64,000 nucleotides of DNA from Polytrichum commune (taxonomy: Eukaryota > Streptophyta > Polytrichopsida > Polytrichales > Polytrichaceae). Each line of letters opens with the position of its first letter. The first letter of the stretch is position 1. The DNA is taken from contig OX485806.1 of the NCBI GenBank assembly GCA_950295325.1, positions 7,070,001-7,134,000 on the forward strand, in the 5' to 3' direction. The notes below the pieces were generated by a model. It saw nothing but the letters and a program-made list of their open reading frames with translations, was not told the DNA's origin and did no database searches. The translations under genes were made by a program, and so were the position numbers. Of this stretch, positions 1 through 64,000 are shown one piece after another.

Positions 1-3000
1 GCACTACCCTGGCGCCACTCTCGTCTCCAGTTCAGCCGTCACCTCCTGCAACCTCAAAAAGTAAGAGCGCAATTTTTTCGGGAAAATCCTTCTCTATGCA
101 GATGATTGCTATTTATTTCTAAATTGAGAATTTTTAGCGTTACTCCTGGGTTTTGATAATATGGAAATTCCTGAAACTTCATCACATAAAACTAACAAGC
201 TTTAGTGATTAATCCTCATTACCGACCACCTTTATGTACATAGCTCATATCTATATCCTCTGTGCTCCTGACAGTCAACTGAATTGATGTGTTGAGTATC
301 TGGTGGGAGTCATTTTTTGCTGGAGAGAATAACTCGTCAATGATTCAAGTCAGTAATTTGCGACTTTGTTGACATTTTGGATTACTTTTGTAGTAACAAG
401 TCATTAAATTTTAAACTACTGTGATGCAGGCAAATTGTCAAAAACAACTATCAAGGCCATTGCAGGTGGAGTACCTGCGTTTATTATCTTGCTCTCTGCA
501 ATTGGGCTTGCCTGGTGGCGCGTGTGTAGGTCTGCAGATAATTTCTTCGATGTCCCTGGTAAGCATCTCTTCAAAACTATTTCCAAGAATCTGCGAGCGT
601 CCAATTAGTGTATAAAATGTTTTCTATGGCTGCACTTTTCACAATGTAATAATCACAATAACTTAAGGCATCGTCTTTGAGGGATCGTAGTCTTAAATTG
701 AGCTCAAACACAGCTGAGTCAACGAAACTTATGTCAACACTCAGTAGTCAGTCTGAAGGTTATTGCTTAAGAGGTCATTGCAAATGGGGTTAATTCAAAA
801 CCATTAAGACATAGGACCACTTTATTGTGGTAAATTACAGTCGAAAATAAAATACATAAGCCATTCTCTTCCTATTATTCAATCTATGACCTGAAGTAGG
901 CCTATGAACAATTGAGGGTTGGGTTGTTGCGAAGAACACAAAGATGTTTAGTCACAACAATTAGCTGACAAATATGGTTCATCGATATGGTATGACTAAC
1001 TTACTGTCTGCCAGCTCATGAGGTTCTATATTGTCAGATAATTATGGACTACCATAAACTTGAGTTGGACCTATGAGATGCCTCAAGTTGAATGAAACAA
1101 TATTAATTGTTTTTTTATTGTTATCCCTATTGAGTTTCATCTGTATAGCAGGTTCCAGAATTTATTGTTTCATCACATCATTGGTGTTACTATAAGATAT
1201 GACATACAGAATGATCATACTAGGATTGGTGCGTTGGTTATATTACAGCGGCAGATAATCCAGAGCCAGTGTTTCTAGGACAGCTGCAATGTTTTACACT
1301 GTGGGAACTTAGGGTGGCATCCGACAACTTCCACCCCAAAAATGTACTAGGGAGTGGTGGATTTGGAAAAGTTTACAAAGGGCGGCTGGCAGATGGAAGT
1401 GTTGTAGCCATCAAGCGCTTGAAACCAGAGTATAGTCCGGGAGGAGAGCGACAATTTCAAGCTGAGGTTCTATGTTTCATCTTCTCCTAAAATCTTTTAG
1501 AACTTCCAATAATAGCTGCTACCTCGGTCATAACAACAGCACGGTCATAAGCCCCCAAATGTATGCCAGTGCTAGATTTTGGTTGTTTTGGGTATATGAA
1601 CCTTGTACATAGCAATTTTTAGCCTTCACAGATGGACCTCCAAGATCTACATGCTGGAGTTTAAATACAATCTACTTCCCATGTGGACAATTTTGCACTT
1701 CTAGATCCTTGAGATCAATCTAAAACTGAATGTGTGTTATTTAACATCTTACTATAGATTTCATTTTTAACCAACAAAGATTAACTAGGTTGTATGGACA
1801 TAATACAACATGATGGACTTCACTTAGTAAAAATTTACATTCCTAGCAAAAAGTTATAGCACTGCGTAACTCTGAAGTTTGAATAGTAAGTGACACTAAA
1901 TACCATAAATGGTGTAGTGGTCTTCGTTAAGGGACCTTTGCAAGAGGTTGCCAACAAGTTTTCAACAAAAAAATTCAGCTGCGCAATAGGTGTGCTTTGG
2001 GACTAGTATCCTAGTAGTGTTTTCAAACAGGATCTCAGTTGAGGGTCACAAAGATGCTCAAATTGAGGCTACAGATTACCAAGAGCATAATCACATGTTC
2101 TTTTTTGTTTTGGAGACGTGAAATTGAGAACATGCTGGATAGCTATTTTGTCAGAAGCTAGCCCTTGAACCATTATATTATTGAATCATAGGGTGATTGT
2201 TTATGTGTTCCTAAAAAGTGAAAGGGAGAGGCATAACTCAAATTTTGAAGCTTTTAAACTCATCTTGCAAACACTGTCCTAATTATGCGGAAAGGATCAC
2301 ATGGTTGGCAGGTTGAGATCATCAGCATGGCTGTGCACCGAAACATTTTACGTCTTCGCGGGTTTTGCATCACTCCCGGAGAACGTCTACTTGTCTACCC
2401 TTACATGCCCAATGGCAGTGTTGCCTCTCGGCTTGGAGGTACTATTATTATCATATCAATATACTTCAAAAATAAATCAGATCTGGAACACAGCTTGGAA
2501 ATCACTGATGTTTTTCAGGGTCGTGTGTTCTCCTGGAACCTATACCTCTTTTTTTGAATAATGTGGATTACCATTTGGAGTTACATACCGGTCGAACTTG
2601 TCACTACAGATGCAATTTTCTACAAGTACAACATAAATAGATAGAATCCACTTTTAGCACATAAGAATGCTTTGATGATCAAAAATACTAAGAAAAAAAA
2701 GCTACATTTGTTGTAAGAAGTTATAGCACCGTGTAATTCCTAATGGTAATCCACACTAGTTGAATTAAAATGGTATAGTAACTGCTAGGCAGAATCCAGG
2801 CAAAAAGTCTTTGTAGTCACCTACATATTTTTGAGGCTGTGAAATTATCGAGTGAAAGTTCCTAAGAATATTGTTTATTTATTGAACAGAGCTTATAGAC
2901 GACACGCCTGCTTTAAGTTCCAAAACTCGCCAGAGAATTGCACTGGGGACCGCTAGGGGACTGGCTTATTTGCATGACCATTGCGACCCAAAAATTATTC

Positions 3001-5215
3001 ATCGAGATGTGAAAGCTGCCAACGTCTTGCTGGACGAGGACTTTGAGGCCCTTATCGGAGACTTTGGGTTGGCAAAGCTCATGAATTATAATGTAAGTCA
3101 AGTTACAACAGCTGTGCGAGGTACAATCGGGCACATTGCGCCGGAATATATGAGCACAGGCAGGTCGTCTGAGAAAACAGATGTGTTTGGCTATGGAATC
3201 TTCCTGCTGGAACTTGTCACCGGTCAGCGGGCAATTGATTTATCTCGGCTTACAACTGACCAGGATGTCATGCTCTTGGATTGGGTGAGTTTCTCTAAGT
3301 AGCACCATAACATTCTTCAGCCCTTGTTAGATGTTACGTGGAACCGGGAATAACTCGAGGTTTGTGCTCGCATAATGCTTTTCAAGATCCTCCCGGCACC
3401 AGATTCAATGTTGAATTCGGTGGCGACAAGCTCCCCTTGTCTAAAGCTCGTTAAGACCAGAATATTTCATACAACGATAGAGCCCGCCACTGAAAGGGCA
3501 GTACTACCCTGCGGGCTCTTCATTTATGCTTGCTTCCTATGGAAGCCGGTATTATACTACTGCTACTAAGTTACTACAACGAAGAAGGCGTTATTGTGAG
3601 GGAGTGAACCTAAAACGGACACTTTAAACTCTGCACCCACTTCTCTAGGATACTAAAGAATACAATTAGTTATTAGCAAATCCAAAATCTGGTCCCGTAA
3701 ACATTTTCCTCATGATTTTCCAAACTCGCATAAATGTCTTACTCATTTTCAAAGCGATTTTGAAGTGGAGATTCTCTTTCTTCTTAAATGATCATACAGC
3801 TCCACACCACAACACCCCCTGCCCCTCAAATAATCTATCGAACGTAGACCAGTAACAGATTCTGGATCATGCATAGTCCGATCTTCTCTAAACACATTTC
3901 TCTTGTGGTGACCATTCTTAAATCCACGCCCAACTACAAACCACTCAAATATATGTGTGAGGTAAAGGTACGTAGCCAAAGTAAGGCCACTTACCTTACT
4001 AGAGTGTTTGAATCATGTTGAGTAAACACAAGTTACGTGCTTTAGAACTGAGGTAAGCCAAATGAAGTATTCTGAGGAGGTCCACACTATCAACGGTTTT
4101 GTTTGAACCTTAATTGCACCACCTCCAAGTCGTCCTAATCTCTCAGTTTCTCAAAAATGTGTGTCAACAACCCTGAAAATTTAAATCGTTTATTGACATC
4201 AGGTAAGGAGACTGCTGAAGGAAGACAAAGTGGATGTACTGGCAGATCCTCATCTGAAGAAAAATTATGATCGAAGAGGAATTGAAGCATTATTGCAGGT
4301 GAGTCGCAAGTGACACCCCAAAGTGCTTCATTTGACCTATAGTGTGATGTGGCAGTGTAGGTTACTCGGTCAAAAATGGGAAAACAATGGTTGATCATGT
4401 AAAGTGGGTTCACATGAACAGCCACCAGTGCTTTTAGTTCATGTTCATGTCATACCTTTGAATAAGTGATAAATTTGAATTGAGTGTTTTGCCGACTTGG
4501 CATTAGATTATCACTTGCTAATGATCATAAATTCAAGCTCTCATCAAATGAAATGCTGGTACATAAAAGCAACTAACCACATGATTACTGAAGGGTTTAT
4601 ATGCAATCAATCCTATGTTCTTGTAATGTTCTTGGTCGAAGATATTAGGTTAACAAGAAGGTTTACAGGCTGACATGTATTGGGCGAAATAGAGGTATCC
4701 GTTAATTTTTGGGTCAAACTCTGGATCAGTTACCTTAGAGGCGAGTTTGCATAAAGTTATGGCTTAAATGAGTGGGACTGGGTTATATTGATTGGAGTAT
4801 GCAGAAAGTTCAGTCCACGAAAGTAAGTCAATGTCCAACTTGGAGCTTAGCAGAATAATTTGCAGGTGTTCAGTTTAAATCAGTGAGATCTTCTTTGCAC
4901 TGGCTCATTTTGCTACTAATAAACAAGAATGAGGAAGTTGGAAATGCGAGGCCAGTCAGTGAATCCATGTTAATTTTTGCAATGCAGATTGCGCTGCTTT
5001 GTTCACAGCCGTCTCCAAAGGACCGGCCTAAGATGAGCGAGGTGGTGAAAATGATAGAAGGGGAGGGATTAGAAGAACACTGGGATGAGTGGCAAAAAAT
5101 GGAATTGGCTCGCACGAGTGAAATGCCGTCGTATCCACAATTTCCAACAATATCAAATTGGACGTTAGACTCAACAGATTATGAGCCTGCTGTGGAGCTC
5201 TCTGGCCCAAGATAA
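1..5215 (+). CDS. SERK/BAK1-like LRR receptor kinase, 3' part
   Basis: Exons read as 1-60, 430-558, 1249-1466, 2312-2438, 2890-3284, 4203-4298 and 4988-5215, all with GT/AG introns and compatible phases, giving 416 residues to the TAA. In order they encode a Ser/Pro-rich juxtamembrane-outer segment ([12 protein letters not shown]), one transmembrane helix (around [12 protein letters not shown]), then a full kinase: glycine loop [15 protein letters not shown] lysine, HRD in [16 protein letters not shown] in GDFGLAKL, and [10 protein letters not shown]. The tail ends in the family-typical VELSGPR. SERKs are plasma-membrane co-receptors for LRR receptor kinases in hormone, development and immune signalling. 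Signal peptide and LRRs lie outside the window. All catalytic motifs are intact, so it is probably active. The paralogue (SERK1, BAK1 or other) cannot be told. Introns carry repeats. Confidence 0.93.
2562..2757. repeat. MITE-like inverted-repeat element (family B) in a SERK intron
   Basis: Left end reads TGTGGATTACCATTTGGAG. The right end is its near-perfect inverse, CTAATGGTAATCCACA. The roughly 195-bp element lies wholly inside the intron after the fourth visible SERK exon. The same termini bound elements near 21.02-21.23 kb and 47.99-48.18 kb, so this is a dispersed non-autonomous family. Confidence 0.65.
3479..3547. repeat. Hairpin-bearing short repeat in a SERK intron
   Basis: GAGCCCGC at 3480-3487 pairs perfectly with GCGGGCTC at 3511-3518, and AGGG/CCCT can pair inside. 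It is followed by 22 bases (3516-3537) identical to 27,810-27,831, then GGAAGCCG in both places. The sequence looks like the 3' part of a short interspersed element, but no promoter boxes were found. Confidence 0.45.
3711..4012 (-). repeat. Dispersed repeat family A copy, inverted, in a SERK intron
   Basis: This intron segment resembles the reverse complement of the family whose best copy is at 36,663-37,032. Shared blocks correspond to the stretches about an ACCACTCA-type core and the GGACTATATGCTC-like core. A similarly oriented copy occurs at about 37,730-37,960, in the same relative place of the decayed SERK copy. It may therefore have been present before the duplication. Confidence 0.5.
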
Positions 5216-7597
5216 TGAATCATGACACCAAGCTAACTAGAAATCCATGAAAGGCTTATGCCAAGGAACGAGTCTAATTAATAAAACTACATGGAACTAA
5301 GTTTATACTCCCACTTCTAAGATAAGGCATGTGGGGAGTCGTAGAGGAGAGGCAAAGAGCAAGAGAGGTTATCTCCACCTTTTTGATGTTGGGTTCTGAC
5401 ATGATCTCTCTAGTTGCTCATGAAGGATTGGTTCATGCCTTACATGGAAGTTTGGATTGGATACTGTTGCATTGGTATTTAAGAGCACATCGAGTGAGAT
5501 CCAATTGAGAGAGATCCAATTGAGAGAGAATTGGTGTGTCTTTAGAGTGAAGTGGTGTTATTCCTCCTTGTTTGGTGGTTCATGCTTTAGAGAGAACTCT
5601 AGAATTACAATGACAAGGAACTCATGTGATTTGTGGTTTGACATCCATAATCAAAGAAACTTAGCTCCTTACATATCAACTCCTAGAACAATATAGACCA
5701 AAGGGGAAGGGGTAACTAACAATCCACTAGAAAACACGGTGCAATGAAAGACAAGATCTTATTGCATTTCAAAGTCATTCTCAAAATAAATAATGAATAT
5801 GTCTAGAATATCAAATTTTTATGCTGAGAATAATTAAATGTATCCCAAAAATATTGATCAAGTATGCAAAAACATTTATCATAAATATACACATTATTTC
5901 ATAACTCCCATGAAGATATCCCTTTTATCTCAAGTGGTTCATATCTTAACATATTTAGTTCCTTGGGGATGGTTGCCATGTTCAGCCGGTGACCCTTGTC
6001 TTACAGACACCAATATGAACAATGGTAGATAAGTTTAGGTCTCTTTGTACTTGAGAAAAGGAAGCCAAAGAGAGCTTGGAACTTGCAATCGAATTCTTGA
6101 CATCTTCTTCGGAACTCTCTCAATTCTTGTTTGGCTTCGACTTTTTCCAGTAACAAAAATAATGTGGGATGCCATGGCATTGCAACTTTTGATGGACATG
6201 ATGCAGAGCCGAGTGCAAGGCAAAACCTTGTGGTGACTTCCTAATTGCCTTGAAAGATCAAGCTTAGTGCTTCCAAAGATTTGCCTCCAAACAATTGTGA
6301 TCACCCATGTGACAGTCGATTGTGCACGTGTTAGCCCCAGGGTGGCAAGACCTAGATAATAAGTAGGGGTCCTTGGAAAAATAATTTTTTGAATATTTAT
6401 AATGAGTTCATAATAAAGGATGCCAAAAGTATTAGTATCAAACATAGAAATGAAATCTTATTATGCCTTATGATAAGACATAATAACACATACTAAAGAA
6501 TATTTTTATTTACTAAGCATCATCGCACATGAGCGTACCGCTCATTCATCCCACATGAAGTAGAGATCGTTAATTCCAATCCCCTCCTAAAAGCATTCCC
6601 TGTGCATGCCTCCTAACCCGTAACTAGAGTCCACCTTGACCATTAACTTCCCAAGCAACCAAATATTGGTCAATGGAGACTTTGGGTATACATCAACATT
6701 CATCTGAGTAGATGAAGGCAAAGTTTCCAAGCCTAACAATTTGTGCACCAAATGACATCTTCCTTGTCCAAATTGGAGCACATCTTAATGCAAAACAAAA
6801 AAAGAACTAAAAAAACAAAAACAATACTAGAGAGAGAGAGAGAGAACCTTCTTTGTCACGGTATGCGGCGTCGACGGCCGCACCATATCCGTTGGGTTTC
6901 ATCCATCTAGATTTGGATGGATGAATCTAGATGTGGAGAGGAAGGCTCCTAAGTGAGGAGCCTCCTCCTTGGCTTGGCATTCTTGCCAAGTCAAGTCTTG
7001 TGAGTTAGTGTGTGGAGAGAGCTTTTGTGTGAGGTGTAGATTGCATGATTTTGCAATAAATCTTGAGTTCTTCTTCCCCTACTTACACTCTTGGATTCTC
7101 CCTTGGTGGAGTGAGAGATAGCTTGACTAGTTGTGTGCATTTGGAGAAAAATTAGAGCTCTTATGAGTGTTCTCATCTCTTCCTTCTCACTTGACAAGAA
7201 TGCCTCATTTTTTTATGTTTTCTACTTCATTCTTGAGATTTAATGCGCTATGGAGGGCGTGAAGATAAGGAGCAACGAAGTTCCGGAGTTTTGGAGCGGA
7301 GGAAGCCGCGGATTGTTGAAGCAACAAGAAGAAAGATGTGTGCTTGTGAAGTTTAGACATCACCTTGAATTGTGGTGAGAAATCTTGAATTCTCCACGGA
7401 ATTTCGTGCCATTTGTTTGCTTGCAAGCTTGAATTTACATTATTGAGCTTGTCAAGAACACTCTTGATTTTTATTCAAGTGTAATTTCATTCAAAAACAA
7501 ACTTAAAAAAAAAAAAAAAAATGAGAGAGAGATGGAGGAGGAGAGGCGGAGGAGGCCCTCTTGAACCTCCTGGTTGCTAAGTTGAACCGGCGGCACG

Positions 7598-7862
7598 CGG
7601 CGGCAAGCCCCCCCCCCCTCCTCTCCTTCCTCTTCCCCCTCCCCATTTCCCCCCCCCCCCCCCCCCCTTCCTACCTACCTCCCCTTCCCTTTACCTACCT
7701 ACCTCCCCCCCCCTTTAACCTCCCCCCCCCCCCCCTCCTACCTACCTCCCCTTCCCTTTACCTACCTACCTGCCCCCTTCCCCCCCCCCTCGCCGACACA
7801 CCCCTCCCAGCTGCGGCGGCAGCAGCAGCTGAGGGGCAGAGTTTTTTTTTTTTTTTTTTTTT
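7598..7862. repeat. C/T-rich low-complexity block with poly(T)
   Basis: Runs of C alternate with CTACCTACCT and CCCCTTCCCTTTAC units. The cassette of about 60 bp around CCTTCCCTTTACCTACCTAC occurs twice, and the block ends in a T run of about 23. The proline-rich ORF across it is a by-product of composition. Confidence 0.8.
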
Positions 7863-8318
7863 TGTATTACATTTTTTTTTGTATTTGTTTTTTTGTATTT
7901 ATGAATACAAAAACCAAATGCAATAAATTAAAATACAAATTCCTTGCATTAAAGCAAGATGTCTCTTGACAAAGCGAGGCGAAGACATTTATCTTGACAC
8001 AAAATTTGGAGGTATTCACATTTGTCAAGAAAGTGTAATTCTTGGGTTTATGAATAACAAACTTCGGCGATCGGATTGAGAGCACCTTCTTGAGTTGATT
8101 GGGGATTGTCGGAGTTTTGGTACCGAAATCATTTTGTTGGGAGAGGTGGAGCATGACGGGAGAGGTTCGCGGTAGCATCCGGCAACACGCGGAGGGCGTG
8201 GGAGCACGGCGAATTTGCGGTTAGCTTCATTTTCTCCCGCAACGACTTGATAGAGGTACTTGGCATAAGCGGGGATTTCTCCATTTCTTTTGGTTTAGAA
8301 GGAAAATAAGGGCATTGA

Positions 8319-8405
8319 GATTTATTTGGGGATAGGTATAGATTTATTTGGGAATAGGTATAGATTTATTTGGGGATAGGCATACATTTTATTTGGGGAT
8401 AGGTT
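8319..8405. repeat. Four-unit 22-bp tandem repeat
   Basis: The unit GATTTATTTGGGGATAGG plus a short TATA-like spacer occurs four times head to tail with one or two changes per unit. This is a minisatellite with no coding signal. Confidence 0.8.
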
Positions 8406-9501
8406 GATTGTTGTTGTAGATTTTGTGTTGGGATAAATTTATAGATTGTTTAGGGATTACCTAGGGTTGGAGCGAATTGGGATATGGAATTACCATTCGA
8501 CTTAACAAGATAATTTGCTAAGCACGAATTGTGTTAAGAAACACAAATTCCAGGGACTTTAGAAAGGAGAGAATTTTATGTTGTAGACTAGATGAGCGAT
8601 GTGCTTATCCAATTTCTTTTCTTAAGCAACAGAGGCTCTTCATTTTGACCACCAACTGCACGCGGGTGTGTGGTTTATGTGTGACTTTGTTATGTTTTAA
8701 TGTTGTTTGTTAGTGGTGGTTGGTACTCGAACTGCAGTGACACACGATCGTTATTTACACGACATCTTTCCAAATGCTCAGCGATGTGGACACCACTTAG
8801 GACTTGACACGAATTTCAAAAATGGGAATGGTGAAGAAAATAAGCAAAAGGTGATGCATTGAATGACCCACAATGCAGTGAAGACTAACGAAAATCATGT
8901 GACAATATGGTTGTTGTCTCCTCACAACCCGCCACCGATCCATCCACTATTTTTATTCCCCCACCATTAACCAAAATGATATGTGGCACTTATGAAGCTC
9001 TCAAAGCTTTGAAGGTTGACGACATCACCTCTACTTTGCCGTTCTACATTGCTTAAGATTAAGTTGTCAGCCAAAAGCTAAGTAGGCATGTGAATGTGAA
9101 GTATGGGAGATTCCATCATGAATTTGGCCTCAATTGCACCCTTTGTTGTTACAGAAAGACTTGCAATGGAGCGTTACATGATTTTCAAGCACATTAGTGC
9201 TCAATATTGAAGTAAATTTGATATTTTAATTTTTTTACAAGGTTGTGAATATTGACTTTCAATGGACATCTAGCATTTGATATTTCAATGTGAATATATG
9301 CGATTTTTCAATAAATATTTGAAGTATTATAGTTAGTTGTATGTAGCACTTCAAATTTTGTCATTGAAAGGTTCATAAGACATTCAGACTTGAATGTTTG
9401 TTCAAAAAAAAAGGAGTTGTTAATGTGAATGTTCAAATTACCCATGTGAAAGATGCAACTCATTCATTCAAATGGCTTTAGGGTTATGGGATACATGGAA
9501 T

Positions 9502-10451
9502 CAAGGAGTAAATTTGAAGGGCTATTACCCTTATTTTGGGGTCCAACCCTTCACTTTCCCTTCAAAATATTTTGCAACCCTTCAAAAAGGAAGGGTTAAT
9601 TTTCTATAAACCCTTCAAAATGAACGGCAAAAAAAGTAACCCTTCCCTAATAATACTTTGAAAAAAATGAGATCACTTACTCATCTCACATTTGTCACCC
9701 CTCACTCTAACAAAATTGCAGTAGAAACTGAGAGTCTGAGAGAGTATGGCCTCACAGAGACAAGTGGAGACTCGAGAGTCAAGAGAGTCTGGATCCTAAA
9801 ATCACGGAAAAAAAAGGCCAACAAAATGAGATCGCTTGCAGCCTTGCACCTCTCTCTCACCCAATTATGCAAAAATCAAGCTGGATGCATAGGAGTCTCA
9901 GCGTAAGCAAGTTATAGATTTGACACTCAAGAGTCACAAAGTGGTGCTTCATTGTCAAACAGAAAAACTTGGAATCTGGAGATGACTTTCAGTACTTACG
10001 AGTGCAAAGGTAAAATGAGATCGCTTGCACCTGTCTCTCACCCAATTCTGCAAAAATCAAAGTTGGGTTCATAGGAGCCTCGCTGCCTCAGCTAACTTGC
10101 AAGCTAAAGATTCGACATTCAAGAGTCACAAAAGTATGCTTCCTTGTAAATCAGACAAACTTGGGATCTGGAGATGACTGACTTTAGTACATTCGGGTGC
10201 ATCAATATACTCAAACATCAATGTTTCATTAATGAAATAGTTCTATCTTTTCACCATGTGTGTTCTCTGGTCTCACTTATATTATAGTTTTCAACATCGC
10301 TTAAATGATAAACATGATAATGTGCACTTTCAACAAAAACTTCAATACATACATGAAGGGCAATTTTTGAGGTAACCCTTCATTTTGAAAGGGAAAATTT
10401 TGAGTTACCCTTCCTTATGAAATACAAGCAACCCTTCAAATTTATGCCCTG
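9502..10451. mobile_element. Non-autonomous hAT-type transposon, 950 bp
   Basis: The 8-bp direct repeat CATGGAAT flanks the element at 9494-9501 and 10,452-10,459. Its ends form imperfect inverted repeats, CAAGGAGTAAATTTGAAGGG on the left and CAGGGCATAAATTTGAAGGG on the inverted right end. Subterminal zones are studded with AACCCTTC/GAAGGGTT motifs. The interior holds two direct copies of about 187 bp (about 9825-10,010 and 10,012-10,200), each with AAAATGAGATCGCTTGCA. An 8-bp duplication with CA(G)GG termini is the hallmark of the hAT superfamily. No transposase frame is present, so it depends on another element. Confidence 0.85.
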
Positions 10452-10459
10452 CATGGAAT

Positions 10460-11429
10460 AACCACCAATTTTTTGAGCACTCCTTATTTCAGATCTTATA
10501 CTCTTGCAATCCGGATGGTGAAAAGTTCTACATTTTTTTATCATGGAAATATTTTACCTCACGTGCTTAAAGATCTTACAGATAGAATTGACCTATGTCT
10601 CTATAATTAATCACTGAAAATTCATATGTTTGATTGAAACACGCTGAAAAAATAGTCTCTAAGACCCATAGGAAGCTAAGGGTTAAACTGTCCAGGTGTC
10701 TTCAGCGCAAAGCGGGGTTAAATTTGGGTGAAAAGCAGAGTGGTTCCAAGAGGATATGGGGTTCGTTTTGGATGCAAGTGGTATTGCTTTTGGCAAGTGT
10801 CACAACATAGCTAGGGATGGGTTGTTGAGATGTTTTATTAACATCCCGCATGCAAATGTTATGAGGGCGCTCATATTTTCATTGGGTGGAGTGTTGGGTT
10901 TTAGTGCGGGGGTGGTTCAGGCGAAAGTTGGGGTTGTTGGGAGATGAGCAGGCAATGGCATGCAGAAGTCTCGTGATCAGGCAACTTCGAGATATCCTCA
11001 AAACCTCCCACAAATGTAAATCACGAAGCAACATTGACACAATTGCAACCACAAGATGTAAAAAAATTGTGAGATGTTTCATTGCTCCATTCAAGCTAAG
11101 CTAAGTTTACAATCAGATGTGTTCTCTGCCGTGAAACCAAGTCACCTCATTGCATTGTTTGCAGGCTCAATCTACACAACCTAAATTGCAGACAATACTT
11201 CTGGACCTAGATCTCTATCTTTCTCTGCATTTGGGTTACACCAAATTCAACTGTGTAGAAAGATATCTGTGTAGATCATCTGTGTCAAAACCTGTAATGC
11301 TTCAGGAAAATCATCTGTAAGCACACTGAACTCAGTCCCTAATCTCATTATAGCAGGGACTGAGAAAGTGAACAACAACAGGGGCACTGCGGTACAAGAC
11401 AAGTCTATGAACTACGCCAAAACTCCTTG
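10460..11429. other. Intergenic, 3' flank of NOP2
   Basis: No recognisable gene. The part next to 11,430 is the presumed 3' UTR and terminator region of the leftward NOP2 gene. The short ORFs have no recognisable domains. Confidence 0.5.
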
Positions 11430-14400
11430 TCAAGCTGCAGTCCTCCTTTTCTTCGAGCTTCCATCACCTTTTGTGCTCGTGGGTGTAAGTTGCTTTGATT
11501 TCTTTGCACTCCCTTTTCCTTCTTTAGCTGCCTTTTTAGCAGACTCATTACCTTTTCCTTCTTTCGCTTCCTTCTTTGCAGACCCATTACCTAGAGAGGA
11601 TTTCTTGCGAGATTTTCCTGCGTGCTCTGTAGCAACAGAGGAAGAAGGTCCAGCAGCTGAAACTTCTGGTGCTGTTTCAGGTTTCCTTTTGCTTTCTCGC
11701 AAAGCTTGCCGCTTTTGCTCCCTGCAACAGAGACAACACTCGAGCATCAGCCTGGTACACTTACTGGGACATTCTCTCACCAGAAGCATTAAGAAATTTC
11801 TTTATAATGCAACTAAACAAACAACGACATAAATCACACAATTCATTAAAACTAGCAATGCAGAAACTGCAAATGCTCCAAACCAGTCACCATGAAATAT
11901 GTGAAGAGGTGCACAAGACATACCTCATGTTTGCAATATCTTCCTTGGACGGAAGATTCTTCCTAGCTCTTCTATCGAGAAATTTTCTTTTAACTTTTTT
12001 AGGCACACCGTTCTCAGTGCCACCATTTGCATCTGCCATATTTGTGTCACCAACAGTTGACACATCCTCACTACCAGTGGACATACCACCATCTGCAGTT
12101 CTTTCTGATGCAGGCTCCTCAACCTCCATCTCTTCATCTGATACAGTTAAAAACCTTGTGTCACTACATATACTTGTTCCATCAGCTTAAGGAAACTCCA
12201 ATTAATGTGACCATATTAAACTCCACAACCCTAAAACTCAAGAACCCTACATAGACTGAACATATCTGAGTATGATGATATTCTTCCAAAGACTGAGTAT
12301 GATGATATTTCTCTTTGTCAGAACAGAAAGGACCAAATTAAACCATCTCACCTTCGCTCTCCTTGATTTCCACTGTAGCTGCCTCTCCAGTATCTTCGTT
12401 TGTGCCTTCATCCTTCTTCACTTTGTTGCTCATCTTTTGCAACTGTTACAGTGCATTCTCCACAAAATTACAAAGGTAACTAAAAACTAAGTAGGTACTA
12501 AGATCACTGAAAATCGCCCAAAGAAATAACTAGATTCTTGAAAAGAAACAGGACTTGGGTCAGAAACATGACAATTGATACATCCAATACAAGTCCCCCA
12601 GTCTTGGGAAATATCTTTTTACTCCACTTTTGGCGGATCAGTTCCACATGTTTTGCAGATGTTTCCATAGCAGACTTAGACAAGTCCTTCTAAGGCCCAG
12701 AACATATTAATAGAGGGTCATTGGCGGTAAAATGTCCCTATCCATCCAGACAACTCAAGATGTACATCACCAGTAGGACAGAATAATTATGAAAACAAAG
12801 TAACTTTTTTGAGAATCACCTTGGCCACAAAGAACCCATCCATGTTGTGCACATGTGGATAAAAGCGTCTTGTGTTTTTCAGTGTGTGATGGAATCGATG
12901 CTCCCGAAATTTTGTAAATCTGGAAAAAAATAGAAATTTTGAGCAATCAGACGAGCTAGATAGAACCCTCAATTAAAACCTATAAAAGGAACCAAGGTAT
13001 GGTTATTACTAACCAGCTCCTAAGCTAACCAATTCAAAATAGTAAAAGGGGCCATAGAAAAAAGCAGAGCTAAAATTAGCAGCTCTGATAATAATTACTC
13101 ACCCTTCTCTCCCAAAATCCAAGCCAGTTGGAACAATCTTGACATCCCGTTTCCTCAAAGCATAATCCACAACCGCCTCGTTCTGCAAGTAACATACAAA
13201 GATATGAAAAATATCCACATTGATTCTCTAGCCTGAATACAAAATCAAACAAAACATTTCAGGTATTATTCCAGGAATCTAAAATTGTCAGCAATGTCAC
13301 CTGGCTATCCTCCAAGTAGTTTCAAGGTGTACCTGCTCTGTGCACATACATAAGAAAGCACAGCACAGCAACAGATTTAAGACATGAAACTTACCTCTGC
13401 TACCATAACAGAACATGTAGAGTAAACTAGGAAGCCTCCTGTCTTTGAATTGGCATCCACCATGTCTATGGCTGCTAAGATAAGTTCCTGAAAAAGACAT
13501 TGATGTTGTCAGAAAAGAGTGCATCTCAGAAATTGCCTAAGCTCACCCCATACTCAATACTATAGTTCACTTAGTGAAGAGTGATCAGGTCTCATTGGAG
13601 TCATAAATTGCCAGGATGAACCAAAAATACTTTAAAAAAATAGCCCAAACTTCCTCACTTCTGTCCAGAAACCATCTTGTAGTCATAGAGCCAGTAGTAA
13701 CCAAGATAAGGACCAGATACATAAACACATATTCAACTGGGCATGGTATCTACCTTCTGCAGAAAAGAACACCGCTGGATGTCTTCTGCACTTTTTGTCA
13801 CTTTCACCGAGGAATCTTTACCTACAACCTGCATGAAGAGAAATAGATTGAGCTAATGGACCAGTTACACCTCCACAAAACACATCATTCAGCAATTCAT
13901 GACAATGACATTTCAGCACAAAAACATCCAGAAACCATAGTTGGAAACACAGTGGTTGAAAAGCATAATAAAAGGTGATGAACTAGGCACCATAAGAAAG
14001 TAGGCAACTTACACCAGTTCCACTGCATGGAGCATCTAATAACACCCGGTCCACAGATCTTAAACCCAATTTCGAGGGTAACTGCTCAGACAAGAAAACA
14101 CTTTTAGCAAGTGAAGCACACTAAAGCTGACTAATTCAAAACATACTAAGGATTATTCACAGAAAGCACTTGAGAATTATTTGCAGAACATAGTTGACAG
14201 CTGTATGGCAAGTCACTTAGTTCAGGTGAGTGACACCTGACCTGTCGACCATCATAGTTGCATATGATAGTGTTAGTGACACCCATTCGATGAAGATTAG
14301 CAGACAATGACTTAATTCGTGGTTCCTTCAACTCATTGGCATAAATCACCCCTGCAAGCAATTTATAAGCCCAGATTAACAGTGCTTTTTATGCATCCAA

Positions 14401-17377
14401 CCTGCCCCCTCACATACAACATAAATTGCACCAGAGTTTTAAGAGCACAAACATATAAAGTTGGTCACTGGATACAATGACAATCAATACTGCTATCACT
14501 GAATATGCCATTAGTCCAGCGCAAACCCTTTACAATGCCAGTTAGAAGATTTAAACATCTTCATTGAACCTAACCCATGCTGTTCTTGCCCTCAAAACTC
14601 CAGGTCATGGCTATGCCATTAGGGTGTGAAATGAGATTGATCAAAAATAATACAAACAATACAGGAGATACCAAGAAAGGTACAAGGAAAATCATCAGTG
14701 TAACTATGACAAAATTCCCCATCACTTTGCCAAGCACAAGAGTACATAGTGCTTCTGCTCTGGTGGTGTATTGTCTCATCATCTGATCCTCCAGACAACA
14801 ATTCACAAGGTACTTTCCCCATACAGTTGAACTCCTGCCCACTTATTTTTCTTAGATAGTAATCTATCAACAACTACAATTAAGCACCTCCAACATATTC
14901 AACAGTGCAGACAGTAAGCTGCTCTAGCAGCAGTTGCTCCAATTAAAAGAAGTGCCTCGGTAACAGAACGGACCTGTATTTTTCATAAGAGCAGCAATGT
15001 ATGTAGTTTTCCCTCCTGGAGCCGCTCTGAAATCCAAACATTCTTTAGATTATGAACACATGAGAAGCCCTCATATGAGGGACATGGACAATAGATTGAT
15101 TGCAGGACAAGAGAAGTAATTGCAAAACAACCCATCATTCTGAAATCAAGTAATTCCATATGATTACACAACAAAGATACAAGACACAGAAGATGGAGAG
15201 TACAAGGTGCTTACGCCACATCAACAATGCGTTCCTTCTCTTGTGGTGCCAATGCCATCACAGGCAAGAAAGATGACCCACTTTGCAGCTGTATAACAAT
15301 GAAGAATCATTACAGACGATTTATGATATAGCCATAAATAACAAGGAAAAAAAACTTGGAACTCTAAAAAGCTAAGAACATAATACCAGCTATAGATGCA
15401 TCAAACTGCCTGCTTTGATGTTCAGAGGCTTATAGAATCCTAACTTAGTAGCTATAGTAGTTGCAAACAAGACAATGTAGCATACCATGTAATGACCAGC
15501 CATATACTCTGGGGTTGCCCCAACAGGCACTTGAGAGTCATAAACAACCAAGCCCACCTGCCAGTACAGTCTAGAATGTTACTACACATCAAATTGATAC
15601 AGCCCCTCTTTTATGAACACAACATATGGCAGCCTTCCTCCTGGTGACAGAAACAAAAACCAAAATATTCTCGTTTCCAACACCCATCAGTTTGTTTCAA
15701 GAGCTCTGAAGTGGCACATGTGGGGGCATTTCATAAATTATGGCTTTCTCAATATAAATCTCCAAAGACACTGACCTTCGTCCACTTTCCAAGAGGATCC
15801 AAGTTTACTCCTCTGTTGATCAAAACTTGGGCAAGGTCTCGCCTCCTAGTCTGAAATGGAATTGCTGTCAGGAAAAGGGTAAAAATGTGATCCTAAATGT
15901 AATCTAATCTCCTGTCCACGGATTGCATTCTCACAGTTCCATGAAAAGAACCAGCAAGCTAAAGCAACACGTAGACATAACCTATAGTCAACGCAATTTG
16001 CACTTGAGAGACAACACCTTGACATATGAGCATCAAGGTTTAGGGCTTAAATCTAGGCAGCAGAGGATGTCCATGCTTTCTTACCTTCAAAGTATTAGTC
16101 CTTAGAGAAATTGGGCGGGGCTTCTCATTAGATTCCAGGAATTCCAATACTTCTGAAGCAGGAAACATCTGTCCATAGTTACACAAAACACTTCAAATGA
16201 GCTGTGACCCTGTTGGATTTTGATTTCAAGAATTTTGCGAAACAATCTGCACTGTCGAAATTGCTAGCAGCACATCTAATGGGAGTGGCAGGCTAAGCAG
16301 CAAAGACGATAAAATGTTGCAAAGGAAAACGCCATCACAATTAGGATCTTCTGCAACAAAGAATTTACAGAAGTACATTACTTGTAAGAAAGTACTGATC
16401 AAAAAGTCGTTGTAGCCATAGTACGAAGCTAGGTCAGCAGAAAGCTGGTTCACATAATCCGCCCTAACAGCTCCTTCAGGCCTGAGTGCCTTGAAACTAG
16501 ACAGCACCCGAACAACTGCCACACACACACAGTCCGCATATGCTGTGCATCAGAATGCATATTATGCCGTCAAAGAGCATCATAATGATGTGCGTTACGT
16601 TGGTTTTTCCAAAATAGTGTAAACATTTAAACTGTAAAAAATCCCATGTGCACACAACTGCCACACGAACACAAAGTCCGCATGTGCTCTGCATTAAAAA
16701 TGCATATTATGCCATCAAAGTGCAGTAAACTGACGTGCATTGCATTAAAATTCCCTAACACTATATTGCTGGATATTTAATCTGTGAAAATATCCGAAGT
16801 GTGATATAGATGGTGTAAACTCACCATCTTTGATTCGGCGCAGGATATTGGGCAGGTCTGGTGGACTTTTACCTTCTTGCTCAAGTTCCTGTACCAAAGA
16901 AAATAACGGAAAGCTGAGTTTTCAAAAACCCTAAATTTGAACAACAAGCTCTTTGATGACTTTATAAAATGTCCAGCTAACATTTTGGTACATTAAATGA
17001 GATGACATGTTTCATATCCGAGGAGGAGGGGGAGAATGCATAAAACAAAATTAAGACACCTCTGCAGTAGGCAACCGGAAATCGTCTTTCTCATCTTGAA
17101 TGTTCAGCTGCAATTCTTCTTCTCTAGCTTCGTCAGCTTCAAGGCTCTTCTTGGCATCCAACTTGCGAGACTTCTTCTCCACCTCTAATTCCTCCTCGCT
17201 CTCCCCATCATCGTCACTGTCGACCGCGTATTGCAACTTCTTCTTGTCCATGTCGAATTCCTCCTCCTCGCTGTCCTCCTCGCTCCCATCATCATCGGAG
17301 GCCGACATCAGCTCCATCTCCGCTTCCTCCTCGCTCTCGTCATCGGAGAGCAGGCGCTTGTTCTTGGCAACCGCCAT
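11430..17377 (-). CDS. NOP2: NOP2/NSUN1-type rRNA cytosine-5 methyltransferase
   Basis: Seventeen exons, high to low: 17377-17060, 16888-16825, 16515-16382, 16168-16085, 15850-15776, 15557-15486, 15288-15215, 15026-14974, 14351-14242, 14081-14013, 13828-13754, 13487-13395, 13182-13103, 12919-12820, 12442-12352, 12137-11924, 11721-11430. They total 1998 nt, in frame, for 665 aa. The ATG in AGCCATGGCG is chosen over an upstream in-frame ATG for context and family fit. An acidic N-terminus (about residues 10-85) precedes the Rossmann methyltransferase: SAM motif AAAPGGKTT (about 274-282), PCSGTG with Cys347, and YSTCS with catalytic Cys401. The Lys-rich tail repeats AKKxAKEGKG. NOP2 makes m5C in large-subunit rRNA and acts in 60S assembly in the nucleolus. 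All key residues are present, so it is probably functional. Confidence 0.95.
16514..16797 (-). repeat. 142-bp tandem duplication at a NOP2 3' splice site
   Basis: Two direct units (16,514-16,655 and 16,656-16,797) share GCATATTATGCC, CCGCAT and the CA-rich AACTGCCACAC block. On the gene strand each begins with a GTGTGGCAG acceptor. The low-coordinate one is the real acceptor of exon 3 and the other is a copy upstream in the intron. Confidence 0.75.
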
Positions 17378-17565
17378 GGCTGTGAAGCGAGAAGAGATGT
17401 GAAGAGGAGAAACGAGGAAGAATGAGGCTTGGACTTGGACTTGGACTAAGGTTTTAAACCCTGATGACTCCCAGCATGGCTGTGGAGTAACAAGCAACAA
17501 ACAGAGAAAGAACAAAGAAGCAGCCTTAAACCCTTGCCTTCGTTTTGGTGGTGGTGCAGCGCCCT

Positions 17566-17574
17566 AAACCCTAA
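17566..17574. promoter_or_regulatory. Telo-box upstream of NOP2
   Basis: AAACCCTAA lies about 190 bp upstream of the NOP2 start codon, with related AAACCCT strings at about 17,447 and 17,528. Telo-boxes are common in plant promoters of ribosomal-protein and ribosome-biogenesis genes, which fits the gene's role. The transcription start was not located. Confidence 0.55.
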
Positions 17575-17683
17575 TTCCCCCTCGAGCTCCGTTCACACCG
17601 GTGTCACTTGGCCTCTACCCTAAAACTTTTTTAAATAAATTAAGACAAAATATAAGCAACATCAAGGCTTAGCTGTCTTTGAC

Positions 17684-17850
17684 ATGAATCATAACATTAC
17701 TCAGCATTAAGCTCTTGTTCCATGGGCCTCAAAATATTAAATGAAATGTTCGAAAAGTTGCGCTGGGAGATTTAGATTCAGACTAAACTCCCAACATCTC
17801 ATTATTATATTATGAGGGTCCCACGCCGCTGAGTAATGTTATGATGAATG
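17684..17850. repeat. MITE-like element with TCATAACATTACTCAGC ends
   Basis: The left end GAATCATAACATTACTCAGC is mirrored by GCTGAGTAATGTTATGATG at the right end, about 165 bp in all. It lies about 0.3 kb upstream of the NOP2 start codon. A related terminus occurs near 40,718 (CATAACATTACTCAAC). Confidence 0.65.
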
Positions 17851-18952
17851 ACCATTCTCACTTATCCTAGAAATACATTATTTACAAATATTAGTGTCTG
17901 GGGAGATTTTTGGACAGGATCGATAGAGATTCTATTGTTTCCAAGTCCAACCACTTACATGTTGACATCTTTCAATCTTTCCTTATTAATTTGAGGTATA
18001 TTATCTAACTTCATCAAAAATGATGGCTAATTCCTCTAAAGTCTTGAACTTCAATGGTTATTTCTCATTCTCAACTATTTGATTTGTAACTAGCGGTTGG
18101 TTCTCCCCATTCATTGATTGACATCTAGTGCAGGTAGGAAATAATCATAAGGTATGTGGGTCTTAATAGAGTTTGTGTCCAAGACCAAAGAGTGAACTAC
18201 ACGATGACATGGTAAACCCTCAAGTGAGTAAGCTACACTGATGGTTATGTGCATTTGGGTTGACCTATGCTAATCTATCAACATTCCACACTTTTATTAA
18301 TAATCTACCATGAGTGACAAAATGAATTAAATATGTTTTATTATTATTCAGATGAATAGACCAACTTAGAAGTTTTGTGATTTGGTTTTGATTTAAGGTA
18401 ATTTGAATGGGTAAAAGTCAACCTATTTGCGAGGTCAACTTAATTGCACATATTAATGTACACTAAATAGTCCTATAAGTGTGGGCCACACTAATTCTCT
18501 AAAGCCCACGTTAATTTTCAATCTCTAGTTTGAAATTAGTGTAGGCCACACTAATCGTTATTTCCAATAGATTCATTATGGTGATTTTTCTATTTTATGC
18601 TATTTTTTCCTAAAATTAATACTCAAGGTGTTGGATGGAAGTTCCATGAAGACTTAGGGGCAAAGCTAGGGTCTTAAATTCACATTATTTCCACCTGGAC
18701 TACATTATGAATGTGACCCACACTTAATGACCACCCTTTATTCAAACCTCCACACTAAATTAGTGTTCAATGAGTTATCAATGCATGCTTGGAGTTGTAT
18801 TGGAGGTTTGATAGAAGGACATTCTATATTAGCTCATTGAAATTTTGAAATTTCCATTGAAGAAATGCCTAGGTTGGACGACATGTAAACAAGGTTCATA
18901 AAGTTTCCTTCATCCGACATTGCACAAACATAAATGATTTGAACATGATCCT

Positions 18953-19280
18953 CACTACACTAAATATGATACTTAGTGTTTGATTATATTTAGTGTTGTT
19001 ACCACCCTACCATGCTCAACATTAATTTTCAATTCTTTGATAATGAGTGTTAGACATAAATGTGCCACTACCTTTCAAACTGCCACCTCCCTTATTATAC
19101 CTTTTTTTTTCATATCCTTACTAACACTAAATTTAAACATGTAACTTCCACATTACCATAGTTGATATTTAGTGTTATAGTTTACATTTGATGTTACTTA
19201 CTTTCATAAGGTTATTGATATTTAGTGTATGCGTTCATATTTAGTGTATCAAATACTAAATATCATATTTAGTGTAGTTG
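18953..19280. mobile_element. CACTA-like short inverted-repeat element
   Basis: Left end CACTACACTAAATATGATA, right end TATCATATTTAGTGTAGTTG. The two are inverse to each other over about 18 bp. The interior is AT-rich with many ATTTAGTG direct repeats. CACTAC termini recall the CACTA superfamily, but no 3-bp target duplication was confirmed and no transposase is present. Confidence 0.55.
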
Positions 19281-19794
19281 CATCGGTCCATTTGAAGGGA
19301 GTTGAAGCAGTTTCATTTATGTCTCGGACAGTCGGGTAGGCCAAAATTCGGTTACGGGCTGCCGAAAGTCGGGCATGCTAAAAATTCATGACAATTGAAT
19401 CCTTGGTTGTGTTAGGGCCAATATCTCGAGGTTAGATCTGGCCTGGGTACTTAAAGAGTTACTAACAAATTACTCCTCAAACATTAGAGCTATCCGTAAA
19501 GTTCCTCAAAGAGGGGTGAAAATGTGAGTTTGATCATTGTTTGAGAAAACTTCCTAATAAGAGCTCCATTAGTTCATTGTGTATCGGAGCCTATTTTGAA
19601 AGTTGGATGGATTTTATGGGACCTTCTCTTTTCATCTTTCAAACTTTGAGAGAATTTGATGACCTTAAATAAGGTATGCGCATGGGACCTCGTATCCGAA
19701 ATCCTGGACCGGCCTATGGAAGGCTAGCTTAATCCTACCCTTCCTAGTAGGCTAAGCTAGAATGTTTGATGTTTAATAGCTTGACACTACAATA

Positions 19795-20246
19795 CAATAA
19801 TGTTATTCAACCATGTGGGTCGGTTCTATGACGCTGGAATATGTCAATTCTATTCCATGGGCCCCGAACAAAGTAAGAATATCCATTAACTATTCTTACA
19901 TTCAGGCTAGACTTGGAAATTCGGGTGGATGTATACTCTCGGCACTATGCGTAGGAATCATTGTCCATCCCGATAATATTTGTAGAAAACATTGTTCATC
20001 CCAATATTATTCCCTATAATTACTATTCATAGCAACAATGTCATTGAAAACACCAACATTATTCAAAATATTTTTATTATTCATACTGACATTATTCATA
20101 CTGACATTATTCATTATTTGTATCGGCACCAATTTCTTCCTATTTTCTAAGTTATGCCCATGACTCCATGAGGGTAAATAGTGGAGGCCCGTGTAAGTTG
20201 CTACATGTAGAATGGAACACAACCATGTAGCTGAATAATGTTAGAG
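19795..20246. repeat. Long inverted-repeat element, about 450 bp
   Basis: AATAATGTTATTCAACCATG at the left is mirrored imperfectly by CATGTAGCTGAATAATGTTA at the right. The interior contains short direct repeats of a TTATTCATACTGACA-type unit. No coding signal. Confidence 0.45.
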
Positions 20247-20675
20247 CATCCCCACCATAACACACAAACGCCAAACACGATTTATAATTTTATATGTATT
20301 TGGGGAGGCTTCCAATTTGGGTGGGACCGCTCATCATGAGTCAAAGTCCACCTAAACCCATGATTTCATGTGCTTTACTTTACAAATAAGTAGGCCACTT
20401 TATACATGGCTTGGGGCCAACCCGAGCACCAACCTAATTCATATGCATTAAACCCTCAATCTAGCCCCACTCTATGAATTTTTTTGGGCCCAACTTTGTC
20501 ACATATAAAGTGATGAGGCCCAATTCTAGGGCCCGATGTTCTTGAGATCTAAGCTTCATGAACCTTATCATGGTAAATGTCCAATATTCTTGAGGGTTAA
20601 GTTTCACAACACTTACCATGGGGGATGCCCTCTATAGGTTTGTGGTTTAGGGAATAACAATCGAGTCTCACTAGC

Positions 20676-20826
20676 ATAACATTATTCAGATCCATAACAA
20701 TGTTATGTGGAATTGACAATATTCCACGGAATATTCCCATATATCATGTTGAATATGGTATATTCTATGGAATATTGTCAATCCCACAAAAGAATGTTAT
20801 GGATGTGAATGATATTATGAGACTAA
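20676..20826. repeat. MITE-like foldback (family C)
   Basis: The arms ATTCAGATCCATAACAATGT and ACATTCTTTTG-like inverse blocks around GACAATATTCCA fold over nearly the whole 150 bp. A second copy lies at 44,019-44,176 with termini CATAGCATCATTCAGATCC. AT-rich, no ORF. Confidence 0.65.
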
Positions 20827-21022
20827 ATCATGGCTTTTGAATCTAATTCCGATGTCAAATTTCTTCTATAAATTTATGTACTATGGTTAATGGATCAATT
20901 AGTGGGTGCAATATTTTAGATTAATATTAAGCATGTAGTACTCTATGTATTAATTATAAAATAGTATAGGTAGGTAAATATTTATTGGCTTTGTCCTATC
21001 AGGGGCCATGGCTACATTGACT

Positions 21023-21226
21023 TGTCCTATTAGTGAAGGTTATCATTTGGAGTTACACATTGCTGTAACATTTTATTGAGCAAATGATTTTTTACGCAAG
21101 CTACATAAATAGTTGGTACACACATCAGAGAACATGATATATATTCCTTGGTTAAAAATGACACTTTTGGTAAAAAAAATTATAACAACATGTCACTCCA
21201 AATGGTAACCCACACTAATAGGACAA
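21023..21226. repeat. MITE-like element (family B)
   Basis: TGTCCTATTAGTG plus TATCATTTGGAGTTACA at the left is mirrored by CTCCAAATGGTAACCCACAC then TAATAGGACA at the right. It is about 204 bp. Same family as the copies at 2562-2757 and 47,990-48,182. Confidence 0.7.
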
Positions 21227-22374
21227 TTCAGTGTAGTGATCACTTTTGTGCCCAGACAATGGTGTTAGATAGCCCTATAACCCAAAGAAATTGTAATGTA
21301 ATGGAATCAAAGATGCATATTTCTTGGATTTCAAAGTTTGCAATTGCAGTTTTGATTGCAACTCGAAAAATTCATTTGCCTGTACAATTTCAAGAGCACA
21401 ATGGCTCCTAATGCTCTCTATTCTATTCAATTGGTGTGCTCAAATTCATATGAAAGTCATTTAATAAGATTCACTCTTGCAAATAATGAAGTGAGCAACG
21501 AGTTGATGTCGTTATTGTTCCCTATCAATTCCAATAGAATGTGATGTGGGATTATTAGTATTATGGTATTGATTTTGTCCGAGTAGAGTGACCAACAATT
21601 TGTGATATCCACAAAACATGGATTGTAGCAAACCAAATTTCCTTGGCTTCGAGGTTCATTACAATTGTGGTGGACTCCCACACAAAGATGTACATTTCAT
21701 ATGCAATTCTTGAGTGCAACGTTAGCAAACCATGTTCCTAATGAAAAAAAAAACTCAAAAAAAACTCTGATACAATCTAGAAATGTTGGTGAAATTAAGA
21801 TCATTGGTGCTTGCAACTCACCTTAAATGAATAATGTCATAGTCATTTCACTCATGCACTATCACCCATTTGCCAAACACATGAGACTTTGCAAGGAGTG
21901 AGGTGAGGAGGGGAAGCTGGAGGGGAAAGGAAAGAAGAAGAATTTACTCTCTAAAGATCGATAGTAAAGATGCTCATTATCCAATGGATGAGCCCAATCC
22001 TGCCCATGTTGAAAGTTCGGGTTGAGGAAAAGTTTGTCTTGATTTCTTTAAGATGGCCGAAGGGTTTTGACGCCAAAATTGTGCCACCTAGAACATCACA
22101 TGGGATGAGTGAATGTTGGGGCGGCCCCTAGTATAAGCCCTTGGGCCGGATTTGATGAAAGTGAGCGATCGTGTTGGTCCATGTCACTAAGGCGCAGTGA
22201 ATGAAGGGTGTGATTTCGTGGGCAGACCACATCCAAGCCATCCATTCACAAACCCCCATCCTACGGTCTATGAAATTGCTCGAGCAGCCTGAATTTTCTA
22301 CTTATGATGGATGATATTTTGGCAGATGAAAAATCAATGTTTGCAAAATGAAGGGGTTGATTGTTTATCCTATC

Positions 22375-22490
22375 GTATGAGAGCATTTTTGTGGGATTTA
22401 AAGGTTCCCAAAGTTCCCAATGGAGTTATTTTAGGAACTCCATTGCGAACATTGGGAACCTTCAAAATCCCACACAAATGCTCTCATACA
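22375..22490. repeat. Near-perfect 116-bp foldback
   Basis: GTATGAGAGCATTTTTGTGG and following bases pair with CCACACAAATGCTCTCATAC. The inner AAGGTTCCCAA and AATGGAGTT pair with TTGGGAACCTT and AACTCCATT. The arms are about 53 bp with an 8-base loop (ATTTTAGG). It could be a small foldback transposon or a young hairpin small-RNA locus. Confidence 0.7.
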
Positions 22491-22896
22491 ACCAATTAAA
22501 TTTCATTTCATTTCAAGGTTGGTTGTCAAAAGGGGCTTGGAGTTGATGGCTAATACCATTGGTTCTACCTTTACAAAGGAAGAGGTGGGAATTCAAATTC
22601 CCCTATTAGCATTATCTCCTCCACATGTCCTTTTAATAAAGGGCTTAGTTTGAAAAAATTCATCCTAGATTTTTGAGTGAATGGAGGTCAAAATTTCATC
22701 CAACATGAAGTTTTTCAAACTCTACCCGAGGGGAGGAGAAACCAAAAGATGGGGCAGGATAGGAGCCTTTAAATATCTCAGATTGCAATTGACGACCGAG
22801 ATCTTCCTAACCCGTGACCACAAGCGAGGCGTTCACAACGCCTCAGTGACGCGGTGTGTTGGCCAAAACGTTCGGCATTGAATTTGGCCCCAAGTA

Positions 22897-23416
22897 CAGT
22901 AGAACCTGTCTAAATTAATATTCTTGGGACCGCCCATGGCCAATTAATTTACGGAGGTTATTAATTTACGAGATATTAAACCCTGAGATAGTGGAAGCTG
23001 ACGACGAAGATGACAACCATGAGCATCCGGAGATCAATCTAGTCGACACACATTTGATGCTGCAGACACTCGAAACCTTCTGGCTACAGTAAGACGAGGA
23101 TTCGCAGGAATTCATTCGTTCCCTCCAACAGATGAAGAACAAGATTAACAAGATCCGTGTCAACCAGATGGTCCAAATGGACATTTGCAAGTTTTTCAAC
23201 CGTTCGTAGGTCATTTTTGTAGTATTATACGTAGCGATCAATGTACTTCAAGAGTGAAAATAAATTTATGAAATCATTGGGACAACTCGATTCAATTAAT
23301 AATTAATTAACGGAGGTTTATTAATTGATGTATGGGTCCGAGCTGGGGCCGAGCCCATCTGATTAATTTACGGAGGTTATTATTTTATGGAGGATTAAAT
23401 TAGATAGGTTCTATTG
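22897..23416 (+). mobile_element. Pogo/Tigger-type DNA transposon remnant, 520 bp
   Basis: Terminal inverted repeats CAGTAGAACCTGTCTAAATT (left) and CAATAGAACCTATCTAATTT (inverse of the right end) are flanked by TA on both sides, as for Tc1/mariner-pogo elements. Inside, 22,990-23,209 (+) reads as the acidic C-terminal tail of a pogo-type transposase. It ends in a DICKFFNRS-stop stretch typical of Tigger proteins and is broken by an in-frame TAA after ETFWLQ. The DDE core and DNA-binding domain are deleted, so it cannot move by itself. Confidence 0.85.
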
Positions 23417-23431
23417 TATAAGGGAGTCAAG

Positions 23432-23900
23432 GCCCCGATCACACCAGACGTTCCGTCCGGTTCCAAACGTGAAATTGCTAGGGATTATGTTCAAAAATAG
23501 ATGTTGCCCCACCACTTTTCACACTATTACAGCCGGAGATGCCGACGGATAGTGCCATAACTAGCCCAGTGTGATCAGCCCCTCATCATGCCCCGATCAC
23601 ACCAAATTTTCCGTCCAGTTCTAGCCGTGAAATTGTTGGGGATTATGTTCAAAAATAGATGTTGGCCCACCACATTTCACATTATTACAGCCGGAGATGC
23701 CGACATATGGTGTTAGAACTGACTGGTGTGATCAACCCCTCATGCCCCCATTACACCAGACTTTCCGACCGGTTCCAACCGTGAAATTGCTGAAGATTGT
23801 GTTCAAAAATAGATGTTGACTCACCACTTTTCACACTATTACAGCCGGAGATAGCGACGGATGGTGCGGTAACTAACTTAGCCGGTGTGATCAGCCCTCA
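23432..23900. repeat. Three tandem units of about 156 bp
   Basis: Units start at about 23,433, 23,591 and 23,745. Each opens with CCCCGATCACACCA (CCCCATTACACCA in the third), carries TGTTCAAAAATAGATGTTG and ATTACAGCCGGAGAT, and closes with GTGTGATCA. Each unit is thus also an inverted repeat. The array begins immediately after the pogo remnant. Confidence 0.85.
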
Positions 23901-25789
23901 GTCGGTCGGAGCTCCATGACGGCTGGTCAGTTCGAGGAGCTCAAGAGTCTGTTGTCGGCAACCAACCCTACGCAAACTACGTCTTATTACTTCCATGGCC
24001 TCCCCTCTCTCTCACCAAACCCTTCCCAAACTGGGATTTGCTGCCACTCTCAAGTTGGGGTGCAATTCCCTTGCCTTAGGCGAAGCCATCCCTGGCTGGC
24101 ACACAGATGGCTTGGAAGGCCGCGGATTCCGTGGGAGTTGAGCTCCATCGCAAGCCCGATCTTACGTTGTCAACCTCTCACCTTTTATTTCAGATGTGAT
24201 TTGAGCAGAAAAGTTGTAAGTTCTCCCGCCACTGAATTCTGGGCTTGGTGGGTGATGGCCTTCCTTGTAACATCCGTCAGAGCCTTGATATGCGAGTGTG
24301 TTACTTTGTGGTTGTGGATGTTCGCGGGAGAGGTATTAAATCAGCAACCGAGTGGCGTTCTACTCGTGGCTTGCTTGTGGGAGGGCACCCAATCAAGCTG
24401 GAAATGGGAAACACGCAGTGTACAGGTCTAATTCTACATTAAACCGAGTCAAATGACAATCTTGCGCTAGGATACTCTGCATCCCTGCAAGAAGTAAAAT
24501 TCTTGCTCAAGCCAAATTCTCTATCGAATCTGCGAGGCAGGCATTTTCTGTGCCGATGTCAAGTAATTTATGCTGCCTATTGCACCTCGATTGTTCAATT
24601 GGAACGCGATTTCAGCATATATCTAGTGTGGGGCTTGAGCTTCGTGATTTCTTGTACATACAACGCATAGCGAAGTGAACGATGTTGTGAACAATAACAG
24701 CGTTGTGCCCATCATTAGTATCGTTTTGCAAGCAAAACTACCCAAGGGTAGAGTGCTGCAGAGGGGCCCATCTCTGTCTGACCTTAGTTTCTTGGGATGA
24801 TTTGCTTGCCTAGGTTCTGCAAAGGCTGAACACTATCATGGTGGGTCACAAGCGACGGTGATGAATGCTGTTCTGCAGGGATTTCGTGGGAGGTTTTGCC
24901 ATCAATTCCAATGGTAGGGGAATTCACCTCCGTATTTCACTCTTCCTACCGAATGCTCTGATTGTACCTGACTTGGGTCTTGCCAGCCTAGCTGCCAAGC
25001 GCATTTATTTGAGGAATCCATTGTTAAAGCTCCACCACAATGATGTTGAAATGTTCGCTGGTGATAGTGATAGTGTTCGTTTCCCTCTTCTAAGAATTTT
25101 CCTGGTGATTAAAACTTCTATCTGGAGGCGAAGCTGTTACGTCTGTTTGATCTAATTCAAATTCAAGTCCTTCGGAGCCATATATTGCGTGGCGCAAATA
25201 ATGGAGAATGAAACGATATCTATTAAGGTGGCAGGGGGCATCCATTGATCGTTGTTTCCCCTCTGGTTTTGTAGATTTCATGCTGCCAGCTTGCTCATCT
25301 CAAGTTCTTTTGACAGGAAATGTGGAAGATTGTGTAATAGGCGCACTTAATCTGTTGCCTGTACCACTTGCAAGATTCTGCAAATGAACATAGAGGCAGG
25401 GAAGACTTTGCTCCAAGCGACAATTTCTTGGAGCACCCCCGACCTTAACTATCTATCTTATATTTGTATTTTTCTAGTATGGGCCAGTGCTGTCCCGGCT
25501 TGTTGCACCCTTACATATGATTTAATGTCCTGGGCCATTTCTGCACCGTCCCCTCAACATATCGTCACGGCTGACCGTTTGGAAGTTTGAAAGCCCGATA
25601 TAGTTGATTTTGGGTATGAGGTTGTTGGCCTATTAGGAAGCAGTTCTTATAGTACGTACAAATCAAACTCTGATAAGGACGAAAACTCTCCATTTTGGTC
25701 TCGTCAACTCTTCAAACTATGGTCATCATCAGAACATGATCTAAAGACGATGATCTGAAATTGTTCAGAGCAAAGATTCTAGCTTCAAA
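23901..25789. other. Unassigned region upstream of the TKL kinase
   Basis: Base composition is more even than in the repeats, and several open stretches (for example 23,916-24,431 and 24,865-25,155) overlap. None has a recognisable domain or consistent splicing. It could hold the kinase's 5' UTR exons and promoter, or a decayed gene. No function is claimed. Confidence 0.4.
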
Positions 25790-27643
25790 ATGGCCTACCA
25801 ATTACGTAGTGCAATGGAGTTCGTGGAAGACGGCGTTTTGAAAACATTCAAGCAGGATTTGAAGAAGGTGAAGGTAAATCACGCTCAATGTTCCGATGTA
25901 GTGCACAATATTGTAGTTGGTAGTGAGGAGAGCTTTGAGCTCTTGAAGAAGACACTTTTGCTACTTGATAGATTTGACTCTACCTCAATCTCAAAGGGTG
26001 AAGGAAGTGCCATGGCTGCTCGATTGAAATGTACTCAGGACCTGTGTTTCAGTGCACTGGCACAAATGGAACATTGCATAAAGAGGGTGCGAGTTTATGT
26101 ATCGCGCTGTGCGGAAGTGGAGTACTGGCGAACAGCTGTGAGAATGTCTCACTTTGTAAGTCCTCGAGCTTATTGTGCAGAATCACTTTCGAACACCAGA
26201 AGTACAGAGTCATTTTATCTGCTCCAAGATTTCTGGTGGAGTGTCGATGTGGTTCAGCTTGCAACTGTTTGTTTGAAAAAATTGCTCACGACAGTCGTTG
26301 ATGGTAAAATTCAATATGATGCGTTCAAGTGGTGTAATGGGAAATGTAGACTAGTTCTCAAAGACGGTGGCGAATGCGATTACACTGTGCTCAAGGAGGA
26401 CAACAAGGAGGATAATATCTGTTTGCATCATAAGGCTGATTTAGTGGACTCAGATATAAAAAAGCTGTTGCAGCAACTGAAGATGGAAGTTGGGAGCAAC
26501 TTCGCATGGTTCCTTTCTGCAGGTCAAAACCACGAGCAAAGACTGAAGATGTTTCTGAAGCAGGTATTGGAAGGACCACCGGTTCGAGTGGGTTACCTAC
26601 CTTCAACATTGAAGCTCGACTACCATGACATCAAGCTTAGTGATAGAATATTGGGGCAAGGAAGTTTTGGTGTGATACTTGAAGGCAAATGGCATGGAGA
26701 GACAGTTGCTGTCAAGTATATCAAGTTGGGTGACGATTTTGAGATTAAGAAGCAACTCCTTGAGAAGGAAGTTGCACTGTTGGCCTCTCTCCACCACCAT
26801 AATATAGTGAGGTTGATTGGGTTTACATACGATGAAGAAACAAAGAACTGTGTGATTGTAATGGAGCGTATGCAGATGAATCTCTGCAGCTTGATCAAAC
26901 ACAACCTTGATATATTCTCCAAAGACCTCCCCTCAGTGAAAACCGGAAGTGTACCAAGATTCGTTGAAAACCAAACCCCATTTCCTCTTGATGTGACAAT
27001 TGACTTGTTGTTACAGATCATAGAGGGCATGTGTCATTTGAGGGACTTCAGGGTGATTCATCGAGATTTGAGGTCAGCCAATATTCTAGTAAACAAATGT
27101 GCACAAGCATCATCCATGCTCTCCATGCCCTCTGTGGCCACCAATTTACGAGAATTTGAGCGTGGACATTTCTACCATGCGAAGGTTGCGGACTTTGGCA
27201 CGTCCAAGTCACAAATGAAGGATTCTGAGTTTTTCACGAAAGGCAAGGGGACCGTAAAATGGATGGCTCCGGAAGTTCTTGAGGCCACTTTCGAAGCGGA
27301 AGATGATACTCTACATTATTCATGGGATGCAGATGTGTACAGCTTCGGCATCACATGTTCAGAAATTCTGACAGGAGAACTCCCCTTCCAAGATGTGTCA
27401 GGGCGGAAACTTCTTGACTCAATATGTGCCGGCGTTAGGCCCCCTCTTCCTCCAGATTGTCCAGATTCGTTGAAGCGTATTGTTTGTGAGTGTTGGGATA
27501 CAAATCCCCAAAATCGACCCAATTGCTGGCAGGTTCGTGAGAGACTATGGGGCTGCAAATTGGAGATGTTTTTGCATCACAAGGAGAAGATGTCTGTGGG
27601 CCAAACCTTCTGCAATAACGTTCAAAGGTATGTAAAACGTTGA
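25790..27643 (+). CDS. TKL-like protein kinase, intronless
   Basis: One uninterrupted 617-residue frame with an ATG start. Residues 1-270 form a helical N-terminal region with no named domain that I recognise. The kinase domain starts near 282: glycine loop GQGSFG (289-294), VAVK with Lys309, catalytic HRD at 424-426 in IHRDLRSANIL, DFG at 468-470 and APE at 493-495 in WMAPEVLEA, then DVYSFGI. All catalytic residues are present. An insert of about 30 residues separates the HRD and DFG strands. Large families of such soluble TKL kinases with a helical N-terminus occur in mosses and other seed-free plants. There is no signal peptide or membrane segment, so a cytosolic kinase is likely. Substrate unknown. 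Confidence 0.93.
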   Translation: MAYQLRSAMEFVEDGVLKTFKQDLKKVKVNHAQCSDVVHNIVVGSEESFELLKKTLLLLDRFDSTSISKGEGSAMAARLKCTQDLCFSALAQMEHCIKRVRVYVSRCAEVEYWRTAVRMSHFVSPRAYCAESLSNTRSTESFYLLQDFWWSVDVVQLATVCLKKLLTTVVDGKIQYDAFKWCNGKCRLVLKDGGECDYTVLKEDNKEDNICLHHKADLVDSDIKKLLQQLKMEVGSNFAWFLSAGQNHEQRLKMFLKQVLEGPPVRVGYLPSTLKLDYHDIKLSDRILGQGSFGVILEGKWHGETVAVKYIKLGDDFEIKKQLLEKEVALLASLHHHNIVRLIGFTYDEETKNCVIVMERMQMNLCSLIKHNLDIFSKDLPSVKTGSVPRFVENQTPFPLDVTIDLLLQIIEGMCHLRDFRVIHRDLRSANILVNKCAQASSMLSMPSVATNLREFERGHFYHAKVADFGTSKSQMKDSEFFTKGKGTVKWMAPEVLEATFEAEDDTLHYSWDADVYSFGITCSEILTGELPFQDVSGRKLLDSICAGVRPPLPPDCPDSLKRIVCECWDTNPQNRPNCWQVRERLWGCKLEMFLHHKEKMSVGQTFCNNVQRYVKR

Positions 27644-29580
27644 TGATTTACCGTATAGTACACCTTTTCTTACTTATTCTTGATAGTTCCGAACAATTTG
27701 ACTCATTTGAGAGCCTTTCATACCAGCACGTCATCTGGTAATCTGATCTGTTTATCTATGTGGAGGATATCCCCAACTTAAAGGTGGCAGTTGCCCGCAG
27801 GCGAAGAGACTCTTCATTTATGCTTGCTTCCCTAGGAAGCCGTGTCTGTTTGTTTCTATCTATCTATCTATCCTGGACAAAATGATTCGTAATTCAAGGA
27901 CCTGTGGCCATCAATGCGATTGCATGAAAGTTGAGGGATGAGATTGGAGTAGATTGCACATGAGACATTGCAATCTTGACTTCATTTACAAACACATGGC
28001 AAATGCAGATTCATCAATCATACTGTTTTGGAATGTGGGAGAGCAAACTCAGGTGATAAAGGAGCAGTGAAGCCATTCATTCGTAGTAAGTCCAATAACA
28101 TCTGTAGGCTTCCTCATATTTTGTAACCATGTCCAATCATGTACTGTTATTGTTGTGGCTAAATCATGTATCATATCAGCCCTAATTAATGATCTATCTA
28201 CTTTTTAAGCTTTCTCACAGTTTCATCATTTCCAGTAATAATCTGGATTTATGTGATCTGTCAAGGTTGTGGAGACCATAGCATTCTAAAATACCATCAG
28301 AACCTCAATAAGCAATCAACTTCATTGCATGACAACGAGGAGTAAAATTTATATTAGGATATCTAAGCAAAAGAGATGCTCCCTTTTCATGGGGACCTTG
28401 CCGGGGCACTAAGATGGTGCTAAGGCCACCGTTTTATTGAGAATCACAACATGTTTATTCTCAGCCCTTGGCCGGATTATGCTCATGCCTAGGGTAAGTG
28501 GCTGGTGGAGCTTAGCATTGTATTGCTAACAACCCCCTAAAAGACCATCAGGAAGTATATGGATTGTTTGTTAGGTTCTGGATGTCTTTATCAACTTAAA
28601 TAATTAAACATAGCATCTAAAAATATATCACTAAATGATGTTCTCTATTCATAGTATGTCCCGTACATCCACCATTTTGGATTTTATAAAAAAATTATAT
28701 TTGTTAAGTGACTCCGATGGGGAGGGGGAGTACGCAAGGATTGTGTTATATTTAGAGTCTTATTTTTTTAGGATTTTTTCCTTTGACCATGCTCTAGACA
28801 TCCTAAAATAATTAGATTATGCAATTGGAAGCCCTTAAAACTTATGCCTGTACTTCAGGCAACTTGGTCGAAGGCTAGTGTAAAACTTTTAACTTTAACT
28901 TTTACTCCTAAATCAATAGTGAAAGCTCTCAAATTTTGCATAGCTACTTGACTCACTCATACCTATATTCAAAACCCGGGCTGTGAGTTAGTGGGAACAG
29001 GATTCTCCTGAAAAGACAAAATGTTTGGGACAAATGCTTTCTTTGCTTACATTTGTGAAGTAAATCTCGGAGGAAAGTTTGACGCGGTGTCAAGAATTCT
29101 GGACAGAAACTTCGGTTGATCTGGAATTTTTGATCAACACTCAACTCCTTGTCAGGGATACCCGCTGGAATTGCGAGAGCAAATCCCGACAAGAATACTT
29201 GTTAAAATCCTCTATAATTTCTTTCCAATCTGCATTGTGCAATGAAGGGTTTGAAAAGTGGTGCAATTGAACTAATTAATGAAGGAATAATGGGTACAAA
29301 GTGGATACATCATAAGGTTATATCTACGTAACTGGGAGTTTTTACACGTCTTTTACTCTTGAATCAAGAACACAAAAATGAACAAACGAATCTTCATCAA
29401 AATGCATGCAGTCCATTAGGAGTTCAGTATGAGACTCCATCCAGAAACCAATATTGTTTGTACTCTGAATCACCTTTGACATGTCAGGCTTGTATATATA
29501 TAATCATTTTGGTATCTTCTATTTATTTTTGTAGTGAATTGCATGTTGAACTTGATTAGCTTCAGATTATTAGGTTTGAT
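27644..29580. other. Intergenic between two kinase genes
   Basis: Contains the 22-base tail shared with the SERK intron (27,810-27,831) and a (TCTA)n run near 27,857. The remainder is AT-rich and without a supported gene. Confidence 0.5.
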
Positions 29581-29582
29581 GA

Positions 29583-32500
29583 GTAAAAAACTTTGTTGAT
29601 CTATCCGAGGTGCATTATCCAAGGTTTGAACAGCTGGAATTTGAATCTTCAAGCGGGTCCACTAATACAAGTCCTTTGGATATATTATCAGCTATGATCA
29701 CCAATGTGCGACAACTGTATGGATTCAAACAAGAAGTTTCTCCAGGTGAGCTTCAACTACACTAAGCACTACATGGGCATGACATGAATATATGGAATGG
29801 TAGGTATTATTATAATGAAAAATTGCAACATTTTGACCATTACATCCTACAGTATAAGACTAATATCAAACAACACGCCCTCATTAATTTTCTAGAAAAA
29901 CAATTACTTAGGTCCACGCTAATTTTCTACTAGAATTTTGGTCTGGGTTGAAAATTAAAGTAGCCCACAGTACTAGGACTACTTAGTGTACTTCCTTCAA
30001 ATATTTTGGTATATTTACTTGTTGATGTGATAGTAGGTTGTAATTGGGGCTTCATCACCCTTAACACATGTTTTAACTTGATAACATCTTGACACATATA
30101 TCATGATTCAACATTTTGCAACTTAGAATATTAGGTGTTAAACTTAAATAAGCGAAATGAGTTATCTTTACATGATAGCAACCCATTTATAATTGACATT
30201 GCAAGTTTACCAACTTTTAATTCAAAAACAACCTTTATTTTTATTAAAAACATGATGAAAATCTCTTTATCAAAATTTTGCTGATGAATACATATATGAT
30301 CTCATTTTTGAAGTGAAATGTGATTGCACATTTACTAATGTTGATGTGATTACAGAAGTATTACTAAAGAGATTTTCATTCAATGAATTGAGAGCTGCAA
30401 CTGATGATTTTGATCATGTAATTGGAGGAGGCAGATTGGGTCTGGTGTACGAGGTACATATTTAGTACGTGTATGTTGCAAATTATGTTCAAAATGTTTA
30501 TTATCTCACATATACCTATAGAGAATATCTTGTCCACCTATTCTTGTAATTTGAACAAAACCATCATGTTATTTACAAACATAATCTATTTTATTCACAT
30601 GCTATTTAACAAATGGCTTTTGTAGGGAGTTTTATGGGACACCTCAAGAGTGGCTGTGAAAGTATTGGAAAAATCAAAGTTGGTACCATCTGTATTGTGG
30701 AATGAAGTCGCAATCATCTCCGGCATGAGGCATCGCAACTTGATGAAGTTGAAGGGTTTTTGCGAACATTATGACACACAAATGTTAGTTTATGAATTTG
30801 TGGGAATGAACTTGACCCTTGAGAAAGCATTATGGGGTGAGTATGTATGTTTGTATGTATGTATTATCATTATTGCACTCGTCTTTTCATTAATAACATA
30901 GCATTCCAAGTTTATTTATATTTCAATAGATTACATGACATGAGTGCATGTCTTCAATTCGAGCATACTCAACATGTTAGACCCAATATAATATCTATGG
31001 TGAAATTATTACATTGTGTCTTTGTTTTGTCCATGCATCTAATAATCATGAATATCCTAGGTTGCTTATTTCTTTCATTCCATATATTTTATGTTTTCTT
31101 TGGTTGCAAAGAAGATGGTTTTTTTCTCTTGCTTATATCTACACAACCTAAAGTTCTGTCATCTGTTTACTTTTGGATTTTCTTTGTTCAGGTTATCCCA
31201 TCGAATGTAAGCACGAATTGGATTGGTCAACACGTTTGAGCATTGTGAAACACATTGCAGAAGAGCTTGTCTTCCTTCATGAAGTCAAGCAACCATCAAT
31301 CTTGGAATGGGATATCAACGCCAGAAATATTTTCCTTGACAATGATTTGAATCCAAAGATTTTTTATTTTGGGTCAGAATTAGCCTTTGATGCCTTTAAT
31401 TGGAATCCAAAAGAAAATTATTTTGGGTCACAATTTGGTTCCTTCATTGCCAATGGACGAGATTTTTATTTTTCAAGTGTCAGTGTGGGATCAAGGTATC
31501 TACTTTATTGACAAATTTTATTTTTTTATCATATTGCATTATTCTTTATTGTCTCTTTATGGATTTGAAAACAATATAAGTCATACCCACCCAATCACTA
31601 AAGTAAATAGGCGTGCATTTGAAGAAAACAATTTCATAACTTTAGTGCTTACTTGTCATGTGCCTATAATGTATTATGGAATTTGACACCTTGTTGCCAT
31701 AATAATAGTAATTAATATTAAACAATGTTTGGGCTCCATAATCTAAGATGAGCCTACAATGGCTACTTGTTATGCTTTGCAATTTGTTTAACTATAGAAA
31801 GGATCCCCTTCCCTTCAAAGATACATTCATTAATATTATGAGTCCCATTAGCCTTTTGTGGCTTCTTGGACTTTAAAATCAATTTCATTTCATTCATTGA
31901 CAATATAGTATTTATATGACCCCCAATGGTAGAAAAGATTTCTTATTAATATTATTATACAAAGGCAAGTCAAGAGCCAAGGTATCAAACGTGAGTTATT
32001 ATATTTAAGTTGATATAAGTGTAGGAACTTGTTTCAAGTGTTTAAAAATAATGTAAATTATGTTGTCATTATGCATTCATATTTTATGTTCATCTTCATT
32101 GTAAGGTATTCAACTTGACATCTTTATGGTTGTTTTTCCATGATATTTTTCATGATATTTTTCACCTGCCTATCCAAGCTTCGACGATATATCAACAACA
32201 TCAAATGATGTCTTCAAGTTCGGCATTTTGATTTTTGACATCATATGTGGAAGGAGGGCCAACATCATGCCTCCAAAACCACAAATCTCGTCAGAATCAC
32301 GGGTATATATCAACAACTTTGTAGCCTCTTGTATACTTAAAATAACTCTTGACCCTTGAACCGAATTCATTGGGATTATCATAAATTTGGATTGTGTATT
32401 GAGATATCTAACCAACCACATTCAAACAACCGACAAGGCGTGGATGGTATATGAATTCCGCTGAGCAGAATATATGATGCAATGTTGCTATGTAATGAGC

Positions 32501-33340
32501 ATCAGGTATTCTTTGTGAAGAGGATATCAATCAAGTGTTCCTTCAAGTCATCTCAGAGCTCAAAGAAGTGTTCAGCCATATTCTCATCACATCCTGTTGT
32601 TGCCTGCAAAATGTTTGACCTCAGGTGAGATCGTGGGAAAATTACATGATCGAAAAGCAGGTAGATCCTGCTCTGAGGGCTAATTTTGATCTCAAAGAAG
32701 CCAAAGTGCTGCTGCAGGTGAGTTGCAAGGAGCAGCATGAATACTTTCAACCTATCAATGTAATGTGGGGTTGTAGCTCATGCTTAGGTCATTGAGTCGG
32801 AATTGAGTCACTGGTGGGCAATTAAATGCCTTTGATCGAATGAACCTTCCGCACAAAATGGTGACGGGCGCATTCTGTACTCTGAGTAAAATTACGCATA
32901 TGAACATCACAATCCTGAAAAGGCAGGATACTTGTTGACATTTGGTTTTAGAACACACATGACATTTAGGTGCACATCATGGAGTTCAAATGTAGGGCTG
33001 ATGGTCAACCCGCCTCCATGATGTCATAGAACTCAGCTGAACATGACGGCCGAAATGCTGAGGCTGGCGAGTAAATTATTTCTATGGGATGATGCAGGTT
33101 GCACGGCTGTGCTATAGACAATCTCCAACATCCCGGCTTGACATGAAAATAGTGACATTGATGCTAAAGGGGGATATCTCTACACGCTATTGGGTTAAGG
33201 AGGAGCAGAGAGATTCAGCAGCTCGCATCATTCAAAATGCCTGGAAGCATTGGAAGAACTTGCAGGCTGATAACCATGAAAAGCATTTGTTTTATGACAT
33301 GCAGCTTCACGAGGAGTCCCAAACAACCCCTGATCTTTGA
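29583..33340 (+). CDS. Receptor-like pseudokinase with IQ-like tail, partial
   Basis: Exons, all phase-compatible: (start unclear) to 29745, 30356-30453, 30626-30836, 31192-31495, 32179-32302, 32625-32717 and 33098-33340. The protein opens with FSFNELRAATDDF, a hallmark just before many plant RLK kinase domains, then a glycine-rich loop IGGGRLGLVYEG and an intact VAVK lysine. The catalytic HRD reads EWD (LEWDINARNIFLD), DFG reads YFG, and the APE segment is missing, while DVFKFG and CGRR remain. The last exon gives an ordinary kinase C-lobe end, then an IQ-like helix (AARIIQNAWKHWK). No ectodomain or transmembrane exon was found upstream. It is either a signalling-type pseudokinase or a young pseudogene; the clean splicing favours the former slightly. 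Confidence 0.65.
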
Positions 33341-34670
33341 ACCACCATCACTTGAGCAGTGATCTACTCAGAGACACCTGGAGATCTTGCATCGAAATGT
33401 AAACGTGCATTGTTGTGATGTTACCTGGTTTGGTTCTACATAGCGCTGTCCATATTTTGAAGTCTTACTGGGAATTCTCATCAGTTCAAGCATTACAATT
33501 GCAGGGGTCCCTTTTAAAGATCCACATTGAATCGAGCACGAAGTTGCTAGAAGTTTGAACCACCTCTCCATCAGGTGTACCATGTATTTATTATATAGGC
33601 TTTTCTCTCAAGACTCATTTGCAGGTTTCATGTGACCTTGCAAGTAAGTTAAAACAACCTGGGCAACTTTTAAAATTTCTGTTGAATCAGCTGAGAGATT
33701 TGTAAAGGGATGTTGATCTACTGATCCATAATCTCACTAGTAGAGATGAGTGGGTTTAGTATTTATCACTGCCTTAAACCCACTGCCTGTAAGTTGTGAA
33801 TTTGTTAAAATTGAGGGTTTTTCGATGCTTTAGAGCGAGAGTTTCAACAGAATTCTAAACCATAAAATCGTCTTACAGAAAATCTGACTGAACCTGCTCA
33901 CTGTTTTCTTGCATTGGACTGTTTTCAATGGAAGGTGGAAATTGGGGGATATAGAGAATACAGGTAGAATGCAAGTTTGAGTTACCTACTCTATGGTGAC
34001 TCTGAAAATGTTATGCATCACATGCTGTGGTTATGCTGTGGTGATCCCTTGAATGAAACTTCTCAAGAGATAGTATTCACCTTTCATTGTACTTTTCATG
34101 TAGAGAACTCAAATTGGGTATTCCTACAATCTTTCTTAGCAAATGAATCTTTCCTTGCTGGAACGATAATATCAAAGTAAATTGCATTCAAGTTAATGAT
34201 AAAGAGGCTTCTCATGGAATCTAACCTTTGTTCATCTTTTGAATTCCAAGTTGATACTTAGAATGGACACCATGGTTTGTAGGTTCACAAGATGATTGGG
34301 AATTTCAATCTCCAACATCCAAATATTTCACAACTTGGCGTTCCTCATTACTCCTAGAGAACTCCACTTTGTCTTTCCACTTATGTCCGATTGCAGTGTT
34401 GCAGCCTCTTGGATCTGCAGTAACTTAGTGGTATCCAGTAAGAGAAGAACATAGAGTATATCGCAAACATGAAAGTACGCGAACGTCAAAGTCAAATTTA
34501 TAGGAAGCAGCGCCTTGTCTAGATACATAGGAAGTAGCCACACTCTCAATTTTGAAAATGAGAAGCAAATTGCATTGAGATGCTTGCATTACCCAGGCGC
34601 TATCACTGCTAGAATATGTAGGACTTCTGCGGTAACTCTACCTATATTCGAACAGAGGGAATTATTATAT
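33341..34670. other. Intergenic 3' of the pseudokinase
   Basis: No gene, tRNA or clear repeat recognised. Some of the first few hundred bases should be the 3' UTR of the preceding gene. Confidence 0.4.
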
Positions 34671-34868
34671 ACAAGCATACCTCTCATTCATCCAACATAG
34701 AAGCTCTGAATTAGTATGCAGCCCTGTATGTTATTTTATTTAGTTGATTTGACATCGGCATTAGCTTCAAAGACCCCGAATTAGTCTACTCGTGGTCATT
34801 TGAGATGAATCAACATTAGGCCTATCAAGTTTTTATGTTGGATGGATGAGAGGTGCGCTCATATATGA
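34671..34868. repeat. MITE-like element (family E)
   Basis: Left end CATACCTCTCATTCATCCAA and right end TTGGATGGATGAGAGGTGCG are inverse to each other, bounding about 200 bp. A second copy is at about 40,027-40,233 and half-copies lie near 6525 and 35,820. Confidence 0.7.
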
Positions 34869-35059
34869 TAATTACCTCTTTCCCCTACATTCACTACAAG
34901 CATATGCGTCCTGGGCAATTGACATGCGTCACTGTGATCTTTTCCTACATCATTGCGGTAGATTTGCATTGTGCTCTCACCTACATAGAACGGTTGCCTA
35001 GGACTCATATGTTGATAGTGAATTGAGTTGTCCATACCAAAGGGTCATTGAGAATGGAC

Positions 35060-35340
35060 AGCAAAAAAAAAAGACAACGTGTCTTGCACTGAGGTTGGAC
35101 TATGTGCTCAAAACATGAACTCCATTCTACGTTCATTCATGAACACAGCTGGAAGGCCTTATGTGATCATGGAACAACATGCAAATCTTCACTTTGGGCT
35201 CATACGACTTGCCGACAAATCTCTATTCCAAATATGAAACTCGAAGTGCCAATCTACGTGGTTTGCAATCGCTAACCGAATGAGGCAATTCCCTATCCGA
35301 TCCAATGGCCAAATTTCTCCGTGGAACCGGAAGCCATAAC
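35060..35340 (+). repeat. Dispersed repeat family A, partial copy
   Basis: Matches the GGACTATATGCTCAAAA core and the CTAACCGAATGAGGCAATT block of the family whose full copy is at 36,663-37,032. Confidence 0.55.
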
Positions 35341-35554
35341 ATTACTTAGCTGATGAGTTGTGTTCAACAGCCCCGACTTGAGATTCAGTCTGCAGCATTG
35401 GGATTGCAACATCCGGAGTCTATAGTCTCGATCCCTGGAGCATTGGGATTGCAACATCCGGCGTCTGTATTCTCGAATCTACTGTTGGGCCCATGAACAC
35501 GGCTCATCAGCTGACTAAATGTTATGGTGGCTACAATAGGGCCACAGACTGCCA

Positions 35555-38165
35555 ACTTAATCTTACCAGAAAGATCATTCATGGGGAGGTGCACCCTGCC
35601 AATGCCCTGCTGAATGAGGACTTCGATGCAGTTTTGAGGGCCTTTTTGATTGCTGAGTTCAACTGCATTTTCCCTCTACATATTTGACCTGTAGCGTCTC
35701 CAGATTCCAGAACATTTCATTAAATCAGACAGACGCGGGTCAACAAAGGGCACAGAGTTTGGTTGGATACAGGGATTTGGGTTCCCATTTTTCATAGGGT
35801 GTACAGTATGTGATCTTCTCACGAGCATAGGAGCTTTTCACATCCGTCGTATTGGATGGAGGAGGGGAAAACGGGGATGAAATGCATGTGTTCATCCAAG
35901 GTTAGGGTATTTTCGTATAAAAGAGAGTGATACCTTTTTAGAAGTTGGGAAGATTTCAACAATGTCATTCGTCCGAAAAGAGGGGAAATATGGTAAGATA
36001 TTCCATCCCCACAAAATTGTGTAGTGTTTTGAGCGATGAATAGCCCCCCAAAAATGCATTGGTTGGATGTGGATACATGCTACTAGAACTTATCACCGGG
36101 CAGAAAGCATGAATATACTTGTATGGCCGTGATCCAACCCATGATGTCCTTGGGATAACTCAAGGTGTGCGGGCCTGTCATGATCACTTTTTTTTAATTG
36201 GACATCTACATTTGAGTGGTGTGTGGGTTAGGTGTGGATCTAAGAACATACACCAAAAAAGACAAGTGTTTAGAAGCGATTGCATTACATGTTCAAAATT
36301 TGTTAACCATTCCAGGCTCAACACTCAATGATGAGGGGGGGGGGGTGATCATTTAATGAGTATCAAAATCTTCATTTTAATAATGAACAAAATATTCATA
36401 TAAGCTCCCAAAATCGTGAGGCATTTAATGGCTATAGACACGATTCGGAATTGGTAATCATTTTGCATTGTTTGCATGTTTCACATCCTAGGAGAAGTGG
36501 ATGTAGAGCTAAAAGTGTTCATTTAAGGTATACTTACCTTATTGGGTCCGTTTTCTTACATTTTTGAAGCTCTAGTTTGACCTCAAGTTTTGTGAGGATT
36601 CGTTAAGGTATGTGGCCTTGAAGTGATCACTTTTCCTAACTGGAGACCTTTGGTTGAGTGATAAGGTATGTGGACCTCATGAGATCGCTCTTCTTAACTG
36701 GAGTCCTATATTTGAGCGGTATATGGTTAGGCTTGTAGTTAAGAACGAATATAAAAAAGACACATGTTACGAAGTGGATAGACCGTGTGCACAACATATG
36801 GACACCATTCTAGGTTTAATAGAAAACACAAGTGGATATGCCCATATGATTGTTAATAGAAAAAGGGAATCTTCGCTTTGACCTCTTATAAATGCATCTC
36901 AACTCCAATTCTAAAATTTGAAGCGACAATCCTTGTGATTCAGCCAATTGCTAACCAAATGGGATTATCATGATTGAATGTTCAAAGTTCATTTTGGAGT
37001 TGGATGTGCCCACAATAGGGGTCACATACCTTTTATGACAAGGCAAGTAGTTAAGAATGAACATCAAAATGGCACTTGTTACAACAAGATTGGCCTATGT
37101 GCTCAGAAAATATAAGTAAAAAATTGATTCACTAGTTAATAAAAATGGGAGACGAATGTGATCATTTCAAGAAGATTAGGATCTTCACTTTGACCTTGAA
37201 CTAATTTCTGAGACAACTTTTGCATCTCAATGTCAATCTCAAAAGTTGACATGAGAATCTCCATGACTTACAAGTGCTAACTAGATGAGACAATTTCCTA
37301 TTCAATCCAACGCTCCAAAAAATTGTTTGTGGAGTTGGAAGTGCCCACCGTAGGGCCGAATACCTCAAATGACCAAGATAATATCACACCACAGACTCGG
37401 CAACAATGAGATGTGAGCACTAATATGATGAGATGATATAATGTGAGCACTAATCTTTGATTCAATACTGCTATCTTAGCACTCTCTAAGGTATCATTTT
37501 GTCAGATTTCTAGTAACCATGAGTCTTGAAATTGAAAGATTTGCACTTTGAGGACTCAAGATTGCACTTGGGAGGTGTCTCCGAATCATCATCTGGGAGA
37601 CCCAACTCCAAAAGGTAGATGCGTCTAACATGGTTACATTTTTCAACTGGCCCACTTTTTTTAGGATATGAAACACACGATTAGTATGAGATGGTTAGCA
37701 AATTCCAATCGAGGCCAAAGCCACTTTCCTCATAATTTTCAAAGCTCGTATGAATATCTTATTTATAAATATCAAAGTGAAGATTTCCGTTCTCGTTCAT
37801 TATGTGGTCATACAAGCCTCTCCAAACGTGTTAATTATTGAGCCTAGAACGATTATCATATTTTGAACACGTAGTCCAATCTCTTTTAAACGCGTGTGTT
37901 TTTGGTATCCGTTCTTGGAGCCACACCCAACCACGTACCACTCACATAGAGGTGTCCAAACAAAGAAAAGTAACCAAATTACACATGTTTGCTTTATGTA
38001 ATCAAAATTGTCAACATATTTTAAAATTTCCCTGCAAAATGTTGCTTCAGGTGGAAACATCATTGAAACAAGGACCTGGCGGATCAAGTGCTGGTAGATC
38101 CTGACCTGAAGGGGAAAAATTATGATGGACAAGACTCAAGAAAGCCAAATTGGTACTCCAGGTAT
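35555..38165 (+). pseudogene. Decayed second SERK-like kinase gene
   Basis: Three fragments occur in gene order. At 35,571-35,686, KIIHGEVHPANALLNEDFDA and following residues match the intact gene's [20 protein letters not shown], with HRD changed to HGE and DFG destroyed. At about 36,059-36,110, GYMLLELITGQKA matches [13 protein letters not shown] and is followed by a stop. At 38,050-38,159, LVDPDLKGKNYDG matches [12 protein letters not shown] and is still followed by a donor-like GGTATG. Frameshifts and stops separate them, and family A repeats have inserted between them. This is the remains of a local duplication of the SERK gene; it cannot make a working kinase. Confidence 0.75.
36663..37032 (+). 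mobile_element. MITE family A, best copy, 370 bp
   Basis: Ends AAGGTATGTGGACC and GGGTCACATACCTT are inverse over about 12 bp. The interior carries the family core (ATTTGAGCGGTATATGGTTAG, AAAAAAGACACATGTTACG, CACCATTCTAGG). Related copies: about 36,140-36,500, 37,030-37,380, 37,730-37,960 (inverted), 40,270-40,600, 41,920-42,260, 42,400-42,560, 44,380-44,766, 35,060-35,340, and 3711-4012 in the SERK intron. The target duplication is unclear. No ORF. Confidence 0.7.
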
Positions 38166-38304
38166 GGGGTGGGTGTGTTGCACTATGAAGCATGAAATAA
38201 TATATTTTTCAATCTGTGCAATCTAACTTAGATGTGTGCGGGGCTCTGTGTACTTATATATCGTCATGATAACTATGCTATAACGGCTATGGATTCGTGG
38301 TGTC

Positions 38305-38800
38305 TTTGTAGACTCATCCATTGCAAAGGTGGAAACACAGAGATTTATATTATAACCTGCATATGGTTATCTTAAGACGATTTGGTTCTAGATATAGAGT
38401 TAGAGACCCAAAATTAGTCAATTGGAGTTAAAGTGGAATGCATCAGCTCTCAATCTTGTAGGATTTTTTTTTTTTGTTTTTTTTGTTTTTTTGAGTCCCT
38501 TCCTCTAGGATGGATGAGTTTACATAGATGCCACAAATCCCAGGTCAAGGATTTGCGGTGTCTATGTAAACTCATCCATTAGCAAGGTGGAAACATAGCA
38601 AACTATTTTATAATATGAAAAATAACTTATTTTTGGATCATTTGATTCTGAAAATGGCATGAGAGATCCCCAAATTAGTCTGATGGACTTCAATTGGGAA
38701 TAAATCAGCCCTCAACCTTGTAGGGGAGCTTGTATTATTTAGAGCCCCTTCATCCACAATGAACGAGTTTACACAAACGCCACGAACCCCAAACCCTATA
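38305..38800. repeat. Tandem pair of 250-bp inverted-repeat units
   Basis: Each unit opens with GTGTCTxTGTAxACTCATCC and contains CCAAATTAGTC, an ATCAGC(T/C)CTCAA block and a T-rich run. It ends with the inverse of its start, GATGAGTTTACATAGA. A diverged copy lies near 49,985-50,210. A MITE-like family duplicated head to tail. Confidence 0.65.
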
Positions 38801-39432
38801 TCATGCTTGAGTACCTACTCATGTAGATTATAGTTGGGTGGTGCAACTGTAGTAGCAATTCACTAGCAATGGCTAGGGACTCCTTGTGTCCAAAAGCACT
38901 TGCAACAAATAGGAAAAGTTTGTTGAAAACTTTTATGGTCTTCAAAATGTGGGATATGAGACTACAATTTTCCATTTGTTGTGGACCCCTAACCTTTGCT
39001 TTCAAACCCCATGGAAAGCATTGTGGAGGCTATTTGGCAAGCTGTTTGAAGAATCTGGACCAAATTATTTGGGCTTCAAAATGTGGAATTCATTGTTCGA
39101 CCCCAAGACTGTAAAATACAATTTTTGGGATCTGTGAATTTTGATTTCCAAAATCCAGCAGAGCATTTTCCAAGGCCATTAGCAAAGCACTTAAAAACAA
39201 AATGTATACACACACACACACACACTTTTGGAGATTCGTACCGTATTTTATGCATCCCAGATTATTATTCTCTATGTTCGCTCGGATCAGTACAGATTTG
39301 CTTCGATTAGTTGCTGAAGTCGATATAAACGGTTTTTAGACGATTTTAAGGAGGTTTCACTTGGGCCACGACGGGTTTATCAGTCTGTCAGATGTGAGGA
39401 CTTTGTTCAACAATAAACGGGGAGAATCAACT

Positions 39433-39640
39433 GCTAGTTACAGATGAACCGGTTGAGGGTGAAGACTTCAGGAAAAGTACCCATCATTTTAGAGGAATCT
39501 ATGGAACACATCTCAACCCAGTAAAGAAAATCCGAAAGATCGCAACACGGAACCACCGGTTGGGCTTGGAAACACTACTAGCTAGGAGATCGACCGAGTA
39601 TGCTCAAAAATCTCCCAGGACACTGTGGGTCGAGCTCAAT
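39433..39640. repeat. Dispersed repeat family F
   Basis: ACAGATGAACCGGTTGAGG then AAGACTTCAGG, TTTTAGAGGAAT, CGAAAGAT, ACCGGTTGG and AAAATCTCCC. Two further copies at 47,470-47,670 and 48,195-48,418 keep the same block order. No inverted termini and no coding signal; origin unknown. Confidence 0.65.
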
Positions 39641-40026
39641 CAAACAAGAGCTTGTGTACATAAACGTAGCAAGCAAGTTCATCGTCTTACACCGACGAGC
39701 GAGCGAGCGGCTTGGGTTGGTGTGACTTGGCTGGGCCTGCCACGGCCTGCAGGTGGTAATGGGCAGGGCAGTGATGCAAGTGTGTCAGTAGAAAGGAGTC
39801 CTTGCTGAGAAAAAGGGAGTCAGAGAGTCTCCTGGCAAATTAAGGAAGGGCCTGTCGTTGAATCAGTGCAGGCGGCCGATCGATGGATCAGCAGGGCCTT
39901 TTGCACTTCCAACTGAGTCCAACCTGGCCACGCGGCAGAAAGACAAGAGTAACAAGTTAATAAGGTGGGTGGAAAACTATATATGAGGCCAGTGGCAGCA
40001 GGGAAAGAAGAGAGGGAGTTATCGCA

Positions 40027-40233
40027 TACAAGCGTACCTCTCATTCATCCAACATGAAAAGCTCGGAAACTGTGTGCGGTCCGGAGGTTGCTTTCATGAG
40101 TTGATTTGACACCGGAGCTGGTTTTAAAGACTCCAAATTAACTTATGTAAGGTCGTTTGAGATGAATCTCCAACAAGTCTATAGGGTGTCAAGTTTTTAT
40201 GCTGGATGGAGGAGAAGTGTTGTGTTCGTATAC
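40027..40233. repeat. MITE-like element (family E), second copy
   Basis: Same termini (GTACCTCTCATTCATCCAAC and GCTGGATGGAGGAG) and interior order as 34,671-34,868. Confidence 0.6.
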
Positions 40234-41283
40234 GATTATTCCTTCTCTCATGGCAACAATCCTCCTCTAAAGGTAGATGCACCTTATTTGGTTGCTTATC
40301 TTAATTGGACACCTTTATGTTGAGTGGTACGTGGTTTGGTGTATCTCCAAGAACGGATACCCAAATAAAAGTGTGTTTGGAGGAGATCAGATAGTGTGGT
40401 GCTCAAAATACGATAACCACTCTCGGCTTCATAGTCACGATAACTTGGGGTGACTTGTATGACCATTACATGAGCAAGAGAAACTGCACCTTGGTATCAA
40501 TGAATAAAACATTCACATGAGCTCTGAAAATTATGAGGGAAGTGGTTATGTATGGCCTCAATTTGGATCCACTAACCATCTTGTTGTGCTAATTGTTTGA
40601 TTCATATCTTAAGTAGGAGAAGTGGACTAGTAAAAAAAAACAAAGATAACCAGTTAAGACCCATCTACCATACCACCTTAAGTTTGCATTAGTTCATCCC
40701 GCGCTGCTCCATAGCATAACATTACTCAACTCCTTGGATGCGTTTTATGAGACCATGTATCAGGTGCATTCTACATGACCAAGTACCAGGTGAGCATAAT
40801 TCTCCTTTGATTTCGAGATTCCTCGTTTATGGGGAGCACTCGTGCTGTGTAAGTTATAGAGTGCTTGACAAGTAGCTATAACTCAATGCACCCTAAACTC
40901 CGTAATATCAATCCCCATAATGTCACACACTCTCTAATATCCCAAAACCCTAGGGAACGGATATTCGTAGTTCAAATCTCACTCCTTATTGTCACATTTC
41001 TCTCCCTTGTATCACAAAATTTGTCACTAATGCAAACCACCCAAGAAGTCAACCCACACCCTCGCATTGCATCATGTGTCAACACGTGGAGTGTCACCCT
41101 ATTCTTATTCTTCTTCTTCTTCTGCCACTTGTTGAATGTTTGTGCATGCGTCCGCCACATCACCCAGGAAAGCCAAGTGACAAAAGAACGAATTCAAATT
41201 GTCCTCACATCTCCTTTATGTTATTCCACAGTGTCACTTGCTACACTAAATCAACAGTATCACGCATCCATGTCAACTATACA

Positions 41284-41339
41284 AAACTCCGTAGTATCAC
41301 GTGCACTATGGTTACCACAGGTGTGATACTACGGAGTTT
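41284..41339. repeat. Perfect 17-bp hairpin
   Basis: AAACTCCGTAGTATCAC at 41,284-41,300 and its exact inverse at 41,323-41,339 are separated by 22 bases. A related ACTCCGTAATATCA string occurs at about 40,899, suggesting the terminus of a repeat spanning roughly 40.88-41.34 kb. Confidence 0.75.
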
Positions 41340-41508
41340 AGAGTGTATCAGAGTTTGGATGTGTAATCACAGCGTCTTTCTTTGGAAGAGAGATCATCGT
41401 CTAGCTGTGTAACTTAGTAATATGTTACTACGTCCTTGTTTCTCGCTATCTTGATCGGGCAGGCAGGAGATAAGCTTAAGCTAAGTGGGACGCCGCATCA
41501 CCCTCATC

Positions 41509-41567
41509 TGACTGACTGACTGACTGACTCCCTCTCTCTCACTCCCTCCCTCCCTCCCTCCCTCCCA
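41509..41567. repeat. Compound microsatellite
   Basis: (CTGA)n followed by (CT)n and (CTCC)n. Other simple repeats are (CA)n near 39,207, (GT)n near 49,121 and (AC)n near 54,939. Confidence 0.9.
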
Positions 41568-42569
41568 TACAGTCCTGTGGACTAGAGTAGACAACACCAC
41601 CACCACAATTTGCATGTGCAAGCCGCTCTCATCATCAGTCTCATCAGACGCTCTGCACAGCAACTGCAACACCCCCCTGACTTGCCAGCTCCCACACTAT
41701 CATACACTACTTATCAACTTACTTGATTGAAAGGCGTGTGTGTGTGTGCACTTCACGCATTAGTAACACTGCACTAAATCAATATTGTATCGAGTGTCAT
41801 ATGGTATTTTAGGTCACAGTTGTGGTAGCTTCTCTAATAGCACTCCTCATGAACTGATTGACACGTATTTGCATCGTAACTTACTTTCAGTTCATCTTGT
41901 TTTCGCAACTGATTAAGGTGGGTGTGCATGATTCGCTTGCTCCTTTTAAAACGAACACCTATATTTGAGTGATGAGTGGTTGGTTGTGGATTTAGGAACG
42001 GACATCAAAAAGACATTTGTTCGAGAGAGATTGGACTATATGCTCAACTTTTGTTAGCCATTCTAGGCTATATACCTAGTCAATGTAATTGGAGGAGGGG
42101 GGCTATATGATCACTTGGTGAGAAAGATAGTTTTCACTTTGACGATGATTATGTGTGTGAGCTCTAAGAATTAAGAGGAAAATGCTTATGGGCATAGATT
42201 GGATTTATTAATCATCTTGCATTAATTGTGTGTTTCATATCCTGCAAGAAGTGGGTGCATAACTATGATGATCCGATTAACACCAATCCCTGATTGGTGG
42301 TGACATGTCATGGTCGAAATCCAACTTAGCCCAATGCCAATGGCTAAGTTGACAGCTCAGTTTACATTGCAAGAATTTTTAGGTGCCACGATATCGAATA
42401 AGGTAGATGGGTCTTAAGTGGCTCACTTTCTTAATCAGACCCCTATATTGGTTTGGTATGTGGTTCGGTGAGGATCAAAGAGAAAACATCATAAAGACAC
42501 ATGTTTAGAAGAGATTGGACCACATCTTCAAATATTAATAATTGCTCTACCCTCAATAATGAACATAAT

Positions 42570-43400
42570 TGGGAGAATCTACGTATCCAATTGAGAAATC
42601 AACAAACACACACTTCCCATGCCCCATAACCAAATCAAGGGAGGTCCAATTTTCAATCCAGTTTTTGCATAACATATTTCATCGTAGAGTTGCTAATGTT
42701 GCAACACGAGTTTCGTTGTGTAAATCTAAACAGTACAAGTTGGAAAACATGAAGAACAAACCAAACAACACCCACAGGCCTTCCGGGAATCAAGCGTTCT
42801 CAGTTTCGTAACCAATTGGTGATCGGAAACAGGGTAGTCCGCATCACGAGTATAGCTCGAAGAGTGTATCACTTTGAAGATTCATAAGAATTCGGTTATT
42901 ATAAAAAGAACAAAACTTAACAAACACAAATTGCTCCTTTCTCTGCGTGATGAAAATTTTCTCTGATTGTACGTAAACTGCAAATATGCTAAATTGGTAG
43001 AGGGTTTTGGGAATTGGGTCAGCTACCCCAATTAGTGTTAGCCATGGCAGACATGTTTTAGCTCCTCCACTTTAGTGCATCAGGCTTTCAGACTCCTCGC
43101 TTTCTACTGACCAGGTAAAACAAAATAGAGTACAGATCTTTGAGAACCCACTACTCTGGCACACGCAATGACGACGTACAGATATGAATTACAATGAAAA
43201 CAAGGCATATTCACATATATATTCTCCAGGCTCCGCAAATCATTGTGGCAGAAATCTGCAAAGGGGATGGGGCATTGGATCTATCATAGAGGACTCTTCT
43301 GTTTCGACATCGAACATAATGTGCCACGTAAGCTTGCCACATGTCGTTCCCACAATGGTTGACACCCACTTAGAATCCCACATGAAGAAACTACGTTCCG
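42570..43400. other. Unassigned, no gene seen
   Basis: Short, overlapping ORFs on both strands with no recognisable domain; no repeat family identified. Confidence 0.4.
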
Positions 43401-43403
43401 GCA

Positions 43404-43792
43404 CTACACTAAATTTTATATAGAGTGTCACCGATTCTGTTTGTCTTGCTCTATACTAATTTTAACGAACTGGCGTACCTAGTATCATCAACACTAAATG
43501 TAGCCCTAACCTTACTTATCATTCCTTGTAAAAAAAGTTGGACATTATAGGTATACAATGTTGTAAATACTGTCCCTTATGAAAAAAAAATTCACCTAAA
43601 TTTCTATCATCCATGATAATATTCTATTACAAAAATGGTAGTTAGGATTAAAAATGTACTACAAGTGGATGAACTAAAAGTAAGTTAGGGTGATGGTGTT
43701 TGTATAAGAAAAATTCATAAGAAGTGTCATAAAAAAAATTACCACAATGACATAAAATACCATTTGACACTACATGCAATATTTAGTGTGGC
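43404..43792. mobile_element. CACTA-like short element, second member
   Basis: Left end CACTACACTAAATTTTATA and right end TGCAATATTTAGTGTGGC are inverse over about 12 bp, and CACTACA also recurs near the right end. AT-rich interior without ORF. Related to 18,953-19,280. Confidence 0.45.
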
Positions 43793-44018
43793 TAAGACAT
43801 AACATTCTTTAGCTTCGTATGAGGGTACGAGGACTTATTTGGTTTGAGGTTCCCGTGCAAGGATGAGGACGGAGGCTTGAGCTCAAGTGCTGGAAGCGAG
43901 AATCCAGGAAGTCCCAAGTGAAAGTTGACTTATTCTTTGTTAGATAAATAAATAAATAAAACCTCCGTTTTTTTTTTTTTTTTGGAGTCTAGACTAATAT
44001 ATCGGATCTCAATTGATG

Positions 44019-44176
44019 ACATAGCATCATTCAGATCCATAACAGTGTTCTATGGAACTGCAAATATTTCATGGAATATTCCCGGATATTCTCCACCTTC
44101 GTATTGAATGTGGGGAATATTATGTGGAATATTGTCACTCCCAGATAACATTGTTATGGATCTGAATAATGCTATG
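44019..44176. repeat. MITE-like foldback (family C), second copy
   Basis: CATTCAGATCCATAACAGTG at the left and ACATTGTTATGGATCTGAAT at the right are inverse over about 20 bp. Homologous to 20,676-20,826. Confidence 0.7.
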
Positions 44177-44386
44177 GAATTGGAGTGAATCTAATGGTTA
44201 CAGAGGCAATCCACAAAAGTAACAGGTTTTGGGGGGAAATCCCCATAACCCCAAGGTTGTGGTTTAGAATTTCCCCATACAACAAAGGAAAAATCTCCGA
44301 GGTTTTTACATGGAGAATAATTTACAATTCTCTTGCATTGACCTGGACTCATTTTTGACAACTTTGTAACGTATTGAGGTGCATGT

Positions 44387-44766
44387 AAGCCTTATGTGGT
44401 CTCTTTCTCGATTAGACACCTATGTTTGAGTGGTTTATGGCAAGGTATGTAGTTAGAGACATACGCCATGTAGTTAGGGACATGAGTAAGATGCAATTGG
44501 ACTATATGCTCAAAATATGAACATCACTCTAGGTTTCATGATGAACACAATATGGAAGGGTATATGTGATTTTCTAAATAGAAGAAACATTTTAACCTTG
44601 ACCTCTCATAACTTTCGCAACTCAACTCCAACTCTTTAAATCTCCAAAGGACAATATTTGTGATTCACAATCACTAGTTGGATGAAATGATTCCCAATTT
44701 GGTCCAACGGCCTAAATTGTGTGTGGAGTTTGAAGTGCCCACAACAATGTCACATACCTTAAGGTT
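44387..44766 (+). mobile_element. MITE family A copy
   Basis: Carries the family A core (GGACTATATGCTCAAAATAT, CACTCTAGGTTTCATGATGA) and the right terminus GTCACATACCTTAAGG. The left terminus is diverged. Confidence 0.6.
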
Positions 44767-44879
44767 CCCGCTACACTGCCGGTTAAGAACTTGTTATGTT
44801 AGGTTAGCTCAAAATTTTACAACCGCACTAGACCTAGCTAGCGTAACTGACCTTGTCTTCTAGTTCTCTCCCTAATTGT

Positions 44880-45498
44880 TCGAGGGAGCAGGAGTTGAAC
44901 TTAACTAGACTAGTTAGATCCCCAAATTAAGAATTAAGAATGAAAAAGTTTTTGGACAAAGCATGCAAAAAAAAGAGCTTAGCACTACATTGTTTATGGT
45001 ATTCAATGCCATGTACACTATTTGCAAAGGGCCTCAACTAGATGCATAGAGGTCTCAAAGTGCCACGTTTGCCTAACGATTTTTCACACGTCTCAATAAG
45101 TGCACATCTTATGAGTTGTCTACCAATGAAACTTTGATCCCTTATAACTTTTGCATACGATACCCAAAGAATGCATACTTTGGTGCGTTTGGAATCCCTT
45201 TCAACTACTAACAAGAAACACTTTATTTAGTTTTTTCCCCCAATCTAATAAAAGTACATGTACTCACTGCTTAAAGTGACAGGTTTTAGCACCGTCTACG
45301 TAAGCACTGGACCTGCTCTGCCCAACTGGTTGTATGATTTCCCTAAGCTTAACAAAGTCAGAGAGCATTTCGTCATGGTCAGAAATCAAGTTAAGTTAGC
45401 TGCCACCTGACCCCGACTTAGCTGTGAGATCGAGATACATATGTGGATTCTAATGTACGACCAATCATGCCTCTCAACTTTATTTGTCACGGTTTTTG
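44880..45498. other. Unassigned, no gene seen
   Basis: AT-rich, with no recognisable coding or structural signal. Confidence 0.4.
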
Positions 45499-45806
45499 TC
45501 CGTTTTCTTGAGTCATGCAGCAGCCTACTCTAAACATCTACTCTAGACACCTAGTTCAGTCTAATGCGGCCATGAAATTGGTGTGTCATGTTGATTAGAG
45601 TCCGTTTTCGTGAGTCACGCAGCAGTCTACTCTAAACATCTACTTCAAGCACCTAATTTAGTCTAATGCAGCCATAAAATTGGTGTGCCATGTTGATTAG
45701 AGTCCGTTCCCGTGAGTCACACAGCAACCTACTCTAAACATCTACTCCAAGCACCTGATTTAGTCTAATGTTGCCATAAAAGTGGTGTGCCATGTTGATT
45801 AGAGTG
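45499..45806. repeat. Three tandem 102-bp units
   Basis: Units start at 45,499, 45,601 and 45,703 with TCCGTT(T/C)(T/C)C. Each contains CTACTCTAAACATCTACT, AGTCTAATG and CATGTTGATTAGAGT. Divergence is low, at about 10 changes per unit, so the amplification is fairly recent. Confidence 0.9.
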
Positions 45807-45829
45807 GCCTCTGTGACTTATCAAGTAAC

Positions 45830-47460
45830 TACATGTATTCTCCCAATATATGCGTGTTACTAATCAAACTTACGCACTGCTATAACTACTTAATGAGAAT
45901 GTAGCATTTTACCAAGCAAAGTCAGTAGTGTTATATAAATGTCCATACAACTTATTGGACTTTCATTAGTAGAATTGAATTCCTAAGTAAGACATTATTG
46001 CACGACGTAACTCTGAATAATACACATGAATTGGGATAATTAGTGTAGCATCAAGTCTTATATGGCATACTTTGTAGTTATCATTAAGTGATTGCAAGAT
46101 AATTTGTGTAGGCCAATGATGAATATTAATGTGAGCCACACTAATTCAGATGTTTTAATGTAGTTACCACTTGACAACATGGAGGTTGACAAGGAGTGTG
46201 CATCTAGTGACTTAGAAAGTGGCCACGAGGCTGGGCAAAAGTTTCTTTCTATCATCGACATTTGAGACTTTTTAAGAGTACGGCGACACCCTCTAAGTGT
46301 CATTGTATTCATGACCATATTAATTGTTTGATTTGTCTGTTGATTCATTGGTGTGAGAAGTTGGAGTGTTTTATCACACATCTTAACTTCTCTATTTAAT
46401 GTTTTCATGAATGGCATTGATTCATGGGTAATTTTAATACCTACATCGTCTTCAAAATCTAGAGTCTACGGCCACAAGTTACATGTAGAATGATGTGTCA
46501 TGAGCAAAGCTAGATTCCCACCTCTTTGAGTTGGCCCCCGCCTCCATTACCAAGGCAACGAAGGGCTAGTAAAACCTTGACCTCCACATGTTTGTGGTTA
46601 ACTCATTTTATATGCATCTTGCTAAAAATACTTTGGGATTTTTAATATTAATTTTGGGGTCAATTCATCTTAAAAAATAAACGTACATGCTATAATATAG
46701 CGCAATGTGTTTTCACCATTGGTGATAGTGGTAGGGGCCCAACTCAAAGAGGCGGGCATCCAACCATGGCTTATGTGGCTAGGGATTTATGGCGTAGATG
46801 TAAATTCATTTATCACAGATGAAGGAGCTCTAGTAAAACCACGTCCCCTACAAGATTGAGGACCGATTCATTCCAATTGAACTCCATATACCACTTTGTG
46901 ATATTTAGTGTCACATGCGTAATAGTGTCATGTACTCTTTTTTGAGGCGTATGCTAGGTTACACTAACAATCAACAACTTCACTATCAGTATCACCTCAT
47001 AACACTTGACATTCCAGTGCGCTTACTAATATCTTGGCATGAGTATGTTTAATAATGCTACGAGGTGGATGCCTATGTTACACAATGGTCTACATGTTCA
47101 TTAAAGTCTACACTAATGACATTTGGTTGAATGCTCAAGAAAGCCGTCCTCTTGCATACTAGAACACAGAGCTATCATCTAAAGTATTCCAACTTGCTAT
47201 GCTTGATGTCATTGCGTAAGTATTATTTGACTAGGAAAGTTACTTACGTGGACGAGTAATATCATATTTGCAATTCACAAATGTGACACTTTGAGACCTC
47301 TAGACATCTAATTTGGGCCCTTCGCAAATAGTGTATGTACGTGACACTAAATTCCAAAAACTTTGTAGTCTACTCCAAATCCTCTAATGCCATTTCCAAA
47401 GTCTTATCCTCTAAGATTAGGTCATTAACAAGCTTATTCACTACATTTTCACCTTTACAA
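45830..47460. other. Unassigned, no gene seen
   Basis: Repeat-like AT-rich sequence with scattered ACACTAAT/ATTTAGTG motifs, but no element whose two ends I can define. Confidence 0.4.
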
Positions 47461-47989
47461 TAGAGAACCAACAGTTAATTACAGATGAACCGGTTGAGTT
47501 TGAGAAATAACCGGTTGAAGTTCAAGACTGCAGGCAAATTACCGATCAATTTTAGAGGAATTTATAGAATATATTCCAATTTAATAAAGGAAAACCGAAG
47601 GATGTCAACATGTGACCGGTTGGAGTTGCAAACACTAGGGTCTCAACCGAGTATGCCCAAAAATCTCCCCCATCACCAATAGACACCACGAATCGGTAGC
47701 GGGGGGGGGGGGCGACACGTGTCACACTAATAATCGAACTGTACACACTAATTGAAGTCAAGGTCGAACTGTAGGCCCATCAATTGTGCCAGCTAGCTTG
47801 TACACTCTTGAGCCTACTGAACTCAAAAGTAGTTGTTCTATAGGGGATGACATCATGGTCATTGTCCATTCCAAAGAGCTTGTTAACTATATTTTACAAC
47901 CTTTGAGATACGGTCCCCAGCTGGCCTGCCAGTGGAGTCAATTCTCAATCAACCAATGGACACGGAGAACCGGTCGCTACACTTTTCCC

Positions 47990-48182
47990 TCTAATTAGTG
48001 TGGGTTACCCTTTGGAGTTATGCATTTTGACAGAGAGCATAATGTTTTACCCAAATAGTATAAGTGGTTCGTGTGCACACCCCAAAGACAATGATATAAC
48101 TTAGTTGGTAAGAAAGGATGATTCCGGTTTGATAAAAATAATAGCAATGTGTAACTTCAAATTGTAGCCCGCACTAATTAGG
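47990..48182. repeat. MITE-like element (family B), third copy
   Basis: CTAATTAGTGTGGGTTACCC and TTGGAGTTA at the left are mirrored by TAACTTCAAATTGTAGCCC then GCACTAATTAG at the right. Confidence 0.65.
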
Positions 48183-49514
48183 AAAAATATTGTAGTTGTA
48201 GATGAATTGGTTGAGGTTGAGGAACACTGGTTCAAGTTCAAGACTTCAAGAAAACTACTGGTACGTTTAGAGAAGTTTGTGGAATGTGCTTTAGATTCTT
48301 GAAGAAAAACCGAAAGATCACACTTGGTGACACTAGGATTGGACTTGACTTGGAGTAACTGGTTGGACTTGGAGACACTAGGATTTTGACTGGTTACCCC
48401 CAAAAGTCTCCCCGGACACTACTTGAGCTCAAGTGGTGTGAGGCAACTCCATGGGAATAACCTGTGTAAGTTAAGGGGGTTGTTTACACCATGGACCATG
48501 AAGTCGTCCCAAGGCCCTGTAGAATATGTGATTGGCTGTTGAACTCGTCCCAGGACCACTTTGGTTTCCACCAAGGGAAAAACGTTAGAGTGGCCATGGA
48601 GTTCAAGGTCCCCAAAAGACATATTTTAAGGCCTACATTATCCACTCACACAGTCCAATGGGCTTTGCAGTGGGAGAGGAAAAAGAGGTGTTCTAGTAGA
48701 AAAAGGCAAGGGCCCATGACACAGAAATGTGGTTACACTGAATTTTTTTTTTTGGGGGGGGGGGGGAAGAGAAGATGAAGACAAGAGAAGACAAGAGAAT
48801 GGTCAAACTTTATTTTTATTTCCAAAACTTCCCTTTTTGAACATACATTTTAAAAAATCAGCACATTCATTGTTTGGTGCATGGACATTCCTCTTGGTCC
48901 ACATTCGGTGAAAGGCCCAAAAGCTTTGTACATTGGTTTTTTAAGAAACTGGACCATGGAAGTTGGACCGTCAAGTCGGGACCATGGGAAAAAGGCCATC
49001 TTCCATGGTCCATGGGTAAGTTGAAGCGGCCCTAAGTCACTCTCCCGTAGGCATTCACTGAATCCCCCGCGGCCCAACGATGAGATTGATGTGGCCAATT
49101 GGCAATCCATTGTGGTGTCTGTCTGTGTGTGTGTGTCTGTCTTTCAAAAAGTGAATGGGAAACCAATTTGGGGCATTTATTACTGGCAGTTTTTCTGAAC
49201 CATTGGTGGTACTAACTATCATCACTCTGGAGAGTTATCTCATGGCTGGCTGGCAGGGCAGGGCAGGCCACTGGTGACCGCAGTAATAAGTTAAGTGCTT
49301 CATACCCAAGATAACTTATGTGCCTGTCAATCCGCCCATTGGGGAGGAGCAAAGATTCCGTGGATTCCCCATTCACTGCAGGCATTTCGAAATTCAGGCC
49401 AAATTCATCCAAGGACGAGAGCAGAATTAGGTCAGGAAACTGCGTCCGACTGTATGATTAGCAGAGGCACTAGGTATGTATGTGTGTGTATCAGAGCCCA
49501 ACATTTTCCTTTTT

Positions 49515-49790
49515 AATTGCACCCATACCCAGACCATGCCCATCAGCAGTGACCTATGCCCACCCATGCCCACCCATAGCATGACATGTGCGCACCCATG
49601 CCCACCCATGCTATTCAAATTGCGTCCATGTATTCAAAAATTGTGTAATGTGTATTGTGTAATTGTGTAATGTGTCTTGTATGATTGTGTAATTGTGCCC
49701 CACCCATGCCCACCCATGCCCACCCATGAACAATAATATTGCACCCATGCCCACCCAAAACCCATGGGCATGGGTGGGTATGGGCATGGA
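49515..49790. repeat. CCCATGCCCA minisatellite with terminal palindrome
   Basis: Interrupted runs of the decamer-like unit CCCACCCATG (49,520-49,760) end in an inverted block, GGGCATGGGTGGGTATGGGC. The 3' end can therefore fold back on the array. (TGTGTAAT)-like units sit in the middle. Confidence 0.75.
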
Positions 49791-49814
49791 CACCCAATGT
49801 AGGGCTCTGGTGTG

Positions 49815-49920
49815 TATGTAGAAGAAGAAGAAGAAACTTCGATCCCCGAGGGGACCGACGTGAATGAAGTGTTTGTTCGTTCCTCCCCTGTAGAAATTTG
49901 TAGAGCCTGTGTGAAGTCAC
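49815..49920 (-). repeat. Hairpin-bearing repeat (family H), inverted copy
   Basis: Reverse complement matches 60,640-60,715: CACTTCATTCACGTCGGTC is shared exactly, followed by a hairpin CGGTCCC-CTCG-GGGATCG, GAAGTTT and a pyrimidine tract. Confidence 0.7.
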
Positions 49921-50889
49921 CCATTCAGAAGACAGTGTACTGAACTATTTGCATAGTTTGATCATGGTTTTTTTCTCTCTCCTAAATCAACATCACAGAT
50001 CCCAAATTAGTTAAGTAGGATAGAATTGGATTAAAGTGACTCTAAACCCTTGTGCAAATTGGATGAATTGCCACTCATCCACGGGGTTGGGGCAAACTAA
50101 CATGTACACTGGTTACTTGGAGGTAAAGGTTTAAGCATGCAACAAGGAACGAGTGTATGGGTTGGTTCGCCCAAATTTCATCCATGGTGGATGAGTTTAC
50201 ATAGACGCAACCCCCCCCCCCCCCCTCCTTTTCTTGCCTTATGACATGATAGAGGAGGGTATCTTGAGTTGTTGATGCCCGGATTGGGAAGAGGATGCAG
50301 AATAGATGGAAGACAACACAAATTGTGGCTCACAATCATTTCAACTACGAAGGGGCTTTGGTAACGAGTATTGGAAGGAAGGAAGGAGGGGAAATCTCTC
50401 TCTCTCAGGCACATAACATCTTTGACATGGTAAAGCTTTAGTGTTGATGAGATGACCTCCTACATGCCGAACTTTAACCTAATCACGAGAGGGTTTGAAG
50501 CTAATCACGAGAGGATCTTCTTAGAGTTTGTTTCTCTTTGCAAAAAAAAATTATTATCCATTATTACTCCTCCTAAACAAATGCAAACTCTCTTATTTTA
50601 TTGGTTATAGATGCCTCAATCGTACACACTCAGCATGTGTCTTGGAACCAACACTTAATGAGCTAATTACACACTAACTTGGTTTTAAATATCCTCACCA
50701 AGTGCCTTATATCCAACACCCTAGCCAACCAATCATAGCATAGGAAGAGAAGGAATTTTCTTGTCCTTGAAACCATGCTTTAGATTCAAAAGCAAGCAAT
50801 GCATTGATGCTAAATTTCTACCATATCAAGCTTAGTGGGTTTTGTTTAGCATGGTGTTCCATTGCCCATGTAGAATTATTCTTCGTACT

Positions 50890-52437
50890 CAACTAGAAGG
50901 ATGAAGACAGAACATCAAGAAGATGTGCATTAACCATAAGCAGAACAATTAGCTCATCAACTCCTCGTCTATCCACACCATACCTTGGGAATGTTTCCTC
51001 GCATGTGTATTGTGGTCTAGTACTCCAGATAAACAATTCCCAACGCATCCATGATATCATACGCATGGTAGCGCTTCTCAAACCATCACATACCTATGAG
51101 GCAACCATGGCATATTGGTGTCACACAGACAACACACTACTATAAATGTTCAAGGGTGACCTCCATAGGGCAAGTTCTTTGTCACTCTCATTTTCATCAA
51201 AAGGCTCAAGCTTGCAACCTTCATGGCAAGGTTATGAGAATCGGTATTCAAGTCTCAAACCCACTTTTTAGTTACAGGGGGTATTTGGTAGAGGTCCTTG
51301 AATGGCCTAAACACTTCTTAGTTGTATGCACATTGTGGGTTGATGCACCAAGCCTAAAGATCCAATTGGCAAATTTCTATGGCTTCAACCATATATGCTA
51401 CAAAGCACTTCCAATTTTGATTGAACATCATGAGGTAATCCAATACATTCATCATAGGGGGATGCATGACAAACATAGTAGAGTTTGCAAATCACATAGC
51501 TCCAAATTCTTCATGGCACGGTCGTTTGAGTTCTTATTTGCATGCATCTTCAAAACAAGAACTCGGTACTCACCCAAAACTCTTTTGGCAGGTTGTAACA
51601 TGCTTATCCACCGAGTCTCAACAATGCTCATAAACCCCCCCCCCCTCTCTTGTTTCCACAATGTCGGCCACTTCTGCCAACTCTTCGCAACGCTTATGAC
51701 TATGGCTAAAGTACCCATAAAGATATTGAAGAATGTATATTTTTTTCTACATAATGATAACCTTCTAAAGAGTCTAGATAGCTAGGTTAGTAAAACGAGA
51801 CATGCAATGGACGCCTATGACAAAGGGGTAGTCTTTGTTTTTCAATTGCACGGTTAACCCTTGCGCATGCCTTGCAAAACACTCACACCATCAACGCTGA
51901 AATTCACAACCTTGATGTCCAACTCATCTTAGCTAATTAGATCCGCAATGTCAATGATGAAATCTACAATCTCGAGCTTCATGTTGTCTAAAGTTACCCT
52001 CTTCAATACTACAAGCAAAGAAAGTTGATCCCAATCTTGCATGACATAAGCATGCACACTTATCCAAGACCAAGAATATGATGTAGTAACCTCATCAACG
52101 ACAATGCCATTTCCAACAAAACCTCATTCAAACAATTGACCATTCCCCAACCAGTCGATATAAACCATTGTTTTTGAGGATGTTGAGGTAGACATAGAAA
52201 ATCAAGAACTTTACTCATAGCTAGCAAATCACTCATGGGACAACCATCATGGTGCATGATGAATATAACGGCGAACTGGACAATTATTTCTTTCTTTTTG
52301 AGAGTCCCCACATATGCCAATTGCTCAATGACAGTGTCCTTGTTCAAGAGGCAAGGAACAACGTTTTGATTTTTGCTTGAACAAACAAACACACTCCCTA
52401 CTAATAAACCACTGCCCTTTAACACACACACACACAC
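50890..52437 (-). pseudogene. Degenerate hAT-like transposase
   Basis: Read on the minus strand from high to low. At 52,437-52,060, IVQFAVIFIMHHDGCPMSDL and WFISTGWGMVNCL resemble the N-terminal part of a plant/animal hAT-derived family. At about 52,060-51,840, WISVHAYVMQDWDQLSLLV and NFSVDGVSVLQGMRKG resemble its catalytic-core start. At 51,718-51,452, ETRWISMLQPAKRVLGEYRV matches the well-conserved TRWxSMLxPxKR block of that family. The pieces lie in different frames with stops between them (for example after ADLIS), so no transposase is made. Ends and target duplication were not found. The assignment rests on remembered family motifs. Confidence 0.6.
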
Positions 52438-52439
52438 CC

Positions 52440-54290
52440 AAAATGTGTGATCTTAGCCTTTCTTCTACCAACATGCTTCCACAACGTATCGCGTTTCGGC
52501 ACTAAGAGTTTGTTGTGGCCTTTGATTTTGGTGCAGATTAGGCAACGGACTTGGTGGACCTTCCCATTGTCGCCTAGTCCAAACTCAGCCTAGGACAACT
52601 TTGTTGCCCATGTATAAGTGGAGCATCCTATTCCTCTCATACCTTTGTCTCCTCTCTCTAGTTTCGGCTATTGCCATAGTTGGATCAAGTTAGATAGGAA
52701 CATTAAGGCCCTTAGGAAGAGGAGCAAAGGGACCAACCACATGTGGAAAAAAATGCCAATGCTTGTAATTGGTGGACACTCTAAGAGGGGGAGCCATATT
52801 TAAGAATTGGCAAGCAAGTTACACATATGCAACATGCAAAGAATTGACAAGCAACTCACACAACAAGCACATTAGAGGAATTGAAGTTGGGAAGGAGAGG
52901 TGAAGAGGAGATTTATACCTACACTTATCTTGTAGCTCGCCATTCCCCTACAAGTTCCAATGAATCTCAATCGACAATTCTCATCCATTTGCTCATCCCG
53001 TTTGCCATTACATTGCAAAATGCACATACGAATACCATAGGCTAGCAATAAACACATCGAAGAAAAAATAAACGGCGAGGAGATGAATGTTTCATCCAAC
53101 AAATGGCAACTTGAAATAGTGTGGTGAGGCTTGGATTGGCGATGGGTTCGTTGGTGTAGTGGGCTCGTGCAAGCAATCTGAGGCCACATCCGCTTGAGAG
53201 GGTCGGCAATTTGCACCAATTGAGTGTCAGATGTGGTTGCTCGACAAGACCGGGGGTGGCAAATCCACTAACCCTAATCATCGCAAATGATGGCAATACC
53301 CAAAATGTTGGGCAAGGCAACTAGTTATCTAGAGCAAGGGTTGGATAAGCAATCGGCTACATACCCTCGTTTCTTACCTCTGTTTTAACACATGGGGGTC
53401 GATACCTAAAAACACATCTAAATATTTGACAAAATTTCGCCAGAAAGAGATACAATGCTCCCATGTAAGTGCTACTAAATTTCCTTCGCGAAGATGGGTT
53501 CCACCTAATTCCGACACCTACCCTCCCTCATTGGCTTACTGCATTGGGAACTTTGGGCACCCTAGGACCTTTTTTTTTTAATGTGCTCCCTAGAGCTCGA
53601 TGAAAGGGCACTCCCTCATAAACATGACATGTTACCTTAGGTGGGCCCAAATTGAAGAAGATGAGAATAGCTAGCTGGCATATACGAACCCCACCCCACC
53701 ATATTCCATCTACATTCGATCAAATTTGTCCTTATTCCACTAGAATGTGGTGGACAAGCGGCCTACATGGAAGCTCACCATTAGCACCCTCTACCTTTAG
53801 TACTTCTACCTACACAGCAGCCACTCCAGTGAATTGTACCCCATCAGCTTCACTGTGCATTGCCAGGTATTAATTGATAAGTGCGATGGAAGCGGCCTTT
53901 CAAGGCTCTAGAGCTTTCCATGGCTCCTGCAAAGAGGTTACTTGCAGGCAGGCCACTCAATTAGGACATCACACACTAATTAAGTCTAACACATGTACAC
54001 ATAACGTCAGCATACCTAGAAATGACAAAAGAAGCACTAAGCGCGGTTTCTGTTATTAGAATGTTCGCTTTATTTTGTTTTGTTTTCCCAAGTTCAAGAG
54101 GATTTCAAATCATTAGAGGAACACATCGTTTGGATAGTGTATGCAAAAGTCGTAAGAGTTTAAGGTTTTGATTTGTAGGTGACTTAAAGCTGACATATTA
54201 CACCAACCTTGCCCAACATTGATCTTAAAACTAGCAGTATGCATTAGAATTATGTATTTAGGGGTTTCAAAAGTATGTTAATGGTGCATA
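52440..54290. other. Unassigned, possible remnant of the transposase 5' side
   Basis: No recognisable domain. The ORFs are short. Some of this may be the upstream flank of the dead hAT-like element. Confidence 0.35.
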
Positions 54291-55890
54291 GTGTTGGCTT
54301 TGGGTGTGCTTACTTGAATTATTTTGAGTGTCGTTGGGGACGGTATGGTCTTTTCTCATTCTCCATTATGATGGATGCAAATTTTGGTTAGGTGATACCA
54401 CTTGTACAAGTAGGTCGGGAGTGTAATTATGGTAGACTTTGAACCATAATATGCATATGTTGTCTTTGTATTATGGTACACTATACACTTTGTTTACAAT
54501 TGTTCATGTCAAATATGGTTTTGCATCAAGCATTTATCACATAACAATGATAGAATAATGAATTTTTGCACTGAAAAGGTATTGGCAAACTTGCGCTTCG
54601 TGAATCGTGTCCTGCCCACATGCAAGACATTTGATTAGGATATGACACATAAGTCTAGTTGTTCGGTGTCATTGGAGACCATGTGGTTTTCCCTTTGTTC
54701 TTCATTGCTACGGAGGTAAAAAAATGTCGATGTTGACAATAGTGATCAGGTGATATAGCATTTACAGTGTGTCAAGAGTGCAATTATGGTAAACTTAAAT
54801 TGAGCCCTGGCATGTTGTTATAGTATCGTGGTACATTATAGGTTTCATTTGCACTTGTCCATGTTAAAGTGCGTATTGCACATTTAACTTTCATCACGTA
54901 AATAACTCACATAAAAATGAAAATAAATAATAAATAAAACACACACACACACACATTTTGGATGTGACACACTGGTCTAGTTTTAGGTGTTGTTGCAAAC
55001 AATATGGCCTTCCAACATTCTCCATTCTTGTGAATGCATATTTTGATCATGGTGATAATGATCATGTCTTACAACATTTACATTGTATCCTAAATGAAGA
55101 TTTAATATTTCCCAAGCCACATTTTTGGGGTTTTCTTTTATATTGTGATACACTAGAATTTTTTTTTACATAATCAGTGTCAAATTTGCCAATTTTGCAT
55201 TAATTCGATTAATCACATAATTTATGCGCATGAATGACGCAATCTAGAATGTGACACAATTAAGTCTGGTTGTTTGGTGTCTTCCCAATGTCATTGGGAA
55301 TGTCTTGCTTTTCTTGGCATTCTCCATCGCCATGAGTGAAAATTTTGATCATAATGATAAAGCATTTACACTATATCGTGAGTGCAATAATGGAATCGTG
55401 TTATGTTTTGGGAATTGTTAAATCGACCACATACTAGTTAAAACCATCACAATCATGTGTCGACTAGGCTTCAACTTGTCATCCTGGTTGACTGAGTTTA
55501 TCCATTCTAACACAAAGCTAATACTTTGCTCCTCTACATGTGTGTGATGAAAAATATAATTTTGACATATCATGTGACCACGCAATGCGTTTGTGAGGTC
55601 GTTCTAACACACCACGTGGTCAATTCAACAAGTCCCTATGTTTTTTTCTTGTGTTACACTTGTATGTGTTGCATCATAGTTTGAATTGGTTGTATTTTAT
55701 CACATAAGTCAATTGCATGCATGACATGCATGTAGGACGTGACAAACTAGTGATGTTGGAGATGATATGGCCTCCTTTTCATTCTCTATCACCATGGAAA
55801 GCATATTATAATCATGCCAATCATGTGAAATTACATTCACATTGTGTTGGGAGTGCAATAATGTAAACCTTTGAACCCATAGTATGTTTG
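54290..55890. repeat. Five diverged tandem units of about 310-460 bp
   Basis: Each unit has a GTGACACAxxxxAGTCTAGTTG-like start (about 54,635, 54,965 and 55,250), a GGTGTC(A/G)TTGG block, CATTCTCCAT at about 54,358, 55,016, 55,320 and 55,776 (variant TTCTTCATT at 54,698), and a GAGTGCAATAATGG(T) block. Unit spacing is uneven, so this is an old satellite-like array. Confidence 0.65.
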
Positions 55891-56344
55891 ATCTTTGTAT
55901 CGTGGTGAGTACGCAAAAGGAAAAAGAAAACAATTACAATCCTCATGCCGAACCCTACTTCTGTGTTGATTATGATGCGCTTTACTAATGTGACAAAAGC
56001 AAATGATTGTTAAACAAAATATACATTGCACGGAAACATTTTCTTGATCAAGGGACTTTGTTCATGCATTTTAATACCATAATAAGCTCCAACCATAGCT
56101 GCAACATTCCAAAATCAATTGCCTCCAAATTGCCATCCACTTGAATTAGGGTACAAGAACCCCAAGACATGGAAAATTTGGATTCTAGTGTACTAAACCG
56201 TAGTTCAATCATCATCCACAAGAAAAGCATTGTGATGTCCTTGCACTTCATTTGCAAGTTCTCATCATGAATCAAGACATGTGATATGTTCTCATGACTT
56301 TCAAGTTCAACCTCAAAATGAGAGATCATAAATGATCATATGTT

Positions 56345-57780
56345 CATGGATTCATAGAGGAATGCAACCTCGAAAAAGATATCCTCACAAACAAACAAGC
56401 CTTACAAATACAAGCCTTAGAATCCAACATATACGACCAAAATGGAAGATACATATCTATTATTACTACTGAAAGACTACATTGGTTATGGAATAATTCT
56501 CCCACAACAACCTCCCACAACTAGCCAACTTCTTACAACCACCACCGAAAATTATTTTGGCTCATACAAAGATATATAACCATACTCCCAAGAAAAAACC
56601 AAAAAAACATCCAACCCATCAACCAACATCACACTACACACTGGAATCACAAAATTGTTAATAAATTCCTTCGAAATCACACACTCATACTACTCATCCC
56701 TCCTTACTTACCCCATGCAACTCACGCACTATAACTCACCCCATAGTCGAGACATCCTATTTGGCTCTATGGGACATGCTAAATCCTCCAAATGGTATGG
56801 TGTAGGCCTAGCATACCCCATTGATCACAACACGACTTTAGAAGCTATTCATTGGGCTAGAATGGCAGCCAAAGAAGACGCCCACACATTAACTATCCTA
56901 ATCATCAACCACAAAGATTGGACACCACAACAACTCCCAATCACCAAACATGTTGACATACACACAATAATGATCGTACCACCACACACTATAAACTAAG
57001 ACCCCACAGTGGAATGGCCAAAATACTACCGGTATATAAAACAATCACTCACATCCATAATATGCATATATAACGAATCAAACCCCACAAGAACTCTAAT
57101 ATGTCATTCAAAAAATACATAATTTCCACGCAGATACCCACCCTATCAAACCTACCCCAACACATTACCACATCAAATTCTCCAACACATGGAAAAACAC
57201 CCCCATGGTAGACACACCCCCAAAAAATACCCTCACGACATCATACCAACCAAATACAACCACATCCATCCTCTTAAATTCCACCCACAACAAACTCAAA
57301 CGGATCCTTTATTCCACCCACCAAAAACTTTGAAGGCAAAAGTGAAGGCCATATCACATGATCAAGGATCTATAGCCCTAACAACAACATCCAAATATCA
57401 GAAAGACTACCAAGGTACCAATACATCCTAAGAGCATAGCTTAATGCGCTACTCATTGCTATCAAAACCATCCAGCTAGACATGCACATATTTACAAACA
57501 ACCTTAATAGCATATTTATCATTAACAACCACATACAACATCCATCATCGCAACACCATCACCCGGATAAATTACTTATAGCAACAATGTACACCAAATA
57601 TACTAGACCCCGCACAAAATCCACATACACAAAGTAAGAGCACATTTGGGCATCACTGGGAATGCAATAGCTGACACGCTAGCAAACGGAGCCATCTGCA
57701 ACCTTTCATACATTCATAGACAAAAAAAACACATGAATTGAGAATCCTCTGCAACCAAAAACAAATTCCCATACATTGAC
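56345..57780 (+). mobile_element. Retroelement ORF, copy 1 (frameshifted)
   Basis: Same protein as copy 2, but scattered over frames. NIYDQNGRY and ERLHWLWNN (about 56,423-56,492) match copy 2's HIYEDNGRH and TRLLWLWKQ. The open stretch 56,655-56,999 covers the PCIF1-like region (FGSMGHAKSSKWYGVG, AIHWARMAAKED). 57,480-57,590 gives the RNase H strand IFTNNLN and HHPDKLLIATM. 57,631-57,720 gives the RNase H end KVRAHLGITGNAIADTLA. The YTDGS region was not found. It lacks the zinc finger and tail. Stops and frameshifts make it a dead copy, older than copy 2. Confidence 0.8.
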
Positions 57781-57821
57781 AAATGACTATCAAACAATCA
57801 AATAGACCACAAACTCTTTAA

Positions 57822-60146
57822 TTGCTTTGGAAATTAGTCGTATATACTAGTCGTCATAACACCGAACTACTTACCCAATATTATACAAAAAGACAACACA
57901 AACACTTCTCAAACATCATCAATGCATACTTCTCCATAGAACAACAACGAGACACTAGATACGTTATCCCTGCCATAATTATCCCATTGGCACATATCTC
58001 CATCAATGAATGTAACCCAGAGAGTGACATCGAAACAAATACTAACACTATCCAAACACAATTCGACGTCGCTCACATATATGAAGATAACGGTCGGCAC
58101 CTCATTACCATCTCAAAAACTAGATTATTGTGGTTATGGAAACAATATCATCAAGCTAAAGATACCCCACATAGTCTAGAACCACCTACCCAATCATTTG
58201 AAACAGAAATTGTGTGGCTATACCAAAGGTATAAATACCGTATTCCAAAAAACGATCCACTTAAACGTGCCCAATACACAATACCAACTCCAATACTAGA
58301 CTTCCTAATAACATCCTTCAATATCAACCATTCATACTTCTCATCCCCAGTTACTTGCCCCATACAATTCACCCAATTCCACTCACCATTCTCCAGGGAT
58401 AGAATATTTGGATCCCTAGGAAAAGCGTTTGACCAAAAATGGAAGGGAATTGGTTACGCCCACCCCCATAACGCAACAGATTTACAACAAGCCATCCATT
58501 GGGCCCGCATTGCGGCCAAAAACGATCCAAATACAATCACTATACTTATTTCAAAAGACATGGATTGGTACCACAATTTTAACCCATATACTGGCCCATT
58601 CTCGGACACACACATCATTACCCACTTTGCAGCAGACACCATTATATACGAAGAACCCACAATTCCCCCCGAACTCAATATCACGAGAAAAGAATTATCA
58701 ACATTACGAATATTCTGTATCCACCACCAAAACAATCACATCGGTACCTACGAACAAATGAATCAACTCACCAACATAGCAAATAACCTCCAAATATTAC
58801 AAATTCACACACAAATTGCACCACCCACCCCCGTGAATACCGCCGTTAACCCTAGCAAAAAATGGGCTAAATCTAACTACCCAAACACACCCGTAAATAA
58901 TAACACACCTATTCCACAACTCCCAGATTACCAAACTAACTTACTACTAAAATTCCACCCTCAATTCAGCTACTACACAGACGGCTCTTTCATGAAACCC
59001 AAAGAAATTAACCCTGGAGTATGGAGAAGAGAAAGAGCCGGCTATGGAATCTATAGCCCCAAGGGCCTTAACATCTCCAAAAGACTATATGGACACCAAA
59101 ACATACTACGAGTAGAAATGATAGCAATACATGAAACACTAACAACCAGTAATACACTATACCCAAATGAACCCGCATACATATTTACCAACAGTCTAAA
59201 TGTATTACACTTACTCAACACACAAATTAAACACCCCGCACTTCACAATAGCCACCCCGACCAAATTACCCTCGCCACCATGGTACAACTACTTCAAAAC
59301 CGGACACAACCAATCACACTATACAAAGTTAGAGCACACGTCAACATTGACGGCAACGAACAGGCAGACAAATTGGCAAAAGAAGGGCTAGAACTAGAGC
59401 ACAGAATTGCCATTCATCCATATGAGCATGCTCATGCCACCCCATACTACTACCAAAAGGACATTTGGGCCTCAATGACGGACGTTCATGATAAAGGCCC
59501 CGTTAGATTCCTAGAAAAACAAATTATTAAATACGATAGGGAAAACAACTTGGAAAACATGGCCACACAAACCCCCAACACTTACAAATGGACAGGAAAT
59601 GCAGATATAGATAAAGAACTTTCTAACGAATTCTGGGAAAACCCGGAAGTCACGGATAAACAAAAATCATGCCTCATCAAATTCCGAACAGGAACCTATA
59701 TGGGCAATGCTCGAAAACAATTGTTCTTCGGTAGACAAACATATCCCTCTATTACATGCCCCATTTGCACCTCATACGAACCGGACACGTGGTTACATGT
59801 GCTACTTACGTGTAAACAACAACATATACATTCACTCCACGTCAAAAGACACAACAAAGCAGTATGGGAAATTAGGAAACTACTAATCTCATCTGAGAAA
59901 TCTAGATGTTATACTCTCATGAATGCTGGCACTTTCAATAATACACCCCAGGAAAACACTGTTCCCAACTGGCTACTCCCTTGCACATGCGGTACACAAA
60001 GATGCCATTGTAACTCCAGATTTAGACCTGACATCCTCTGTGTTAGAGGATTACCATACCAAAATGACCCCCCCACAGACTTGGACCCCAACCTCACCAT
60101 ACAATTCCTCGAATTTACATACTGTAATGATAGATTCTCTCCATAA
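57822..60146 (+). CDS. Retroelement protein: PCIF1-like + RNase H + zinc finger, copy 2
   Basis: An open frame of 774 codons; the first codon is TTG and no early ATG exists, so the true start is unknown or lost. Residues 163-250 resemble the PCIF1-type region (HSYFSSPVTCPIQFTQFHSP, FGSLG, AIHWARIAAK). Where PCIF1 enzymes have NPPF, this reads HPHN. RNase H1 follows: YTDGS with D387, E432, FTNSLN with N457 in place of the catalytic Asp, and RAHVNIDGNEQADKLA with H506 and D516. A zinc finger C646-x2-C649-x9-H659-x4-C664 and a Cys cluster CTCGTQRCHC (721-730) complete it. RNase H would remove RNA from the RNA-DNA hybrid during retrotransposition. No reverse transcriptase or endonuclease is present, so this is a 5'-truncated LINE-like ORF. 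The A/C-rich, G-poor sequence differs sharply from the surroundings. Confidence 0.8.
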   Translation: MLWKLVVYTSRHNTELLTQYYTKRQHKHFSNIINAYFSIEQQRDTRYVIPAIIIPLAHISINECNPESDIETNTNTIQTQFDVAHIYEDNGRHLITISKTRLLWLWKQYHQAKDTPHSLEPPTQSFETEIVWLYQRYKYRIPKNDPLKRAQYTIPTPILDFLITSFNINHSYFSSPVTCPIQFTQFHSPFSRDRIFGSLGKAFDQKWKGIGYAHPHNATDLQQAIHWARIAAKNDPNTITILISKDMDWYHNFNPYTGPFSDTHIITHFAADTIIYEEPTIPPELNITRKELSTLRIFCIHHQNNHIGTYEQMNQLTNIANNLQILQIHTQIAPPTPVNTAVNPSKKWAKSNYPNTPVNNNTPIPQLPDYQTNLLLKFHPQFSYYTDGSFMKPKEINPGVWRRERAGYGIYSPKGLNISKRLYGHQNILRVEMIAIHETLTTSNTLYPNEPAYIFTNSLNVLHLLNTQIKHPALHNSHPDQITLATMVQLLQNRTQPITLYKVRAHVNIDGNEQADKLAKEGLELEHRIAIHPYEHAHATPYYYQKDIWASMTDVHDKGPVRFLEKQIIKYDRENNLENMATQTPNTYKWTGNADIDKELSNEFWENPEVTDKQKSCLIKFRTGTYMGNARKQLFFGRQTYPSITCPICTSYEPDTWLHVLLTCKQQHIHSLHVKRHNKAVWEIRKLLISSEKSRCYTLMNAGTFNNTPQENTVPNWLLPCTCGTQRCHCNSRFRPDILCVRGLPYQNDPPTDLDPNLTIQFLEFTYCNDRFSP

Positions 60147-60535
60147 ACACTCGAAGCAAAAAATAACAAGTACAAACCATTAATTGATAGTATTGCTGCT
60201 AGAGGATGGAAAGTTGACCCCCTTATTATAATCACCGCTGGCGCTAGAGCCACTACACACATTCCTTCAATGAAATCACTCGAAAATAAATTTAAAATAC
60301 CTATGTCTACCATTAAAAATACCTTTAAAAACATCAATACTATCGCTATAAAATATGCCATGACTATCCTCCTACACAAAAGAAGAATAGAAAACCATCA
60401 ACCACTACCCCAAACACTAGACCCCCCTTAGATAAAGCCATAAAACCTTAACAACTAAGCTACTCCACCCCATCCACTAACAAAGAACTAGAAACATGGC
60501 GACCCAAATCATACTAACAACCCCCCCCCCCCTAA
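60147..60535 (+). mobile_element. Copy 2 readthrough tail and 3' UTR
   Basis: The frame of the 774-codon ORF continues after the TAA (60,144-60,146) for 94 codons to TAG at 60,429-60,431. It gives YKPLIDSIAARGWKVDPLII and an RRIENHQPLP end that align with copy 3's tail. The stop therefore interrupts an ancestral longer protein. About 100 bp of A/C-rich 3' UTR with a C-run follow. Confidence 0.8.
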
Positions 60536-60544
60536 TAACTAACC

Positions 60545-60735
60545 ATTTTGGTTCGTGTTACTAGTGACTGGTGACTATAGTGTCTACTCTCGAAAGGGAG
60601 GAGTAGATCTTCACCTCCATACCTTTGTCCTGTGGGCATTGGATTGGAGGAGGATCGAACAGACACTTCATTCACGTCGGTCTCTTCGGAGACCGAAGTT
60701 TTTCTCTCTTTCTCTCTCTGCTTTGGAAAGCCGAG
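60545..60735 (+). repeat. Hairpin-bearing repeat (family H) between retroelement copies
   Basis: Contains GATCGAACAGACACTTCATT, then a perfect 7-bp hairpin CGGTCTC-TTCG-GAGACCG (60,679-60,696), GAAGTTT and (TTTCTCTC)n. About 60 bp match the inverse of 49,822-49,890. The GATCGAAC string resembles, weakly, a pol III B-box. It may be a SINE or a retroelement UTR. The homology of copy 3 begins just after it. Confidence 0.65.
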
Positions 60736-60739
60736 GTCA

Positions 60740-61518
60740 TAACCAACGCCCAAATTACCCAAACTCTAAAATTAAGATATGCTCAATACGTGGGCAACTA
60801 TAGAAAAAATACCTTTTGGACCCTCACACACCAAAACCCTAATGACATGTTGTGCCTAATAATGATAGACACATGGCCACACCTCCTATCAACATGTGAG
60901 AACTCACACATAAAAAACCTAAGAATATCACGCCACAACAAAGCAATGCACCTCATTGCCCAAACACTACGAGCCAACAAATCTACCCAGTTCTTCACAT
61001 TGACCAATACATGTAGCTTTAACAACAAACCACCTAACTCAACCATCCCGGAATGGCGATTGAAATGCACATGCACACACACAACATGCAAATGCCAAGT
61101 GAAACTAAGACCATACATCCTATGCATAATAGGAGCCCCAAACCAAATAAAAACACCAATATCACCCTCCCTTACACTCACAATCCAACACATAGAATTT
61201 ACATATTGTCGTGATAGATTTCTTGACCAAGTCCTCGAACAAAAACACACCAAGTATGACCCACTAATTAACATTGTACAAAATAGTGGATGGAAAATCA
61301 ACCCTCTCATTACCATCACACTCGGATTGAGAGGAGGAGCCACACATGAACACTGCATCAAAAAAGTCACCAACCTAAACACCCCAAAATCAAATATTAA
61401 AACCCTTATAAAAAGAATACACCAAAACCCCATCAAATATCACACATATCTAGTCTTAAACAAAAGAAAACTTGACAACAAACAAGCACCCGTCCTCCCC
61501 CCAATGAACTTGGGATAA
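60740..61518 (+). mobile_element. Retroelement ORF, copy 3 (C-terminal third)
   Basis: An open frame whose part from about 60,740 matches copy 2 from about residue 615 on. It holds DTWPHLLSTCEN and ISRHNKAM (zinc-finger end), FTLTNTCSFNN, the Cys cluster CTCTHTTCKC, QHIEFTYCRDRFLDQVLEQK and WKINPLITITLGLRGG. It then runs to TAA at 61,516-61,518. The first CxxC of the zinc finger has eroded. The PCIF1-like and RNase H parts are absent. Divergence from copy 2 is high, so it comes from a different subfamily. The part of the frame before 60,740 is the hairpin repeat, not ancestral coding sequence. Confidence 0.75.
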
Positions 61519-64000
61519 CTACTCTACTACCAGAGCCCACCTCCTAAAGGAGGCATAACACCCTATGTCGCATCATGATTAACTGTGATCAACATACAAC
61601 TAACGGGCTCACATTAATGCCAGTTCCTAGATACGAGCATTACTATGATTTTATATATGTTCATGGGTTGCGTATGGATGAACTTTTGAAATGCTTATAC
61701 ATACTTTATTGAGTTATAAATAATAGACTACCAGTCATTCTGTGATGAATGTAATCTCTTATTAACGCCATTAATTTGTTAAATTTATTTATTTTTATTA
61801 TTTTTAGTAGAGGCAACCTTTCCTATTATAAATGTGAATAAAGGTCTCAATTTAACCATTAAGAGGGATGTAATTAAGTAAAAATAGACTAAGTTAAAGT
61901 CTAAGTCTAAAATATAACATGTTGAATTTTATTATAGTATCTTAAAATAAAATTGTATGATAAGATCCTCCAATAAAATGTGTAGAGTTGATTATGATAG
62001 TAATATGGCAGATGTTTTGATTGTATTTTCATTATTCAACATTTCTTATATAAAATTAACACAAATATAAGTATTTGAGTTATTCTGATCATGTTTTAAT
62101 AGTATAACATTTAAGTAATCATTGAGTTCACATTCCTCCCATAAAATTTAGGCATATCAAAACTGCATCGACAGATTTGCCCATAGATTTGAGACAACTT
62201 TTTTAAAACATATGCATATTTACTTAAATATGTCATTGTCCATCTTTTGAATGAAAATGTAGACATTTGGATTATGACTACGGTATATATATGGATTTAT
62301 GGGTTTTTCTATCGACATCATGGATGGAAAAATGATGGATTATTATAATATTATATTTGTAGGGTCAATAATTAACCCCTAAATCCATGAGAGACCAAAA
62401 ATGACCAAAATTTGAGGGTCTTGGACTCGAATGAGGTGTGCAACTTCTTAAGGTGGATGTGAAGTGTCAATCAACATTAATGATTTTGATTTGTTATCTA
62501 GTGCCCCAAATTTCGTTGGATTTGAACAAAATCTTAATCTAATGGATTTTTTCAAAGTGACCATGTGCCAAAACAGTTGTCAGCCATTGTTTTTGAAAAC
62601 ATGCCCTGCAATGATGTTGTGCCATGTGTGGCAATGCATAGCCCGAGGTAAGATGTGGGCAAGTCCATGTTGAGGCCGGGGGAAAACATGTTTTGGGCTC
62701 TGCCCTTGATTTCGTTGGTTTGCGTGCCAAACCATTTGGGTTCCCCATAACACCACCAACCCACAAACATCCCACCTTTACACACTGGTCCAAGTGCCAT
62801 TGCCTTACAACTAAAAGTTTGCTCAAAGCCTACAATGCAAAGGAGGCATTGAATTCGGGCCCCCAAATGGATGCGGAGGCCGAGCATCGGTAGTGTTGCT
62901 ACTACACAAGAGTAGAAGTTCGGAAGCTCTTCATCAAGCAATGAGAGTGGTAGATCGGAATAATTCCCAAACCCATGCTTGTGCAAGAGAAGGGTTCGAG
63001 GAGGAGGTGGGCCAAGGACCTCTTTTTGGCTCTGCTTGACCCCAGTGCCATGCTTGCCTTTCACAAAAATTGTCTAAATACACCTGGGAATGTGTCACAT
63101 GACAAAAGAACGCTAAAATGTGCTTGGAAAGCTATGAAATGTTGCAATGAATCTTTATATTACATGTTCTACCTACCTACTATTGGAATGGGTAAATACA
63201 ATTTTGTGGCTACCCAAATAAAATGTGATTTTGGATGCAAAATGGAGTCATTCACATTGCAAGGGCTCTCAAAAAATCACATGTCATGTGGTCATCCATT
63301 CGCTCATGTCAGCAAGATTAAAAAAAAATTAAGTAGGTGCCTTGCCTTGTATCCCTTCACACATACTCTAAAGTCTCACACATTTTGACACATGGATAGT
63401 TATTATTTTCCCACATAACACCTATAGTGTTCCACATTATATCCATATGTTTGGATGATGAAGAACACCTTCAAATTTCACTTCAAAAAATCTCAACTAG
63501 AAAGTGTGATTTCAAACCTATTTTGGGAAGAATGCAACCTAGGGATCTATGGGTAAAAAAAGGCTCAAGTACATGATGCACAATGTGAAGACAATATACT
63601 CAAAGCCACTAGAACAAGTCCATAAGTTTTGTTCATTTGATGTTGGATTGTCCCAATTTAGGGCACACCTCCATGAGCCAACCAACTTGGTGAAAATCAC
63701 TAACTTATTTGTGAAATAAAAAAATTGACCCTCTTCCACAAGGAAATATGAGGTTATTTACCCTAGAGAGTGAGAATGAACAACCAACACATAAATTAGA
63801 AGTAATCCAAATTTTAGGAGATGCATGTGCGGTAGGGGGGGGGGGTACAATTGCCTTTTTTCTAGAATATGAGAATGCCTTTATTTTCATGATACAAGGA
63901 GCCAATAGAATCAAAATCCCTATGTAGGGAAAATAACATAAAGTCTATAATTGAGTGGCCACAACACAAAGAATGCAACTGCATGAAAAGGAAGGAGGAA
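61519..64000. other. AT-rich flank, no gene recognised
   Basis: The first 100 bp are probably copy 3 3' UTR. After that the sequence is AT-rich. From about 62.46 to 63.1 kb it is more balanced, with an open minus-strand frame (63,064-62,552) that has no recognisable domain. No repeat ends were defined. Confidence 0.4.

Follow-up and report, generated by a model that had tools for sequence, protein, structure and literature searches.

Results and Discussion

We found that two sequences in the window (the whole 64-kb stretch of Polytrichum commune DNA analysed here) belong to a large non-LTR retrotransposon family, of which they are 5'-truncated insertions, one nested in the other. The family encodes a domain that profile comparison identifies as a homologue of the PCIF1/CAPAM methyltransferase core. 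This PCIF1-like domain is carried by two abundant lineages, A and B, and for lineage B taken alone the homology is marginal.

Two nested insertions in the window

The corrected borders of copy 1 are 56350-61654, with a 12-bp target-site duplication (TSD), ATATGTTCATGG, at 56338-56349 and again at 61655-61666; those of copy 2 are 57834-60718, with an 11-bp TSD, TGCTTTGGAAA, at 57823-57833 and again at 60719-60729. Copy 2, a member of lineage A, sits within copy 1, a member of lineage B, and divides it into a left part (56350-57833) and a right part (60730-61654); both copies and all their coding features lie on the forward strand. When the flanks were shuffled (2000 trials each), duplications of these lengths were reached in 1/2000 trials for copy 1 and 0/2000 for copy 2. 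Rfam and tRNA scans of the 64-kb window gave no matches.

The open frame of copy 2 extends from 57822 to 60146, and in tblastn the copy shares 83% amino acid identity across 861 residues (frame 57846-60428) with L001, a long-frame copy elsewhere in the genome. Its PCIF1-like core, located by Pfam PCIF1_WW and alignment, lies at 58149-58748 and corresponds to residues 1866-2065 of the L001 ORF; the Pfam match proper covers 58176-58448 (residues 119-209, E 9.3e-10, 38.8 bits against a cut-off of 31.1). Downstream are an RNase H at 58965-59390 (Pfam RNase_H, residues 382-523, E 6.1e-13, over the cut-off), a C2HC finger of the form C-x2-C-x9-H-x4-C, read from the translation, at 59757-59813, and a Cys-rich, restriction-endonuclease-like tail at 59982-60431, which is recognised by motif only, has no profile match and is interrupted by one in-frame stop. 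The 3' UTR (60432-60718) ends in a hairpin and a pyrimidine-rich tail and has a 72% blastn match at 60570-60707. The RNase H of copy 2 reads IFTN in place of the IFTD of L001.

In copy 1 the frames are broken. The left part, delimited by tblastn with the L001 ORF and by the TSDs, holds a PCIF1-like core, open at 56631-56996 and 48% identical to copy 2 in the aligned part, which a lineage-B query matches at 56580-56996, and a frameshifted RNase H remnant at 57296-57696; their tblastn identities to L001 are 36-37.5% and 32-50%, respectively. The finger and Cys-rich tail were found past copy 2 by tblastn (60721-61485, 42%), in the right part, which also contains the 3' UTR. Compared by eye, this 3' UTR resembles that of L052, a lineage-B long-frame copy. 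The domain order given for copy 2 in the preliminary description, from PCIF1-like region through RNase H and finger to Cys-rich tail, is thus borne out by the Pfam matches and the translation, and its statement that copy 1 repeats the PCIF1-like to RNase H order independently agrees with the finding of the same order in a copy of the other lineage.

Long-frame copies elsewhere in the genome

The preliminary description had proposed a genome-wide hunt for fuller copies with reverse transcriptase (RT), and such copies were found. Outside the window, the 408-Mb genome contains copies with open frames of 2,400-2,900 codons, which encode in a single protein, in order, a 2A-like motif, an APE endonuclease, RT, the PCIF1-like domain, RNase H, the C2HC finger and, as judged by motif only, a Cys-rich, restriction-like tail of PD-(D/E)xK-like type. 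The PCIF1-like domain follows RT and precedes RNase H in both lineages alike. In the long frames of L001 and L045, PCIF1_WW, RT and RNase H all score over the Pfam cut-offs, and RNase_H does so in L052 as well as in copy 2. For APE, 5/5 segments match both Exo_endo_phos_2 and Exo_endo_phos at E up to 1, with a match over the cut-off in L045 and L052 and under it in L001. The best PDB match of the RT is R2 (E 1e-29 for L001 and 8e-29 for L052). The C2HC finger is present in seven of eight long frames and an RPD...EFT motif in six of eight; the exceptions are L053, whose frame stops before both, and L045, which lacks the RPD pattern. The C-terminal tail gave no relevant PDB match with a tail profile and no Pfam match in L001, L045 and L052. 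A search for the TSDs of two full-length copies gave no repeated word of at least 8 bases near the assumed ends, and no relatives beyond the source genome were found in collections of viral contigs and genome contigs.

The absence of RT from the window copies is explained by their 5' truncation. The preliminary description, which reported a protein without reverse transcriptase, was therefore right for the window copies and wrong for the element: an RT-less protein is ruled out by the long-frame copies with RT together with the TSD-flanked, truncated nature of the window copies.

Relationship of the domain to PCIF1

The Pfam family PCIF1_WW is, according to the accessible text of PMC7641849, a misnamed CAPAM-like methyltransferase family. 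Searching the genome with it gave 697 first-look candidates, of which 150 were scored and 150/150 were over the cut-off, with E down to 1.1e-12. It matched 23/23 chosen members of lineage A and, at E up to 1 (best 9.3e-9), 17/17 members of lineage B, that is, 40/40 of the members scanned. By hhalign against PCIF1 segments, lineage A scored 92.5% and an APE control 0.5%, at a low identity to PCIF1 of 23%, and the SPxxC and D-xxFGSxG landmarks are colinear. The PDB matches of lineage A to PCIF1 are weak (E 0.012 and 0.13). Lineage B scored 40.6% in hhalign and had no PCIF1 match in the PDB search, and its member L052, with 30.0 and 26.7 bits, stays below the Pfam cut-off of 31.1; the profiles of the two lineages align with each other over 350 columns at 100% probability. 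Chance similarity was rejected in view of the Pfam E-values, the consistent matches among members and the score of the negative control. The kinship to PCIF1 that had been proposed for this region is thus upheld, at low identity and with lineage B marginal. AlphaFold2, run on an alignment of the 2 window sequences only, gave no usable model (pLDDT 31.5).

No WW domain is among the Pfam matches of L001, L045 and L052. The region before the core had no profile match, and no search detected a helical domain in the element; the 145 residues preceding the core are constrained (dN/dS 0.05 for the pair L001-L046).

The genome was also searched with a 67-aa segment of human PCIF1, and 110/110 of the scored sequences matched (best E 0.003). 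Among 14 further loci checked, including the three best, 13 match the profile of the element domain and one, L080, does not; the idea that these matches stem from a host PCIF1 gene was rejected. No host PCIF1 gene was found with the human segment, although one might be hidden by introns. We also came across a third, degraded lineage, in which NPPF is present in none of the eight loci read out of 12 looked at. One of these eight, L090, looks closer to lineage B.

Catalytic motif and selection

The NPPF motif had been described as not conserved, and the alignment agrees: its catalytic Asn is found in 0/62 aligned rows, and [NDS]PP[FYW] occurs nowhere in the aligned region of any row. The site reads HPH in lineage A and FPT in lineage B. 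Within lineage A the His-Pro is invariant (44/44 rows), which suggests that the loop at the NPPF site is also constrained. The D, F, G and G of DxxFGSxG are kept in 62/62 rows. For the unsaturated pair L001-L046, dN/dS is 0.09 in the core, 0.07 in RT and 0.36 in the linker. The loss of NPPF, the retention of DxxFGSxG and a core dN/dS near that of RT indicate that the domain still has a function, though probably not that of a standard adenine methyltransferase. The earlier judgement that binding is likelier than catalysis is in keeping with a domain that has lost the motif but remains under purifying selection.

Possible function of the domain

We consider it somewhat probable, from the pattern of conservation, that the domain is a pseudo-methyltransferase retained for nucleic-acid handling, likeliest by gripping the element's own RNA. 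It would do so inside the copying complex, between the modules for polymerisation and RNase H, and would hold the RNA most plausibly by its capped 5' end; the grip would favour full-length self RNA as the template, or late insertion steps. PCIF1 itself is reported to bind the m7G cap, with contact via its helical domain (PMC10544176, accessible text). That no search detected such a domain in the element speaks against this reading, as do the marginal standing of lineage B and the weak PDB matches of lineage A. A bolder version, which we regard as unlikely, is that the LINE has converted the cellular methyltransferase of the cap-adjacent adenosine into a cap reader in its own RT. This reader would keep the capped 5' end of the mRNA close to polymerase and RNase H, verify that the template is full-length and the element's own, and couple first-strand completion to second-strand steps. 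If true, this would explain in direct molecular terms how a non-LTR element chooses its template.

Retroviruses and LTR elements offer a precedent for a structural role: their RTs contain an inactivated RNase H that serves as a connection or tether. The PCIF1-like domain might likewise be a structural connector, a dead methyltransferase fold that sets the distance and orientation of RT and RNase H along the template hybrid with no recognition of cap or sequence; its placement in the long frames and the fact that both lineages have lost the catalytic motif point that way. However, DxxFGSxG residues invariant in 62/62 rows seem to go beyond the needs of a spacer, and to our knowledge most LINEs with RNase H have no such domain, so that we hold a mere connector to be rather unlikely. 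Methyltransferase activity through a non-canonical motif (HPH in lineage A, FPT in B), which would mark the RNA or cDNA of the element, would account for the invariant motif-I-like residues and the lineage-A His-Pro, but the catalytic Asn is missing from every row, its replacement differs between the lineages, and NPPF mutants of PCIF1 are described as inactive (PMC10544176, accessible text); such activity is quite improbable. It is more improbable by far that the domain is element-specific and resembles PCIF1 by chance or convergence: the identity of only 23% and the marginal standing of lineage B would allow this, but the lowest E-values, the match of all scanned members, the colinear landmarks and the 0.5% of the control speak against it.

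Comparison with known elements

The domain layout of the element appears to be that of a Dualen-like LINE, supplemented by one domain. Dualen/RandI elements are described as combining APE and RT with RNase H and, at the C terminus, a restriction-like tail (PMC4640811, accessible text); APE, RT and RNase H are common to both, and our element has a candidate for the tail by motif only, whereas the PCIF1-like domain between RT and RNase H is added in our element. With PCIF1/CAPAM, which methylates the cap-adjacent adenosine to m6Am, the element shares the homologous methyltransferase core, but it lacks NPPF and a WW match, and its domain is embedded in a retrotransposon protein. In the accessible text of PMC3266345, the pol of DIRS1-like elements combines RT and RNase H with a methyltransferase domain of unknown function, a combination resembling ours; as described there, however, DIRS elements have a tyrosine recombinase and the methyltransferase after RNase H, whereas our element has APE and an RLE-like tail and the domain before RNase H. 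No tyrosine recombinase is among the Pfam matches of L001, L045 and L052, and the window shows TSDs and 5' truncation instead. Orchid Gypsy elements carrying an AlkB demethylase active in vitro (PMC9289625) and retrotransposons with DNMTs (PMC5890265) are, as far as the accessible texts describe them, likewise retroelements with a captured enzyme of nucleic-acid methylation; they represent other element classes and enzymes, and the orchid enzyme is active whereas the domain studied here lacks the catalytic motif. Among the literature matches listed, which cover the field in part and include few subscription papers or preprints, there is no description of a retrotransposon encoding a PCIF1-type domain.

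Accessory domains reveal the host steps that retroelements must handle. With a cap-methyltransferase fold that is conserved yet catalytically altered lying between RT and RNase H, it becomes a testable question whether there are LINEs that recognise their own RNA by its capped end.

Nested copies of the element in the window

In the 774-aa open frame of copy 2 (57822-60146), residues 119-209 match Pfam PCIF1_WW (E 9.3e-10; 38.8 bits against a cut-off of 31.1) and residues 382-523 match Pfam RNase_H (E 6.1e-13); a C-x2-C-x9-H-x4-C finger and then a Cys-rich tail, broken by one in-frame stop, follow downstream in the translation. Pfam and translation thus agree with the order given in the preliminary description, a PCIF1-like region, RNase H, a CxxC-H-C finger and a Cys-rich tail. 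Copy 1 was recovered by tblastn in a left part (56342-57696; PCIF1-like 36-37.5%, RNase H 32-50%) and a right part (60721-61485; 42%), and it does repeat the order from PCIF1-like region to RNase H, as had been stated. Copy 2 (57834-60718, flanked by 11-bp duplications) sits within copy 1 (56350-61654, flanked by 12-bp duplications). In a shuffled-flank control, 11 bp was reached for copy 2 in none of 2000 trials and 12 bp for copy 1 in 1 of 2000. The 3' UTR of copy 2 ends in a hairpin and then a CT-rich tail (60570-60718).

Copy 2 begins just upstream of the PCIF1-like region, so the missing reverse transcriptase (RT) is explained by ordinary 5' truncation. In its RNase H, IFTN stands in place of the IFTD of L001, the full-length reference copy from the same genome; the Asp of this motif is a catalytic residue, so copy 2 is probably dead.

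Elsewhere in the window, a 629-aa open frame with a protein kinase domain (25754-27643, plus strand; Pfam PK_Tyr_Ser-Thr, E 1.6e-50) is probably a host gene. The segment 12001-16000 is asymmetric between strands: GC skew runs from about -0.14 to -0.18 and AT skew from about +0.13 to +0.15. Long frames were not found in it. Short arrays of three repeats each lie at 23432-23875 (spacing 154-158 nt) and 45498-45803 (spacing 102 nt).

The full-length element

The search covered this one eukaryote genome (408 Mb, 64 contigs), and its counts are lower bounds comprising scored matches only. Perfect TTTAGGG arrays numbered 619 forward and 662 reverse, against 0 and 1 in the reversed control, some of them at the start of contig C1; such repeats are consistent with a plant or green alga. 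With the copy 2 protein as query, at least 58 matches were obtained, 82-100% identical and including copy 2 itself (58 scored among 5981 first-look candidates). A frame of 2625 codons occurs in three copies, each on another contig, which share 99.0-99.5% identity across roughly 9.5 kb; the family has therefore moved recently. Five other long frames measure 2924, 2919, 2663, 2422 and 2409 codons from stop to stop.

The long frames encode, in order, a 2A-like NPGP motif, an APE endonuclease, RT, the PCIF1-like domain, RNase H, a C2HC finger and an RPD...EFT tail, and an additional open frame lies upstream. RT with YADD and the RNase H motifs were present in all eight. The protein had been described as lacking RT, which holds for the window copies but not for the element, whose long frames encode it. 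The finger was seen in 7 of the 8 and the tail motif in 6; the frame of L053 stops short of the finger, and L045 is without the RPD pattern. In L045, RVT_1, RNase_H, PCIF1_WW and Exo_endo_phos all exceed the Pfam cut-off within one frame. The NPGP motif occurred in 5 of 5 long frames examined, the sequence before NPG being variable; in L053 (ORF 730-7956) it occurs twice, at about residues 197 and 351, within a repeated stretch. All six lineage-A copies examined (L001, L043-L047) terminate in a hairpin followed by TATC-type repeats.

Ahead of the 2A-like motif, L045 and L046 differ from L001 in their 5' parts; nucleotide similarity begins only well inside the long frame, and their upstream frames are longer than that of L001; it is as if 5' ends had been swapped between copies.

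Two lineages with a PCIF1-like domain

Pfam PCIF1_WW, said to be a misnomer for a CAPAM-like methyltransferase (PMC7641849), gave at least 150 matches over the cut-off (150 of 150 scored, among 697 first-look candidates), and all 40 loci chosen from these by score and variety were confirmed to carry the domain. The copy 1 core likewise gave at least 150 matches, all at 61% or more (150 scored among 1742 candidates), the best five after copy 1 itself at 71-75%; copy 1 is therefore assigned to another abundant lineage, B. An hhalign comparison of the two lineages spans 350 columns at 40% identity, with a probability of 100%. PCIF1_WW was found in 23 of 23 chosen lineage-A members (E up to 0.01) and 17 of 17 of lineage B (E up to 1; best 9.3e-9), L052 of lineage B falling below the cut-off (30.0 bits; 26.7 in the full frame).

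Against PDB, the lineage-A profile retrieved PCIF1 chains only, weakly (6irx, E 0.012; 6irv, E 0.13), and the lineage-B profile did not find PCIF1. Against two PCIF1 segments, hhalign gave 92.5% with A and 40.6% with B; the APE control reached 0.5%. The proposed PCIF1 relationship is thus upheld for lineage A by profile comparison as well as by the Pfam match of copy 2, and lineage B taken alone is marginal. A structure model of the domain failed (pLDDT 31.5), and the domain borders beyond the Pfam match were set by us.

Loss of the catalytic motif

Where the alignment to human PCIF1 ends, ANPPF stands opposite AHPHN of lineage A with middling confidence, and the hhalign alignments end short of the NPPF position; we therefore ran a placement-free motif search. 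The 62 rows comprised 60 of the 63 fetched loci, those whose core is covered by an open frame, and the two window copies; 59 are distinct by place, L004/L045, L029/L046 and L030/L047 being repeat copies. None of the 62 rows contains [NDS]PP[FYW] anywhere in the part that was aligned, and none has Asn at the catalytic position, in line with the earlier view that NPPF is not conserved. Lineage A has His followed by Pro in 44 of 44 rows; lineage B has Phe (15), His (2) or Tyr (1), followed by Pro in 18 of 18. In a degraded third lineage (12 loci looked at), NPPF occurred in none of the 8 loci read. PCIF1 with a mutated NPPF is reported to be inactive (PMC10544176). Within DxxFGSxG, by contrast, all 62 rows retain the D, the F and both G residues, and by analogy with class I methyltransferases this motif may form the SAM pocket.

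Constraint and inheritance

dN/dS was estimated by the Nei-Gojobori method, distant pairs with saturated dS being left out. Between L001 and L046 (dS 0.3-0.9) it was 0.09 in the core, 0.05 in the 145 residues upstream, 0.07 in both RT and APE, 0.05 in RNase H and 0.36 in the post-core linker. Between L052 and L053 the values, rough because dS is high (core 1.3, RT 3.4), were 0.11 for the core, 0.16 pre-core, 0.03 for RT, 0.08 for RNase H and 0.38 for the post-core linker. Both of these lineage-B frames are defective, L052 being 49 residues short in its RT region relative to L001 and the L053 frame ending early. L052 resembles L053 more closely than it does L001 in RT (82 vs 59%), core (77 vs 45%) and RNase H (83 vs 44%), the pattern expected if domain and element have descended together from before the A/B split.

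Relation to known elements and possible role

Dualen/RandI elements are described as combining APE, a restriction-like endonuclease (RLE) and RNase H (PMC4640811). Our element shares APE and RNase H with them and has a putative RLE recognised by motif; we call it Dualen-like and do not place it in the group. Other reports describe a methyltransferase domain of unknown function downstream of RNase H in DIRS1-like elements (PMC3266345), an RNA demethylase, active in vitro, in orchid Gypsy elements (PMC9289625), and DNMTs acquired by retrotransposons in dinoflagellates and charophytes (PMC5890265). Among the literature matches listed, their titles and the beginnings of their abstracts mention no retrotransposon with a PCIF1-type domain, and an earlier description is possible.

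The domain is homologous to PCIF1, lies between RT and RNase H, has lost the catalytic motif and is under constraint. A pure connector joining RT and RNase H is a serious rival to any binding role. We favour a pseudo-methyltransferase that would bind nucleic acid. PCIF1 itself contacts the m7G cap through its helical domain (PMC10544176); searches gave no match to that domain in the element, and the conserved stretch ahead of the core might correspond to it. That the element's domain reads the RNA cap is a proposal to which we give clearly less than even odds, and we give similar odds to a more general hold on the template or hybrid.
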